From Trichobilharzia regenti (Eukaryota; Platyhelminthes; Trematoda; Strigeidida; Schistosomatidae), in contig OX235263.1 in the NCBI GenBank assembly GCA_944472135.2, positions 88,320,721-88,384,720 on the forward strand: a stretch of DNA of 64,000 nucleotides. The letters are read 5' to 3'. Below are positions 1 through 64,000 of the stretch, in pieces. The position numbers and the translations under genes were made by a program. The notes below the pieces were generated by a model, which did not search any database, had not been told where the DNA came from, and saw only the letters and a list, made by a program, of their open reading frames with translations. Within the stretch, counting starts at the first letter, position 1; the number at the start of each line of letters is the position of its first letter.

Positions 1-74
1 TTGTTCACATTTATTTATTCATGCTATTCACATGAACTTTATAATCAGACTAGATGAAAAATAATTACTGGCAG

Positions 75-340
75 GTATTGGTTTTTTGTAGGGATTTTGT
101 GAGGCTAGATGGAGGATTTCATCATGCAGTGATATCAGTTAGAGAGAGAGAACTACTGGAAAACCTGCCACAGGGAGTACTGGACAGCGGCTTCTTCTGA
201 GTTTGGGATTCTTCTTCACCACACACCCACACCATCGGGTGCTCGACTTGTAACCAGAAGGGCGTACTGGTTTCGAACCCCAAAGTGTGTGTGTGTGTGT
301 ACTGATGAAAAGTCACAAAGTAGGACGAAAAATTTCCTTT
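75..340. mobile_element. Family B SINE, inverted head-to-head pair
   Basis: Positions 75-240 are a minus-strand copy running from the 3' tail (TATTGGTTTTTTGTAGGG) through the ribozyme region. At about 240 it switches to plus orientation, with CTTGTAACCAGAAGG, a B-box-like TTCGAACCCC and a decayed hammerhead (CTGATGAAAAG and GAAA). A (TG)n run at 285-302 sits between the B box and the ribozyme. The open frame across it is a repeat shadow. The flanks show no clear target duplication. Confidence 0.7.
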
Positions 341-378
341 GTTAGTCTTTAGGGGTGTTTCTCATTAATTATTTTTTA

Positions 379-907
379 CAGGATTTCATCATGAACTGAC
401 ATCGGTTAGAGAACCAGTGAAAAACATGCAGGAAGTATTCGACAGTCAACTCTTTCGTCTGCTTAGTTCATAACTCTTCAGAATTATGCACCAGCCGACA
501 CAGTTCGAATCAAGCTAGTTACTTGAGGTCCCACTGGGAAGTCGGGACCACTGAGGTACACTAGGTCGGGTGTTGGGACAAATACTCACCATCGATGACA
601 TTCGATAGTCCCAGTGTCTCACTACGCCATCAGTTGGAAGAAGGTGGAATAGATCAGTTGGTCATTGGATCAGTCGGGTCCCAGTAACCTGATGGTCTAC
701 AAGCTTACCTTGTAATTAGAAGGTCCTGGCTTGGAACCTTGTCAATGAGTGAATGTATAGTGATCATAAAGATTCTCGAACTGGGGAGATGAAACAGCTA
801 GCTGTCCCGTACTCCCTCACAGGTTTTCCAATGGTCTTCTAACCAATGTCAGTTTATTATGAAATCCTGTAACCAATCAATGAGATCCCTATAAACCGAT
901 ACTTGAA
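379..907. mobile_element. Family B' composite SINE, inverted pair, copy 1
   Basis: The left arm is in minus orientation (GGATTTCATCATGAACTGAC onward). The right arm is in plus orientation, with an A-box region near 690, a B-box-like CTTGGAACCTTG near 735, a ribozyme-like segment near 775-815 and the tail ATCCCTATAAACCGATACTT. The internal junction CGAATCAAGCTAGTTACTTG recurs, reverse-complemented, in the copy at 5382-5923. The two are nearly identical over about 520 bp. Confidence 0.8.
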
Positions 908-967
908 CGTATTCGTTTTTAACTCAATTTTGACTTTTCACTTGAGTGACTGAACTCAAGTGTCTGG

Positions 968-1145
968 CTTGTGTTGACATATTGGCTCAAGTGGTCTAGT
1001 GGATAATACTTTGGCGTTTGAAACGATGGGTACTGGGTTCGAGTGATTATGGTAATAACATTACTCACTGGCTGATGAGTTTCAGTTAGGACGAAATGCG
1101 CACATCCTGGATTCCACTGCTAGTCGCCTCTCACCAAACTACTTC
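968..1145 (+). mobile_element. Family A (Sm-alpha-like) SINE, partial
   Basis: The tRNA-derived head has A-box GGCTCAAGTGGTCTAGTGG and B-box GGGTTCGAGTG. It is followed by a hammerhead core, CTGATGA at 1072-1078 and GAAA at 1093-1096, and by CCTGGATTCCACTGC. The 5' strand of stem I (CATCCAG) is missing and stem II is mismatched, so this ribozyme is probably dead. The 3' tail stops shortly after the ribozyme. Confidence 0.8.
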
Positions 1146-1339
1146 AAAATTTTTAATTAATTTGAATGTATATTGATTTGGTCACTTGGATATATCCAGT
1201 GTCGTGAGTGTCTAGATACAGTCAGGTTTACAATGTGTGTTCACCAAGTCACGTGACTTGTAATCGCTATACACTCTGAAATGATGTTAAATGGTTGGAG
1301 ATGTTTTCATTAGGTAGTCATGCACCTAGATTTCGCATT

Positions 1340-2175
1340 AGTTAGCACTTTTCGTCAGGAAGGTGTATCTCAGATTATAAAGGGAGTGATTGACATCTTA
1401 CTTACTCCTACAATTCGTTAACTCTCGTATTCTGCCTATTATTCTCTATTGTTCCGTCTTAGTTTTTCCTAAGCCACTGAAGAAAGACTATACCTTATTA
1501 CGCAGGATGGTAAAGGTTATCAGCAGGGTAAGCTACGGGTCACTTAACTAGCTTGTTAATATTCTGGTCGACAGGCAATTGAACTCATATGAAAAATGGG
1601 CTTAATCCATTTTATCTAACTCACAACACTCTCTTCATTCACAACTTGCCCCTTGTATCTCATCAGGCAGAACCTGAAGCCTATATAGAAAACTATATGC
1701 TCGCACTAGCAAGTACAAAAACTCAACCATACCCTACTTACTTGGCTCGTGTTCTGTGCGATAAAGAAAGCATTAGCTGTGAGAAGTATAACTTATTAAA
1801 TAGTCAGTAGAACAACTGGATCTCGTCTTTCCAACTCATATCATTTATGGGTACAACGTTTTTCTTTCTTTCCTTTCCTTTTCTCTCTCTCTTCTTTCCT
1901 TTTATGTGCTGCTTTGTTTCTTTCTTCTGCTTACGCCAGTAAATATGCTAGAACCTACTTTTCCAGCACCTTCAAACACTTTGTTTAATTTTGGCTTTGC
2001 TGCCGACATGCTAATATGTTGTTGTCAAAACTAACTGAGATTACCCTTAATCTATGTAGAATTTTATTTTATTGTTAATTTACTAACTGGATGCAATACT
2101 GTAGTGAAAAGCTGAGAATTCCATTCTGTACCGCAAGTACTGTTTTGGAATAAAGCTATTATTATTATTATTCTG
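1340..2175 (+). mobile_element. CR1/jockey-like LINE, 3' fragment
   Basis: This is the 3' part of a non-LTR retrotransposon. The decayed RT C-terminal region at 1390-1570 resembles 12300-12560. The conserved C-terminus of the ORF is readable at 1690-1810, ending CEKYNLLNSQ-stop. A pyrimidine-rich 3' UTR follows and ends at GGAATAAAGC plus an (ATT)n tail at 2156-2173. The 3' UTR is almost the same as 50698-51225. It is 5'-truncated and has no intact RT. Confidence 0.75.
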
Positions 2176-2184
2176 AGTGATTCT

Positions 2185-2300
2185 AACCCGTATTGCCCAG
2201 TGCTTCAGTAGGAGATGTTACTACTGAGCTATATGGCATTTCTACTGACCGTCTGTAGGACAGGAACTCATACACTAACTAGTCACTAGGGTGTAATCAA
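2185..2300 (-). mobile_element. Degraded tRNA-derived SINE, family E-like
   Basis: The reverse complement shows an A-box-like TAGCTCAGTAGTAACATCT, a B-box-like GGGTTAGAATC, and the CTGTAGGAC motif seen in the family E heads near 10680 and 56690. It is short and diverged. Confidence 0.4.
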
Positions 2301-2359
2301 TCTATAATGCATCTCATCCTTGTTGTCGGTGCAGACTGTATAGAAATCTAGGCAGTGAA

Positions 2360-2800
2360 GTTCAACAATAATAGTTTTTTACGACCAGAACCGAGTCGTT
2401 GTGGTCTGAACTCAGGAAAATGATGTATGAATCCCGCTCTATAGCTGTCCGAAGACAGCAAAAAGACGCTTATTCGTGATTCTATACAACAATAATAACA
2501 CTGACAACTCAAAATTACCTCAACAATGCATTTAAACAGCCAGCAATACAGACAAGGTAGCTTCCTAAGTACAAAACAAGCCCTGTAGAACAAAATTAGC
2601 TCGCATCTTAGAATCAAGCAAAATATTCCCAACCGAATTGGTATCAAAACTCTGTCTAAAAGAATCAAACATCAACGCCTCCCACAGAGAGTCGACTCAA
2701 ACAAAGTCAAATCATCATGAAACGACACATTATCAGGGTATCTCACAACCACGAGGAGAAGCATTAAAAATTAGAGGCTAAACAGTCGCAGAGACAAATC
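2360..2800. mobile_element. Possible LTR remnant
   Basis: No gene is seen. The ACGACCAGAACC... and CTCAAAATTACCTCAACAA segments align in the same order with 20925-21130, which flanks a Gypsy-like internal fragment. Both may be copies of one LTR. The minus-strand open frame here (2348-2668) has no recognisable motif. Confidence 0.4.
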
Positions 2801-3088
2801 ACGGGGATCAAATCAATACATAATAGATATACAAGTGTCAGATCAATGCTACTCAATGTAAGAGAAAAACGGATAATGATTACAAAGTTAGCTGAGACAT
2901 TCCAATAAGAATCAATATTATGATCAGATCATTCAGGAGGAATTTTTGAAACAGTTGTTCCTTTAATTGAATTTTAGATTTCCCCGTCAATTGATTGGAC
3001 CGAAGTGCTCGGTCTCAGGTTGAAATGTCGGCTTCTTGAGCAGATGCTTCGGGCTTTTAATTAGTATTTAATTGATGGATGGTGACTA

Positions 3089-3152
3089 GCAGTGGAGTCC
3101 AGGTTAACGCACATTTCGTCCTACTTGGGACTCGTCAGATGGATGTACCTGC
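3089..3152 (-). ncRNA. Hammerhead ribozyme, family A, left arm
   Basis: The reverse complement reads GCAGGTACATCC, core CTGACGA, stem II GTCC-loop-GGAC, GAAA, and CTGGACTCCACTGC. The core is intact. The stem III closing base is changed (AAC instead of ATC before the cleavage site), and stem I has one mismatch next to the core, so activity is doubtful. Confidence 0.75.
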
Positions 3153-3370
3153 ATTTCTTAGTGAGTGATGATGTTCGCACCGAGGCTCGAACCCAGTGCC
3201 CATAATCAATCGATGGGAAAATCTAAAATTCAATTAAATCAATGTGACCTGTTGCACAAGACGTGGCTCTCGTAGCCCAAGTGGTCTAGTGAATAACGCT
3301 TTGGCGTTTGAAACTGAGGGCGCCGGGTTCGAGCCTCGGTGGGAACACCATCACTGACTCACTGGGGAAT

Positions 3371-3437
3371 GCAGGTACATCCGGCTACCGACGAGTCCCA
3401 AATAGCACGAAATATGCTTTATCCTGGATTCCACTGC
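3371..3437 (+). ncRNA. Hammerhead ribozyme remnant, family A, right arm
   Basis: The flanking stem I arms are kept (GCAGGTACATCC / CTGGATTCCACTGC). The core reads GGCTACCGACGAG, a 3-nt-longer variant of the canonical form, and stem II is GTCC/GCAC with one mismatch. It is probably inactive. Confidence 0.7.
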
Positions 3438-3459
3438 TAGTCACCATCCACCACTTAAG

Positions 3460-4400
3460 TCGTTCTGTTACATTGATGAACAGTCATTGTCACATAATTT
3501 GTCGCCACTTATAAACAATTATTTTTAATACAGATGTCATGAGTTGTTTGGGCGACAGTGGCTAACAGAAGGAAACAAGAACATCTGTCTCGACCTAGAT
3601 TGGTTCTCATCAACCAAATGTACCTTCCATCCCCGTGATCAGTGGTGTTTTCATAAATGAGACTCAGATCCATCACCCTTATCTCGATTGAACCACTGAA
3701 GTCACCTCTTGTTTGGAAGCGGGATACTGTGTGTTTGTTGACATACCGGACCCCAGTATGGCAGCTTCACCGATGTCTTGAGGTTGTCATTGTTCAGTAG
3801 CTTGATAGGTAATGCTTTTGAGTTTTAAACTATCGATGCATGGTTCAGGTCTCTGTGTGGAGGGGGGCAGGACACGTCTCAATGATCCCATTATTAACCA
3901 CTATCATCCAAATTATTTGATATTCTTTGATCGTCGATTAATCAATATAAAAATATACATCAACCAATCAGAAGTTGACAAGACAAATCGATAGCATTTT
4001 ACGACATTTTTGAATAGATCAACCTATTTAAAGTATTTGTTGTATATTATCAAGGGTAATTGAATAGTATTTATTAATTATGACGACATACATTAGAGTC
4101 TAGAAATGCCACTCGAAAAAAAGTCATTTGTGAAAATTTTCACAAAAACTGAAAATTTTGGTGAACATGAAATATCACAATTCAGTTGAACGATCGTCTA
4201 AATGGCCTAGAACAACCAATGGTAATCGTCGGGTAGAAGAAGGCGTCTGTTATTTAGAAAAATTGTCATTACAAGTGACACAGGATAGCAGCATTTAATT
4301 TGTTGTGCAAATATCCAAACGGTGCTACAACGTCATTCATGCATGGCGTTGACACTGAAAGGGTTAGAATATAGTTTGTTCCTCAAGACCATTCGACAGG
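3460..4400. other. Intergenic, nothing recognised
   Basis: AT-rich sequence with many stops in all frames. A vague tRNA-like string near 3800-3860 (GTAGCTTGATAGGTAATGC) is too weak to call. No RNA gene or protein gene is seen. Confidence 0.5.
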
Positions 4401-4419
4401 CTGTTCTATCGGTCTGTGA

Positions 4420-4860
4420 CACTTTATGTATGTGGTACAATGAAAAGATCTGAGAAACCAAAAGATGACTTCCAAGTAAGGAAAACGAAAACGAAGTGTA
4501 TCTCAGCATGTGTTTTTCAATTTTCCTTAAAGTGGGAGTGCAGCAATGAGTCCTGGCTAGCCCTCTTGAAAAGTATTTGTATACAATTCCTTTTGTGTGT
4601 TTTTGGATTGTTACTGTTGTAATTCAGTATTTGGTCTGTATGAGTTGATTTTCTATAAACTTGAATTTCTAATTCCCCCGTGGTTGTTCGGTTGACTAAG
4701 ACATCCAAAAATGAGCTTTTGCTCTTAGACACCTCTTCTCTTGTGAATTTTAAGAATCCAATATTGTGGGTTTCAATGTCAAACTAGATAGCATTATCAG
4801 TGCTGATTTCTGACTAAATGAATTAGCATGCTATTCTAGACAGTGTTTATTTTCAGAGGG
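4420..4860 (-). pseudogene. Penelope-like element fragment (RT downstream region)
   Basis: The minus-strand frame at 4517-4732 encodes SFLDVLVNRTTTGELEIQVY, then KSTHTDQILNYNSNNP. This is the RT-to-connector segment of a PLE and matches the plus-strand PLE at 32596-32784 (FLDVLVKRTTTGEL..., TDQILNYNSNNP). The frame is open for 71 codons. No YVDD or GIY-YIG portion is visible around it, so this is a short truncated copy. Confidence 0.75.
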
Positions 4861-4861
4861 G

Positions 4862-5368
4862 TCAACTGAATGATATTTATACTTCATCTAGAATCTTCAT
4901 GTCTATTGGTGATCGATAGTAGGTCTCATGATGCAATGCTCTTTGAACTGAAGCACAAAGCAAACCATTTTGATAATTCTGCGTCTCTCTGTGCAGGAAT
5001 CCACGACATTTGATAAGAAGCAAATTATAAAAAGTTCAAAAGTATATTTTAAGACCCCAAAATATAACAGAAGAACAGTTGGGACATACTGACGGTCACT
5101 CATAACCAAGCCTTTTCTAAAGTTTAGTAGAAGCTTATGCATCAGAAGGTTGTTAACGCTTTGAATACACGCTGGAGTAAACAGTACCATTAGAGATCAT
5201 GTTTTAATTAATTAAAACAAAACAGACGAGACAGATTACACGCAGTGTGCAGATAGAACTTTTTCGCAGCCAATGTTTTTTAAACAGGCCGCCAGTACCC
5301 GTTTATTTGTTTTTTTTTCATTGTCAAATCTTTTTACCAGTACACACCTTTTCTTTCTAAACTTATTA
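4862..5368. other. Intergenic, nothing recognised
   Basis: A 95-codon minus-strand open frame (4903-5190) has no motif I can place. The region may be decayed PLE 3' sequence. It is AT-rich. Confidence 0.4.
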
Positions 5369-5936
5369 ATTATTGATTTTTTAGTATTAGTTTATAGGGA
5401 TCTCATTGACTGGTTACAGGATTCCATCATCAGTTGATATCGGTTAAAGGACCATTGCAAAACCACCACGGAGTAATGGACAGCTAGCTGTTTCATCTCC
5501 CCAGTTCAGGAATCTTCATTATCACTATATACTCATTCACTGATAAGGTTGGAAGCCAGAACCTTCTAATTACAAGCCTAGTCAGCTTGTAGGCCATCAG
5601 GTTACTGGGACCCGACTGATCCAATGACCAACTGATGTATTCCACCTTCTTCCAACTGATGGCGTAGTGAGACACTGGGACTATCGAATGTCATCGATGG
5701 TGAGTATTTGTCCCAACACCCGACCTAGTGTACCTCAGTGGTCCCGACTTCCCAGTGGGACCTCAAGTAACTAGCTTGATTCGAACTGTGTCGGCTGGTG
5801 CATAATTCTGAAGAGTTATGAACTAGGCAGACGAAAGAGTTGACTGTCGAATACTTCCTGCATGTTTTCCACTGGTTCTCTAACCGATGTCAATTCATGC
5901 TGAATTCCTGTAACAAATTATTGATTATTGATTTTT
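5369..5936. mobile_element. Family B' composite SINE, inverted pair with 13-bp TSD, copy 2
   Basis: The insertion spans 5382-5923 and is bounded by the direct repeat ATTATTGATTTTT at 5369-5381 and 5924-5936. Internally it is the reverse complement of the composite at 379-907, including the same arm junction. The arms are head-to-head, with tail sequence at both outer ends and the tRNA-like head in the middle. Because a target duplication encloses the whole composite, it was inserted as one unit. Confidence 0.85.
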
Positions 5937-6570
5937 GTTCAAATATAAACCAATGTTAAGGTCATTTGCTTTTTATTTTGATTAGCTGTTGAACATCAGT
6001 CAAACAGAGAGAGACACATCGATGTCAATCATAAGTTGATATACCTTCTTCTTCTTCTACTTCTTTACAGGACAATTCAATATGCGCATACATTATATAC
6101 ACATTTTGACATTTTTGTTTTTGTAAGTTTAAGAAAAATGAAGTGTAAATTGTCCAATTTTGTGTGCGTGTGTGCGTCGGCGTGGGCGTACGCACATTAT
6201 GACACAAACATATTTCCTAATGCAAGTCTTATTACGTCGCTTTTAAGAGAGACTTTTCTATCTGTTTGGTAAGTGACAGATATGTGAGTGCTGCTGTGTG
6301 CGTGTATGTGTGTACTTCCGTACGTGCATGTACGTGTGTGTGTGTGCGTACGCATGTGTGTACACCTTTGACTCAAACTTCATTGTCTATTGAGGAGGCC
6401 TCTTAAAACTGTTTATTCACACAAATAAAACTGTGTCAGTCAGGAGAATTATAAAACAATCCATATTACACTTATATGAGGGTTATTTGAGTACATTCCT
6501 CTTTTGTGTAAAGCGATAGCCGAAGTAATATACAAACACAGAAAGAATTTAAACAAAGGAAAACTCAAAT
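5937..6570. repeat. Low-complexity AT- and GT-rich spacer
   Basis: GT/GTGC-rich runs occur at about 6165-6365. The opposed open frames here translate simple sequence. No gene was found. Confidence 0.6.
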
Positions 6571-6699
6571 TCTATGCGTTTCTATGCTTGTAAGATGATT
6601 ATGGTTATATACCACCTCGTAGACTATAAGCAATGCGAACCCCTGATGCATTCACGACAATCAAATCTAATCGATAGTAAATCAAAACAAGTGATGATT

Positions 6700-6745
6700 C
6701 AGCGAAGAGACTCTTTTCAACAAATTTATCATCAAGCTGTACAGC
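6700..6745 (-). ncRNA. Hammerhead-like terminal motif of PLE-1
   Basis: The reverse complement reads GCTGTACAGCTTGATGATA, then GTTGAAAAGAG, then CTCTTCGCTGAA. The pairing CAGC / GCTG brackets a TGATGA-like core and a GAAA box, in the same order as motifs at 20731, 28700, 38920 and 56040. The central stem is poor, so it is called hammerhead-like only. Confidence 0.5.
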
Positions 6746-7699
6746 CGTATATATATGTGGTTTTTAAGAAGTTATATCCGGTGAGGGAATTGAATCATAG
6801 GTGTGAATGCATAAAGTAGTGATAATAGTATGAAATGCAATTAAAAACTAAAATGTTTGTGATTATAATCATACGTAAATGTCAAATGGCAAAGCAAATT
6901 AATGTCGTATATAGAATAATTCATAGGATGGATAAAACTTGAAAAAGGGTGTGCAATTATAGGATTAGTAGACAAATCGAATAAAATAAAGAAGATACGT
7001 AATACTGTGCGAAATTTGTGTTATGTACTGGTCGAGAATTTAATAGTCCTGACGCAAGAAGGCGGAAATCAGAAGACCACTAGGTTTGCGATGATACTTC
7101 TATTTTCCAAACACAAAGAGAAGCAATAAGTGGTATCACACCAAAGTGTCACACAAGATTGTGTGAGCGAAATATATATGAATGTCCAGACAAGTGTGTG
7201 AACAAATCAATAGACAGTCTTAACATGAATGGCTAATTATAATGGAGTATCGATTCATATATACATAGCAAAATATAGCAGACATGTCAACGACCACACA
7301 TATAATATGGATATATGTCACCAAGCAACGGACTGTCAACAAACACTAATATTATATATAATATAAGGGAATATACCTTGTTGAAGGAGACAGGTTCATC
7401 AAAGTGAAATGGTCACAGACTCAGCGAGCAAACGGAAAGAGAGACCACCATACACATATATATATATTTTTATATATATATGGATACATATCAATTTGAT
7501 AGCATAGAATTTAACGTTGTAAAAAAAGAATTGATTTAGAATGACAGGTGAGTGGAACAAATGGAATAATACCGGGGACAGTTCAAAGTGAGAGTAGTAA
7601 TAGTAACAGTTGACGTAATAAGGAAGAGTGCACAAATTGAATAGACAAAATGAAAAATTGGTAGAGCCAAAATATGATTGGGGATTACCATACTTTAGC

Positions 7700-8417
7700 A
7701 TAGAGGGATTAAGACCATGAAAGTTAGACTGGTTGAACGAACTTTTTCTGCACACAGAGATCTGGCTTTTCTGTTTCGATAGCCAAAGATGGCTTCAGCA
7801 ATACAGATGAGTCGGGTACGTAGCGATTAGGGTAAATTACTCTTTGCCTCTTAGATGACTTTAAAGGCAGAGACTATAGAAATAAGGTGATCATTATCGA
7901 CCAGATGTTCAATGATCGCGTTTCTTATTGCTCCACTTCCACCTCTTCGTAACCATGCAGGATAGTGTTCTTGCACTCTCTTAGACAAAACTCGAGTTGA
8001 ACGACCAATATACCTAGCTCCCCACAAGCAGGTGAATTGATAAACACACATAGAGTTGGTCAACAGTAGGATCTTGTCCTTCAGATTATTGAACAGTAAT
8101 GGTCGGCTAGTAAAGGCTATTCTCAGAGATGCAGCAAGGAATGTTCTTTCCAGGGACTGTGATATTCTTCGTTTCATGATATAGGAAGCTGAGTTCCCTT
8201 TGAATTCCAAGCTTGTGTAAAGTATTTTCTTAGGTACGGTTGATAAGTCACGTTTCAAAGGATTTGAATGTATATTCTTATCTATAAAACGTGGTGGAAA
8301 TCCATTTTCTATTAGGATTTTTCTCCAAAATGTATAACTCATCTCCCACAGTATCAGGGCTACGTATGCTCCGAATACGAGTAGCAGGAGACCGGACCAG
8401 GTTTCATTTTCGACCAA
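7700..8417 (-). pseudogene. PLE-1 connector and GIY-YIG endonuclease
   Basis: The frame 8417-7851 (188 codons) has the connector LIENGFPPRFIDKNI, then a GIY-YIG domain at about residues 122-185: CVYQFTCLWGARYIGRSTR, then LSKRVQEHYPAWL and IIEHLVDNDH. After a stop at 7851 the family's conserved end is still readable in another frame to about 7700 (RTRLICIAEAI, PDLCVQKKFVQP). In PLEs this nuclease makes the target nick for reverse transcription. The usual second half of the motif (Y-I-G) is intact, but a stop and frameshift remove the C-terminus. It overlaps the RT frame by 14 bases in a different frame. Confidence 0.85.
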
Positions 8418-8853
8418 TGGGTACCCAGCTGTAGAAATTTGTCAGTTGGCCATTCCATGACAGCTTTCGATAAATCGATCTCTTCAGAGTTCCATCGGTC
8501 CTCCTTGATAAGTTCACATCGAGGAAATGAATGCTAGACTCATTCTCCATTTCGAGCGTGAATGTTATCTCAGGATGGCAGCCATTAAATACATTTAATA
8601 TATTATTCAAGTTATAATCACTATTACAAATAATAAAGGTGTCATCTACATACCTTTTATACATTTGAAAGCTTTGGATTATAGGCTTCAGCTGACCATT
8701 TTCTAGACAGGACATAAAACATTCTGCAAGGAGAGGACCCAAGGGAGAACCCATTGCAATACCATCCTTCTGTCTGTAGATTGTTTCATTGAAAGCACAC
8801 TGTACACTCAATGTACATCGATAGCCACAACGCGGAGTGCAACAAACACACAT
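8404..8853 (-). pseudogene. PLE-1 reverse transcriptase, C-terminal half
   Basis: 149 codons. The order is ETIYRQKDGIAMGSPLGPLL (the RT motif containing GSPLGP), then KRYVDDTFIICNS (catalytic YVDD, both Asp kept), then FTLEMENESSIHFLDVNLSR and DGTLKRSIYRK. These are in the order and spacing of PLE reverse transcriptases. The N-terminal fingers and motif A are absent. A frameshift separates it from the connector and endonuclease frame. It is a broken copy. Confidence 0.88.
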
Positions 8854-8944
8854 ACGATAAAAGCAAAGATGGAAGCCCTAATGTTGACATTTGAGATTTT
8901 ACTGTGTGTCTCAAACAATAATTGGGACATTTTTAAAAATTATT

Positions 8945-9170
8945 TTTCATTCCTCCACGTTGCCCTCAGTGGAATATAGGGAGCTCCAAGCTAGGGGCAT
9001 GAAGTTTCGGTATCAGTGGTGTCTACCTTTACGGGTTGAGGTTGCTACCCTCATGCCCAACCTTCCTTCTTTACAAGTCTTATTACTGGTTAATCGAGGT
9101 AAAGGAGGAGTGCATCTGTGGTTGGGTGGTCGGTGAGTACCCCACCGCTGTGCTACCAACGCAGAGTCGG
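8945..9170 (-). mobile_element. tRNA-derived SINE, family C
   Basis: The reverse complement starts GTTGGTAGCACAGCGGTGGG, an A-box-like head, and continues through AAGGTTGGGCATGAGGGTAG to ATATTCCACTGAGGG. Related copies lie at 18503-18722 (plus) and 53300-53560 (minus, with a clear B-box GGTTCAAACCTCGG). Confidence 0.65.
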
Positions 9171-9284
9171 GACTTCATTTGTTTTTAATTCAGTTTTGAT
9201 ATTTCCGCTGTTTGATCAGCTTTTATCGGCATGTCAGCCACTAGAACGAACACTTTAGAGATGTCTGAGGATTAACGTGAAGTA

Positions 9285-9590
9285 ATTGGGTGGTTCGTTG
9301 GTGACTAATAGTCGAATCCAAGATGGGACTGGTTAACTGGACGCCCCAGCATCTCTCAGTGAGTGATGGTGTTCCCAATGATGCCCTTTTCACAAGTGAT
9401 AGTTCTCGTAGCACAAAGTGTCTAGTGGATAACCGCTGGCGTTTTGAACGAAAGGTGCTAGGTTCGAGTCTCAGGGAGGACACCACCACTCATTGAGGTG
9501 TGCAGGCAGATCCAGATGATAGGTCCCAGGCAGGATGAAATATACATCCTGGGTCCCACTGTTGGTCATCATCGATCAAATTAATAGTCA
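9285..9590. mobile_element. Family A SINE composite, inverted, strongly decayed
   Basis: The left arm (about 9285-9375) is in minus orientation and keeps the sequence flanking the ribozyme but lacks its core. The right arm (about 9390-9590) is in plus orientation, with A-box GTCTAGTGGATAACCG, B-box GGTTCGAGTC and a degenerate ribozyme (GATCCAGATGATAGGTCCC, GATGAAA). It is an older member of the same head-to-head class. Confidence 0.65.
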
Positions 9591-9989
9591 GAACGCTTGG
9601 CAGTAATATAAAATATACGCTTAAGTTTTAAATGACCTTCACAAACATTTAATTCACTTATAAGTCTAAAGTGCCAGCAACCAATGAGAGTGCAGCCTTG
9701 ACAAAGAGAGCAAAATACGAAAAGTACTGCGTAAAACAATCGATAAAACACCTTTAAAACGACCAAATTTAAAGAATGTGATATGGCAATCTGTACTGTT
9801 AAATCCTGAACTCTACATACGGAAGATGCTTGTTCATAGGTCATTGAAACTACAAGAACTCTAGTTTGTCTCAACATTTGATGAACAGTTTTTAAGACGC
9901 TTAAAATATCCATCTGCACATCAAAATAAGAACAAACACACACTTCATATAAGAGACTCTTTACAAAGAATTATCTTCCTTGCACCTAT

Positions 9990-10235
9990 GTTGGTTTCAG
10001 GATTTCATCATGAAATGACATCGGTTAAATGACCATTGGAAAACCTTGGGGTTTCGGACAGCTGTTCCGTTAGACTAGTTTGAGACCCTTCAGCAGTACG
10101 AACCCCTCACTGCCAGGGCTCGAAGCCAGGACTTTCTAGTTACAATGCAAGTTCGTAGACAATTAGGTCACTGTAACCCTATCCAATGGTCCATGAACTC
10201 CAAATTCTGCCAATTCATGATTTAGTGCGACCACC
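9990..10235 (-). mobile_element. Family B SINE, minus copy
   Basis: Left to right it shows the 3' tail (GGATTTCATCATGAAATGAC), a ribozyme region (core reads CTGAAGG on the minus strand, near 10087-10093), the B-box complement near 10115 and the A-box region near 10160. It ends in the 5' part (CCAATTCATGATTTAGTGCG). The ribozyme is degenerate: the GAAA position reads GGAAC. Confidence 0.75.
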
Positions 10236-10310
10236 ACACTTTTAATGACACATCTTTGGATTTAATACTTTTGTTGCTATGGTAATATCTTTATTATTTA
10301 TACATACGAG

Positions 10311-10360
10311 TGTACAGCTTGAGAATGATGACGCTGACAAGAGTAATTCTTCATTGAAAG
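10311..10360 (+). other. Weak PLE terminal-like motif
   Basis: TGTACAGCTTGA, then GATGACGCTGACAAGAG, then TTCTTCATTGAAAG resemble the termini at 6700 and 20731 in order. The GAAA and CTTCGCTG boxes are mutated. A decayed relic is possible. Confidence 0.3.
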
Positions 10361-10450
10361 CCTCATGTTCTGCAAATGACCTAAAAGGGGTTTTTGCAAT
10401 GTATTGATTTTGAAGGTGTATATAAACAGCCATTAAAGTGGTAGCTTCTA

Positions 10451-10732
10451 CAAGTCTAAGTTTTGATGATATTAGATAGTTGGAGGCAAGCGGAAGGAAG
10501 CCCAACTAGACCTAGGTTTCGTGTCAGTTGGCAGTCGGCATATCTGCAACCTTGAAGAAAATCATGTCCCTTCTGAGTTTCGAACCCGCGTCACCCAGTG
10601 AGTTCTGCAGTCAGAAACACCACCACTCTGCTATTCGGGCTTGCGACTGACCTCCTGTAGGACTGTAGTGGGTAGTTTGATTGGACACTAAGACTACGCT
10701 AGTTACTAGTGTCCAATCAAGTCTAAGTTTTG
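10451..10732. mobile_element. Family E SINE, 5' inverted (twin-primed), 15-bp TSD
   Basis: The direct repeat CAAGTCTAAGTTTTG lies at 10451-10465 and 10718-10732. Inside, 10466-10690 is a minus-strand head plus body: A-box AATAGCAGAGTGGTGG, B-box CGGGTTCGAAACTC, and ribozyme-like ACACGAAACCTAGGTC. The right end (about 10688-10717) is the 3' terminus in plus orientation, matching 39530-39550 (CTAGTTACTARTGTCYAATC). An inverted 5' segment followed by the 3' end within one TSD is the classic outcome of twin priming. Confidence 0.75.
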
Positions 10733-10734
10733 TT

Positions 10735-10969
10735 TGTTAGTGAAGACGTAAGTTGATTAACTTTTTTGGTGTTATATACTACTAATTTATATGAGTAGTT
10801 AGTTGGAATCAGCTGACAACAAACAATAGTGTTTGCTAGGTAGCCAATTGGAAGGGGGAATGGATTCATAACATAGCCAGACAACGATATTGATTGTAGC
10901 GTTGCTATGGTTATGTAGTGACATCAATAAAATATTACCAAAAAATACTTTAACACTCTAGATGGCACT
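10735..10969. other. Intergenic, nothing recognised
   Basis: AT-rich spacer with no recognisable element. Confidence 0.5.
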
Positions 10970-11665
10970 GTTGTCTTACATCGTATTATTGTCTCTTTCA
11001 CGGGTTCTCATCATTTGCAAACTACCTGAAATTACAAAGGGCTTCTATCCGGTTTACATAGCATATTCCAAGAAACTTTTGCTTAGAAGGAAGCAAATAT
11101 TTACAAAGTGCAATTAACAGACACTTATCGTGTGGATACGGGTCACTTTGCCGAGATTTCCAAATCCTTCAAAGTATATTAAGCATTCAAAGGACAGCGA
11201 ATCTACTGGGATTTACTGCTGAAGCAATTGCAATCAAATATTTCAGACCAAACTTATGCACACAGCAAGAGAGTGTAGTCAATCTCTCACTCCCTTGGAA
11301 AACATATCACTTTCATTACACTCAGCTCACTAATCAAGTTTTCAAATTGATGAACTTTGACCTTCTTGAGTTGACATGTTGACGTACGAGCTAACATTAT
11401 TTATTAGACTTTTCTGTTTTCTGTCTTCTCTCACCCCTCTCCCCCTTTCTTTCATAGTTTGATGGTATATAAATTGATGGTAACTTAAATTATAAATTGT
11501 AATACTTATATTCCGGATGCGCTCATCTTATAATGTTTTCTCTAATACGTCTCAAACATTGAAGTATGAAGCGTTATTATTTGTAAACATTATAATTTCC
11601 GATAGTTTGCAGCAGCTGATGAGAACCTGTGAAATAGAATGATGCTGTCATTTTATGCCGCCAAT
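10970..11665 (+). mobile_element. PLE C-terminal remnant flanked by inverted hammerhead-like ends
   Basis: At 11150-11330 a broken plus frame reads LGFTAEAIAIKYFRPNLCTQ and NLSLPWKT, the conserved C-terminus that follows the GIY-YIG domain in the PLEs here. The ends at 10970-11040 (minus) and 11585-11660 (plus) are inverted copies of one another, and each holds a TGATGAGAAC..GTGAAA motif. Confidence 0.65.
11607..11650 (+). ncRNA. Hammerhead-like motif at PLE 3' end
   Basis: CAGCAGCTGATGAGAACC with a perfect CTGATGA at 11616-11622, GAAA at 11631-11634, and a downstream GATGCTGTC able to pair with CAGCA for stem I. Stem II (GAACCTGT) is too short to fold well. An inverted partner lies at 10993-11020. 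Confidence 0.45.
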
Positions 11666-11734
11666 CTTGTCTTTCTTGCTCTATCAAAATTTATCAAGGG
11701 GACCAAATGTATGAAATATTGTCTCTGTTTTAGA

Positions 11735-12609
11735 CAATGGTGTCGAATATGTTCTTTGTGCCTTCCTTGCATACACACCTGCTTTTCACTCTGTACCTAG
11801 GCCACCTTTTGCTAGACAAGCTTGCTACGACACAAGCAAAGAAACAGTATACTGCACATAAAAGGAATTCTTCCTTGTGCTTTACCTACTGTAGTTGGTG
11901 TCTTTCAAGGTGCTGTTCTTTCTCCTTATCTGTCTTCCTCTTACTTGACTAGCTCCATTCTGAGGAAACCAACCGTGTTAAGTACTCCAAAGATCTGACT
12001 GTTTCTATGTCGGCGGTTACTTCTCAGTCAGACTGTTCCAATATGGATAACTTTTTATCAGAAATTAATCAGTGATCTTCATCAAGTGCTTTTAAGCTTA
12101 ATACCTCAGAATGACAGGTGGTTATTTTCACTTTTACATGCAGGCATGATTTACATGAACTGGTTAGTTTGCACGGTTCCACTGTCGTAGATGGTACTGA
12201 AGTTGAAACTAAATCCAGCGGTAAATGCCTTGGACTTTGTATTTCTTCTCATCACCTTTTCTGGTCTTCCCACATCATTTTAGTTTTCAGAAAGGTGTAT
12301 CGTTTTACGTTTAACTTCAGGAAGTTAAGACGATCTAATGTTATTCTGTCTCTATTGTTACCGTTTGTTAATTCTTGTATTCTCCCTATCCTTCTTTACT
12401 ACTCCTCCACAACTTAACCTTTCCCGGGTTACTTAAGAAAGACTTTGCTGTATGGCGTGGGGCACTAAAATCCGTCAGTAGGCTGAGTCGGGTGTTGTTA
12501 AACCAATTTGTTAGTACTATTGTAGATAAACACTTGGACTCATGCAAGAAATTAGCAAATATTATCTCGCCAGCCTCTCAGTATCCTCTCTCTCTCTCTC
12601 TCTCTCTCT

Positions 12610-12679
<70 letters not shown>

Positions 12680-12860
12680 ACTCTCCGGTTTGCATCTCAT
12701 CAGGTGGGGGAACTAGAAGCAATTATAGAAGACTACATGCCCGGACGACTAAGTAGAAAAACTCTACAATACCTTATTTGGCAAGCACATATTTTATGTG
12801 ATCAGAAAAGTGTCGGACAGGAAATTAGCAACTTACTGAGGAACTCCAAGTAAAAGACCC
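11735..12860 (+). mobile_element. CR1/jockey-like LINE, RT 3' half, decayed
   Basis: Broken plus-strand frames give GVFQGAVLSPYL (the RT QG motif), KYSKDLTVS where a YADD motif belongs, then SSGKCLGLCIS, FVNSCILPILLYY and PGLLKKDFAVWRGALKSVSR (thumb region). The C-terminus lies at 12720-12852 after an intervening (CT)n/(TA)n tract. The last 40 residues align with 1690-1810. The catalytic Asp pair is lost and there are several stops, so this copy is inactive. Confidence 0.75.
12585..12677. repeat. (CT)n then (TA)n microsatellite inside LINE
   Basis: About 27 bp of CT repeats followed by about 65 bp of TA repeats with one interruption. They interrupt the LINE coding remnant and produce the artificial YIYIY open frames. 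Confidence 0.95.
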
Positions 12861-13199
12861 TATTCGTTTTCTTCATTGTTACATTGTCGTTAATATTTTT
12901 ACTGAATTCAACTTCATATTTATTTCTTATTGAACAATATTATTCATGTAAATGCCGTATTATAATTATTACCCGTGTAATGAAGAGACTAGATGTAATT
13001 CTGTACTATATGCTGAAAATCGCATATTCCATATTTTTATAATTATTGTGAGTTGTAAAGAAGTTTATTGTATGAAGCATTTTATTAGAGGACTTCATAG
13101 TTCTTGCTTATCTGTAACAGCAAATAATAACTCATAATCATATCTAGGCTTCAGGATTTTATGCTGCTAATGAAAACCTGTTATTGCTTCCTTGGGTAC

Positions 13200-13905
13200 C
13201 GAGTAGAGCGTAGAGTCCCAACAGTACATCTTCACTTCATCATGTTCTCTGCAGTCCTCAACAGCTGGTTCCACGATTCTTCGTAGACTGTCAACTCCCC
13301 TTATTCGACCATTTCCGCGTCATCCTTTAACTGATATCCAACTCGTCGTTTCTCATCCACCTTCCATTCGAGGGCCTGTCAGAAGATTCTATTTTTTGCC
13401 GAGCAGTAGGTCCGTTCCCAGAGTTTCTTATTGCTAGTTCTTTCTGGCCGGGCATCTGGTCTTCATTGTGTAGCCAATGAAATGGACAGCTGCTGATAAA
13501 AAGTCTGCAGTGGCCTGTTGGAAATACTCTTCATGCCAGGTTCCTAACCCACATAGAAGAACTGAACACTGTAAGTGAAAATCCGAATTTCGTTCTTTAT
13601 GCTAAGTGTGGAATATCTCCACACTGATTTCAGAGTGACTTAAGGTCTGTTTCACCTTTCTGGATGGGGTAGTAACACCCTCATCCATCCTGCTGGACTG
13701 TAGTTGAGAGGATTCCACCAAGCCAGATAAGTGAAGGTGGGGATCTTTTCCCAATTTATCCCCCTGATAGTGATGGTTGGTGCATATTGTAGCTGTTGCC
13801 GTTGGTTGGTTATCTTCATCAACTCTGTCTTCTCTATGTTCACTTTCAGCCTCCTTGGACAAGAATTCTTCGTTTTCAATTGTCTTCAATGTGGTACTCA
13901 TTCAC
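13200..13905 (-). pseudogene. RTE-type LINE fragment, RT C-terminal region
   Basis: The minus strand at 13905-13650 reads KVNIEKTELMKITNQ, then ITIRGINWEKIPTFTYL, equivalent to HVNIDKTEIMKIPSQ and ISINGKNLKETTSFTYL in the better copy at 31601. The rest to about 13200 is the decayed downstream region with only short matching blocks. Upstream RT motifs are absent. Confidence 0.7.
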
Positions 13906-14125
13906 ATTTGGGGTGTTCGGTCTACGCAAATATATCGCTTATACGAAGCGTTCGAAAAAAATCACCATTGGATACCTGTTTCTCTCGTTTAACATGGTTA
14001 TAAGAAATTGATTCGCTTCAAACAGACAGAGGGACAGAGGGAGAGAGACACCAGAAGCAGTTAAAAATCCTTGAATTTCAGCCCGCTAACTAATAGTTAA
14101 ATGATAAAAACACTTAAATAGAATT

Positions 14126-14715
14126 TAACTGTCTAATTAACAAACTAACTAACTTACTTACTTATTTACCTACTTGCTAACTAACTAACCATGAACTAAC
14201 TAACTGACTGACTAACTAACTGACTGACTAACTAACTAACTTACTTATATAATTACTTACTAATTAATTAATTAACTAACTAACTTATTTACTTACTTAG
14301 TAACTAACTAATTAACTAACTAACTAACTAACTTACTTACTTACGTATTTACTTACTAACTAACTAACCAACTAACTAACTAACGATGAACTAACCAACA
14401 AACTAACTAACTAAGTAACTAACTAACTAACTAACTGACTGACTAACTAACTAACTTACTTTTATACTTACTTACTAATTAATTAGCTAACTGACTTATT
14501 TACTTACTTCGTAACTAACTAATTAACTAACTGACTAACTAACTAACTAACCTACTTACTTATAAACTTACTTACTAACTAACCAACAAACAAACTAACT
14601 AACTAAGTAACTGACTAACTAACTAAGTTACTTACTAACTAAATAACTTACTTACTTACGTATTTACCTACTAACTAACTAAACTAACTAACTAACTAAC
14701 TGACTGACTGACTAA
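14126..14715. repeat. Long tetranucleotide array (CTAA/CTTA)
   Basis: About 590 bp made almost wholly of AACT, TTAC, CTGA and CTTA tetramers in alternating blocks. The blocks switch between purine-rich (AACTAACTAAC) and pyrimidine-rich (TTACTTACTTA) phases many times. No gene. This is a cryptic satellite or microsatellite. Confidence 0.9.
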
Positions 14716-14899
14716 ATAACCAATAGAGTCAATGAGAATCACAATATGCCTTGTCCATTCAATAGTTACAATAAGGAAATAAACAAAATTTGTGACAATA
14801 ATAATCATGATAATAAAATTAACATTTGTTCGATGTCCAAAACTGAGATTTTGGACAACATTTGATGAAGGATTACACAAGCTTGTTTGAATTATATTC

Positions 14900-15825
14900 A
14901 CTGTAAAAATGTATGTATGTATGTATATGTGTATATATATGTATGCATGTGTTCATACTCTACTGATAGTTGGGCATATGTGTTTGTATTCGTATGAGTG
15001 TGTGTGTGTGTGTGTACGCGAGTTCATGAGTACGTGCGCGCATGCGCGTCTACCCTTGTCGTAAAGCTCATAGATGTCTATATAGACACGTAGAGCATAG
15101 CGTGATCAGTTGTTGTTGCTGTTGTTTTTTCTCTCATATTCTCCATTTCCCATTTGTGAGAACATGATTATTATTAATGTCTGGAAATGAAGAGAGAAAG
15201 AAGCAGCAAGAGGAAAAAAACCACCTCAAAGGAAGTAGTAGGTAGACTAGAGGATATAGGCTAAGCGTAAAGAAAAAGAGGTAATGCGTAGGTGGGTGGT
15301 TGGAAGAAGTAGGTGACAACAATGAAGAGGAGTAGTAATCGTAGTAGTAGTAGTGGTGAAACGTCGAAGAACCACTATGGAATTTAGCCTACAATTAAGA
15401 AACACAAAAACCCCCTTTTTTCACTCCTGTACTCTCACTGGATAACATCGTGTGTACACTCACCCCTCCCCCCGCTACCCTACCCTACCCCACCCCAGTC
15501 ACACACACACATACATGCATGCATGGAGATACACGCATTGTAGTGTTGAAATGAATAGAGCATGAATGAAAAGACCAAAAAAACAACAACAACAACAAGA
15601 AAATGAATAAACAAAACAAAATAATACTAAAAAAACAACATGTGCAGCATAGCACGGGGAAGAAAGTGGAAAAACATCCTTAGGAAGAAAAAAAAAGGAA
15701 ATACAGTCTCCAGACGACTGTCATTCAAATTATCTAGGCTGGATATTATAAATTAATAGACTTAATTCTATACAATCTAGCTGTTTACTATGATGCTAGT
15801 ATATATAATTCAGTATTTTAATGTC
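14900..15825. other. Low-complexity spacer
   Basis: (TATG)n at about 14910, (TG)n at 14998-15015, (GTA)n near 15340, and poly-A and CAA runs at 15580-15650. No coding signal was recognised. Confidence 0.5.
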
Positions 15826-15829
15826 ACAA

Positions 15830-16180
15830 AAACTTGAAGACGCAGGCGGTGAAGACGGAAGTTCAGATGAACACAGAGATGACGCAAGTGATGAAGACAA
15901 CCAACCTCCAGAAACTGCAACAACAGCAACAACAACAACAACCAGCACCAATCATTTGAAGAGATTTGATCAGTGGTAACCTTTGTTCACTTACCTAGGA
16001 AGCACGGTTTCAACCACAGGTAACAGAATGGATGAAGATGTCAAAAGCAGGCAGAATCAGAAACCAGTTTGGAAATCTTCTCTTCTCACTCAGCCAGTAT
16101 AAAGAACAAGATTCGAATTCTATTCAACACAAATGTGAAGTCTGTCAGTCGGCTCTTCTATATGACTACAATTATATATA
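15830..16180 (+). pseudogene. RTE-type LINE fragment
   Basis: A (CAA)n run at 15918-15948 sits where the better copy at 31601 has its CAACAA stretch. After it, broken frames give FTYLGSTVSTTGNRMDEDVK (near 15980-16045), the RTE C-terminal block. Then comes the AAGAACAAGATTCGAATTC block equivalent to 32020-32050. It has frameshifts and is truncated at both ends. The last bases run into a (TA)n tract at 16170-16195 before PLE-2. Confidence 0.7.
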
Positions 16181-16219
16181 TATATATATATAGTTATATA
16201 ACTACTTCTTAAATGCACA

Positions 16220-16717
16220 ATGAATGTTCATTTTGTCTACAACAGTTCATACTATAGACAAGTAGATGGAGTAGCTATGGGTTCACCATTAGGCCCAATA
16301 TTAGCTGACTTCTTTCTCGCAAAACTTGAACACGGGGAACTAAAAGACAACATCAAGGAGTTTGATATGTATTACCGATATGTCCATGATATAGTTATCT
16401 TAGCTGATGGGAATGTTGACATAGACGGATTGTTGCTGAAATTCAACAACATCCATCCTTCGCTTACCTTTACATGTGAAGAGGTGCAGGAGAATAAACT
16501 ACATTTTCTGTATGTCTTGTTAAGTAGGAGAGAAGATGGGTCACTTGGGAGAAGCATGGATAGAAAAAGCACATTCACAGGGCAATACACACACTTCCTT
16601 AGTTACGTGCCCATTAAATATAAAAGGAATATTGTTAAATGTCCTGAGAGCATAGCAAGAAGATACGCACGGTTGACCCCATACAAAAGGAATTTGAATA
16701 TATTCACGATTCCTTGA
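16220..16717 (+). pseudogene. PLE-2 reverse transcriptase half, catalytic Asp changed
   Basis: 165 codons. YYRQVDGVAMGSPLGPILAD is followed by YRYVHDIVILADG, where the first Asp of the YVDD box is His. Then come LTFTCEEVQENKLHFLYVLL, REDGSLGRSMDRKSTFTG and VPIKYKRNIVKC. The metal-binding Asp loss means no polymerase activity even if the frame were complete. It ends at a stop just before the connector, which continues in another frame. Confidence 0.87.
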
Positions 16718-17279
16718 CGGAGATGGGTTATCCGAGTAGTTTCATAAAGAAACATATAAAGACACCAGAGAAAAAACCTGAGATTCTGACTGCACGTAAG
16801 AAACCTCTATTTATTAATTTACAATTTAATGGTGACTTATCAAGTGAGATTCTATTCCAAAGACTTTCAAGGAGTATACGTAGAACATTTTGCGCAGCAC
16901 ACCTATGTTTGTCATTTTCTAGCCGATGAATGATTGGGGCGCAAACCAAGCATAAGCTTGATAGTTTTGCCACATCTATGTGCATTTATCAGTTCAACTG
17001 CACCTGCGGTGACAGTTATGTCGGGCGTACTACTGGACAGCTTAGCCAACATGCCACTATTGAACATCTTCCATCGTGGCTTGGCAAGGGACAGACAAAA
17101 CAATCTGTAGCTCAATTTTGTCACATTTAGTCGATAGTGGTCATGTAGTGGAGAAGACGAGAGCTATCAAGGTAATTCATCGTGTCCCACCGAATATTTC
17201 CAATAGACTTCATATTCGTCTACTGCACACAGCTGAGGCGATAGGCATTCGAGCTATTCAACGTAAACTATGCACCTAA
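16714..17279 (+). pseudogene. PLE-2 connector and GIY-YIG endonuclease, broken
   Basis: The connector frame reads LTEMGYPSSFIKKHI, then PLFINLQFNGDLSSEI. After an in-frame stop the nuclease domain follows: SMCIYQFNCTCGDSYVGRTT, then PSWLGKGQTKQS. A frameshift near 17090 moves the remainder to the frame 17076-17279 (HLVDSGHVVEKTRAIKVIHR, HTAEAIGIRAI). The GIY-YIG tyrosines and the CxC knuckle are preserved. The breaks make it non-functional. Confidence 0.85.
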
Positions 17280-17575
17280 AAAAGTTCGTACAACCATTAT
17301 CCCTCCCTTATTGGCGTATTAAGACATAACTAACTGATGACTTCTTGTTTATATTTTCAACCCCTCTCTGATCATCCCTTGATCTTATCACATCTTCACT
17401 AGAAAAACGTGTTTCATTTACTTCCCTTACAATCTAGTATTACTTAATCGGTTCATTTGTTTTTACTAGCCTTTATCGACTACTTCCACCTGAACATTTG
17501 TTTGTTTAATCATGCTGTTTTTCATTATTCGTATTATCACAGATTGCCTCACTTTTTCATCGTTATTATTGATAA

Positions 17576-17578
17576 GAC

Positions 17579-17614
<36 letters not shown>

Positions 17615-17645
17615 TATTATTATTATCATTACTACTATTATGACT
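17576..17645. repeat. (ATT)n microsatellite
   Basis: About 60 bp of ATT/ATC trinucleotide repeat beyond the end of PLE-2, giving polyasparagine and polyisoleucine open frames on the two strands. Confidence 0.95.
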
Positions 17646-17784
17646 AATTGCGCAATTTATACTCACCATCTTATTATCCTATAGACAAAACACCATGATT
17701 AGTTTATATTTGAATTTTTATTTGTAAACTTATGCATATTAGAGTTAAACCTGATGAGATCTAATTGAAAACAGTATTGTCCGC

Positions 17785-18245
17785 TTAAATGTGTTGTTCT
17801 TCTATATGAGTCAGAAAACTGACCAGCGTGTCAAGAAAAACATTTCCAACAGTCTACAACAGACTTTTATCAACAGCTGCCCGCTTCGCTGGCTGACTCC
17901 ATAGTGAAGATCAGACAGTCGGGCGACTGGCTGGCCAGCAAGAAACAGGGGAGAGTCGATAGCTCAACAAATATGTAGGAAAAAATGGAGATGGATGAGG
18001 TATCCGCTAGGCAGGTTGTCGAATAATATCGCACACTGTGCAGGCCAACGCTCGATTGGGATCCGAATTGGAAGTGACGAGTGGGTAGTCATTGCGAGGG
18101 TGACATGGAAGAAATTGTGTAGAGAGGAGGAGATGAGGGACTATGGTCCACCGTAGATCGAGCTGAAGAGGACAGTGAAAAGTAGAACGAAGTGAAAATG
18201 CGTTATTGAAGCCCTATGTTCCACTCCGAACCCAAGGAGATAATA
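17785..18245 (+). pseudogene. RTE-type LINE 3' end
   Basis: Broken frames show VLLYESEN and segments paralleling the IGRKKWRWIGHTLR and WRRSCEEEMKA blocks of 32070-32486. The 3' end reads GAAGCCCTATGTTCCACTCC, then AAGGAGATAATAATTAT, the characteristic RTE tail. It is 5'-truncated and inactive. Confidence 0.75.
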
Positions 18246-18279
18246 ATTATAAATGCTACTCAGTTTGATAATGGCTAGC

Positions 18280-18430
18280 TGTAACATCTGAGATGGGTGG
18301 TGTGTCTTTTCCGATTTAGTACTTTTCAGCTGGATGTAGCTGCCTCCAACCCTCAGTGAGTGATATTATTCCCATTGGGACTGGAAACCATCACCCATCG
18401 TCTTAAATGGCAAAGCATGATGAAGTGAGC
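18280..18430 (-). mobile_element. Family A SINE, decayed minus copy
   Basis: The minus-strand order is B-box region (ATTGGGACTGGAAACC complement), CACTCACTGAGG, a damaged ribozyme (AGCTGGATGTAGCTGCC complement) and the ATCTCAG flank. The core is not recognisable. Confidence 0.5.
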
Positions 18431-18502
18431 AGCATGGTCACAATACCCAATTCTTGTACGACGGGTATCACTTCTTATTTGTTTGAATTCGCTTTATATT
18501 TC

Positions 18503-18722
18503 CACCAAGTGCGTCGATTGTTCAGCGGTTGAACGCTCACCAACTACACCCCACGTGGTTCTGTGTCCGGCCGACACAACCTCAAACCTTTGCAAGCTAA
18601 TAGTAAGGCTGGTAAAGAGGAAAAGTTGGGCGCAAGGGTAGAAACCCCATCCCGTGAAAAAACCTTAAACTTCTCGCTTGAGGCCCTATTTTCCACTCGT
18701 AACGTAAAGGAATAAAAAGAAA
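18503..18722 (+). mobile_element. tRNA-derived SINE, family C, plus copy
   Basis: The head reads GATTGTTCAGCGGTTGAACG. The body AGTTGGGCGCAAGGGTAGAA, CCCCATCCCGTGAAAA and GGCCCTATTTTCCACTCG matches 8945-9170 in reverse. It ends near GTAAAGGAATAAAAAG. The minus-strand open frame here is a shadow. Confidence 0.65.
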
Positions 18723-18847
18723 TATTTCCATTCAATTGATTTTTACGTCAAACAGGAGTGGTCAGTCTCTGCTGATATATCAGCTATCTCCTAGTATGAA
18801 TACTTCGAAGGATGTCCAGAAGTTAGCATGCTGTTATTTACTCCTTG

Positions 18848-19035
18848 GCAGCTAGTAGGCGAATCTAGGAAACTTATCGCGTCTTATTTGGGACTCGTCA
18901 GTGGGATATGCCTTTATCTTAGTGAATGGTGAAGCTCCCATTGAGAGTGGGACACAGTATCCATCCTTTCAAACAGAAAATTCAAAGTTGTATCAAGGGA
19001 TACTGGTTAACAGTGGAATTCAGAATTGGCGTTCA
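18848..19035 (-). mobile_element. Family A SINE, decayed minus copy
   Basis: On the minus strand the ribozyme reads CACTGACGAGTCCCAAATA, then AGACGCGATAAG. The CTGACGA core is kept, but stem II has one mismatch and GAAA is GCGA. B-box and head are largely lost. Confidence 0.55.
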
Positions 19036-19039
19036 CACC

Positions 19040-19615
19040 ATTTTCAGACACATCATCATTGATAACGTTAAGCGTTTCTTTTCTAGGAGGCAGCTAATGC
19101 ATCATTAAAGGCCAGTCGGCATACTTACAGGTTTCAAAAAATGACTGAATTTATCAAGTTAAAAGTCAATATTTTTGTGGAGGTCCTATACTCTGCCTTC
19201 GGAAGGAGGTGAGGGTGAGTGAGAAACTTTTTTGGTCAGTATATTGTACAATTTACTGATTGAGATAAGGTTAGAAGGTGGTAATGCGTTTTCCTATGTT
19301 TTAACCAAAGTCCTTCTAAAGAAAACAATGGTACCTGGGGGTATATCAATAAACACACCAACAAGTGATAAACCTTATCCTGACTTCTTGCTGATGTATG
19401 CCTCATTCTTTATTGTCTGTCGTCTATTCATTAAACTGTCCTCAGAGTACTAAATTCCTTCGAATAGCTCCACCTCAGCATCTCAGCCAGTGGTAGATGA
19501 AATCATTACCGATTCTCCGAAGATATCAGTCTACATATTACCTATATTCTAGTCGGACTGAACTCCCTTAGATCACGAAGTCAACTGCTCTTTATTTCTG
19601 AAATCATATCTGTTT
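19040..19615. other. Intergenic, nothing recognised
   Basis: A 73-codon plus frame (19232-19453) has no recognisable motif. No element was identified. Confidence 0.4.
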
Positions 19616-19619
19616 CGTC

Positions 19620-19835
19620 ATATTTTTGGAATTCTTCATCAGTGCTCACCATGACCCTACAAGGGATCTTCAGGTTACGAGGTAAGCCTGCTGACTATTC
19701 AGGCACTAAGGGAAGAAAATAATCCAATGGCACATGATATCTAATTTCCAGCAATCCATAATTTATCGAATCAGTCCCAAGCCAATGTTATTAGTTAGTA
19801 TTTGTCCAAATACCTGACCTAGTGGACGCCATTAT
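19620..19835 (-). mobile_element. Family B SINE fragment
   Basis: The minus-orientation remnant spans the ribozyme flank, the head region (AATCCAATGGCACATGATAT) and the 5' block (GTTAGTATTTGTCCAAATACC, CTGACCTAGTGGACGCC), matching 33330-33410 and 5700-5730. It is diverged. Confidence 0.5.
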
Positions 19836-20189
19836 AATTCATTATGGCTTATTCTGGTATTAATTCTAAAAACTGACTCGTGTAAGTGAAGTTTACTCCC
19901 CTCTGCCAACCCACGCCTGTCTCCGGCCTCCACCCACGGCTTTTATCGATAACCTTGTTATTCTATTAAAGTGAGAATTCAGGCCATAATCTTTAAGTAA
20001 TTTTTCTAATAACCGTGTCCAACAGACCAGGTTTTTGGACAGATTAACAGAAGGAGACATTATACATTTGTCAATTTGCCTGTTTTTCTTTTAACTGTGC
20101 CTGAGTTCCATTACTAGTATTGATTCGCTGTATTTCCGCTTTTCTATCTATCCTTCAGACTTCTCATTGTTCAAAAATTATTTCATATT

Positions 20190-20345
20190 TATTTGATCAT
20201 GGATTGATATCAGTTAGATAACCATTAGAAACTGAAGAGTACTGGACATCTGTTTCAGCCCCGGGATCTTCCAGTGGGTGAGTACCGATGAAGAGTCTGG
20301 ATCTAGGGAGAAAGAGTTGTCCAGCATTCATGATCACTCTTGAAA
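20190..20345. mobile_element. Family B SINE, short inverted pair
   Basis: The minus tail (GATCATGGATTGATATCAGTT) runs through GGACATCTGTTTCAGCC. It is followed head-to-head by plus GGGTGAGTACCGATGAAGAG, a ribozyme 5' half. The A and B boxes are absent, so this is a fold-back remnant of two ribozyme halves. Confidence 0.55.
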
Positions 20346-20659
20346 CAAACCAGATCCCTGAATTGCCAGCTCTTGGAAATGATTCAGTGATTCAGTCAGA
20401 CGAAATGTGGTGTCTTCCGTGGGTCAAATACTTTTATTGCAGAGGGTAAGTGGTTCGAGTCTCATCCGAACCTTATGGTATTTGATTACTTTCTTGCTAC
20501 ATTAGTTTTTTTATCCAAACATCCTGTCTATTTTGTTATTTCTACATTTCTAACCCCCCAATTGCACAACATGTCAATCTCCTCAGTAATTATGAGGCTA
20601 CTTTGTTTGAGTTTTATCTGTCCCCCTATTTATTATGGCATGCTAATTCCTAGTTATAA

Positions 20660-20830
20660 TTTTTATTAATTTGACCCTTAACCGGAAATTATTCTGAAAC
20701 TTTTCCATCCATTTGATATAAATACACGAATGTACAGCCTAGTTGATGATGACTTCATCGAAAAGAAAATTTTCTTCGCTGCAATTGTCTCTTTAATCAC
20801 TCCTATGACCCAGTGTGTATATTCTGTGAT
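20660..20830 (+). other. PLE terminal region
   Basis: TATAAATACACGAATGTACA and the flanking block TTCTGAAACTTTTCCATCCA match, in reverse, 28740-28800. The hammerhead-like motif sits at 20731-20781. No GIY-YIG sequence is nearby, so this is a solo terminus. Confidence 0.5.
20731..20781 (+). ncRNA. Hammerhead-like PLE terminal motif
   Basis: TGTACAGC, then TTGATGATGACTTCATCGAA, then the perfect palindromic arm AAGAAAATTTTCTT as stem III, then CGCTGCAA. CAGC/GCTG can close stem I, GATG/CATC forms a short stem next to GAAA, and a C sits at the expected cleavage position. The core length departs from CTGANGA, so activity is uncertain. Confidence 0.5.
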
Positions 20831-20879
20831 TCAAATTAAAATTCGAAATGGTTTAATCTAAACGAAATTTTTGATAAGC

Positions 20880-21290
20880 ACGAGGGGAGGGAAGAGTTGT
20901 TGATGGTGTTATGACCAAAACCAACTAGTTGTGCTGTGTAGTGTGGAAACCGACTTCTGCGTCCTACTGTATGCATAGATAACTATAACTTCCTTGAGAC
21001 ACCCAGCGTTATATAGAACTTTGCAAAAACGTCGCAAAAAAAGACCGTTATTTTTCGTTAGATCTACGTGTGGTTCTATTCAACAACAACAACAACAACA
21101 GTAACAACATCAAAAACTCAAAGTTATCTCAACAGGAAATATGTAACAGCAGAAGGCAAGCAAGACTCTGAAGCTAAGGTATATTTTCGAGTGATCAAAC
21201 CACAGTTTCTAATGCAGTATGGAACTTTGGGAATAGTAGTATTCTGACGTTAACACCAACAAATACAACGGTTCTAGCTGTGAGAATAAT
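20880..21290. mobile_element. Probable LTR of Gypsy-like remnant
   Basis: The segment 21140-21210 (GTAACAGCAGAAGGC, GAAGCTAAGGTATATTTTCG, TGATCAAAC) recurs in direct orientation at 21757-21825 on the far side of a Gypsy-like internal fragment, as expected for paired LTRs. It contains (CAA)n at 21082-21105. A related copy may lie at 2360-2620. Confidence 0.5.
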
Positions 21291-21756
21291 ATTTCATTGG
21301 AAGCCATAGCCTGTATCGTCCTCCCACCATCAAATACTTTCGACTGAAGGTGGTTCAATCTTCTCGGTGCTGGCGTCTTTGTTTGCTACTCTTGCTGTGT
21401 CCATTTCAGGAGGTCACTAATGTTCCCCCCCGCGATTCTCTCTGTTTGCATTTCTGATTGTAAATACACCTGACCACGTCTCACGGTGACGGTGTATGGC
21501 CCTTCCAACGTTAGAAGCAGTTTGCGTGACCCTAGTTGGCACGTATTCGCCGGTATTTTGCCTCATATAATATTATATGCTGCCATCGTCCGACCTCTCA
21601 GCAGTGTTCCAAGTAACAGCCTCATCGCTGATGGATCTTGAACACCAGTCAACTGCTAAACAGCCTCTAAGTCCTGCCAGGAGATCCATATGTCTCCTGC
21701 TTCAAAAACTGCAGGGCATAGGCTGTTTATTTGTTGGCACACAGAGACATCCAGGG
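21290..21756 (-). pseudogene. Gypsy-like internal fragment
   Basis: The minus strand has broken frames ALQFLKQETYGS near 21690-21720 and YTVTVRRGQVYLQSEMQ near 21440-21500. It aligns over its length with the internal part (43024-43388) of the two-LTR element, where the same TYGS and SEMQ strings occur. It probably derives from the 3' end of pol or a neighbouring frame. I cannot assign the domain. Multiple stops. Confidence 0.55.
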
Positions 21757-21840
21757 TAACAGCAGAAGGCGAAACACGGAAGCCAAGGTATACCTTCAGT
21801 TTGATCAAACAGCTGATTATATATATATATATATCTAGGC
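21757..21840. mobile_element. Second LTR copy, truncated
   Basis: A direct repeat of 21140-21210, about 70 bp, that decays into (AT)n at 21818-21834. It is immediately followed by the family A composite insertion. Confidence 0.45.
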
Positions 21841-21887
21841 GACAAGCATCAGCATTTAATTTGTAGATGGTGACTAGCAGTGGAATC

Positions 21888-21954
21888 TAGGATAACGCGC
21901 ATTTTGTCCTATTTGGGACTCGTAGTCAGCTGGATGTGCCTGCATTTCTCAGTG
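21888..21954 (-). ncRNA. Hammerhead remnant, left arm
   Basis: The minus strand reads GCAGGCACATCCAGCTGACT, then ACGAGTCCC, GGAC, then AAAA in place of GAAA. The core is lengthened by three bases and G12 is lost. Stem I is well kept. Confidence 0.65.
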
Positions 21955-22194
21955 AATGATGATGTTCACACTGGAGCTCGAACCCAATGCCCATAGTTTC
22001 AAACGCCAGCTGAAGCGTTATCCACTAGACCACTTGGGTGACGAGAGCCACTTCTTGTGCAATGGGTCCTATTGATTTAATTGAATTTGAGATTTTCCCG
22101 TCGACTGATTGGACCGAAGTGCTCGGTCTCAGGTTGACATGTCAGCTTCTGGGTTCGAGTTTCGGTGGGAACATCATCCTTCGCTGAGAAATGC

Positions 22195-22261
22195 AGGTAC
22201 ATTCAGCTATCAACGAGTCCCAAATAGGACGAAATGCGCATTATCCTGGATTCCACTGCTA
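22195..22261 (+). ncRNA. Hammerhead remnant, right arm
   Basis: GCAGGTACATTCAGC, a variant core TATCAACGAG, GTCC/GGAC, GAAA, and ATCCTGGATTCCACTGC. Stem II, GAAA and the cleavage-side strand are intact. The 5' core carries the three-base expansion. Confidence 0.7.
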
Positions 22262-22411
22262 GTCTTCATCCACCAATTATATACTAATTAAATGTCCAGA
22301 CATCGTCAAAGCACCTGCACAAGAAGCCGACGGTCATGTAAGCCTGAGACCGAGCACTTCGGTCCAGTTAATCCACGGGAAAATCTAAAATTCAATTAAG
22401 ACAAGCATCAG

Positions 22412-22982
22412 AGTTATGCATATAAATTTTTATCTTCACTATTTCATGCTAGTATACGTGGCTCACTGCATCAGGAATGCTCATTTGTAAGTGGCACTCA
22501 TTTAAATTGGTGCACTTTGTGTGTGTGTGTGTGTGTAGATGTGAATGTGGGTGTGGAACATCACTCCTAGTCAAACCGCCACTCTACATTCTCATATCCT
22601 CTGCATTATTTTATACTCCACCCCCACGCATCAAACAAAAAAAACACATTTAAATAATACCAAAATCAATGCGAGACAAACAAAAGTATTTAAATAATTT
22701 AAAAAAAATTTAAACAAAAAATCTTTTTTTTCCTAGAAAAAAATTATTAGTCAATGTAATTTTATTCACTTTGCTCCTTTACATGTCTATACATCAATGA
22801 TGAAATGACCTTAAACCGATAGTTAAAATGAATTTTCAAAAAATGCGCGATTCAAGGTTACATTGAACATTCAATTTTAATGTATTTAAACAAAGTTTTT
22901 TTCTCTACAAAAATGATTGCATGAAGGCAAAAAACGTTATAATAATAATTAGACTGTGTACTTTTTATGTTGAAATTTATGT

Positions 22983-23032
<50 letters not shown>

Positions 23033-23225
23033 GCAGTTCTGCTCGATTAAAAATTACGAATATTTATTTAAAATTACGTATATTGATTGATTCGGTAAGT
23101 GCTTATCTTTTTGTGCATGTGTGTAAATGTCTATCAACAAGTTGGGGCATGTATACACACACACACAAACGACCCTTGTTACATTCTGGTTATTGGACAT
23201 TGAATGAGATTTAAAGCTAAACCTT

Positions 23226-23297
<72 letters not shown>

Positions 23298-23755
23298 CAG
23301 CTGACATATTCACTATAGTTACTTAGTTAGTTATTAATTCCCCCCAAAACTGCGTAGCTAATTTTAGTCTGGTAGCGTAGTGTAGTACAGTTAGTATAAG
23401 CCAATGTGTTGATAAGCCTATTTATAAAAGAAAATTGTGTGTTGAATTATTGGTGAACTGGATATTGGACATCGGCTTTTTTTCTCTGTTGTATTCAGAT
23501 GTAGCCAAACATCATTGCGCGCCTTCTTTCTCTCAATCTCTCTCTCTCGCGCGCTTATCCTGTCAGTTGTTAATAAGGAATGACTACTGAAAATAGACAC
23601 AGTTATTTAAAAATGGTCTAAATGTCAGACATTCTATTTAGGCGCATATATATACTCATATGAGTGGGGTAGTAACACTCTGCATATTGATCGATAGTGA
23701 GTAAAAAAAATGTCTGTTTACTACTAAACAAAAAAGCATGTAGTAGGGTACTGCT
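22412..23755. repeat. AT-rich spacer with GT and TA microsatellites
   Basis: (GT)n at 22517-22538, (TA)n of about 45 bp at 22985-23029, and (TA)n of about 70 bp at 23227-23296. The rest is AT-rich with no recognised element. The minus frame at 23418-23600 shows no motif. Confidence 0.85.
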
Positions 23756-23759
23756 GTCT

Positions 23760-23880
23760 TTGAAATTCGAGTAGTTCTGGGTGGAATACGAGGCTTCAAG
23801 TTTTAGCTATGAAGTTTCACTAGCGATGGTTTACGGGATGGAGTTGTTTGTCTCACGCTCCACCTTTCAACTTAATTTTT
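23760..23880 (-). mobile_element. Family C SINE fragment
   Basis: GGTGGAATACGAGGCTTCAA, GAAGTTTCACTAGCGATGG and TTTACGGGATGGAGTTG follow the order of the 53330-53410 copy. The tRNA-like head is absent. Confidence 0.5.
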
Positions 23881-23904
23881 AGCTTATTGATGTATATGTC
23901 GTCT

Positions 23905-24500
23905 CATCTTAGCATTCATAGGGGGAAACTAATAATGATAACATAAACAAGAAAAAACATAATCCACCTTCTGTTATACCATATATCAGGAGGGGACATC
24001 TGAGACCCTCCCGACAGAGGATTCTTAGTAAAGCAGGAATTAGAGTGGCATTCAAACCTACAAACTCACTCAGGCAGGGATAAGCTCTGAAGGCCAAAAA
24101 CCCTGTCGGTGGACCCAACTAAACAAAATAATAATTGAATTTACAAAATACATTGCAATGACTTTTAGTTGTGGTCAACTATATAGGTCAAACTAGTAGG
24201 TCGGTCGAGGGGTAATCAAATTGTCAGAACATGAGAATTTAGCGCAGAGGTAAGATTGGTTGACCCTGAGAAGATGAGTAATTTATTTAAAAAATGGTCA
24301 GCGATTGCAGTGCCTGCACTAAACACTACCACACAACAGGGAGGTGGGACGGAGTCAAAATTCTAGAAAGTAATGTAGGTAGCTGGAGATGGAGAGAGAG
24401 AGAGGTTGATCACTGAATCCTGCCTGGTTCATCGAGTCTACACCCAACACATGCCCAATAGAAGTGACTCAATGCAAATACCAGAGATATGGAAGATATT
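23905..24500 (+). pseudogene. PLE fragment, connector and GIY-YIG (PLE-3 family)
   Basis: Broken plus frames read GHLRPSRQRILSKAGIRVAF, KPTNSL, IYKIHCNDF, then VDPEKMSN. It aligns closely with 63470-63930, where the same blocks are in better frame (AGIRVAFKPANSLRDKL, IYKIPCNDC). IYK..C..C is the start of the nuclease domain. Stops and short insertions occur throughout. It is a different PLE family from PLE-1 and PLE-2. Confidence 0.8.
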
Positions 24501-24865
24501 ATTACCACCAGTCAGTCAAATCAGAGGAGAATAATAAAAATTCTATTTCAATTCACATATTGTAAAACATTCAATCAAGTTACTTATTTATTTTGATTAT
24601 AAAAACGCTCGTCTTATTTCCCATCTGATTGTATTTGATTGATAACACTCATATTATTATTTCTAAATTTACATTATCTTATATTGATTTTATTCATCAA
24701 ATATCTAATCATCAGTTTCACTCATGTATATAAATGTAGCAAGAAAGTTGTGTGAGTGAGTGACTTGGTATGCTTATGAGTGGCAATAGTTTGTGCTCGA
24801 AACGTGGTCATCAGTAGTAAATATTACACCGTGTGATTTGATGAAAATAAAATTTATCTATAATA
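24500..24865 (+). other. Putative PLE 3' region
   Basis: AT-rich sequence continuing from the nuclease fragment. A CGAAACGTGGTC string at 24798-24809 resembles the 3' half of a minimal hammerhead (GAAAC-GTG-GTC), but no matching core or stem I partner was found upstream. Confidence 0.35.
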
Positions 24866-25029
24866 GAGTTATATTCTAAGAGCTAAATTGAACGAGGTCT
24901 GTATCAGGTGTATGATCTAAGGGATTAGACAAACACACCCAATTAAGCTCCCTCCCCAAACCTATTAACTATAATGAGCGATTTAAATTTTAAATGCCCG
25001 GTTGTTTCACTGAATGTAAAATTATAAAC

Positions 25030-25320
25030 CAGAAACAGTTAGGGAACAGCACCAAGGTCAAACGACCTTGAACTAACCAATCAGATTGTTCGACATTAAA
25101 AACGGATGTTTCTCATAATCATCGTCGCAAATTCCATCCTGTGTCAAGTTAAGCTTAATGTAAGTTTAAGATAGGGTTATGATTAATGTCAGGGTGAAAC
25201 GTGCAACGAAGATTATAAAAAGCATCCATTTGTAGTGCCAAGCGATCTGATTGGTTGGTTCAAGGTCATTTGACTTTGGCGCCTATTCTTAACTGTTGCT
25301 CTTTAACTTATAGAGGTTAT
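25030..25320. repeat. Inverted-repeat element with ~105-bp arms
   Basis: The left arm (about 25030-25140: CAAGGTCAAACGACCTTGAA, CCAATCAGATTG) and right arm (about 25205-25315, reverse complement CAAATGACCTTGAACCAACC, AATCAGATCG) are imperfect inverted copies around a roughly 60-bp centre. No coding capacity. It could be a MITE-like DNA element or another inverted retroposed pair. Confidence 0.6.
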
Positions 25321-25559
25321 ACTTACCTGAAAAATAAACAAACGCACAGATAAACTTCAATCGATGGTTTAGGCATAAAGAAATTAAGTAGATTTTAGTT
25401 GAGAGAAGAGAACTTAATTAAGTACTACACTAATGAGTACTGTTCTTGCCTAGTTTACTACCTTTCTAGTTTAACCAGCTGTTCCTAAGCCCTGGAAAAG
25501 AGAGAAGGCTGAGTGTATGGGACTAGCGGTCTTAGTCCAGATAACCCCTCCAATCGCTA

Positions 25560-25848
25560 CAGAAATTTCAAACCACAGGGGAAAAAGCCTGAAATCTGAA
25601 GGAGGTCGCTTCCCCCTCAGTTATTTGGCTAAGAAGAATCTTTTCAACTACAGACAGTTGACACTGATGAGGATGTCGAAACCACCCAGGATAGGAAAGG
25701 CTGGATAGACCTTCATCAATCTGAAATCACTTTGGAAATCTTCTCCATTCCGCCTTAACATAAACAACAAAATTCGGATTTTCAACACCAACGTTAAGTC
25801 AATCAGTCAGTCAGTAAGTTAGTTCTTCTTTTTAGGTCAAAAAATTGG
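25560..25848 (+). pseudogene. RTE-type LINE fragment
   Basis: Contains DEDVETTQDRK and the AACAACAAAATTCGGATTTTC block equivalent to 32010-32060. It is joined tail-to-tail with the opposed RTE fragment that follows. Confidence 0.6.
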
Positions 25849-25849
25849 C

Positions 25850-26110
25850 AGCACCCCTAACAGACCAGTACAGACCTTTCTTTAATTAACAACTGCTTAC
25901 TTCATCCATTCTGTTGCTTGTGGTTGAAATGATTTTTCCTAGACAGATAACTGATAGAGGCAACCTCTGTCAAATCTCTCCCGTTGATGATGATTCATGC
26001 TGCTGCTGGTGGTGGTGGTTGGTTATCTTCATCACCTCCACCTCCTCTATGCTCACTTGGAGTCCTGTCTTCACCGCCTGATCGTGTCTTCAACAGGCTT
26101 ATTGGTTTTC
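25850..26110 (-). pseudogene. RTE-type LINE fragment, opposed
   Basis: The minus strand reads the VKTGLQVSIEE, then MKITNQPPP block, then ASISYLGKIISTTSNRMDE, the part of RTE just upstream of the preceding plus-strand fragment. Two adjacent RTE segments lying in opposite orientation suggest an inversion during or after insertion. Confidence 0.6.
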
Positions 26111-26114
26111 TTCG

Positions 26115-26925
26115 AATATCTGTGACATCAGATATAAATCATCCACACGCAAAATCCAAATTTTTTAGAGTCTTATTAAAGAAAACGTTAACTATCTTAA
26201 AAATGCACATGTTTAGGTACATAAATCGAGAGAAGAAAAAAAAATAATAAAAAAATAAAAATAAACATTATTTTTCAAAAAGGAAAACTGTTAAATTTTT
26301 ATAATAGCCATCATGTGACACATATATAACATAAATGTATGCATATATCGTAAAATAAAATTAATTACAGTAATTATACTCTTAAAAACAAGTCCACTAA
26401 TGTATGAACACAAGTTGTTATTTATTTATTTATTTATGGATTCATTCATTTATCTATTTATTGTTAAAAATGTTTTGTTTAAATCATCACGAAGTATTCA
26501 ACGTTCAATGTTACATTGAAAGTAAACGATGTCAACTACATACACATTCATTCACACACACACACACTCTGCACACACGGTTATTGATTGCTTTCTTCGT
26601 TACATAAGGAAGCAGTGAAGAGTTTCAGAGTTCTCAACTTCCTAACAACTTCCTCCAGTCACTAAACATCAATTCAGTGTAATTGTAAGTCGCCTAGTTT
26701 GGTAAATATCTATGACAAAATCTAACTGACGCAATTCTAATCAGTAAGGTAACACTGTTAAAGACTAGGCACATGGCATGGGTTACTTTCCCAGCACTAC
26801 TCTCATAGTGACTCATTAGTGAATATATATCACAGTCCTACAGGAATGGATTTGTGATGATAACATCTCCAACCGTAGGTTATACACCCTAATCAAAGTT
26901 GACAATGAGTAAGCAAACTAGTGTT
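26115..26925. other. AT-rich spacer; possible family E SINE scrap at 26740-26910
   Basis: No gene. The segment CTCATAGTGACTCATTAGTG, then CACAGTCCTACAGGAATGG vaguely resembles a family E head. The support is weak. Confidence 0.35.
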
Positions 26926-26929
26926 GGTT

Positions 26930-27145
26930 TGAAGGGAGTTTTGATTCGATTTCTTCATGAGGTGACATTGTTTAGAGAACCATTGAAATACCAGCAGGGA
27001 GTACTGGAAAAATGTTTCGATCGTTTTTGAAACTCTTCAAAACAGTGGGAGTGAGGCACCTATGAGCCTACTGGCGATTAAGCCGAAGACATTCGGGTTA
27101 CAAAAACAGTCCGTTGAGTACTCTACTACTCGGTTGGAATTCAAT
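26930..27145 (-). mobile_element. Family B SINE, decayed minus copy
   Basis: TGTTGGTTTGAAGGGAG, TTCTTCATGAGGTGACATTG, GGGAGTACTGGAAAAATG and GAAACTCTTCAAAACAG follow the tail-to-ribozyme order of minus copies. It ends at the junction with the RTE fragment. Confidence 0.55.
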
Positions 27146-27545
27146 AACTTATTGATTAACAGTTGTCTTCGCTCAATACTCAAGACCGAATGGCCTGCCA
27201 GAAAAGATCAGCAATAGGGATCTCTGGCAATGAGCGAACCAACCAGGAACCGATTGTGAAACAAATAGGCAGGAAGAAATGGAGATGGATTGGCTGGCCA
27301 TACGCTGAGGAAACCATCAAGTGACATCACACTCCAAGCCATGGCTCGAGTGGAACCCAAAAGGGAAGCGGTGAGTTGGTCGTCAATGGGAGGGTGACTT
27401 GGAGGAGGTCATGTGAAGAGGGGATGAAAGCATGTGAGCAGACTTGAAGCCAGGTAAAAACTTTAGCAGAGAACCGAACGCAGTGTGGGCTTGGGAGGCT
27501 GAAGCCCTATGTTCCTCTAGGAATTAAAGGATATAATAATAATTA
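27145..27545 (+). pseudogene. RTE-type LINE 3' end
   Basis: Frameshifted but close to 32130-32510: LINSCLRSILK, GHTLRKPSSDITLQA. The tail GAAGCCCTATGTTCCTC, then TTAAAGGATATAATAAT is present. Small insertions (for example TGGCTGG for TTGG) break the frame repeatedly. Confidence 0.8.
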
Positions 27546-27571
27546 ATTAACTAAATAAGACGTAAACAGCG

Positions 27572-27622
27572 GAGAAGAAAATTTTCGCTTTTCGACGATT
27601 CATTTTCATAAGCTGCTGACAC
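27572..27622 (-). ncRNA. Hammerhead-like PLE terminal motif
   Basis: The reverse complement gives CAGCAGCTTATGAAAATGAA, TCGTCGAAAAGCG, AAAATTTTCTTCTCCGCTG. The CAGC/GCTG closing pair, the GAAA box and a self-complementary AAAATTTT arm are kept. Confidence 0.5.
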
Positions 27623-28770
27623 AGTCGGAATTATATTTAACAAATAATTCACAAGGTAATCAATCAGATACCGGTGAAATTTTTCCCCGAAAATGTATTA
27701 CATCATGTAAGTTGTAATCTAGAAGGGGATAACTAGATGAAAATTAGAAGAGGGGAGCAGAATTTGGGATCACTTAGTAAGTGTGAGAAAATGACTAATC
27801 AATATAATTGTGTAGAGTGAAAAAAAACTAGTGGAGAGACGATAAAGTGTTTTTATATGAAATCTGTGTGAAAAAGCAATGCAATCGATAAACAGTAATG
27901 GAGAATAATAATGGTAAACTTACACAGTAAAATGAAGCAAAATTATAGTTAGAAAATTACTACGGCCACAGTAAGGCGAGTGACTATATGCAGTGCTTTT
28001 TAAGGCAGAGGCCCGATTTTAGATCCCGAATAGCCAGGGATTCAGCTTTATGTAGGGATGGCGTATTCGAAGCCCTTTCGTACGACATTGTGGGACTCAT
28101 GCAAATGGAAGTGTTCAATGTCTTTATTCGACAAGATGTTCGAAGATTGAGCCGCTAGTATTCTTCTCTTCTCCTCTGGCTAGCCAAGTTAGACAGTGTT
28201 ACAGAATACTTTTGAGGAATTGACTCTGCATAAGGCAGGTATACTTTACTCCACACGAACAAGTAAATAAACTGACAAATACACATTGATGTGGTCAAAA
28301 GCGGCATCTTATCATCCTTAACGTTAGACTAGATTACTTGTCTGCTAGCGAATGTGGAGAATGTTAATTGTAAAATGACACCAATTTATGAAAAAGTACA
28401 ACTTTCCCCGTTTTATTAGCTACCAGTGATATAAAGTTTGTAAAAAATTCAAATAATTCCAATGTAGATCTTTTTATTGAATGCTATACTTTTAAAAGCC
28501 TCAATCGTTCAAAAGTAAAAAACGATATAAACAACTTGTCTACTAACATAGAATTAAAGTAGGCTAAAACTATTGTTGAAAATATTTTTGTCGTGAAAAT
28601 ATGAAATAGATGATTTTACGGATATGTTCTCAAAGTGTGCAGTCGACTGATTTAGGAATAATTATAAAGACCGTTGCAGAAAAGAAGAACAAAATTTTTT
28701 CCTTTCGACGAAGTCAACGTCAACTTGGCTGTACATTCGTGTATTTATAGTAGATGGATAAGAAAGCCGC
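27575..28770 (-). mobile_element. PLE remnant with hammerhead-like motif at both ends
   Basis: The minus strand from 28390 to 27990 carries a decayed GIY-YIG region (PHQCVFVSLFTCSCGVKYTC, then SGSIFEHLVE) and the C-terminal KAESLAIRDLKSGLCL. A terminal motif lies upstream at 28680-28745 and another downstream at 27572-27622, both in minus orientation. That resembles direct-repeat ends (pseudo-LTRs) around a deleted PLE. Confidence 0.65.
28680..28745 (-). ncRNA. Hammerhead-like PLE terminal motif
   Basis: The reverse complement reads TGTACAGCCAAGTTGACGTT, then GACTTCGTCGAAAGG. GACG/CGTC forms a 4-bp stem beside GAAA, in the same register as GATG/CATC in the copy at 20731. Confidence 0.5.
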
Positions 28771-28774
28771 AGAA

Positions 28775-29345
28775 TTATTTCTGGTCAAAAGTTTAATGAA
28801 TAAAATTACAAAGGGTAACAATCAAGAAGATCGGGTAGAAAAGACATAATAAGATCAGAACTACTAAAAGATTTGACTGCTTGTAGAATTACAAATTAAA
28901 AACGCTGTAATAACAAATTAGGCAGCAAGTTTTGAGTGAAATCAAAGCATCCAGGAATAAATGATGCTAAAGCCTACGCTTTGTATTCAAAAGAAATACA
29001 TCCAAACGTTATTCCTTACCGTGGCCATTATGAAAAGTCAGTCTTATCAACAGATTTTACCTTTCTTATCCAATATTTTTGTTCATTTCCGCTAATTTTA
29101 GATTTTTTAAATTCCTTTCTGAATTGCCAGATCTGTATTTTTATCCCAGCCTTCCGCCTACTTTGTCATTACAAAGCCTTTAATCCGTCATTCCACAAAA
29201 ACAGCCGGGTTTTTCAGTAATTCTGTTCTTATGACGTCTTCTTTACCAGGTAGTCTTGTTTAATACACTCTGTAATTTTATCAAGCTAACCTTTTACTAA
29301 AACGAGGGGCTGTATAACTCATTTCATAAGAGCAATCGAATTGGT
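28775..29345. other. Intergenic, unassigned 94-codon frame
   Basis: 28775-28930 continues homology with the PLE terminal flank at 20500-20730. A plus frame of 94 codons (28936-29220) has no motif I recognise. It could be decayed retroelement. Confidence 0.4.
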
Positions 29346-29349
29346 GGAT

Positions 29350-29674
29350 ACAATTAGAAGTATTGGTTTTGTAGGGATTTTTTTTGATTGAACGGAGGAT
29401 TTCACCATCAGCTGACATCAGTTAGAGAACCACTGGAAAAACTGCCAGAGAGTACTGGACAGCCGTTTCGTCCTAGTTTGGGACGCACCCACCAACAGAG
29501 TTCCAACCCAGGACCTTCTGGTTACAAGGCGATCGCGCTCGTAGACCATTGAGGCACTGGAACCCGATCCACTAGTCGTTGAATTCTAACTTCTGCCAAT
29601 TCAGGACATAGCCTGACCACTTCACAACGTCTTTTTCTTTGATGAGTTACTGCCTCATCTTCAACAATTAGAAG
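29350..29674 (-). mobile_element. Family B SINE monomer, minus, 11-bp TSD
   Basis: The TSD ACAATTAGAAG lies at 29350-29360 and 29664-29674. Inside, minus strand: 5' block (GATGAGGCAGTAACTCATC), A-box, B-box, ribozyme region lacking its 5' core (GGTGCGTCCCAAACTAGG), GAAAC and tail. It is a simple single-unit retroposition and a useful contrast with the inverted copies. Confidence 0.85.
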
Positions 29675-29877
29675 GAGCTGGCTAGTTTAGGTAGTTCATC
29701 TTTCAATTAGGGAGTCACCACCGATTGTGTATGACTTGATTTTTCTTTCTCCGGAGCATCCTCTACCAGTCCTTCTAAATCATCTATCGGGTACCAAACA
29801 AATTGCCACAAACATCCAGGTACTACATACTCAAAACAACAGAGGGTATATAGTGATTCGCTTTAAAACAACCGGTG

Positions 29878-29878
<1 letters not shown>

Positions 29879-29916
<38 letters not shown>
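29879..29916. repeat. (GT)n microsatellite
   Basis: About 38 bp of GT repeat giving a VCVCVC translation on the plus strand. Confidence 0.95.
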
Positions 29917-29918
<2 letters not shown>

Positions 29919-30002
29919 AGAAACTGGTCCAACCAGCCAGTACTACTGCCTTGGCTTGCCTTCGGTGAAGATTATAAATTCATGAATTCTGTTTTATTAT
30001 TT

Positions 30003-30410
30003 GTTTGTTTGATTGCATGGAGGATGAAAATTAATCTGATGCTCACTAGCGACTGGCCTTAATCAGGCAGTTAACTTGGGGTTCTAATGGGAAGCCATGA
30101 CCAGTAGGGTACAGCAGGTTGAAGATGAGGCAGAAAATCATCGAAGAAGACATTGCGAAATGGTCACGCCATGTCGTGAATAGGCAGAAGTTAGAATTCA
30201 AGGACCATGGGATCTGGTCCCAGTAGCTCAGTGGTCTACGAGCTCGCCTTGTAACCAGAAGGTCCTCGGTTCGAACCCCTGTGGTAGGTGAGTACTGTTG
30301 ATGAGTTCCAAACTAGGAAGAAACAGCTGTTCAGTACTCCCAGGTTTTCCAGTGGTCCTCTAACTGATGTCAGCTCATGATGAAATCCTCTATGCAATCT
30401 ATTTATCTGT
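30003..30410 (+). mobile_element. Family B SINE with short inverted 5' tail
   Basis: It starts with an inverted scrap of the tail (TGATTGCATGGAGGAT) and then a full plus unit: ATTAATCTGATGCTCACTAG 5' block, A-box (AGTAGCTCAGTGGTCTACG), B-box (GGTTCGAACCCC), ribozyme at 30292-30337 and tail ATCCTCTATGCAATC. The outer ends are complementary to each other. Confidence 0.8.
30292..30337 (+). ncRNA. Hammerhead, family B type
   Basis: Stem I GTACTG/CAGTAC is perfect. The core TTGATGA differs from CTGATGA only at C3. Stem II TTCC/GGAA, GAAA, and stem III ACAGCTGT follow, with U at the cleavage position. The C3 change should impair activity. Confidence 0.65.
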
Positions 30411-30774
30411 CTTAAAATAATTTACGTTCGCATCACCACTGAGGTTAATATTCTCTGGCTGGTCATTGTTCTTTATTACCTCGAAAGACCAACTCTTGAG
30501 TCTGACTGATTGCATATGTATCTTTCAATTTACTAGCACATCAAGCTATTCAAGTCGTTTGATGCGACTTGATAGAATAATATCCTACCTGGATGCGTAG
30601 TGACAACAGTAGATCGATTATGAAAGCGGAATAATTGAGAATCTTTTCACTGCTGAACACTAAGTTCCAAAAGATGCCGTATTCATGGTCACTTATCACC
30701 GAGATCCTAGCTGTCTACATGGATAAGACAATGTGGAGATTATAAATTCATGAATTCTGTTTTATTATTTTATC

Positions 30775-31125
30775 GAATTTGTCTGTCTGATATTCAATGT
30801 ATAGTGTTATATTGATGCTATTGAACTGTCATCCATTGGTATTATTATTATTATTATTAATTCGATGTTATTTAAACAACATTCATGGCGTTGATAACCC
30901 TCATTCTTTCATTATTAATGGATGCGTATAACTGTAGGACCCGATGAAGAGCAAGTTATCGCAAAAAATATTCTTTGTTCAGTAACCTTCCGTTTAAAAA
31001 AAAAATTCAGTCGGCATTTTGAATCAGTGCAAGTGTCTGTATTTTGTTTAAACTCTGGTCTCTTTGCATAAGTTGTATAATGTGTTGATTAATTTAATGT
31101 CTGTATTCACCAAAAAATTGTGGAA
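30775..31125. other. Intergenic; possible retroelement end
   Basis: Contains (ATT)n at 30840-30858 and a string CCGATGAAGAGCAAGTTATC with GCAAAAAATATTCTTTG at 30940-30990. A related string is at 34350-34390. Unassigned. Confidence 0.4.
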
Positions 31126-31179
31126 CACTCTTGCAGCTGAAGAGAAACTAACGAAACAAATAATCATAAGGGGGCTTTA

Positions 31180-31604
31180 TCTCATTCTGCGAAACCATTT
31201 GTATTTACTTTACTTAAATTCAAAAACGGAAATAAATATTTGAAGGGAAATACGAATGATACGGTATCCTTTGACGTCACAGCATTATATACCTCAATTG
31301 GACAGAAACTAGTAAAAGAGGCCATGGAGCAGTTACTAGTCAGAAACGACGAACACCTCCCACAACAATCAAAAATGCAACACACAAGTTGAATGGAGTG
31401 CATAAACCTATTCTTAACAACATACTTCCAATTCAACCGCAAAATATATGAACAAATTAAAAGAATATACATAGGATAGCCTGTATCAGATTTGATTGCA
31501 GAAGCAGTGATGCATTGGCTCGAAAAGATTATTCTACCAAAGATCAAACCCAAAATTTGGATACGTTACGTAGATGACACATTTGTAATAATCAAAAGAA
31601 ATGA
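31180..31604 (+). pseudogene. PLE-6 reverse transcriptase, N-terminal and catalytic part
   Basis: Plus frames read GNTNDTVSFDVTALYTSIGQ (motif A, Asp kept), then after a stop FLTTYFQFNRKIYEQIKR and LPKIKPKIWIRYVDDTFVII (catalytic YVDD intact). The expected GSPxGP loop is degenerate (IGxPVSDLIAEAVM). The RTE insertion falls three to four residues after the YVDD block. A few stops also mark decay before or after insertion. Confidence 0.82.
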
Positions 31605-32523
31605 TTGCAATTGATTGGATAATGCGACAGACAACGGCAACCAACGAGGGAACAGGCATAAAATGGACTGACACAAAAGACTTGGAGGATCTGGATTTCG
31701 CCGATGATATATGTCTGATTTCCCATAAACTGGAAGATATGCAAGTGAAAAGTAACAAGTTGGCAGAAGAAGCATCAAAGATAGGACTTCACGTGAACAT
31801 AGATAAAACAGAGATAATGAAGATTCCTAGCCAACATCAACAACAACAACAGACCACAATAAGCATAAATGGGAAGAACCTGAAAGAAACAACCTCCTTC
31901 ACCTACCTGGGAAGCATCGTCTCAACTACAGGCGGAACTGACGAGGACATCAAAGCCAGAATCGGAAAAGCAAGACAAGCTTTCATTACTCTCAAATCTG
32001 TGTGGAGGTCAACAGCAATCAGCATCAAAAATAAGATCCGGACTTTCAACTCCAATGTGAAGTCAGTCAGTGCTACTATACGGATCAGAGACTTGGCGAG
32101 TCATAAAGAGCATCTCAAACAAACTTCAAACCTTCATTAACAACTGTCTCCGCTCAATACTCAAGATCAGATGGCCAGAAAAGATCAGCAACAGGGATCT
32201 CTGGGAGCGAACCAATCAGGAACCGATTGTGAAACAAATAGGCAGAAAGAAATGGAGATGGATTGGCCATACGCTGAGGAAACCATCAAGTGACATCACT
32301 AGACAAGCCCTCGAGTGGAACCGGAAAGGGAGGCGGCGAGTTGGTCGTCCAAGGGTGACTTGGAGGAGGTCATGCGAGGAGGAGATGAAAGCATGTGGAC
32401 AGACCTGGAGCAGGTTGAAAAAGTTGTCAGAAAACCGAAGTCAATGGAGGTGCGCAGCTGAAGCCCTATGTTCCGCTAGGAACTAAAGGATACAATAATA
32501 ATAAATAATAATAAAAGAAATGA
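31594..32523 (+). mobile_element. RTE-type LINE insertion with 11-bp TSD
   Basis: The TSD AAAAGAAATGA lies at 31594-31604 and 32513-32523. The insert is 908 bp, 5'-truncated in the RT domain, and ends in GAAGCCCTATGTTCCGC, then AAAGGATACAATAATAAT. It is the best-preserved RTE in the window and probably the youngest. Confidence 0.9.
31601..32486 (+). pseudogene. RTE reverse transcriptase C-terminal half and 3' domain
   Basis: Frame 1 (31601-32140) reads EDLDFADDICLISHKLED (catalytic FADD), then GLHVNIDKTEIMKIPSQ and TTSFTYLGSIVSTTGGTDED, then RQAFITLKSVWRSTAIS. After a one-base shift near 32070, frame 2 (32070-32486) reads MLLYGSETWRVIKS, then WERTNQEPIVKQIGRKKWRW, HTLRKPSSDITRQAL and RRRVGRPRVTWRRSCEEEM. 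Only one frameshift separates the two. The N-terminal endonuclease and first RT motifs are missing through 5' truncation. Confidence 0.88.
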
Positions 32524-33190
32524 GTTGGATAAAACTCACAACATGATAAAAAAAATGTATTCAACGATATTAAATTCACAAGAGAAGAGGAATCCATGAA
32601 CAAAACCCCATTTTTGGATGTCTTAGTCAAGCGAACAACCACAGGGGAATTAAAAACTCACACGGACCAAATACTGAATTACAATAGCAACAATCCAATA
32701 ACACACAAAAGGAATTGTATAAAAACACTATTCAAGTGGACCAGGACTCACTGCAGAACTCCCACCTACCTCAAGGAAAATTGAAGAAAGATATCTCATA
32801 GACGTCTTCCAAAAAATGTATATCCACGGAATTTCATCAAAAGACATTTATCTCCAAGCCAACCTACCAAATCGAAGAAAATCGCCCTAAAATATAAAAA
32901 AGACATCTCATCACTCCAAGACTCTTCAAACCTTTCGGAACTGATATCGCACACAAACTAACAAAATCACTTCGCTCAGCCAGCCAGCCAGCCCTGTGTT
33001 AGTCAAAAGACTCAAGAACGAAAGAAGATAAAACCAACATCATCTACAAAATAAATTGTAACATCTGCGAAAAACACTACATTGACCAAATTGGAGGTCC
33101 ATGGATATAAGCTAGCCATCAGAAGACATGGCATCCACTCCCTCATATCACTACATACAGACAACAACGGACATCAATTCGACTGGGACA
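32513..33190 (+). pseudogene. PLE-6 RT end, connector and GIY-YIG
   Basis: Continues from the interrupted RT with ELDKTHNMIKKMYS, then TPFLDVLVKRTTTGELK, TDQILNYNSNNPITHKRNC and PTYLKEN. After frameshifts a connector segment (YLIDVFQKMYIHGISSKDIY) precedes a nuclease start TNIIYKINCNICEKHYI, then LAIRRHGIHSLISLH. The nuclease part is out of frame with the rest. Confidence 0.8.
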
Positions 33191-33535
33191 ACCAACGTTC
33201 AAATATTAGACAAAGGAAACACCCACCGGGATTCGAACCCAGGACCTTCTGGTTACAAGGCTAGCGATCTCGTAGACCATTAAGCCACTGGGACCCGATC
33301 CAATGGTCCTTGAATTCCAACTTCTGCCAATTCACGACATAGCGCAACCACTAGCCAATGTCTTCGGCGAGTATTTGTCCTCACACCCGACCGGCTGCAC
33401 CCTACTGGTCACAACTTCCCACTGGAACCCAGGTAACTACCTACCTGAATAGGGCCAGTCGCCAGTGAGCATCTCATTGATATTCAAGTGATGGTTTGTA
33501 GGGATTTGATTGGTTTCAGGATTTCATCATGAATA
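33185..33535 (-). mobile_element. Family B SINE, minus, with tandem junction
   Basis: The minus strand shows B-box (GGGTTCGAATCCC), A-box (CAGTGGCTTAATGGTCTACG), and a 5' block through GAGATGCTCACTGGCGACTG. At 33478 it is preceded directly by the tail of another unit (AATCCCTACAAACCATCACT), so two units meet head to tail. The ribozyme of the main unit lies beyond the truncation at 33190. Confidence 0.75.
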
Positions 33536-34040
33536 TCAACTAAAATTAAGGAGATTTTTACAAAAACTGAGGGCGATTCGAACCTGGATGGCCAAGGTTA
33601 TGACAATGTCTGAACTAGCTTCTTTTGGACACATAAATTAGGCTTCTTCATGTGAATCCCAACAGCCAGTCTCAGTGATATTTAGTAAACGAATTCTTAA
33701 GGCGAAGTTAAGATTAGATGAGATGCGGTAAATGAGTCTGCAAGCCTCATTGATATCAGTCTTGTGTTCTGTATCCACAAGATGCCTTAGAATAGGGCTA
33801 CGAATAGATTTTGTTTGTCATTTACTTAACCACTATGCAAGGTGATGTTCTGAACATCACCCTTAAGAGTTTGACTACTAAATATTGCTGAGGCTGACTG
33901 TTGGGATCCACATTAAGAAGCCTAATTCTTGCGTCCAAAAGAAGCTAGTTCAGATTCTGTCCTTACCCCACTAGCCATCTAGGTTCGAATGCTCCCCACT
34001 TTTTGTAGAAATTTCCCTAAATTTAGTTGATATTCTATTT
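33533..34040. mobile_element. Family F SINE, inverted head-to-head pair
   Basis: The arms are about 165-190 bp. The left (33533-33725) is minus and the right (33855-34040) is plus. Both contain AAAAGAAGCTAGTTCAGA (A-box-like) and a B-box-like GGTTCGAATG/CG. The outer ends are complementary (TATCAACTAAA / TTTAGTTGATA). The centre (33725-33855) is unique. It could also be read as a TIR element, but the boxes favour a SINE. Confidence 0.65.
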
Positions 34041-34109
34041 GCTATTATATTTTTATTATTATTTAAGCATCTTTAATGACCTTAATTCCATTGATCTTAT
34101 CTGACAAAT

Positions 34110-34262
34110 CGATCGTACTGGTGAAGAGTCTCAAACTAGGACGAAACAGTTGTCCAGTACTCCCTGGCAGGTGGTTTTCCAATGGTTCTCTAACCGATAT
34201 CAGCTCATGATTAAATCCTCCATGCAATCAAACAAAAATCCCTACAAACCAATACTTGAAAA
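34110..34262 (+). mobile_element. Family B SINE 3' half
   Basis: Starts in the ribozyme (GTACTGGTGAAGAGTCTC, GGACGAAACAG, GTCCAGTAC) and runs to a complete tail CCCTACAAACCAATACTTGA. The first core base is changed, while stem I, II and III are kept. Confidence 0.75.
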
Positions 34263-34394
34263 TCGATATTATTGAAAAAAGACTAAGATTGTTAATGACT
34301 ACTATTCTAGAATATTCTATGTATATAAACTAATGTATATATAACTGTAGCACCAGAAGAGGAATTTATCGAAAGAGGGATATTCTTTGCTTAA

Positions 34395-34695
34395 TTACTT
34401 TGTTTGCATGGAGGATTTAATCATGAGCTGACATCAGTTAGAGAACCACTGTAAAAACTCCAGAGAGTACTGGACAGCTGTTTCGTCCTAGTTTGGGACT
34501 CTTCATCAGTACGCACCTACTGGGCTCATCTTGTAACCAGACGGTCCTGGGTTGGAACTCTGTTGGTGGGTGCGTCCCAAACTAGGACGAAACAGCTGTC
34601 CAGTACTCCCAGGTTTTCCAGTGGTTCTCTAACTGATGTCAGCTCATGATTAAATCCTGCATGCAATCAAACAAAATCCCTACAAATCCAATACT
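34395..34695. mobile_element. Family B SINE, inverted head-to-head pair
   Basis: The minus arm (34395-34515) runs from tail through a complete ribozyme. The plus arm (34515-34695) has CTTGTAACCAGACGG, a B-box-like GGTTGGAACTC, a ribozyme lacking its 5' core, and the tail ATCCCTACAAATCCAATACT. The outer ends are complementary over about 100 bp. Confidence 0.8.
34467..34512 (-). ncRNA. Hammerhead, family B, near-complete fold
   Basis: Minus strand: stem I GTACTG/CAGTAC 6 of 6 pairs, core ATGAAGA (matches CTGANGA except C3), stem II GTCC/GGAC 4 of 4, GAAA, stem III ACAGCTGT, C at the cleavage site. Everything but C3 fits a type I hammerhead. Confidence 0.7.
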
Positions 34696-35082
34696 TGATA
34701 ATTATTTTGTGTTTTATAAAATACAGCTTATCAATCAGTTAAATGTGTAAGTGGCTTATAATATTAGACTTTCAGCCTTTATGATCATGTATGCTGTGTT
34801 AATTATTCAGACACTTTACTGTCTTAATCTCAAATGCGAAGAAAATGCGATGGTATTTGACTGACAACAGATTGCTTTGCTATTTTTATTACCGTTATAA
34901 CACTCCACAGGATTTTCATGTGAGTAAACAATTTTCACTGAATGTTTTCCACTAGGAGTATCGTCTTTCTAATATATTGGGAAGAAGTGTTTACACTTCA
35001 AGAAAGCGTCAATGTGTGTAAGACTTCGAAAGTGCTCCTCATTACTAAAGTGTTGGTTCACCCCAAAATCCGGTATCATTAT

Positions 35083-35689
35083 GAAGTGATATACTTTTCA
35101 GGTATTGATTTTATAGGGATTTTATTTGATTGACTGGAGCATGGATGGGTGGATGCATGTTGTTGAAGAGTCCTAAATTCGGCTGACGAAACAACTAGCT
35201 GTCCAGTAGTCCCCGGTGGTTTTCCAATGGTTCTCTAACTGATATCACTCCAATAAACAATCAAAGTTCCCAACAAAACCAATACTTGAAAATTGATCTG
35301 ATGCTCATTGGTGACTTGTATTGGGTTCTAGTGGGAAGCTGTGATCAGTATGGTACAGTAGGTTGAAAGTGAGGACAGTTATTCATCGAAGAAGAAGTCA
35401 TTGCGAAATAGTCGCACTATGTCATGAATTAGCAGGAGTTGAAATATATGAACTGGCCATTAAATCCTTTGGATCGGGCTCCAGTGGCTTAATGGTCTAC
35501 GAGATCACTAGCCTTGTAAACAGAATGTTCTGGGTTCGAACCCATCGGTGTGGGTGCGTACTGATGAAGAGTCCCAAACTGGGTAGATGTGACAGTTAGC
35601 TGTCCAGTACTTTCTGACAGGTTTTCAAATGGCCCTCTAACTGATGTCAGTTCATGATTAAAAATCCTTCAGCCAATCGAAGTGATATA
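35083..35689 (+). mobile_element. Family B SINE, 1.4-unit tandem with inverted cap, 11-bp TSD
   Basis: The TSD GAAGTGATATA lies at 35083-35093 and 35679-35689. Inside, in order: an inverted tail piece (35098-35148), a unit starting at its ribozyme and running to the tail (35155-35291), then a full unit from 5' block to tail (35292-35678). The junction is CCAATACTTGAAAATTGATC. One TSD surrounds all of it. Confidence 0.85.
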
Positions 35690-35954
35690 AGGTTTGTGGA
35701 ACTTTGGAAAGTCATGGAACACTGACTAGCTATTTGTTAATTGATGTTTGCAATAGTTAATTTTTCCGTCTGTGATAGTATATTAACTTCTAATATGAAT
35801 ACTTTTCAGAATGTCCTTTTCTGCAGAGAACCTCATGTGTTATTTGGTTGATAATAGGTAGCAATAAGCAAAGATTTGGCTTTCTGAATGACGATTGGTT
35901 GGTGTGAGTTTCAGTGTCACAAAAACTATCCAATCAATGGAATGCAAGATCAAA

Positions 35955-36035
35955 TAGCTGAAGAGCGCCTCAAACTGTTGAAGAGTCTCAAGCTAGGATG
36001 AAACAGCTATCCAGTGCTCCCAGGTCCTCTGTTGT
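35955..36035 (+). mobile_element. Family B SINE, ribozyme-only scrap
   Basis: CTGTTGAAGAGTCTCAAGCT, GGATGAAACAGCTATCCAG, CTCCCAGG. The ribozyme region is without head or tail. Confidence 0.6.
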
Positions 36036-36264
36036 TATTTAACTATTTATACAATGAAACAATTGTGATTGTGTGTTTATGTATTCGTGTACATTCTTGA
36101 TCTCATGAAGAGTTTTCATCTATGAAAATAATTTTTGTTAAGACTGAAAAATATGAAGCATAAAACTATTTTGTGGTATTTAAAGAGAGTAGTGCTAACA
36201 CAAATTAAAAGCTTTCACTATGAAAAGCTGACAGATTCCATAGATCTTCCAAAGAGTTGATTTG

Positions 36265-36915
36265 TTTTTCAGGTTTGACAACGAATTGATATCAGTTAGA
36301 GAACCATTGAAAACCACCACACAGTACTAGACATCTAGCTGTTTCGTCACCCTAGTTTAGGACTCTTCAGTAGGACAAACCCGCCAGAGAGGGTTCGAAC
36401 CTAGGTCCTTCCGGTTACAAGGCAAGCTAGCTTGTAGACCATTCAGCCAAAGAGACCCTCCTGATTCAATAGATAACCAATGAATTTTAATGCCGACCAA
36501 TTCGTGATCTTAGTGCTACTGACACCAGCCAACATCATCGGCAGGCATTTGTTCTCATTCCCGATTTGGGTGGACTCCACTCGTCACTATTTCTCAGTAG
36601 GACTCTAGACAAATTCATCCTGTGGTCAGTGTGACTGGGGAGCATCAGAATAATTTTCCAGAAGTGGTTTATAACTGGTGGTCGAGTTAAAATCATGAGT
36701 TGGTCGAAGTTAGAATTCATGTGCTGGCCATTGATTCGGGAGACGATGGGGGAGGGTCCCAGTGGCTGGATGATCCACGAGCTCACTAGTCATGTAACTG
36801 AAGGGTCTTGGATCCAATTCCCAGTGGTTGTGTACTGTCGATGATCCCCATAGCATGACGAAACACCTGTCCAGTACTCTGTGGTTTTCTGATTGATACC
36901 GGTCCACGGTAAACT
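36265..36915. mobile_element. Family B SINE, long inverted pair
   Basis: The minus unit (36265-36660) has tail, ribozyme, B-box, A-box and the complete 5' block. The plus unit (36680-36915) starts inside the 5' block (GTTGGTCGAAGTTAGAATTC) and reads A-box, B-box (TTGGATCCAATTCCC) and a decayed ribozyme. It is head-to-head and older than neighbouring copies. Confidence 0.75.
36325..36376 (-). ncRNA. Hammerhead, family B, intact CTGAAGA core
   Basis: Minus strand core CTGAAGA (36364-36370) exactly fits CTGANGA, with GAAA at 36342-36345. The first three pairs of stem I form (CTA/TAG). Stem II is GTC/GAC with an enlarged loop. Stem III ACA/TGT and C at the cleavage site (36330) are present. Confidence 0.65.
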
Positions 36916-37012
36916 TGTTACTTCGTAGACATAATTATCATTTCCATAATATAAAATTATTAAAAAATTTTTTTTGTCGATACGCGGTATTAAGACAGTA
37001 AGTTTTTTGGAA

Positions 37013-37615
37013 ATTAATTGGTCAACGGCGACTAGCAGTGGGATCCAGGATAACGCGCACTTCGTCGGTGACTGGACCCACCTACCTATATTCCCCAGTG
37101 AGTCAATGATGGTGTTTCCACCGAGGCTAGAACCTAGTTCCCATATTTTCAAACGCCAAAGCGTTATCCACTAGACCACTTGGGTTACGACAGCCACTGC
37201 CTCTTGTTAAACGTGTCTTAATAATTATTTAATTCCATTTAGTTTTTCCCGTCGATTGATTGGACCGAAGTGCTCGGCCTTAGGTTGACATGTTGGCTAC
37301 CATGGCCCAAGTTGTCTAGTGGATGATGCTTTTGCGTTTGAATCTATGGCTGCTGGGTTCGAGCCTTGGTGCGAACACCATCACTGACTAATTGGGGAAT
37401 GTAGGTAGGTACACCCAGCCACCGACGAGTTCCAAACAGGACGAAATTCGCGTTATCCTGGATTCCACTGCTAGCTAACATCCACCAAATAACTTCTAAT
37501 TACACGCTCAGATATCGTTGGAGCACCTTCATAAGAAGCCGACAGACATTTCAGCCTAAGACCAAGAACTTCTGTCGAATCAATCGATGAGCAAATCTAA
37601 AATTGAATTAAATAA
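37013..37615. mobile_element. Family A SINE inverted composite
   Basis: The left arm (37013-37310) is minus: ribozyme with stem II deleted, B-box, A-box, unit junction (CACTGCCTCTTGTTAAACG) and tail. The right arm (37311-37615) is plus from the A-box (GGCCCAAGTTGTCTAGTGG) through ribozyme and tail. It has the same layout as 21841-22411. No clear TSD was found. Confidence 0.75.
37408..37477 (+). ncRNA. Hammerhead variant, family A
   Basis: GGTACACCCAGCCACCGACG, AGTTCC/GGAC, GAAA, TATCCTGGATTCCACTGC. The 5' core has the ACC expansion seen at 3371 and 50086. It is otherwise well conserved. Confidence 0.65.
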
Positions 37616-37639
37616 ATAAGTGTTTACGTCATTGAAATA

Positions 37640-37960
37640 ATGTATATGCAGTTTGACTACTTATGAGTAAGAACACAATATCCAGCGAAGTGAGTTTTGT
37701 CAATGAATTTATTAACAAGCTGTACAATAGTACTTTGATGGATTTTAGGAAATTACATCGAGTGAATAAATTCAAACAAATGTATGAATGCATAAAATGA
37801 TAATAAAAATAGTTTGAAATGCACCTGATATGTTTGTGATTGTAATCATAGTTAAATATCAAATGGTAAAACAAATAACTCCATATATGGAATATTAATA
37901 GACAGAATACCAGTAGTTCAGCAAAGAGTCCATAGCTGTACAATCGCAAATATATACATG
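37640..37960 (-). mobile_element. PLE 3' terminal region, minus
   Basis: Matches the PLE-1 3' region (6650-6960) and carries two terminal motifs about 240 bp apart: one at 37674-37719 (minus strand CAGCTTGTTAATAAATTC...CTTCGCTG) and an internally deleted one at 37922-37955. It abuts an opposed PLE at 37960. Confidence 0.65.
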
Positions 37961-38990
37961 GTTGTGTTGTATGTGTGTATCCGACACATCTGCAGCTCTA
38001 ATAACCAGGAAGAAGAACTACACTTCCAGAAAGAAATCTTCCTACAAAACGGTTATCCATCAAGATTCGCAGACAAAAACATCAAACAGAAAATCCAAAA
38101 GCAAGAGACGCCATCTGTGACCAAAAAAGATACTTTATATGAACCTCAACTTCAAAAGTGATTTCCTTAGGAGGATAATTTCCACTTCTTTAAGAAGAAC
38201 TTTCTTTGTGGCAACATTGAGAGTAGTGTTCTCCAGTCGCCCCCTGATCTGAAGAGGCCTAAGGGACAAGATCTTGCACTTGAACACTTCTATATTGCTG
38301 TGGGGCCAGCCAGATACACTGGTCGTTCTGCACAGATCCTGTCAAAAAGGTTCAAAGAACACTATCCAGCGTGGCTGCAGAAAGGCAGTATTGGGCATAT
38401 ATGGAGTGCAATGATCGAACATCTCGTCACCACTGGTCATTCCATCTCAACAAACGCCTCCTCCTTCAAACTAATCTACAAAGTGAAGAACAACCTGCGA
38501 AAGAGAATAGGCTTCCGTCTTCTTCCTATTGCAGAAACCCTAGCCATTCAGTTAGAAGAACCAGAATTATGCATACAAAAGAAAATTATTCAACCACTTC
38601 TACTATCATGGAAACAACTCTGTTGATTTGACTTAACTTTTGATTGTATGCTTATTTTTTTAACTACTTAAAACTCTAAAGTAATTCCAAATGTTATTTT
38701 GTTTCCATGTACACCCTGAGGACAACTCTTTCATCAAACTATTCATATTATTAGGTGCACTTTTCTTTAACAATCGATCGTGACAACTCATAACTTTTGT
38801 TACTACCCTGTTATGTCAACATTCAATTCATCTGAACTTACCAATTGTATTTTCGTTTGACAAATTTAATGTACACACACACACATACAAAACAACCATA
38901 TATATTTGCGACTGTACAGTTATGAAAATGAATTCACTGGCGAAAATAGACTCTTCGCTGAACTACTGGTCTTCTGTCTACTAATGTTCG
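37960..38990 (+). mobile_element. Penelope-like retroelement, 3' part (PLE-3')
   Basis: Connector and GIY-YIG frames at 37990-38626, then a 3' UTR to a terminal motif at 38920-38970 (TGTACAGTTATGAAAATGAA, GGCGAAAAT, CTTCGCTGAAC). Together with 37640-37960 it gives inverted PLE ends. Confidence 0.75.
37985..38626 (+). pseudogene. PLE connector and GIY-YIG endonuclease
   Basis: The first frame reads EIFLQNGYPSRFADKNIKQK (connector), then a stop at 38161 and a decayed stretch. The second frame (38300-38626) reads MGPARYTGRSAQILSKRFKE (the YIG half, with I changed to T), then HYPAWLQKGSIGHI and IEHLVTTGHSI, and the family C-terminus FRLLPIAETLAI and CIQKKIIQPLLLSW. The C-terminal part is well preserved. 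The GIY half and CxC knuckle are damaged. Confidence 0.82.
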
Positions 38991-39024
38991 AATGGGAATT
39001 TTTTAATGAATATATAGAATAGAT

Positions 39025-39288
39025 TTGTTCACGAGTTGACGTAAGTTTGAAAACCACTGGAAAATCTAGGATTTACTGGACAGCTGTTTTGTTCATTTGA
39101 TCGGATCCCAGTGGTTGATTGGTCTCTGAACTGGCCTTGAAATCAGAATATCCTAGATTCGAACCCTAGAAGTGAGTGTGTCCTGATGAAGAGTCTCTAA
39201 CTAGGATGAAACGGCTATCCGATAGTTCTCTCTAACTGATGTCAACTAGTGGTCAAAACTGTAACCAATCAAGTCCCTGAAAACTAAC
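39025..39288. mobile_element. Family B SINE, inverted pair with short left arm
   Basis: A minus scrap (39025-39095, GAAAACCACTGG, TTTACTGGACAGCTGTTTTG) is joined head-to-head to a plus unit with A-box (CAGTGGTTGATTGGTC), B-box (GATTCGAACCC), ribozyme (CCTGATGAAGAGTCTC, GGATGAAAC) and a partial tail. Confidence 0.7.
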
Positions 39289-39344
39289 AAGTGATGCATG
39301 CATGTATCGAATTATTGATTTAGTGAAATAATAATAAATCAGAG

Positions 39345-39555
39345 ATGAGTGCTAAGTGATGAGTGCCAACTAGCACGAAACCTAGGTCAAAGGCTTCCTG
39401 CCGATTGCCTCCAACCATCTAATATCATCAAATCAATGTGCACCGTGACGTCCAGCTACCTGGAATGGTGACCAAATTGCAAACCTGACTGATAAAATTC
39501 AGTCTGCACCAAAGAGAGGACTAGAAACGTCACACTAGTTACTAATGTCTAATCA
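39345..39555 (+). mobile_element. Family E SINE, 5'-truncated
   Basis: Starts at the ribozyme-like segment, continues GGCTTCCTGCCGATTGCCTC and CATCTAATATCATC, then ATTCAGTCTGCACCAAAG, and ends CACTAGTTACTAATGTCTAA. It shares blocks with 10466-10717, 45990-46205 and 56475-56680. Confidence 0.7.
39356..39392 (+). ncRNA. Hammerhead-like segment, family E
   Basis: (G)TGATGA, stem II GTGC-CAACTA-GCAC 4 of 4, GAAA, stem III ACC-TA-GGT, C at the cleavage position (39388). C3 is G here, and no stem I partner was found upstream because the copy is truncated. The block order is that of a hammerhead. Confidence 0.55.
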
Positions 39556-39714
39556 AACAAGAGATTAACTGTTGAAATATTATTGAATTTCATTGGAGTG
39601 AAATACTCCTTCACCAATGTCCTGATGTCATCATTTTCTTTTCACTCTTTTGTATTCCAAGGGAAAAGATACCAGTCATGCTTTGAAGTCTCAGTAGTTG
39701 AAGCTGCTAGCAGT

Positions 39715-39855
39715 ACGCAGAAATGGTGAAGATACCCTATCAACAACATATGCTGATCACCATCATTGAGAAGAATCTAAAAGAAGCAGTCTCTTCTACT
39801 TACCTCATCAGCATCCTTTCTAAATCGTTTCAACGGCGCAGATATCTCAAGTCAT
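39715..39855 (+). pseudogene. RTE-type LINE scrap
   Basis: The plus frame KIPYQQHMLI and EKNLKEAVSSTYLISI parallels MKIPSQ and GKNLKETTSFTYLGSI at 31820-31910. Short and isolated. Confidence 0.55.
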
Positions 39856-40145
39856 TTCAGCATTACTAATATATATAATACTATTGTGGTGAGAGCTATC
39901 TGCAAGCTGAAATAGCTAAACACCAATTGACGTCAGTGTTCACATCCCGAATCACGGTCATGAGAAGAAATAAGAACAAAGCCTAACCTTGAGAAAATCA
40001 CAGCAGAGTTAACGTGTGAAAATATGGTTCGCAGATATATGGCTTAACTTTCTGAGAAACGGTCACAAGTAGAACAGAGTAAGCTTCAGCGAGAAAGCAA
40101 CCAATCAGAAGACGTTGCTTCTCTGCTAACAATAACGCTAATAAT

Positions 40146-40550
40146 AATGTACATGAGACCGAGCACTTCGGTCCAATCAATCGACGGGAAAATCAAAAAT
40201 TCAATTCAATAATAATATGACCCGTTGCACAAGAGGCAGTGGCTCTCGTCGCCCAAGTGGTCTAGTGAATAACGCATTGGCGTTTGAAACTATGGGTACT
40301 GGGTTCGAGCCTCGGTGGGAACGTGATCACTCACTGAGAAATGCAGGTACATCCAACTGACGAGTCCCAAATAGGACGAAATGCGCTTTATCCTGGATTC
40401 CACTGCTAGTCAGCATCCACCAATTAAATACTAACTAACAGCCCAGACATCGTCGAAGCATCTGCACAATAAGCCGACATGTCAACCTGAGAGCGAGCAC
40501 TTCGGTCCAAACAATCGACAGGAAAATCAAAAATTCTATTCAATGTACAT
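40146..40550 (+). mobile_element. Family A SINE, 1.2-unit permuted insertion, 9-bp TSD
   Basis: The TSD AATGTACAT lies at 40146-40154 and 40542-40550. The insert begins within the tail (GAGACCGAGCACTTCGGTCC), crosses the unit junction (GACCCGTTGCACAAGAGG), then reads the complete unit (A-box, B-box, ribozyme, tail) and passes the same GAGCACTTCGGTCC block again about 335 bp later. The template therefore held more than one unit. Confidence 0.9.
40343..40406 (+). ncRNA. Hammerhead ribozyme, family A, most intact copy
   Basis: Core CTGACGA (40357-40363), stem II GTCC/GGAC (40364-40367/40374-40377) and GAAA (40378-40381). Stem I pairs ATCCA with TGGAT plus outer GCAG/CTGC, with one mismatch next to the core. 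Predicted cleavage is after ATC, between 40392 and 40393. It is the only copy in the window with every core base canonical and stem II perfect. Confidence 0.85.
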
Positions 40551-40629
40551 AAAAATCTATAAAATATCTGTTTATTTTCTCAACAAACGATCTGTTGCCT
40601 GGCCTTTGTCTACTGTCGTTACACCATTA

Positions 40630-41018
40630 GTATTGCTCAGTTGGTAATTGTTGATATATATTTGATTTCTTTCTCTAGTGACTAATTGTTTGTTTAAGTG
40701 ATGTAATTACATCGCAATGCATTTTATCGTAATTTTAATCTCTCATACTCCCTGTCACCTTATCTATTTGAACATAACCTGAGAAACATTTACATGTGCC
40801 GTTTTGCATCTAGAGTGATATTCAGCTGAAGAGTTCCACGGAAATTTGATGAATTCATTAAATCCTGATTGATTTAACATCTTTTGCTGCTTCCTTTAGA
40901 TTCGTATTAGGGGATAAATGCTTCCAATACATGGAAAAAATTTCTGAAATACCCATTACTGTATTGAGATTATATCTAATACGTATCGCGCACACAAACT
41001 AACGCAGGCTTCAACTGA
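40630..41018. other. Intergenic, nothing recognised
   Basis: AT-rich, no long frame, no repeat assigned. Confidence 0.5.
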
Positions 41019-41020
41019 GG

Positions 41021-41589
41021 AAAACAGTATATTGCATGGAGGATTTCATCATGAGCTGACATCAGCTAGAGAACCACCGAAAAACCCGGGAGTACTGGAC
41101 AGATATTTCGTCCTAGTGTGAGACTCTTCATCAGTCCGCACACATACTGAGGGTTTCGAACCCAGGACCTTCTGGTTACAAGGCGAGCTTGCAAACCCCT
41201 GAGCTACTGGGACCTGGGGTTTTAGTGGGATGCCGTGACTAGTAGGAGACAGCAGGTTGAAGGTGAGTTGGTAACTCATCGAAGAAGACATTGTGAAATG
41301 GTCAGACTACGTCCTGTTTCGGCAGAAGTTGGAATTCAAAGACAATTAAATCGGGTCCCAGTAGCTCAATGGTCTACGAGCTCGCTAGCATTGTAACCAG
41401 AAGGTTCTGGATTCGAACCCATCGGTGTGGGTGAGTACTGATGAAGCAACCCAAACTAGGCTGACAAAACATCTGTCCAGTACTCCCAAGTGGTTTTTCA
41501 GTGGTCCTCTAACTGATGGCAGCTCATGATGAAATCCTGTAACCAATCAACTAAATCCCTGCAAAAACCATTACTTGAAAAACAGTATA
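41021..41589. mobile_element. Family B SINE, complete inverted pair with 11-bp TSD
   Basis: The TSD AAAACAGTATA lies at 41021-41031 and 41579-41589. The minus arm (41032-41215) has tail, ribozyme, B-box (GGGTTTCGAACCC) and A-box. The plus arm (41216-41578) starts in the 5' block (GGGGTTTTAGTGGGATGCCG) and continues through A-box, B-box, ribozyme and tail. One TSD surrounds both arms. Confidence 0.9.
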
Positions 41590-41791
41590 CGGTGTTAAAG
41601 CGGAAGTCATCTTCAAATTCCATTCCAGCAAGAAAAACTAACCATCAAAATAGAGAAAGTATATTCCTTCTCGTAGCCGAAACAGAAAGCAGACAAATGA
41701 GGACACAAATCAGAGTATACCTATAAGCTTGTTGATCGAATCAATCTTCACTCAAAAGACATATTGGCAGAGATCCCCTTCACCAGTCTAT

Positions 41792-42218
41792 AATGAACAA
41801 ATCAAGTATTGATTGGTAGGGATGTGGTTGATTAGTTACAGGATTTCACCATGAGCTGACATTGGTTGGAGGGCCATTGGAAAACCTGCTATAGAGAACT
41901 GGACAGCTGTTTCGTCGGCCTAGTTTGAGACTCTTCAGTAGTACGTACCCACACCGAAGGGTCCAAACCCATGTCTTTCTGGTTAAAGGGTGAGCCCGTA
42001 GGCCATCGGATTGGGTGTCAGTGGCTTAATGGTCTACGAGATCGCAAGCCTTGTAACCAGAATGTCCTGGGTTCGAATCCCGGTGGGTGCGTATTGCTGA
42101 AGAGTTACAAACTAGGCAGAGGAGACAGCTAGCTGTCCAGTACTTTCTGGCAGGTTTTCCAATGGTTCTCTAAACAATGTCAGCTCATGAGGAAATCCTA
42201 TAACCAATGAACTAATCA
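41792..42218. mobile_element. Family B SINE inverted pair, 13-bp TSD with one mismatch
   Basis: AATGAACAAATCA (41792-41804) and AATGAACTAATCA (42206-42218). The minus arm (41805-42003) runs from tail to the head region. The plus arm (42004-42205) starts at the A-box (TCAGTGGCTTAATGGTCTAC) and runs through B-box (GGTTCGAATCCC) and ribozyme to the tail. Confidence 0.85.
41896..41944 (-). ncRNA. Hammerhead, family B, intact CTGAAGA and GAAA
   Basis: Minus strand: core CTGAAGA (41932-41938), GAAA (41910-41913), stem III ACAGCTGT and C at the cleavage site (41902). Stem II is GTC/GAC with a large loop. Stem I is partial (ACT/AGT). It shows that the ancestral family B core had C3. Confidence 0.65.
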
Positions 42219-42219
42219 C

Positions 42220-42680
42220 TTGATTTAGAGGTCAAATTTTAAAGCAACTGAACAGTCGACACTAATGGGGCGGGGGAATACTTCAACGATTAGGAAGCTT
42301 TTTAGGACAGTCAACCACAAAAGAGACAGTGACATTATTCACAGAGAATTTCAAGAGTGATTCACTTCACAACGAAGTAGACGATGAATGTTTATTGACT
42401 AAAAACAAACAAAACAAAAGTTTTGCGGTAAAATCATCCAGCTCAGAGAACATCTCCATGCCTGTAAACACATATATACTGACTGGAAATACTCTGCAGT
42501 ATTTCAGTGTGAGTATTTGGATTAGTTATATCAAGCGTAAAAGTATCAGTAATTACAGAAACGAAAGTATTATTGGTAGTATAATTATACTAGTAGGAGC
42601 AGTATAACGATTAATATTGCTAGGAGCTTTAGTATAAGCAGAATACGTATTAGTAGTGTCGGTAAACGGAAGAGTACTAG
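42220..42680. other. Intergenic, unassigned 92-codon frame
   Basis: The plus frame 42329-42607 starts MTLFTENFKSDSLHNEVDDE. I recognise no domain and its isolation argues against a gene. Otherwise AT-rich. Confidence 0.35.
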
Positions 42681-43742
42681 TGTAACGATGGAAGGCAAGG
42701 GCCAGACAACAGATACGTTATTGACAAAATAAACAGAAATTTACAGATTTTTATGTATATTATTATTAGCGTTATTGTTAGCAGAGGAGCAACGTCTTCT
42801 GGTTGGTTGTTTTCTTCCTTAAGGCTTATTATGTGCTGTTTGTGACCGTTTCTCAGAAAGTTAAGCCATATATCTGCGAATCATATTTTCACACACTAAC
42901 TCTGCTGTGATTTTCTCAAGGCCAAGTTATGTTCTTATTTTTTCTCATGACCGTGATTCGGGATGTGAACACTGACGTCAATTGGTGTTTAGCTATTTCA
43001 GCTTGCAGACAGCTCTCACCACACTCGTCCCCTAGTCAAAGACTTTAGCCTGAAATTGTTTCAGTCTTATTGGTGCTAGTAGCTATGTACGTTTGGCTTG
43101 CTTTATAGAGTTCCGAAGCTCGCTGACGTCCCCCCTCTCATTTGTTTGCATTTCTGATCGTATATACGTGACTCCGTCTTACAGTGACCCGGTATTTCGC
43201 CCCACAGTGTCATATGCTGCCGTCATCCGACCTCCCAGCAGAGTTCCAACTAACAGTCTAATTGGTGATGGGTCTTGAATGCCACTCAATCGATCAACAG
43301 CCTTGATGTACTGCTAGAAGATCCATATGTGTCCATCAAAAATTGTAGAGCATAGGCTTTCCATTTGTCAACAGGCAGTGACCCACAATGTAAAGAGAGA
43401 AAACTAGGGCCAGACAAAAGATCGTTTATTGAGGAAATCAACAGATATTTATTGATTTTTACGTGCATTATTATTAGCGTATTGTTAGCAGGGAAGCAAA
43501 CGCTTCCGATTGGTTGTTTACTTTCTGAAGGTTATTCTGTCATCTCTTTGTGGCCTTTTCTTAGACAGTTTGGTGATATAACTGCGAATCGTACCCGCCC
43601 ACGCTAATTCAGATGTGATTGGTTGATGAATTCCTCAAGGTTAGACTTTGTTCTTGTTCCTTTTCACGACCAAGATCCGGTGCGTGAACACTGACGTCAA
43701 ATGGCGTCTGCCAATTTTGGCTAGCAGACAGCTATCACCACA
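42681..43742 (-). mobile_element. Short two-LTR element, Gypsy-like internal scrap
   Basis: LTR copies at 42681-43023 and 43389-43742 are in the same orientation. Each begins (minus strand) TGTGGTGA.AGCTGTCTGC and ends near TGTAA on the plus strand. The internal part is only 365 bp. Reading minus, the right LTR is 5'. The internal frame KAYALQFLMDTYGSSSSTSR matches the fragment at 21690. It is either a deletion derivative or a non-autonomous (TRIM-like) form. Confidence 0.8.
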
Positions 43743-43904
43743 GTATCTGTGTTGGTAATTTCGTTTCAATAAGGCAAGTTTGCCTTAAAACGCCCGGAAA
43801 GTACAGTTATCAGTCTTTTCATGCCCTGATAACTGGATGTTTTTATCCCCTATTTCATTTGATTACATAACCTCTGGCGTTAACCTCCCCAGTCCTTTAA
43901 CAAC

Positions 43905-44025
43905 AGTTTTTGCAGAATAAAATGGTAACATCATTGCTTATTTCGTTGGCTTCTCATCAGCTGCTTACAAGCCAAAGTCATTATTAAATATATCTACAGA
44001 AATAATTCTTACATACTTGCACAGA
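43905..44025. repeat. Unclassified repeat shared with 61235-61375
   Basis: TTTTGCAGAATAAAATGG, GATTGCTTATTTCGTTGGCT (ATTGC here), GCTGCTTACAAGCC and ACATACTTGCA occur in the same order at both places. No coding. It may be part of an LTR or an unknown SINE. Confidence 0.5.
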
Positions 44026-44104
44026 GTTCATTTTTCTGTAGAGATCTACTCAGATTCATTATAATAAAGGTTTTGTATTTCCCAATGAATGAAAAACAAA
44101 ACGA

Positions 44105-44165
44105 TATTGTTTTTACTGACGTTTCGCTATTTAATGTTGCTGCTAATAGCTTTATCAAAGTATTA
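44105..44165 (-). ncRNA. Hammerhead-like motif near PLE-5 3' end
   Basis: Minus strand: TTTGATAAA, stem II GCTATT (44145-44150) pairing with AATAGC (44126-44131) 6 of 6, then GAAACGTC with a minimal stem III and C at the cleavage position. The core differs from CTGANGA at two places. Confidence 0.4.
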
Positions 44166-44519
44166 TTAAACCGGAATTTACAAAATCTCAGCATATATAT
44201 AACAAAGAGTTAGGGGGTGAGGAAAATAGACTTAGTTCAACTTAAAAGGACATATTGAAAGTCAAAATAACAATGAAGATCACCAAACCAAATATCAAAG
44301 GTAATAGTATATCTGTTATGATATCAAGACAAAGTTTACTAACTTGATCATCGTTCGTCAGTCTGGGTCGTTTTTGTTGTCAAGATCGGCGAACTGGTAA
44401 AGATAACAAAACCAAGTGTAGATTGTTGGATTTTATCAGTGAGTAGAATTATGAAATTAGTGTGTGTTTACATAGTGAACTTGCTTATCACATTTGTGTT
44501 GATTCTGCTACTTCATGGT

Positions 44520-45382
44520 GGAGGGGGATGTTGTAGCCAGGTCAGATTCTGTTTTAGTCCATCATTCCTATTCAGCTCAGACAATTTGGATTTCACTTGA
44601 TATGAAGTGCTTCTAATATTAGATGTTCTTTGTGGTTTCTGAAGTTTTTCTAGATTATTTCAATATTGTCAAAGTCAATTTTGTGGCCTGATTCTATGGC
44701 GTGTAGACCTATGGCTGATGATTTTTCAAGTTTTTCTAGTTCAACTGGATTTCTCGGTGGTCGAAGAGATGCTCTACAGTGTTCATTTCTTCTGATTTTG
44801 GTTTCTCAAGATGTTAGTCCGATGTATATCGCATCACATTCCAAGCATTAGATAGAGAATCTTTCGGGATTTGATCTTTTATATGGACAAGGTTGTTTTG
44901 AAGTGTGTCTGCTGTTTTGAAGAAGGCTCTAATGTCGAGTTGATTGAATACTCCTGTTCTGATATCGTCTGATGTCTCTGCCGTATATATAGAGTGACGA
45001 CTGTTGAGGTCCATGTTTTCGGAATGTGTTTTCGGCCATACTCAATGTCTGTGTTGATTTTGTTGATGAAGTTCCTTGGGTAGTTGTTTTGCTTGAGAGT
45101 TTCAGTAATGTCTGATATTTCTTCTTCTTTTTCTTTCTCATCAGTTTTTGTCAAAGATTGTGCTCGTCTAAGAAGACTTGAAACAACTGAAATCTTTGCG
45201 CTGATGGGGTGTGATGATATGAAGTCTAAATATTTATTGGAGTGGGTTTACTTCCTGAATATGGATACACTAAAATGTCCGTTTTCCTTTCTCTTAACTA
45301 GGCAGTCTAGAAATGGTAGTTCACTGATGTCTGATTCTGCTTACGAAGTGAACTGGATTTTGGGAGATACACAGTTTATTTT
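44520..45382 (-). pseudogene. PLE-5 connector and GIY-YIG region, frameshifted
   Basis: Minus frames read SELPFLDCLVKRKENGHFSV (RT end), then NKYLDFISSHPISAKISVVS and ETLKQNNYPRNFINKINTDI (connector). The nuclease part appears as DAIYIGLTS, then RRNEHCRASLRPPRNPVELE and AIGLHAIESGHKIDFDNIEI. Three or more frameshifts separate these blocks. YIG is legible. The CxC knuckle is damaged. Confidence 0.75.
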
Positions 45383-45841
45383 CTATAGGAATGAATTGTG
45401 TAGATCTCGTTTTAGTACTACAAAAGTATCATCCACATATCTTAACCATATTTTAGGAGTGAGTATGCTTGAAAAGAGATTATTTTCGAATTTATTCATG
45501 TAAAGATCGGCGACTATTGGAGAGACTGGTGAACCCATAGAAACACCATTTGTCTGTCTATATAAACTCCCTTTAAATGTAGAATAATTACTTTCTAGAT
45601 AGAATTTTAAGCTTCTAATTATTTCACTGGTGTCCAGTGGACATCTTTGTGATAGTGTCGTATCTGATTCTAGTAGACTGGAAATGATATCAAGACTTTC
45701 GTTAATAGGGACGCTAGTATATAGTGAGTTAATATAATAGCTTACCATAATGTCTTCTTTATCAATTTCTCGGTGTTCTATTTGGTGTCCAAAATAAAAA
45801 GAATTCAGTCTCCATGAAACAAAGCGATAACCGTATGACAC
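45383..45841 (-). pseudogene. PLE-5 reverse transcriptase, motif A Asp lost
   Basis: 152 codons. MVSYYINSLYTSVPINESLD occupies motif A, where the usual SFD reads SYY, removing a catalytic Asp. Then comes SNYSTFKGSLYRQTNGVSMG, SPVSPIVADLYMNKFE (GSPxSP loop) and WLRYVDDTFVVLKRD (YVDD intact). The frame is open but cannot be catalytic as it stands. The N-terminal third is absent. Confidence 0.87.
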
Positions 45842-45849
45842 TAATTACT

Positions 45850-46205
45850 ACCTGACAGTTAATGAAAGTATCCAATACGGACGGTCTGATAGGAGGCGAG
45901 TCAGGAGCGCCAACAGCTCAGTATCTCTGACTGCATTAGTTCACATGAGTATGAATATCAGGAGAGATATGACATGACTTCCTTCTAAGGTTGCAGACGA
46001 GCTGGCCAACGAACATGAAACCTAGGTCAAGCAAGGCTTCCTGATGATAGCTTTCGACCATCTAAATACCAGCACTTCAAAGTACAATGTAATGGCATGT
46101 TAGCCGCACTACAAACTTGACTGACTGATAGAATTCAGGCTACACTAAAGAGTCAAAGGACTAGACACATGACCCTACTTACTTACTACCCATTGTCCAA
46201 TCAAT
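45850..46205 (+). mobile_element. Family E SINE, plus copy
   Basis: The body is AACATGAAACCTAGGTCAAG, GGCTTCCTGATGATAGC, ACCATCTAAATACC, then ATTCAGGCTACACTAAAGAG and end TTGTCCAATCAATG. The ribozyme-like segment (GCAGACGAGCTGGCCAACG, GAAACCTAGGTC) keeps GAAA and stem III but not stem II. The 5' portion to 45990 is uncertain. Confidence 0.6.
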
Positions 46206-46439
46206 GATTTTTTTTATTTCCACGCAGATTCGTATGTTTTGGTGGTAACTTAAATAAATACTGATCTACTAGTATGGCTTATATAACTGATTGAAATTTA
46301 AAACAATTAGTTCCCTTTATGAATTTAGAGAAAGCAATAAGAAGACGTAGTTTGTCTGAATCGTGTATTGTTGTATTTGCGTAACACATTTCGAACAATC
46401 TGATCACACGCGGACTTGTCATAGGAATATATATGAAAT

Positions 46440-47000
46440 AATCAAAGAGGTAAGAGGTGAGAAAATAGACTTAGGTCAAGTTAAAAGGATATATTTAAGG
46501 TCAAAATAACAATAAAGACCACTAATTTTCTATAGTTTGGTTTGTAAGGGTTAGTTATGTTTTGGGGTCGCGCTAAAATCACGAATTGATAAAAGTTAGA
46601 ATTCATGAGCCATTGAATCGGGTCCCAGTGGCCGAATGGTATACGAGCTAACTTGCTTTGTAACCGGAAGGTCCTGGGTTCGAACCGTGGCAGTGGGCGC
46701 GTACCCCCTATGATTCCCAAACTAGGAAGACCACTAAACCAAATGGCAGGGGTAATAGTACATCTGCTATGTTATCAAAACAAAATTTACCAAGGAAGGT
46801 TTAATGTGATGAAAAATTGTTGCTTTGAACGCATAGAGGTGGTGTAAACTTTCTAATTGCCTGCTAGGGCTTCTACAAACTATAGGATACTTCCCAAACA
46901 CGTTTTACAGACAGGTTTAAAAGATCTGTTATTGTCAATTTGACGTCCTGTCTCTATAATATGTTTCGCAATAGAAGAGCTAGGTTTCCTGTTCTCATCA
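46440..47000 (-). pseudogene. PLE C-terminus and 3' UTR, interrupted by a SINE
   Basis: Minus strand at 47000-46800: SSIAKHIIETGRQIDNN, then FKPVCKTCLGSIL and FVEALAG, then FFITLN, the region following GIY-YIG. The 3' UTR matches that of PLE-5 (44216-44300) and is split by a family B SINE at 46526-46727. Confidence 0.7.
46516..46737 (+). mobile_element. Family B SINE, 3'-truncated within the ribozyme, 10-bp TSD
   Basis: The TSD AGACCACTAA lies at 46516-46525 and 46728-46737. The insert has part of the 5' block, A-box (CAGTGGCCGAATGGTATACG), B-box (GGTTCGAACCG) and the ribozyme 5' half, and ends at CCAAACTAGGA just before GAAA. The uninterrupted target is readable at 44275-44290. Confidence 0.85.
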
Positions 47001-47149
47001 TTAATTACTAACTGATAAATACTAAATCACATGACGATCAAGTTCAAAATCCAAGTCAATAAAAAAATGATCAATACAGATGGAAACCATGTACCAGTCC
47101 CGAAGACGGCTACCAGGAGACACAATTCTATCATTCATGGAGAATCTAA

Positions 47150-47594
47150 ATTAATTTTCAAGTGTTGGTTTTATAGCGGTTTTTGTTTGATTGATTGGAG
47201 GATTTCATAGTGAGAATTGAAATTAGTTAGATAACCATTGCAAAACCTGCTAGCTGTCTGGTCTGCCAAGTTTGAGACGCTTCATCAGTACGCACCTACA
47301 CCATCGGGTTCGCACCCAGGACATTCTGGTTACAAGGCTAGGGATCTCGTAGACCACTAAGCCACTGGAATCCAATCCAAGCTATCCAATGGCCAGTCTA
47401 TGAATTCTACCATCTGCCAATTCACACACACACAGCATAGCGCAACCTCTTCACAATGTCTTTTTCGACGAGTTACTGTCTCATCTTCAATCTGCTGTAC
47501 CCTACTGGTCACGGCTCCCCACTAGAACTCCAGGTAACCAACCACCTACCTGAATAGGGTCATTCACTAGTTGGCATCAGATTAATTTTCAAGT
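47150..47594 (-). mobile_element. Family B SINE, full-length unit
   Basis: The 14-mer ATTAATTTTCAAGT occurs at 47150-47163 and 47581-47594, each time at a unit junction, giving a 431-bp monomer. In minus direction: 5' block (CTAGTGAATGACCC), A-box, B-box (GGGTGCGAACCC), decayed ribozyme (GTACTGATGAAGCGTCTC) and tail. It is the best guide to complete unit length. Confidence 0.8.
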
Positions 47595-47721
47595 ATTAGT
47601 TCATATTAATGCTAAAACTCGCTTACTCCGAAGATGTTATCTAAAAGGACGACGAAAGCCTTTCAGTTAAACCAACCAGTTTAGACAGCACAGTTAATTG
47701 TAAGTCATTCTCCTGGGCTAT

Positions 47722-48180
47722 TATTGTTATATCCTTTAATTCCTAGAGGAACATAGGGCTTCAGCCGCCCAAGTCTCCACTGCCTTCAGTTTTCTGCCAA
47801 CTTTTTCACTCCGCTCCAAGTCTGCCCACATGCTTTCATCTCCTCTTCACATGACCTACTCAAAGTCAGCCTTGGACGACCGAATCGCCGCTTCCCTTTC
47901 GGGTTCCACTGGAGCAATGGCTTGTCTATTGATGTCACTTGATGGTTTCCTCAGAGTATGGCCAATCCAATGCATCTCCATTTCTTCCTACCTATTTGTT
48001 TCATAATCGGTTTCTGGTTGGTTCGTTCCCAGAGATCCATTCCTGTTGCTGATCTTTTCTGGCCGGCCCTCTGATCTTGAGCGAAGACAACTTTTAATGA
48101 AGGTGTGTAGTTTGTTTGAGGTGCTCTTTATGACGGGCCAAGTCTCTGATTCGTATAGTAGTACTGACTTCACTGGGCTA
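47722..48180 (-). pseudogene. RTE-type LINE 3' end
   Basis: Minus-strand SVLLYESETWPVIKSTSNKL, then decayed RPEKISNRNGSLGTNQPE, then GHTLRKPSSDI and the tail complement ATCCTTTAATTCCTAGAGG. Close to 32060-32510, with frameshifts. Confidence 0.8.
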
Positions 48181-48189
48181 TAAATATTC

Positions 48190-48950
48190 TCTATTATGTT
48201 TTATTTGATAAATTTTCCATAATTCATATCCTTAAGTCGACTGCTCTCAAGACGTCATCATCCAGTGTTAATGATACTGTAGCACTCACTCTGTGTGTGT
48301 GTGTGTTTGAGTGTGTGTGCCTGTGTGAGTGGCATATTCAATATAAACTTATCTAATATGTAGTCCTATGCGTTCTCCAGTTCTATTAATAGTATTATCA
48401 ATAAGAATGAATGGTAAATTACATTCTCTCTTAAACTGTTCATTGTTTTAATTCACGCATAAGACCAACCACATTCTAAATACCATCGTTGTTGTCATCA
48501 TGGTTATATGGAAGAATGTCAATAGATTATAATCATTACGTCATTTAAGTAGGCAGAATAAAATACTCCCTATTCAATTATTTTGTAACAAAATCTATAT
48601 TATATGTATGTATGAACGACTCCATACATCTATACACATACATCATAATGCATCATTGTAATTTGTTTGATTTTATATTTTTTAAATATTTTGATTTCGC
48701 AATTTTGATAGATGACAAAAAAGGGTATTTTCATAATTTTCTTTGACATATGTCTGTGTGTTTATGTGTGTGTGTGTGCGTGCGTGCGAACGCACTGGAG
48801 TTCTGCTAAGTTTTATTTACGTCATTCGATGCTACCAGAGTAATTCATGAATACAAAAATTTCTACTCAAATATATATATATATACATGTGTATAGATGT
48901 AAATCAAAAGATACACGTCTGTGAAAGTAGGGATAACTTCAGAAACCTAA
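48190..48950. repeat. AT-rich spacer with GT runs
   Basis: (GT)n at 48293-48308 and 48760-48780, (AT)n at 48868-48882. No gene recognised. Confidence 0.6.
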
Positions 48951-49055
48951 TCCACGGTGTGTGTGATTTTCCTGTCGATTGATTGGACTGAAGTGTTTGG
49001 TCTCAGGTTGACAAGTCTGTCAGTTTCTTGTGCAGGTGCTTTGATGATATCTGGG

Positions 49056-49863
49056 CATGTATTATTATTGTTGTTATTATTAGTTTCCTTTAATTCCTAG
49101 AGGAACATAGGGCTTCAGCCGCTCGCGTCGATTGCATTTGGTTCTCTGCTGACGTTTTCACCTGGCTCCAAGTCTACCCACATGACTTCCTCCAAGTTAA
49201 CCTTGCACTGACGACCAACTTGCCGCTTCCCTTTTGGGTTCCACTCTAGGGCTTGTCTAGTGATGTCACTTGGTGGTTTCTTCAGCGTATGGCCAATCCA
49301 TCTCGATTTCTATCTGCCTATTTGTTGCACAGTCGGTTCCTGCTAGGTTGGCTTCCTCCCAGAGATCCCTGTTACTGATCTTTTCTGACAGGCCATTTGA
49401 TCTTAAGTAGTATTGAGCGAAAATAGCTGTTGATGAAGGTCTGTAGTTTGTTTGAGGTGCTCTTTATGACGCACCAATTCTGTGATTCGTATAATAAGTA
49501 GCACTGACTTCACATTGGAGGTGAAAATCCGGATCTTATTTTCATTTTCATTGGGAGTGCTGTTGACCTCGACACAGAATTGAAAGTGATGAAAGCCTGT
49601 CTTGCCCTCCCAATTCTTGCTTTGATATCCTCGTCAGTTCCGCCTGTAGTTGAAACGATGCTTCCCAGGTAGGTAAAGGAGGTTGTTTCTTTCAGGTTCC
49701 TCCCATTTATGCTGATTGTTGTATGTTGTTGTTGCTGTTGTTAGGGTTGTCCAGAAATATTCATCACCTCTGTTTTCTCTATGTTCACCTGAAGTCCTAT
49801 CTTCTCTGGATGCTTCTTCTGCCAACTTGCAAATCTTCAAGTTTGTGGGAAATAAGACATGTA
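49056..49863 (-). mobile_element. RTE-type LINE inside the family A composite
   Basis: The target string CATGTA is repeated at 49056-49061 and 49858-49863, a short TSD. Minus strand: HRENRGD, INGRNLKETTSFTYLGSIV-like blocks near 49840-49650, and the tail AAGCCCTATGTTCCTCTAGG at 49080-49110. 5'-truncated, many frameshifts. Confidence 0.8.
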
Positions 49864-50085
49864 ATTAGAAGTTAATTGGTGGATGGTGACTAGCAGTGAA
49901 ACCCAGGGTAATGCGCATTTTGTACTGCTTTGGACTGGTCAGCGAGAACATCATCTCAAGAGGCAGCGGCTTTCGTAGCCCAATTGGTCTTGTAGATATT
50001 GTTTTGGCGTTTGAAACTATAGAATCTGGGTTTGAGCCTCGGTGGGAACACTATTACTGAATCACTGGGGAATTAAGGCAAGTGC

Positions 50086-50150
50086 GTCCAGCCACCGACG
50101 AGTCACAAATAGGAGGAAATTCGCGTTATCGTGGATTCCACTGCTAGTCA
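50086..50150 (+). ncRNA. Hammerhead variant, family A
   Basis: CGTCCAGCCACCGACGAG, a damaged stem II (GTCAC/GGAGG), GAAA and GTGGATTCCACTGC. It shares the ACC expansion with 3371 and 37408. Confidence 0.6.
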
Positions 50151-50179
50151 TCATCAGTCAGTTAACTTCTGCTGTAGAA

Positions 50180-50300
50180 TTAAGTATGTAAGTTATACCA
50201 GAAGGATACTGTCTAGACGTGTTTTTATGAACACTTACGAGTATGATTTTTCAAGGGACTGAGTAGAACAGCCAACAGCTCAATACTAGACAACAGTATA
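50180..50300 (+). pseudogene. PLE GIY-YIG scrap
   Basis: YVSYTRRILSRRVFMNTYEY, then VEQPTAQY. This parallels MLVGRNSRIFSRCAHEHLPA and GTVNR in the copy at 58555. About 110 bp only. Confidence 0.6.
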
Positions 50301-50697
50301 GTTTCTTCTTTTTCTTCTTCTGCAACATCGGTAGTGACTTCCCTCAAAACTATATTCAAAGTAAGATCCAGCCTGTCAGAATAACTTAGGCGAACCATCT
50401 GCCTCATGTTGTCATTTATAAGGTTTCATCTAGGCTTGTTTTCTTTTTACTATTGGGGCCTTAGAATTATCTCTTCTTGATCTATTCCATAATAAATTCG
50501 GCGTGCTTTACTTGTTCTGCGATCCACTTTCGATCCTTTCTCCTGATGTCTCCCAATTAAATATATCCAAAATAACAGTTACGCAATTAATTATTTACTT
50601 TTATACAGTCGAATCCTTTTTACTAGTTTGAATAAAGAAAGTACAAACATATTTGCAGAAATGATAATTCAAGCTCGTCTTATTTCGTCGTGGATTC
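50300..50697. other. Intergenic, nothing recognised
   Basis: AT-rich. A minus frame (50225-50407) shows no motif and overlaps the PLE scrap. Confidence 0.45.
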
Positions 50698-51225
50698 TCT
50701 ATCTCGCACTGGCAAGTACAAAAACTCAACCATTCCATACTTAGCTCGTGTTCTGTGCGATAAAGAAAGCATTGGGCGTGATACATATAACTTATTAAAT
50801 AGTCAGTAGATCAATTGGATCTCGTCTTTCCAACTCATATCATTTATAGGTACAACGTTGTCTTCCTTTCTTTTCCTTTTCTCTCTCTTTTTTCTGTTTT
50901 GTACTGCTTTGTTTATTTCTTCCTTATTAACTCTATTTAAATATTCTTCGTATATCTGTATATCTCGACCTTTTGTTACCGCTTACACCAGTAAATATGC
51001 TAGTATCTACTTTCTTAACACCTTCAAACACTCTATTCAATTTTGGCTTTCCTACCGACATGCCAATATGTTGTTGTCAAAACTAACTGAGATTACCCAT
51101 AATCTATGTAGCATTTTATTTATTGATAATGTACTAACTGGATGCAATACTGTAGTGAAATGCTGAGAATTCCATTCTGCATCACATGTACTGTTTGGGA
51201 ATAAAGCAAATTATTATTATTATAC
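50698..51225 (+). mobile_element. CR1/jockey-like LINE 3' end
   Basis: C-terminal codons LALASTKTQPFHT, then ARVLCDKESIGRDTYNLLNS, stop, then the pyrimidine-rich 3' UTR ending GGAATAAAGC plus (ATT)n. About 90% similar to 1690-2175 by eye, with one short extra segment at 50935-50985. Confidence 0.8.
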
Positions 51226-51473
51226 TGATAGAGGTTTGTGCCGATAACAGGCCAAACTCTAAAGAGTTATTTGCTAAGCTACTGGGCATTTATTCTTTAA
51301 AAGATGCAATAATGAAAACCAATATCCAAAATCATTTCCTCAAAAGGGCCTATCTATTATCTTATATTCATCTGAATTTCAAAAACACCATCTCAAGTTC
51401 ACATACTGAATGGTGCAGTAACACTATCAGTTCTGATACTCAAGTATACGTTTCTACGGATTTGACTGACTGA
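51226..51473 (+). other. Unassigned open frame
   Basis: An in-frame stretch of about 80 codons after the LINE tail: EVCADNRPNSKELFAKLLG, then IQNHFLKRAYLLSYIHLNF and TEWCSNTISS. Composition is less skewed than most spurious frames here. No domain recognised and no splice context judged. It may be an exon, a piece of an unknown element, or chance. Confidence 0.25.
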
Positions 51474-51477
51474 TTGA

Positions 51478-51597
51478 TTACAGGATTTCATCATGAGCTG
51501 ACATCGGTTACAGGACTATTGGAAAACCACCTGGGAGTATCGGGCAGCTAGCTGTTTCGTCACAGCTCATGATGAAATCCTCTATGCAATTAAAGCT
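51478..51597. mobile_element. Family B SINE, ribozyme-to-tail hairpin
   Basis: The minus arm, from tail (GATTACAGGATTTCATCATG) to TAGCTGTTTCGTCA, is joined directly to plus CAGCTCATGATGAAATCCTC. The head is absent, leaving a near-palindromic remnant. Confidence 0.7.
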
Positions 51598-51614
51598 ATT
51601 CATTTATTTATTTT

Positions 51615-51745
51615 TATTTTTGATTACAGCTTGATTCCACTCACTGTATTTTTGGTACAAGTATGGAATTTTCAGCATGGATATCGGTAGCCCAAATTTT
51701 GCAGGCCTACCATAGATATCAGGTGTGCGTCGACAGGCGGGGCGG
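51615..51745 (-). mobile_element. Family D SINE, 3' part
   Basis: Shares TTACAGCTTGATTCCAC, GTACAAGTATGGAATTTTCA, CAAATTTTGCAGGCC and CATAGATATCAGGTGTGCG with 61737-61915. The tRNA head is missing. Confidence 0.75.
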
Positions 51746-51749
51746 GGGG

Positions 51750-52805
51750 GGAGTAGGGGAATACAATCCCTTTCGGACTAAAACGTTAGCCACTATCAGA
51801 CAAATAATATCATGGATGACAGTGTGATGTGTGCTACTTATAACCAGATTTAAGTAGTATATCAGTAAACGAATTCAGAAAAGTAACAATAAGGTTTAGA
51901 CACTAGAAAAAGACAACTGAAGAAGATAACTGTGAGAAGAATATTACTAACACTGTACAGAGTCCAACTAGTTATCGAACGTGGTGATATTCAACCAATG
52001 TGCAAGTGATGTGCAAACAAAGCATTGAAGATAAAGAATACCAAATTTATTTACAAACAATGCATTCGTCCTAACAGAAATTCCTTCGAACCTTACCGGC
52101 TTTTTCTTCTTCTGGCAGTTAGTTATATCAGCGTCAAGTGGAAACCCTCAGATTTTATGGTTTTTATCGCCGATTAGAAAATTAAATGCATATAATATCG
52201 GTAGATAAGATTCAAGTCTTCATCAATAAGTCTTTACGTCATGAAATTATCTGATCTGAAAGCGACGCTATGCATAAAAATTTAACCATATCTCCAAGAG
52301 ATTAATCCCTGTAGCTTTTTGAATTCTAAACTTCCCCCAAGAAAAAATACAACAACAATGTAATAGCTATTTTGCATAAGTCGTTCAGTGGTCTAATGTT
52401 CACCAGTCCCTCACATGCTCTAAGTTTGATTCTTGACCAATGTACTTGTAAAATTTCGTTTAATTTATCAGGAAAAAAAATCCAGATGACAGGAAAGGTT
52501 TGTCATGTGAGGCTAACAATCTCACCTCTTCTCCCCTTCATAAGAAATACAATACCTCTAATGAAAATTCAAAGCTTGAAATCATATTTTGTTTAACAAA
52601 AGAAATACAATAAAATGAAAAAGAAGTACACACTAGCTGTACATCTCCATTGGATTCAGGGTTGTTATTCACAACTGCCTGCAAGGATTCCTTTCTTCTG
52701 TTCACATAAACATCTCCACGTTATCCAACATCGGACATTCAACATATTAGCTCTTACTTGGATTCCAGTAAAAGTAAAATCACAAAAACATGATAAATTT
52801 TTTTA
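51750..52805. other. Intergenic, nothing recognised
   Basis: AT-rich. Plus frames at 52372-52596 and 52615-52806 have no motif. No repeat assigned. Confidence 0.45.
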
Positions 52806-52811
52806 ATTGAT

Positions 52812-53261
52812 CCTTTCATTTTAATTGCATGGAGGATTTCATCATGAGCTGACATCAGTTAGAGAACCATTAGAAGACCTGCCAGGCGGTACTGGATAGC
52901 TGTTTCGTCAGCCTAGTGTGGGACCCTTCAGCAGCACGCACCCACCACAGGGGTTCGAACCCAGGACCTTCTAGTTACAAGGCAAGCTCGTAGACCATTG
53001 AGCCAATGGGACCTGATCCAATGGTCCTTGAATTCTAACTTCTGCCAATTCACGACATAGCGTGACCATTTCGCAATGTCTTCTTCGATGAGTTACTGCC
53101 TCATCTTCAACCTGCTCTACCCTACCGGTCCCGGCTTCCTACTAGAACCCCAGGTTAACTGCCTGAATAGGGCCAATTACTAGTGAGCATCAGATTAATT
53201 TTCAAGTATTTCATAATGAAATCCTTCATGCAATCAAACACAAAATCCCTTTCATTTTAAT
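52812..53261 (-). mobile_element. Family B SINE, full unit with inverted cap, 14-bp TSD
   Basis: The TSD CCTTTCATTTTAAT lies at 52812-52825 and 53248-53261. It is a minus full unit (tail, ribozyme with core CTGAAGG, B-box GGGTTCGAACCCC, A-box, 5' block), preceded in minus direction by a previous unit's AATACTTGAAA and an inverted tail scrap (53205-53247). It mirrors the copy at 30003-30410. Confidence 0.88.
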
Positions 53262-53299
53262 CGATAATACTCATGAATAGATGAATTCTTCAGGCTCAC

Positions 53300-53560
53300 T
53301 GTGGCACCTTTTTATTCCTTTACGTCCCAAGTGGAACAGAACAAGGGCTTCAAGCTAGGGGATTGAAGTTTCAGTAGCACTGGTGTTTATTTTTACGGGA
53401 TGCGGTTGCTAGCCAACCTCATGCCCAACCTTCCCTCATTGCCAATCGTATTACTGGCTTAGCGTGGTAAAGGGGTGCGTTGGTAGCCGAGGTTTGAACC
53501 CCGAACCACTTTCATGGCTGGCGAGTATTCTACAGGTGTGCCACCGACGTACTCACTGTG
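53300..53560 (-). mobile_element. Family C SINE, complete head
   Basis: The reverse complement starts GTCGGTGGCACACCTGTAGA (A-box), then GGTTCGGGGTTCAAACCTCG (B-box), then the body AGGTTGGGCATGAGGTTGG and TATTCC-like end. It defines the family's polymerase III promoter best. Confidence 0.75.
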
Positions 53561-53569
53561 TCATAAGGC

Positions 53570-54174
53570 CTTCTTTTTGAAGGCATATGTTTGTGTGTGT
53601 GCGAGTGGGTGGGTGTATGGGTAGGGGGTGGAAGGGAAGGAGTTATATCAACCTTCCATCCTGATTTTATTTTGTACAGAAAAGGGGAGAAACACAACAC
53701 ACACACACAAGAAAAAAGACGAAGAACAAGGGTGTATTTATTTCCATTCTGTATTATATACATTTATGGACAATTTTTTAGGAAAACAGAAAGATTGAGC
53801 GAAGAAATTTGTCTGTCAGTACTCAGTGGACATGGAAATCCTTGTCAAATTTAACAAAACACATTGAAAACAGAGTAAAACGATTAAGTAATTAATTAAT
53901 TATTTATTTATTTGATTGACACGATTGTTAAGAAAAACAATAATGAAGGAAAGGGAGAGAGAGAAAGAGCGATTGAAGATAAACAGGTGAACACAACTCA
54001 TTGAGAGAGAGAGAGAGACAATGGGCATTTAGTTCGATGATGGAACAAAGAGACGATATTCTGTCACTTGAGGTGTCTTCTCTGAATTTTCTATAGTTGA
54101 AACTAAATCGTTTTGCCTTGACTAGAATGACACAGAAAAAGAGAGAGAGAAATAGCGTAAATATTTGTGAAAAA

Positions 54175-54210
<36 letters not shown>

Positions 54211-54640
54211 CATATAAATAGAGTGCTAGCAGTGTGTTTTCTTATGCCCTGGAGCTGTTATGCAATATTCAGCTGTGGCCATACAAGAGATCGAATCCAG
54301 GGTCTTAGAATTATGTGGCGAGCCCGTTGTGCATACAACTACAGTTTCAGACCCAGCATAATTTACTATGAAAGGAAAAGAGTGATGGCGTGAGGCTAGC
54401 AACTCCTTGCGTATGAAAAAAGCACCTCTGTTACTAGAAATTCAAAGTTTACAGTGCTGTATATATCGCCCGTTGATCTTAAAAGAATGAGAAAATTATG
54501 TGTACAGACTGTTAATGAGAATAACTTGGGATTGTTTGATCACCTTTACAAGTTACTCTATCTTAAATTAAGATGGAAAATGATTACAGTTTAGTCAGTC
54601 CATTATAATAAAATAAAAGGATTCAAAACTTTAAAATACA
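53570..54640. repeat. Spacer with GA, GT and TA microsatellites
   Basis: GT-rich 53590-53625, GA-rich 53950-54020 and 54130-54150, (TA)n 54177-54209. A tRNA-like string GATCGAATCCAGGGTCTT at 54289-54306 may be a decayed B-box. No gene. Confidence 0.6.
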
Positions 54641-54649
54641 TGGCTGAAG

Positions 54650-55560
54650 AAAATGATCGATATCTTCAAATTCTACTAGAGGTACGTCGATGACACTTTC
54701 ATTATCGCCAGCTTGCGATTCAGTTCACGTTAGAGAACGAGTCTAACTTGCAAATATCCTCTCTTGACGTTCAACTAACAAGATGAGAACATGATGGAAC
54801 ACTGTAAAGATCTAGCTATAGAAAGTTGGCGTGGAACGAACAGCCTATTAACATTCACACCAAACGAAACCTGATCCGTTCACTCAGCTACAGAGTTCGA
54901 AGAATGTGCACCCTGGATACCATAGAGGAAGAACTAGACAATCTAAAGAGAATCCTCGTCGAAAATTGTTGTCCAGAACGATTTATTGCAAAATCCATGA
55001 ATCCTAGACCGCAAAAGTCGCCCACGCTTAGCGTACCTCTACATGAAACTTCATATCAATGGAGATATATCCGCTGAAACAATGAAAAATCGACTGTCAC
55101 ATTCACTTAAGGAAGTGTTTGTCGCATCTGAAATACGATAAACCTTCTCCACGGAACCAGTGATACGTATGAACTTGAGGGATAAGCTACCATAGCTGGC
55201 CTCATCAATGTGCATTTACCAATTTACCTGCTCGTGTGGAACTAGGTATGTCGACCGTGCCCAGCGTTCACTATCCAAACGTATCACCGAACACTTACCT
55301 ACAGTCATGGTTTTAAAAACGAGGAAAACGATGCGCCGGTAGCTCTATCTTAGAACATCTGATAGATTCCGGACACCAAGCTACGTCCCAAACAAAATTC
55401 AAAGTCATCTACAGAATAAGAACCAATCTTCCTAAAAGTATACCAGTCAAACTTCTCCAGGTTGCAGAAGCAATGGCGATTCACTTGCTAAGTCCTGAAC
55501 TCTGCATACAGAAGAAGTTCGTTCAATCACTACACTTGCAATGGTCGTAATCTGTCTTAA
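54650..55560 (+). pseudogene. PLE-4 RT end, connector and GIY-YIG, frameshifted
   Basis: RYVDDTFIIASLR (YVDD intact), then QFTLENESNLQISSLDVQLT. The connector frame 54826-55077 has IEEELDNLKRILVENCCPER and FIAKSMNP. The nuclease reads SMCIYQFTCSCGTRYVDRA, then SLSKRITEHLP (YVG changed to YVD), and the end reads LLQVAEAMAIHLLSPELCIQ and KKFVQSLHLQWS. Stops and frameshifts separate all blocks. Confidence 0.82.
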
Positions 55561-56110
55561 TACCCGACAGGTGAATTCTATTTCTTTCTATCTCTTCATA
55601 TTTTGTCTGTAATACTTTACATTTTCAACTCTCCTGTTCTCTACCTCACCACACGATTTAATTTCTACACCTCACTACCACTGTTACTGACTTGACCAAC
55701 AGTCAATTTCTAGTCATTCATGTTACGTCATCCAACTTATTTGCTCAATTTCAGTTCTAATTTAAATGGCATTATTCTCTACCCCACTTCTACTTAGTCT
55801 CTACCTGTTGTAATTACCTCTGTTGCTGCCCTGATCTAAGTTGAAACATTTTAGTCAGTTATATTACGTCATCTAACTTACTAATTAACTCAATCCTAAT
55901 TTAGTTGCTGTCTAATTAACCTTGTTTCCTTATTAGATCGTTCTTGTATAACCTGATCAATAATCTAAACTTGACAGACCTCACGCACGCACACACACAC
56001 AGAGAGATACAAGATAATTGTATATAAATACAATTGTAGAGCTATGTGAATGAATTCGCCGTCGAAAACAATCTCTTTGCTGAACGTCTTCTCTTCTTCG
56101 TCATATGAAT
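54650..56110 (+). mobile_element. Penelope-like retroelement, 3' half (PLE-4)
   Basis: Contains the RT catalytic motif (54685), connector (54826-55077), GIY-YIG (55200-55400), the conserved C-terminus to 55550 and a 3' UTR ending in the terminal motif at 56030-56085 (GTAGAGCTATGTGAATGAAT, CGTCGAAAACAATC, TTTGCTGAACG). Same family as PLE-1/2. Confidence 0.82.
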
Positions 56111-56465
56111 CAGTAATTGTAAATCCCTGGAGATGAATCTTAAATACAACAAAACACGTGTTCTAGATTCTGCTACTCGTCAGTATGATCCTATCAAAAG
56201 TATCCTATGAGTTTTCAGGGAATGTTGAAGCTACTATGTGACTACCAACAGATATATCTAGAATTTCAGCCTAAGTGAAATCAATGGACAAAAGAATTCA
56301 AAGTAAATCTTTTTCACAGGAAAATGTATAGAATTGACTACAAATAAATTATACTAACCATTTGATTAGTACCGCAAATTTTAATTTACTTTGTTCTTTA
56401 TATAAAATATGAAACATACCTAAAGTAATAATTACTCACAAGCTTTTTTTATGTTAAAGACTTCT
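56110..56465. other. Intergenic, nothing recognised
   Basis: AT-rich, no assigned repeat. Confidence 0.45.
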
Positions 56466-56469
56466 ATTC

Positions 56470-56682
56470 GATGCTTGGAGTCAGTCAGCAGTAAGCCCAG
56501 CTAGCCAGAACCTAGTTTTCGTGCTAGTTGGCACTCACCAATCAGCAAGACGTATCTGCAATCTTAAAGAAACTCATGTTCCTTCTAAGATTTAAACCCA
56601 CGTGATCCAGTGCAGTCAGTCTGAAGTCAGAATCGTTACCATCGAACTATTCGGGCTCGCGACTGACCTCCTGTAGGATATT
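56470..56682 (-). mobile_element. Family E SINE, head and body
   Basis: Minus strand: AGTCGCGAGCCCGAATAG, A-box-like TTCGATGGTAACGATTC, B-box GTGGGTTTAAATCTTAG, then the ribozyme-like TGAGTGCCAACTAGCACGAA (stem II GTGC/GCAC, GAAA) and AACTAGGTTCTGG. The 5' core carries a 3-base expansion (CTGATTGGTGA). Confidence 0.65.
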
Positions 56683-56852
56683 GGTTAGAGAACCATTGGG
56701 CTCGTACTAGTGAAGAGTCCTAAACTAGGACGAAACAACTGTCCAGTACCCCGTGGGGGTTTCCAATGGTTCTCTAACCAACAGATGTCAGCTCATGAAG
56801 AAATCCTGTAACTAACCAATCAAAACCCTACAAACCAAACACTTGAAAAGAC
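56682..56852. mobile_element. Family B SINE, inverted scrap plus 3' half
   Basis: A minus scrap TTGGTTAGAGAACCATTGGG is fused to plus CTCGTACTAGTGAAGAGTCC, GGACGAAACAACTGTCCAG and tail AAACCCTACAAACCAAACAC. It has no A or B box. Confidence 0.65.
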
Positions 56853-56934
56853 TTGTAACATTCAACTACTATTTCACCTACACTAAATGACTACCAGGGC
56901 TTAATTGAAATCATGCATCCAGTCCTTGGTGGAC

Positions 56935-57605
56935 CATCACCACCAACACCACTGACACCAACAACAGCAACAACAACAAACACCAATTACTGTGAAAGTA
57001 AAAAAATTTGAAGGTCTCCACTTCCTTCACATGTCTAGAAAGCATCGTTTCAACTATAGTTGACAGCATGGATGAGGATGTGAAGACCAGCCAGGATAGG
57101 AAAGGTAGGACAGGCTTTCATTACTCTTAAATCAGTTAGGAAGTCTTCTCCACTCCGCCACAAAACATAAATGACAGAATTTCGATTTTTAGCATCAGTG
57201 AGAAACACTGCTCAGGCGTCATGAAAAGCATTTTGCAACAGGCTACTACAGAGTTTTATCAACACCTGGCCGTATCTCTGGCTCCATGCTGATGATGATG
57301 ATGAAAAAACTAGCGAAATAAGACTCTGGGAACGAATCATTCAAGAATCTGTCGTTCAACAGATATGGGGAAGAAGATGGTTTGAACACACTTTGAGAAG
57401 ACTATTGGTTGACATCGCGTGTCATGCCATGAATAGGGAGTAACGAGTAGGGTGTCTGAAGGTGAAATAGAGTCGATGAGATCCCCCATAGTCAATCATG
57501 AGGCCAGCTGAAAAGCACTACAGAGAATGATACAAATTAGAGGTGTGCTGTTGAGGCCTTATATTCCACTCAGAACCAAAGGTAATAGTAATAATAATAA
57601 TAGTC
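56935..57605 (+). pseudogene. RTE-type LINE 3' half
   Basis: CAA-rich start (56960-56980), then SIVSTIVDSMDEDVKTSQDR-like block, then HTLRRLLVDIA near 57395-57420, and tail GAGGCCTTATATTCCACTC with AATAATAATAATAG. It is a diverged copy with many stops, closer to 17785-18245 than to 31605. Confidence 0.7.
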
Positions 57606-57629
57606 CTTGGTAGACACTGAACTTCACCG

Positions 57630-57965
57630 GTCAACTTCGCAATGTGATCATCACCAACCTAGACAGACGACTGACTATCGCAAGGCACTTCAAAGTGAGC
57701 TTAGATGTTTGGAGACAATCGACAGGAAGCTCTGAAGCTAGGTTTTTAAGCTTGTCAGAGTACCTATAACTTCAAAAGGCACTGATCGATCAATTTATCT
57801 AATATAGTTCCTTATACAGTAACGACTATAACTACAGCACTGAGTGATGCGAGCTCATATCTCTCTAAGGTTATCAGTTCCTTCAGGGTTGAAGATATGC
57901 TATGCTGATGTCTGTCAGCATGGGTGAAACTTAGGTTTATGACTTCCTCCGACTATCTAACAGTG
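57630..57965. mobile_element. Family E SINE scraps
   Basis: Two decayed pieces: AATCGACAGGAAGCTCTGAA with GCTAGGTTTTTAAGCTTG (about 57660-57770), and GGGTGAAACTTAGGTTTATG with ACTTCCTCCGACTATCTAAC (about 57840-57962). Orientation and limits are uncertain. Confidence 0.4.
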
Positions 57966-58495
57966 TTTCGCCTTTTTCGGCAGTCACATTTCGACTAAAC
58001 AGTTGCTGAATAAAAGATACATGTCATAGTGACATAAGGTTACAGATTTGTCACCCTTTTTTAACTTTCAGCGTCGCATTACACTGAGATTCTACCAGAT
58101 AAGGAAACCTTGATATCTTTTTGAAAGGATTACATACTATCTTTGAAAGGATGTGGTCTTAACAGTGAATTACACATACAAGTTAATCTGTATGTAGGGC
58201 AGTTGTTACAGATGAAGTCTATTAGTATTCCATTTTATAAAGGACAGTACAAGGAATTTCTAGTTTTTAAATTCTCTCATACTGCAGGTGTTACTCCACA
58301 CACCAGATCCCAAAAATTCATACACACACTGTCGTTTTTACATAAAAATCTGTAATAGGATACATCCTACTGAAAAGTTCCCAAGGAGGACGAAATAGCT
58401 TTCAAGTGGTTTTAGAATTTCAGTAATTCTTTGCTGCACCTCTACGCCTTACTTTTCGCACACATGCTCGTACTCACCAAAACTTCAAAGACATG
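57965..58495. other. Spacer with a family B ribozyme scrap
   Basis: Plus frame 58143-58355 is unassigned. At 58368-58430, CCTACTGAAAAGTTCCC, GGACGAAATAGC resembles a family B ribozyme without head or tail. Confidence 0.4.
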
Positions 58496-58499
58496 ATTT

Positions 58500-58800
58500 C
58501 GTTGGTGGTAAATGCAGTATGTATTCAGTATAATTCACTTTCTTCTGTGGAACTATGTTAGTAGGCCGTAATAGCAGGATATTTTCTAGATGTGCTCATG
58601 AACACTTACCAGCTTGGTTGTCAAAAGGAGAATGTGGAACAGTTAACAGATATATAGTATATAGTAGGACCAGGTTGTTCGAAAGGATTCCGTCTAGAGC
58701 TACTTCATACAGACGAGGTCTTAGAAATGCTTATCAAGAACTCTGAACTTTGTGTTCAGAAACATTTTATCCAGCTTATTTTACCACCATGAACTTAGTA
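58500..58800 (+). pseudogene. PLE GIY-YIG and C-terminus
   Basis: CVFSIIHFLLWNYV, out of frame, then MLVGRNSRIFSRCAHEHLPA and WLSKGECGTVNR (frame 58555-58746), then the conserved end SELCVQKHFIQLILPP in another frame. IG of YIG is changed to LVG. 5' parts are absent. Confidence 0.75.
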
Positions 58801-59340
58801 TAATTCCCTCTTGTGTTCTTTCTTCCTAAATTACCGTATGGTAGGCTCTATGTAGTCCGTTTTATGGTTTTGCAACCCCCTTTCAATCCCTTGTCCTCTT
58901 GTCTATTATCGACTACTTCCAGACAAGTATTCATCACTCGACTGATTAGTTGTCAATGCTCTCTCTCTCTCTCCTATGATTGTGTAAGACTATCCTTAAT
59001 TTTCCAAGCATTCTTACTACTCGTGCACTTTGATGTGTCTTGTTATTAACTGAAAATAATCTCTGACTTCTGTTGTCAATCTGTACTGCATATGTAAACC
59101 ACCTCGAATAAGTGTACAACTCTGAGGAGTTGATTTCACAAAGAGAGATAACTCTCTTTGATGACTCATGTTTTCTAAATTATTTAACATTGAATTTGAT
59201 TTGTGATCAACTTCCATCTAGTATAAACTATTGTATTACACTAAATATATGGAAAGAAGGCGATTCATAAAGCACATACGTGGTAGACATGAAATTCCAT
59301 GAACTGCCTTTTTTAATGCAATTTAAATACACCTTGTGTG
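58800..59340. other. PLE 3' flank and spacer
   Basis: Pyrimidine-rich sequence after the PLE, with a (CT)n run near 58960. No further element recognised. Confidence 0.4.
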
Positions 59341-59347
59341 GCTTAAT

Positions 59348-59989
59348 AAAAAAATGTTTAAGTATTAGTTTGTAGGGATTTGGTTAATTGTTTACAGGAT
59401 TTCATCATGACCTGACAGTGGTTAGAGAACCATTGGAAAACCTGGCAGGAAGTACTGGACATCTGTTTCGTCCTTGTTTGGGACTCTTCATCAATACGTA
59501 CCCACCACAGGCGTTCGAACCCAGAACCTTCTGGTTACAAGACGAGCTAGTGGATATGTATATATGTATAGTTCAACTCGACAATATCAGGACTTGAATC
59601 TCAATGAAATGCTCACTAGTGACTAGCCCTATTCAGGTAGGTAGTTACCTGGGGTTCTAGTGAGAAGTCGTGACCAGTAGGGTACAGCAGGTCGGGTGTG
59701 AGGACAAATACTTGCCGAAGACATTGGCTAGCGGTTGAGCTATATCATGAATTGGAAGAAGTTAGAATTCATGGGCCATTGGATCGAGTCCCAGTGGCTT
59801 AATGGTCTACGAGATCGCTAACCTTGTAACCAGAAGGTCCTGGGTTCGAACCCCTGTAGTTGGTGCGTACTGCCGAAGAGTCCCAAACTAGAGCGAAACA
59901 GCTATCTGTCCAGTACTTCCAGGTGGTTTTCAAATGGTTCTCCAAGCGATGTCAGTTCACGATGAAATCCTGTAACCAAAAAAATGTTT
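59348..59989. mobile_element. Family B SINE, inverted pair with 12-bp TSD
   Basis: The TSD AAAAAAATGTTT lies at 59348-59359 and 59978-59989. The minus arm (59360-59552) has tail, ribozyme and B-box. A 50-bp spacer (59553-59602) follows. The plus full unit (59603-59977) has 5' block, A-box, B-box GGTTCGAACCCC, ribozyme with core CCGAAGA, and tail to TGTAACC. The A-rich TSD fits LINE-type endonuclease targets. Confidence 0.88.
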
Positions 59990-60029
59990 CTCCACTGATT
60001 AAATTTTTCGTGTTTTCCTTATATTCATT

Positions 60030-60450
60030 GGTTCGTTTGTGAGGATTTGATTCGTTTTAAAGTTTGATCATAGACTTTTTAATCAGTTAGAGAACTATTG
60101 AAAACTAGTACCAGACTATTAATTGGATAGCTGTTTCTGCCTAGTCTCAGACTCACTGGAAATACACGTCCACTAAATTTCAAACCCAGAATCTTTCGGT
60201 TCGTAAGCTACCCATCCCACTGACAGCTGCCCGACTCAATGGTCAGCCCATGAATTCTAACTTCTAGGGATCTGTAGGTTTAGCGCAAACAACAGCCAGC
60301 ATCATTGGTGAGTATTTGTTCTCACTCCTGATAGACTGGACCCTAATGGTCACCGTCCTGTAAACAGTCACTAGCAAGCGTCAGAATAATTTTCAAAGTT
60401 TAGTTTTTAGGGATGTGATTTGTTTTTCAAGTCAGACCAAGGATTGATGT
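60030..60450 (-). mobile_element. Family B SINE, minus unit plus next unit's tail
   Basis: A full minus unit (60030-60395) is followed, in plus coordinates, by AATTTTCAAAGTTTAGTTTT and GGGATGTGATTTG, the tail of a further upstream unit in minus direction. It is therefore another head-to-tail junction. The ribozyme is strongly decayed. Confidence 0.7.
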
Positions 60451-60490
60451 CAGTTTCCTTATTTGTATTTCTTTTATGATGTGATAAGGC

Positions 60491-60854
60491 TCTGGTGAGA
60501 GCTGTCTGCAAGCCAAGACTGTAGACAACAATTTACTTCAATGTTTACGTCCCGAATCAGGGTCATGAGAAAAAAATACAATAACCATGCTGAACCTTGA
60601 GAAAATCACCAACTGATTACAGCAGACTTAACGTATGCAAATACGATTGGTGGATATATGGCTTAGCTATCTAAGAAACGGTCACGAGCAGTACAAAATA
60701 ACCTTGAGCATGATGAGAACAACCAATCAGAAGAGGTTGCTTCTCTGCTAACAATAACGCTATTAATAATATACATAAAAATCTAATCTAAATATCTGTT
60801 TATTTTTTTTTCAGGAAACGATCTGTTGCCTGGCTGTTGTCTTCTGTCGTTACA
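60491..60854 (+). mobile_element. Solo LTR
   Basis: 364 bp, TCTGGTGAGAGCTGTCTGC to TCTGTCGTTACA (the TG start is mutated to TC). Same family as 39885-40623 and 42681-43742. The flanks AAGGC and AAGGT are consistent with a short decayed TSD. Confidence 0.8.
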
Positions 60855-60859
60855 AGGTC

Positions 60860-61160
60860 AACAAATAGATTGAAAATCATCAAATACTTACCCACTTTTC
60901 ATTTCTTAACTTTCCTTTCAGAACTTTGCCAATATCCATAAGCAAAGTAGATTGTGAAACCTATTCACAAAGATAGAATATGTAAACACATAATCAATAA
61001 TCTCAAAGTAGGGTTGAAAAAGAAGTACGATAGATTATTATCAAATACAGAGGTTAACACAATTTTCTTCTGAAGTATTGTATCTAACTACGTTGATATC
61101 AGATCACTATTTGTGTTTGGATACGTTTAACAATATACCAAACAATAACCCCATCTTTCA
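60860..61160. other. Intergenic, nothing recognised
   Basis: AT-rich spacer. Confidence 0.5.
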
Positions 61161-61212
61161 AGTGTTGGTTTGCTGAGATTTGATTTGACTGGCTACAGGA
61201 TTTCATCATGAA
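61160..61212 (-). mobile_element. Family B SINE tail only
   Basis: TTTCAAGTGTTGGTTTGC, then GGATTTCATCATGAATTTG. A minus tail without ribozyme. Confidence 0.65.
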
Positions 61213-61234
61213 TTTGAATAAAGCAAGAACAACA

Positions 61235-61375
61235 ACAGTGGTGGTTTGTGCAGAATAATATGGTACAACATGATTGCTTATTTCGTTGGCTTCTATTCTG
61301 CTCAGCTGGTTGCTTACAGGCTAAATCAATTATGGGGTTTATGTACATAAAAGTTTTAACATACTTGCAAATTTT
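61235..61375. repeat. Unclassified repeat shared with 43905-44025
   Basis: TTGTGCAGAATAATATGG, GATTGCTTATTTCGTTGGCT, GGTTGCTTACAGGC, ACATACTTGCA in the same order as the other copy. No coding. Confidence 0.5.
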
Positions 61376-61736
61376 TGTCTCATGATACCAGTTGACAGAA
61401 AATTCTACAATTAGTGAACAGTGCTGAGAAAATTGCGCTTATATAGTCTTTACGCAGGTAGTTCAAGTTAAAACAAAATAAATGTATGTATGCATGCATA
61501 CAGTGGTAAGGGAGTTATGCAATAAAGACGATAGATGCGTAAGACGCTGAGTGACTAATAAATTAGGGAACTATGTACTTAGTTCAACTCAAGTCATAGA
61601 AACGAGAGACAAGCAAAGTTACATTCTGTCAAATGGCTGAGGTTAAAGCGAGAGATTACGTAATTGAATGAAGGAGAGAATAAAGACATCTAATTACCAG
61701 ACAGGGCAGGGAAATTTTTATTTTTGATTTTTATTT

Positions 61737-61915
61737 TTGATTTACAGCTTGATTCCACACTGTATTTTCGGTACAAGTATGGAATTTTCAGCATGGATAT
61801 CGGTGGCCCAAATTTTGCAGGCCGACCATAGATATCAGGTGTGCGCCGGCGTGGGCTCGAACCCCGGACCATGTGCATGGTCGGCGAGAGTCCTAACCAC
61901 TGTGCCACCGACGCA
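61737..61915 (-). mobile_element. Family D SINE, complete
   Basis: The reverse complement starts GTCGGTGGCACAGTGGTTAG (A-box), then GGGGTTCGAGCCCACG (B-box), then CGCACACCTGATATCTATGG, GGCCTGCAAAATTTGGGCC and TGAAAATTCCATACTTGTAC, ending in a T-rich TTTTGATTTTTA stretch. It shares its head with family C. The two opposed open frames here are shadows. Confidence 0.8.
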
Positions 61916-61929
61916 CTAATAACTGCCTC

Positions 61930-62540
61930 TTTCTGAAAACACACACGAATCAGGTTTCAGGCGTTTGATAGAAATTGCTTCGACAAACTTGAGGAGAATC
62001 GAGCTCCTTTGTCTATTGGTAATTCTAAAGGATTTCGTGACTTCCACCTCATGATGCGTATCGAGGAGATGTCCGGTAATAGAGCTATCATGAAATTTCG
62101 TTCTGTTGAGACGTAGGCTTTTCGGTACATGTTCATAAGATCGGAGGTGTGCCCTTCTTCTTTCTGTTCTACCACTATAATTGCTCCCATAGATACACGT
62201 ACATTTGTATACGCAGTTGGATTTAACATAGAAGGGTATCTGTCAACTTTTGACTGCACCAAAAAGAATGTTGTTTGATGGATGGGAACCAACTTTGCTG
62301 CAGGATAAACGCTGGTTAGCAACGTACTCAGTCTTCTGTTGACCTGTGCTGCAATTTTTTCACCTTTAAAATCTAGTTGAATGAAGACAGGCTTTTTTCA
62401 ACTGTGATTTGTTTGGCATTTGATCCTTCACATCTTCCACATTTGTTTTTCAACACCTTTTCGAGAAGTGTAAGTTCTTCCTATAGTTCCTCTGCAGAGC
62501 ATATTCTCCTCGCTCTATAGTAGAGAGTCTTGACTTGTGC
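61930..62540 (-). pseudogene. PLE connector and GIY-YIG region
   Basis: Minus strand: the connector is decayed (ALQRNYRKNLHFSKRC), then VNRRLSTLLTSVYPAAKLVP, IHQTTFFLVQSKVDRYPSML and NPTAYTNV. After a frameshift the nuclease half reads YSGRTERRRAHLRSYEHVPK, SITGHLLDTHHEVEVTKSF and the end KFVEAISIKRLKPDSCVF. YIG reads YSG. The 121-codon frame 62322-61957 spans the connector in frame and the nuclease out of frame. Confidence 0.75.
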
Positions 62541-62554
62541 TGGTTTATAGCTAT

Positions 62555-62640
62555 TTGGTCCATCGAACAGTATGCTCTTTGGTCCAGTCAAAAGTCGACA
62601 GATACCCTTTTAATGTTATCTGCATTTGTGTATACAAGAA
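62555..62640 (+). pseudogene. PLE connector scrap, opposed
   Basis: GGTCCAGTCAAAAGTCGACA, GATACCCTTTTAATGTTATC and TTGTGTATACAAG repeat, in plus orientation, the minus-strand block at 62216-62276. It lies head-to-head with the preceding PLE fragment. Confidence 0.65.
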
Positions 62641-62760
62641 GCATATAGCTGGAAGGTCTCGGGTTCGAACTCCCAGTTGGTGTGTACTTCTAAAGGTCGC
62701 AAAAACTAAGGTAAATTGGCTGTCCACTACTCCCAGGTCGTCCTATCTTTTCAGGCAATA
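62640..62760 (+). mobile_element. Family B SINE, diverged
   Basis: GCTGGAAGGTCTCGGGTTCG, AACTCCCAGTTGGTGTGTAC, then TAAGGTAAATTGGCTGTCCA and TACTCCCAGG. B-box and ribozyme flanks are recognisable. The ribozyme core is lost. Confidence 0.55.
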
Positions 62761-62764
62761 ATAT

Positions 62765-63145
62765 TTCACATAGGAGAGTTAAAAGTGGTCAATCAAAACA
62801 TGTCAACAATCAATCGAGTCGTTGACTGTTTATTTGGATCACACATTAAGGTGTAAACCCCCCCCAAGTGCGGATCCTTTTGATCCTTAGAATTAGTGGC
62901 TGGAGATTGTTGATTTTATGCCTTAAAATCGTTCTGTATGGAGTAGAGGTATACAGTCCTTATTATATTTTAGATTTGTTGAATTCTCAGTATTCTGAAG
63001 TACAATTAAACTTATAATATATTTATATTTTTTTTCTTTTCCCTATTTCTATATATGTCTTCTATATAAGTGTGGAGACTTGAATTACTATGCGTTTGTG
63101 AAAAGTACTACATTGAGAATTTAGTTTACTTCTATTTCACTCGTT
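62765..63145. other. Intergenic, nothing recognised
   Basis: AT-rich spacer upstream of the last PLE. Confidence 0.5.
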
Positions 63146-63149
63146 TTAT

Positions 63150-63960
63150 TTTACAATTTAAGAAGAAGGTGAACTGCTCACTAGTGTGTACAAAAAACCA
63201 ACGCATTCTGCTAATAGATATTTAGACTTTAATCCATCTCATCCGTTAAATGTTAAGGCGGGCTTAGTTAAGCGTTTAACAAACCGAGAAGTAGAACTAA
63301 GTAGCACAAAAAGGACCTAAATGATGAAATGAAACAGATAGAAGAGGCGTTGGTGGTAAATAACTGACTATCCTATAAAATTCATTAGGAAGATCGAAAA
63401 AAGCCAAACGAAAAATAAAAATAATTGTGAAACTAGTAGTGATAATAAAGATAAGAGAGAATGTAGGTCATCTACTGTTATACCATATAAAGAAGGGACA
63501 TCTGAGACCCTATGTAGGATTCTGAATAAAGCAGGAATTAGAGTGGCATTCAAACCTGCAAACTCACTCAGGGACAAGCTGTGTAGGTTAAAGGACCCAG
63601 TTGACCCAATTAGACAAAATAATATTATTTACAAAATACCCTGCAATGACTGTGAGTTGTGGTCAACTACATAGGTCAAACTAGTAGGTCAGGGGTAATC
63701 ATATTATCGGAACATAAGAACTTAGCTAAGGTAAGAATGGTTGACCCCGAGAAGATGAGTAATTTAGAAAAAAACCTCAGCAGTTGCAATGCATGAATTA
63801 ACACAAAACCACACAATAGGGTGAGATAGGGTTAAAAGTCTAAAAAGTAATCTAGGTAGGTGGAGAGAGAGGTTGATCACTGAATCCTTGTTCATCGAGT
63901 CTGCATCCAACACATGCACTAGGAATGATACGGAAAATACTATTACCAATCAAATCAAGC
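63150..63960 (+). pseudogene. PLE fragment, RT end, connector and GIY-YIG (PLE-3 family)
   Basis: Broken plus frames: EGELLTSVYKKPTHSANRYL, then HPLNVKAGLVKRLTNREVEL, then QIEEALVVNN, TIPYKEGTSETL, AGIRVAFKPANSLRDKL and IYKIPCNDCELWSTT. The nuclease remainder is VDPEKMSN, HELTQNHTI. It is colinear with 23905-24500 and better preserved. The window ends soon after, so the 3' end may be cut. Confidence 0.82.
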
Positions 63961-64000
63961 GAAAATCAAGTAAGAAATAATGGAACTATATAAATGAAGC

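What the first reader, a model, noticed from the sequence alone, without database searches (positions are those of the whole stretch)
21841..22411. Inverted head-to-head SINE pairs inserted as single units
Opposed arms of one SINE family lie inside a single target-site duplication at 5369-5936 (13 bp), 21841-22411 (12 bp), 41021-41589 (11 bp), 41792-42218 (13 bp, one mismatch) and 59348-59989 (12 bp). Further inverted pairs without a clear TSD lie at 75-340, 379-907, 2962-3457, 9285-9590, 34395-34695, 36265-36915, 37013-37615, 48960-50165 and 51478-51597. Both outer ends are usually 3' tail sequence and the tRNA heads meet in the middle. Twin priming during target-primed reverse transcription inverts the 5' part of an RNA, and on a template of two or more units it would give exactly this layout.
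Basis: partly seen in the sequence, partly recalled or inferred. Interest (0 to 1): 0.88.

Follow-up and report, generated by a model that had tools for sequence, protein, structure and literature searches.

The report
Mirror-image insertions of ribozyme-bearing retroelements
Short mobile elements that carry a self-cutting RNA enzyme often sit in this blood-fluke genome as mirror-image pairs inserted in one event, and their two ends mostly fall at two fixed sites, matching the mark of an unusual copying machine (Penelope-type) that was suspected but not shown to move such elements.

Summary
The five pairs with target-site duplications (TSDs) are exact, one more was missed (52812-53261, 14-bp TSD), and the layout recurs elsewhere in the genome.

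The "SINEs" are hammerhead-ribozyme retroelements (two families, 332- and 404-bp units), probably in an avian schistosome. Copies end at a short (S) or a long (L) 3' site. In most scorable head-to-head pairs one arm ends at S and the other at L: 10 of 12 by an automatic rule in the window, 9 of 10 in 200 kb sampled elsewhere. In family B the sites lie 27-31 nt apart in AC-rich sequence, 68-101 nt past the ribozyme cut.

This matches Penelope-like elements (PLEs): an optional 30-40-nt "tail" on one of two inverted terminal repeats, and in vitro an enzyme that extends both target strands from two adjacent internal RNA sites. PLE remnants are common here.

Best reading: PLE-type two-ended target-primed reverse transcription of hammerhead RNAs. 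L1-style twin priming on one homogeneous RNA fails for three of nine typed pairs, whose arms come from different subfamilies. No sequence shared with a PLE was found, and family A's sites are ~114 nt apart.

The parts
21841..21852 (.). left TSD GACAAGCATCAG of the A pair
   Evidence: exact 12-bp repeat with 22400-22411
21848..22148 (-). family A arm ending at S (with part of the previous unit at its inner end)
   Evidence: 90% to A consensus; hammerhead at 21885-21935
22151..22399 (+). family A arm ending at L; junction 22148-22150
   Evidence: 89% to A consensus; hammerhead at 22201-22251
22400..22411 (.). right TSD
5369..5936 (.). B pair: (-) arm L end, (+) arm S end, 13-bp exact TSD
34392..34710 (.). 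B pair: (-) arm S, (+) arm L; 12-bp TSD, 1 mismatch; arms of different subfamilies (13-nt deletion only in the + arm)
36999..37625 (.). A pair: (-) arm S, (+) arm L; 9-bp repeat with 1 mismatch, not above chance
41021..41589 (.). B pair: (-) arm S (tail type II), (+) arm L (tail type I); 11-bp TSD
41792..42218 (.). B pair: (-) arm L, (+) arm S; 13-bp TSD, 1 mismatch
52812..53261 (.).
59348..59989 (.). B pair: (-) arm L, (+) arm S; 12-bp TSD
2955..3458 (.). A pair: (-) arm L, (+) arm S; no clear TSD
910..1148 (.). old A pair: (-) arm L, (+) arm S (by hand; not paired by the automatic rule)
35097..35681 (.). B pair: short (-) arm L, long (+) arm (1.3 units) S; no clear TSD (by hand)
39022..39287 (.). 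old B pair: S and L-like ends by hand, S/S by the automatic rule
48964..50183 (.). A pair whose left arm is split by a later insertion: L and S ends by hand, S/S by the automatic rule, which saw only the inner piece
51436..51592 (.). B pair: (-) arm L (type I), short (+) arm of ~30 nt S (type II)
376..907 (.). B pair: S and L; reverse-complement relative of 5369-5936 with the same junction
29988..30414 (.). B pair with very short (-) arm (end between S and L) and full-length (+) arm S; 9-bp repeat not above chance
40146..40550 (+). single full-length A copy with ~57-bp direct terminal repeat, L end, 9-bp TSD AATGTACAT
29350..29674 (-). single B copy, L end, 11-bp TSD
34106..34267 (+). single B copy, L end, 8-bp TSD (weak)
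7719..8877 (-). PLE remnant: reverse transcriptase (8404-8877) and GIY-YIG-like part (7851-8441) in different frames

Best explanation
The pairs are single insertions of non-autonomous hammerhead retroelements (like metazoan retrozymes and schistosome SMalpha) made by Penelope-like (PLE) machinery. Proposed steps: (1) RNA of more than one unit, or circular RNA, is bound by a PLE RT/endonuclease, probably a dimer. (2) The endonuclease makes a staggered cut in AT-rich DNA, giving TSDs mostly of 11-19 bp. (3) BOTH target 3' ends prime reverse transcription at fixed internal sites of the RNA: one arm starts at L, the other at S. (4) The two cDNAs run toward the RNA 5' end, stop at variable places and are joined head to head at 0-8 nt of microhomology. 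One RNA may serve both arms in many cases, but some insertions used RNAs of two subfamilies. Shown here: anatomy, the S and L sites, their split between arms, variable junctions, TSDs, PLE remnants. Taken from published in vitro work on another PLE: two-strand extension and two start sites. Inferred: that a PLE moves these families, the dimer, and the RNA form.
For: Hammerheads: 10 of 10 above-threshold Rfam hits in the window lie in A/B copies. Ends: in five B pairs (5369, 34392, 41021, 41792, 59348) S = 371-374 and L = 400-404 of the unit (the 5369 S end was taken at the alignment end, 5918, where the longer 19-bp repeat begins). The S-L stretch of B is 81% A+C against 49% for the unit. S/L split: automatic rule, 10 of 12 scorable of 15 window pairs, 2 S/S, 0 L/L. 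Nearly the same rule on 20 x 10 kb elsewhere: 9 of 10 scorable of 17 pairs, 1 L/L; the A 'L' bin was 37-70 there against 37-66, which changed no pair. Together 19 of 22, P about 4e-4 at one half by arithmetic; 18 of 21, P about 7e-4, without the copy 376. By hand (not blind) 13 of 13 window pairs. Independence: nine window pairs have nine different junctions, the tenth (376) repeats that of 5369; 18 distinct junctions among 20 loci chosen by similarity, 9 of 20 with exact TSDs of 11-19 bp. TSDs are 79% AT against 62% (P 5e-5, 11 TSDs). PLE: RT and GIY-YIG-like pieces match one T. szidati protein; PLE tblastn hits in 11 of 20 sampled stretches; one local PLE has direct terminal repeats. Literature on PLE inverted repeats, tail, two start sites and two-strand extension.
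Against: In vitro no difference in start site between top and bottom strand was seen, whereas here S and L are split between the arms. Family A's S-L distance is ~114 nt, far above the 30-40-nt PLE tail. No shared sequence between A/B and a PLE of this genome was found: alignments of one local PLE terminal repeat to A/B were weak. 9255 may be S/S, 39022 and 49862 score S/S automatically, L029 is L/L, and 52812 and 29988 have one end between S and L. In the unselected sample only 3 of 17 pairs keep an exact TSD of 12-14 bp. The B tail shows no stable stem-loop (z 0.59). The GIY-YIG assignment rests on motif, a UniRef name and a weak profile hit; Pfam gave none and the fold model failed (pLDDT 35). 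Mobilisation by a PLE is not shown experimentally.
Confidence: 0.75

Rival explanations
1. L1-style twin priming by LINE machinery on one tandem SINE RNA: the first target end primes at the RNA 3' end, the second anneals inside the same RNA.
For: Single TSD, one arm inverted, 0-8 nt ambiguity at the junction. In 35097, 52812 and 29988 one arm is short and begins near S, as if its synthesis ran into a second RT on the same RNA. At diagnostic sites the arms of 21841 fit one template (LLR +1.86).
Against: The second priming point is fixed (S) rather than scattered. Arms are of different subfamilies in 34392, 41021 and 51440. Two-armed insertions dominate: 8 of the 11 insertions anchored by a TSD, or 6 of the 7 with the strongest TSDs (score 10 or more). 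No poly(A) or simple-repeat tail beyond S or L, apart from an A7 that is part of the 59348 TSD. A tandem heterodimer RNA could rescue part of this: 35148-35690 is itself a heterotypic tandem.
Confidence: 0.12
2. Self-priming (fold-back) of one cDNA or of an antisense template, as suggested for rotifer PLEs, giving palindromic junctions.
For: Head-to-head layout; proposed for Adineta PLEs.
Against: The arms would be copies of one molecule, but they differ by 13-47% in 13 pairs compared, heterotypically in three. A fold-back does not predict different S and L outer ends. Junctions are not palindromes: arm 5' ends differ by tens to hundreds of nt in unit coordinates.
Confidence: 0.07
3. The inverted pair is itself the mobile unit: copies of one or a few composite masters.
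For: 376-907 and 5369-5936 share junction and a 275-bp tract with two mismatches. All 40 scored places (10408 candidates, the window's own included) match the 21841 pair over most of its length, some only partly. Two junction values occur twice among the 20 loci.
Against: Junctions otherwise differ: nine different in the window, 18 distinct of 20 selected loci, and the TSDs found are unrelated. 376/5369 looks like local conversion, since identity falls to ~85% outside the tract.
Confidence: 0.05
4. Chance neighbours, separate insertions or assembly artefact.
For: High copy number in this genome.
Against: Head-to-head, tail-to-tail, direct = 15:1:0 and 17:0:2 against 1:1:2 expected; single TSDs; arms 13-47% diverged, unlike assembly inversions.
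Confidence: 0.01

Closest known systems
Metazoan non-LTR retrozymes (Cervera and de la Pena 2020, PMC7229834; parts 1-3 of 6 and passages read)
   Same: Type I hammerhead, units of ~170-400 nt, GC below 50%, units crossing a tandem junction, TSDs longer than 4 bp
   Different: No long tandem arrays among the copies typed in the window; many inverted pairs. Those authors call PLEs a strong candidate, and their 2020 review (PMC7761336, passages) says that metazoan retrozymes show no conserved motif pointing to the autonomous partner
SMalpha/Sjalpha hammerhead SINE-like elements of Schistosoma (passages of PMC8490949)
   Same: Hammerhead type I; the SMalpha-like W36.2_W001 is 335 bp against 332 bp for A; schistosomatid host; the A ribozyme resembles SMalpha as I recall it
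   Different: No SMalpha sequence was held, so identity was not tested. I saw no report of inverted pairs in the listings (one search listed nothing)
Penelope-like elements: Adineta Pen2a (PMC3846280, passages) and Anolis Poseidon PAc (PMC11167929, parts 1-3 of 4 read)
   Same: Head-to-head inverted repeats within one TSD; tail of 30-40 nt on one of them; two adjacent RT start sites; AC-rich start region; AT-rich targets; hammerhead upstream
   Different: A and B encode no RT or endonuclease. S and L are split between the arms in most scorable pairs, whereas PAc in vitro showed no strand difference. A's two sites are ~114 nt apart
LINE-1 twin priming (recalled)
   Same: Inverted 5' part, single TSD, junction microhomology
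   Different: One template, scattered internal priming, a minority of insertions

Membership tests
Metazoan non-LTR retrozyme | Canonical type I hammerhead | tested here: met
   Rfam RF00163, up to 53.6 bits in the window and 67.5 in related pairs (L017)
Metazoan non-LTR retrozyme | Small unit (~170-400 nt), GC < 50% | tested here: met
   332 bp, 47.3%; 404 bp, 48.3%
Metazoan non-LTR retrozyme | Tandem copies (dimers to multimers) | tested here: inconclusive
   Units cross the tandem junction (e.g. 35148, 40154, 47157), at most ~1.3 units; no long array among the copies typed
Metazoan non-LTR retrozyme | Circular RNA in vivo | not testable with these tools
   no RNA reads
PLE-mobilised element | Two 3' ends about 30-40 nt apart (tail), on one of two inverted arms | tested here: met
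   Family B: 371-374 and 400-404, 27-31 nt apart in five pairs, split S/L
PLE-mobilised element | the same, family A | tested here: not met
   two recurrent ends split between the arms, but ~114 nt apart
PLE-mobilised element | Head-to-head inverted repeat within one TSD | tested here: met
PLE-mobilised element | Shared cis sequence with an autonomous PLE of the same genome | tested here: inconclusive
   one PLE (L030) compared; only weak alignments
PLE-mobilised element | Mobilisation by a PLE protein | not testable with these tools
   needs biochemistry
PLE proper | ORF with RT and GIY-YIG endonuclease | tested here: not met
   A and B units are 332 and 404 bp; the PLE coding matches in the window lie outside the A/B copies
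Classical tRNA SINE | RNA whose 5' end is the tRNA-like head | tested here: inconclusive
   The longest arms begin ~100-120 (A) or ~205-220 nt (B) upstream of the tRNA-like box that I placed by motif, in the previous unit's tail; no RNA ends known
SMalpha/Sjalpha | Sequence identity to SMalpha | not tested
   no sequence held; only length and ribozyme type compared

The most novel reading that the evidence does not exclude
PLE-type integration is an obligate two-ended, two-site event: a dimeric RT loads both target 3' ends at once, one subunit starting at L and the other at S, on one RNA or on two RNAs, so that an inverted pair is the normal product and a 'simple' insertion is one whose second arm aborted. 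Hammerhead retrozymes, as multimers or circles, are natural substrates of this machine.
Probability: 0.4. Interest if true: 0.8.

Novelty: new variant of a known kind. Interest (0 to 1): 0.62.

Why it matters
Which autonomous element moves animal hammerhead retrozymes was left open in the two 2020 papers: they name PLEs as candidates, and the review says that the repeats carry no telling motif. A two-site end signature, one site per arm, would be such a mark and can be counted in any assembly. It also gives in vivo products that match the two-strand, two-start-site chemistry seen with a purified PLE, and it adds a rule not reported in the passages I read: the two sites are divided between the arms. 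This makes the PLE integration model testable by counting.

Tried and rejected
Composite-master idea: taken seriously after (many near-full-length matches to the pair), then rejected because junctions and TSDs mostly differ.

Single-template test at subfamily-diagnostic sites: the arms of all eight B pairs tested and of A2962 and A37003 disagree more than a low private-mutation rate predicts, A21841 does not; recurrent mutation can inflate this. I therefore rely only on the shared 13-nt deletion (34392) and the tail types (41021, 51440; the 51440 S arm is only ~30 nt). A possible link, that pairs whose L arm reaches further 5' than the S arm are the heterotypic ones, rests on very few pairs and is not claimed.

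RNA fold of the B tail: z = 0.59. Microhomology of outer ends to the target: 0-4 nt by eye, blurred by TSD boundaries, inconclusive. AlphaFold of the GIY-YIG-like protein: pLDDT 35, discarded. Clostridial-toxin, AbbA, mir-297 and OATP hits are below their cut-offs or weak and were not followed.

Rows set aside before counts: the hand count of 13 excludes 376 (copy of 5369); 49, 20191 and 36256 (one end lost); 9255, 52812 and 29988 (ambiguous). It includes 39022 and 48964, which the automatic rule scores S/S, and 910 and 35097, which it does not pair. The 9-bp repeat at 47157 is element sequence and was not used. Of the 11 TSDs in the AT count, those at 36999 and 34106 are weak. The 20 loci were chosen by similarity to an S/L pair and are not used for the S/L count; 7 of them have weaker or no TSDs. 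The other sample was 20 stretches at regular coordinates: 12 on C1, 7 on C2, 1 on C3.

Full report
What is there. The window (C2:88320721-88384720 of a 954-Mb assembly) carries many copies of two short non-coding families, A (332-bp unit) and B (404-bp unit). Both hold a tRNA-like stretch followed by a type I hammerhead ribozyme: Rfam gives 10 hits above threshold, all 10 inside A/B copies, and 38 in 20 related loci elsewhere, 37 of them inside the pairs. Predicted cleavage falls after unit position 237 in A and 303 in B (motif positions, cut placed by the known hammerhead rule). Host: a broken protein piece in the window is 90% identical to a Trichobilharzia szidati protein and 84% to a T. 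regenti one, so the genome is probably an avian schistosome or close kin (inference).

The pairs. The finding's five TSD-bounded pairs are exact, and 52812-53261 adds an exact 14-bp case. Random places give an exact repeat of 11 bp or more in 9 of 4000 trials; mismatched flanks of these loci reach a score of 9 in 24 of 930 cases and of 6 in 314, so the short repeats at 36999 and 29988 prove nothing. Neighbouring same-family segments are 15 head-to-head, 1 tail-to-tail and 0 direct in the window, and 17, 0 and 2 in 20 regularly spaced 10-kb stretches. Of those 17 unselected pairs, 3 keep an exact TSD of 12-14 bp. In 20 genome loci chosen by similarity to the 21841 pair, 9 have an exact TSD of 11-19 bp, 4 more a 13-20-bp TSD with one mismatch, and 7 a weaker one or none; 18 of 20 junctions are distinct. 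TSDs in the window are AT-rich: 98 of 124 bases in 11 TSDs (P 5e-5).

The new regularity. Most full 3' ends fall at one of two sites. In five B pairs with good TSDs they are at 371-374 (S) and 400-404 (L), 27-31 nt apart. In A they are about 272-285 (S) and 387-396, that is 55-64 of the next unit (L), with one L end cut short at 373. In a pair, one arm mostly ends at S and the other at L. Automatic scoring gives 10 of 12 in the window, with 2 S/S; 3 of 15 pairs were unscorable. One S/S case is the inner piece of an arm interrupted by a later insertion whose outer end is L-like (48964); the other (39022) is old. Nearly the same rule on the 200-kb sample gives 9 of 10, with 1 L/L; 7 of 17 were unscorable. 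Hand-scored window pairs, not blind, are 13 of 13; three are ambiguous (9255, 52812, 29988), three unscorable (49, 20191, 36256), and the copy 376 is left out. The three single insertions with a TSD all end at L (40146, 29350, 34106), which hints that L is the primary site.

Junctions and templates. Inner ends are variable, with 0-8 nt ambiguity at the join; nine window pairs have nine different junctions. The arms of one pair differ by 13-47% in 13 pairs compared. In 34392 the (+) arm lacks 13 nt of the ribozyme, a deletion shared with the separate copy 29352, while the (-) arm is intact. In 41021 and 51440 the two arms carry different tail types. So in 3 of the 9 typed B pairs (5369, 34392, 35097, 41021, 41792, 51440, 52812, 59348, 29988) two different source RNAs, or a heteromeric tandem RNA, were used, unless gene conversion changed an arm later. 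Heteromeric tandems exist: 35148-35690 runs through a type I-like tail into a type II unit. Several arms cross the tandem junction and none of the segments starts or ends at the ribozyme cut, so the template was uncleaved, multimeric or circular; I cannot tell which.

Mechanism. Penelope-like elements have an inverted terminal repeat that completes the insert inside one short TSD, an optional 31-bp tail on one of the inverted repeats, and mostly head-to-head arrangements (PMC3846280, passages). A purified Anolis PLE cleaves and extends both target strands, starts reverse transcription at two adjacent internal RNA sites in AC-rich sequence, prefers AT-rich targets, and works on RNA whose hammerhead is disabled; the genomic tail is the stretch between the two start sites (PMC11167929, parts 1-3 of 4). 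Family B resembles this: two sites ~30 nt apart, 81% A+C between them, 68-101 nt past the ribozyme cut, against ~85-92 nt for the main start in that paper (start at +111 to +118, cut at +26). PLEs are common here: the window holds a remnant whose RT and GIY-YIG-like parts both match one T. szidati protein and several other matches, and 11 of 20 sampled stretches have PLE matches. One PLE (L030) shows direct terminal repeats that stop ~87 nt past a hammerhead-like core that I saw by eye and Rfam did not call. I therefore read the pairs as PLE-type two-ended target-primed reverse transcription of hammerhead RNAs.

Limits. No shared sequence between A/B and a PLE was found. Family A's sites are ~114 nt apart. 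In vitro no strand difference of start sites was seen, so the S/L split needs an explanation, such as an asymmetric dimer or the second start being excluded from the site already in use. The B tail does not fold into a stable stem-loop. The endonuclease assignment rests on motif, a database name and a weak profile; Pfam gave no hit and the fold model failed. No RNA data were available.

Place in what is known. Metazoan retrozymes and the schistosome SMalpha/Sjalpha elements are the nearest relatives of the sequence; PLEs are the nearest relatives of the insertion mode. PLE mobilisation of retrozymes was proposed in 2020 as a strong candidate, without a telling motif. In the listings (one search listed nothing) I saw no report of the S/L split or of inverted SMalpha-type pairs; I read only the papers and passages named here, and most subscription papers, including the 1998 SMalpha ribozyme paper, are not in that library.

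Noticed in passing
376-907 and 5369-5936: Inverted copies of one pair: 421-695 has two mismatches to the other locus, the outer arms only ~85%; looks like gene conversion between inverted repeats 4.5 kb apart.
   Followed up: partly
7719-8877 (-), 16202-17279 (+), 45059-45856 (-), 54613-55544 (+), 37979-38611 (+): Several remnants of Penelope-like elements.
   Followed up: partly
L030:6591-9729: PLE with direct terminal repeats (83-100% identical stretches, ~2.9 kb apart) and a hammerhead-like core seen by eye; the scripted search found no TSD.
   Followed up: partly
31592-32513; relatives at 27152-27543, 47719-48173, 49060-49863: LINE-like family (RVT_1 plus DUF6451); one copy split the left arm of the A pair at 48964-50183 with a short CATGTA duplication seen by eye.
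   Followed up: partly
35148-35690: Heterotypic tandem: type I-like tail joined directly to a type II B unit, so mixed tandem RNAs or template jumps occur.
   Followed up: no
33215-33311 (-): ARAGORN calls a tRNA-Arg (ACG) inside a B copy that stops just before the hammerhead; the tRNA-like part of B abuts the ribozyme.
   Followed up: no
L048:2090-2253 and 4298-4461: Inverted repeats (85-96%) on the 5' side of a PLE on the minus strand; possibly an inverted PLE terminal repeat, not analysed further.
   Followed up: no
14126-14723: Degenerate AACT-type simple-repeat array.
   Followed up: no
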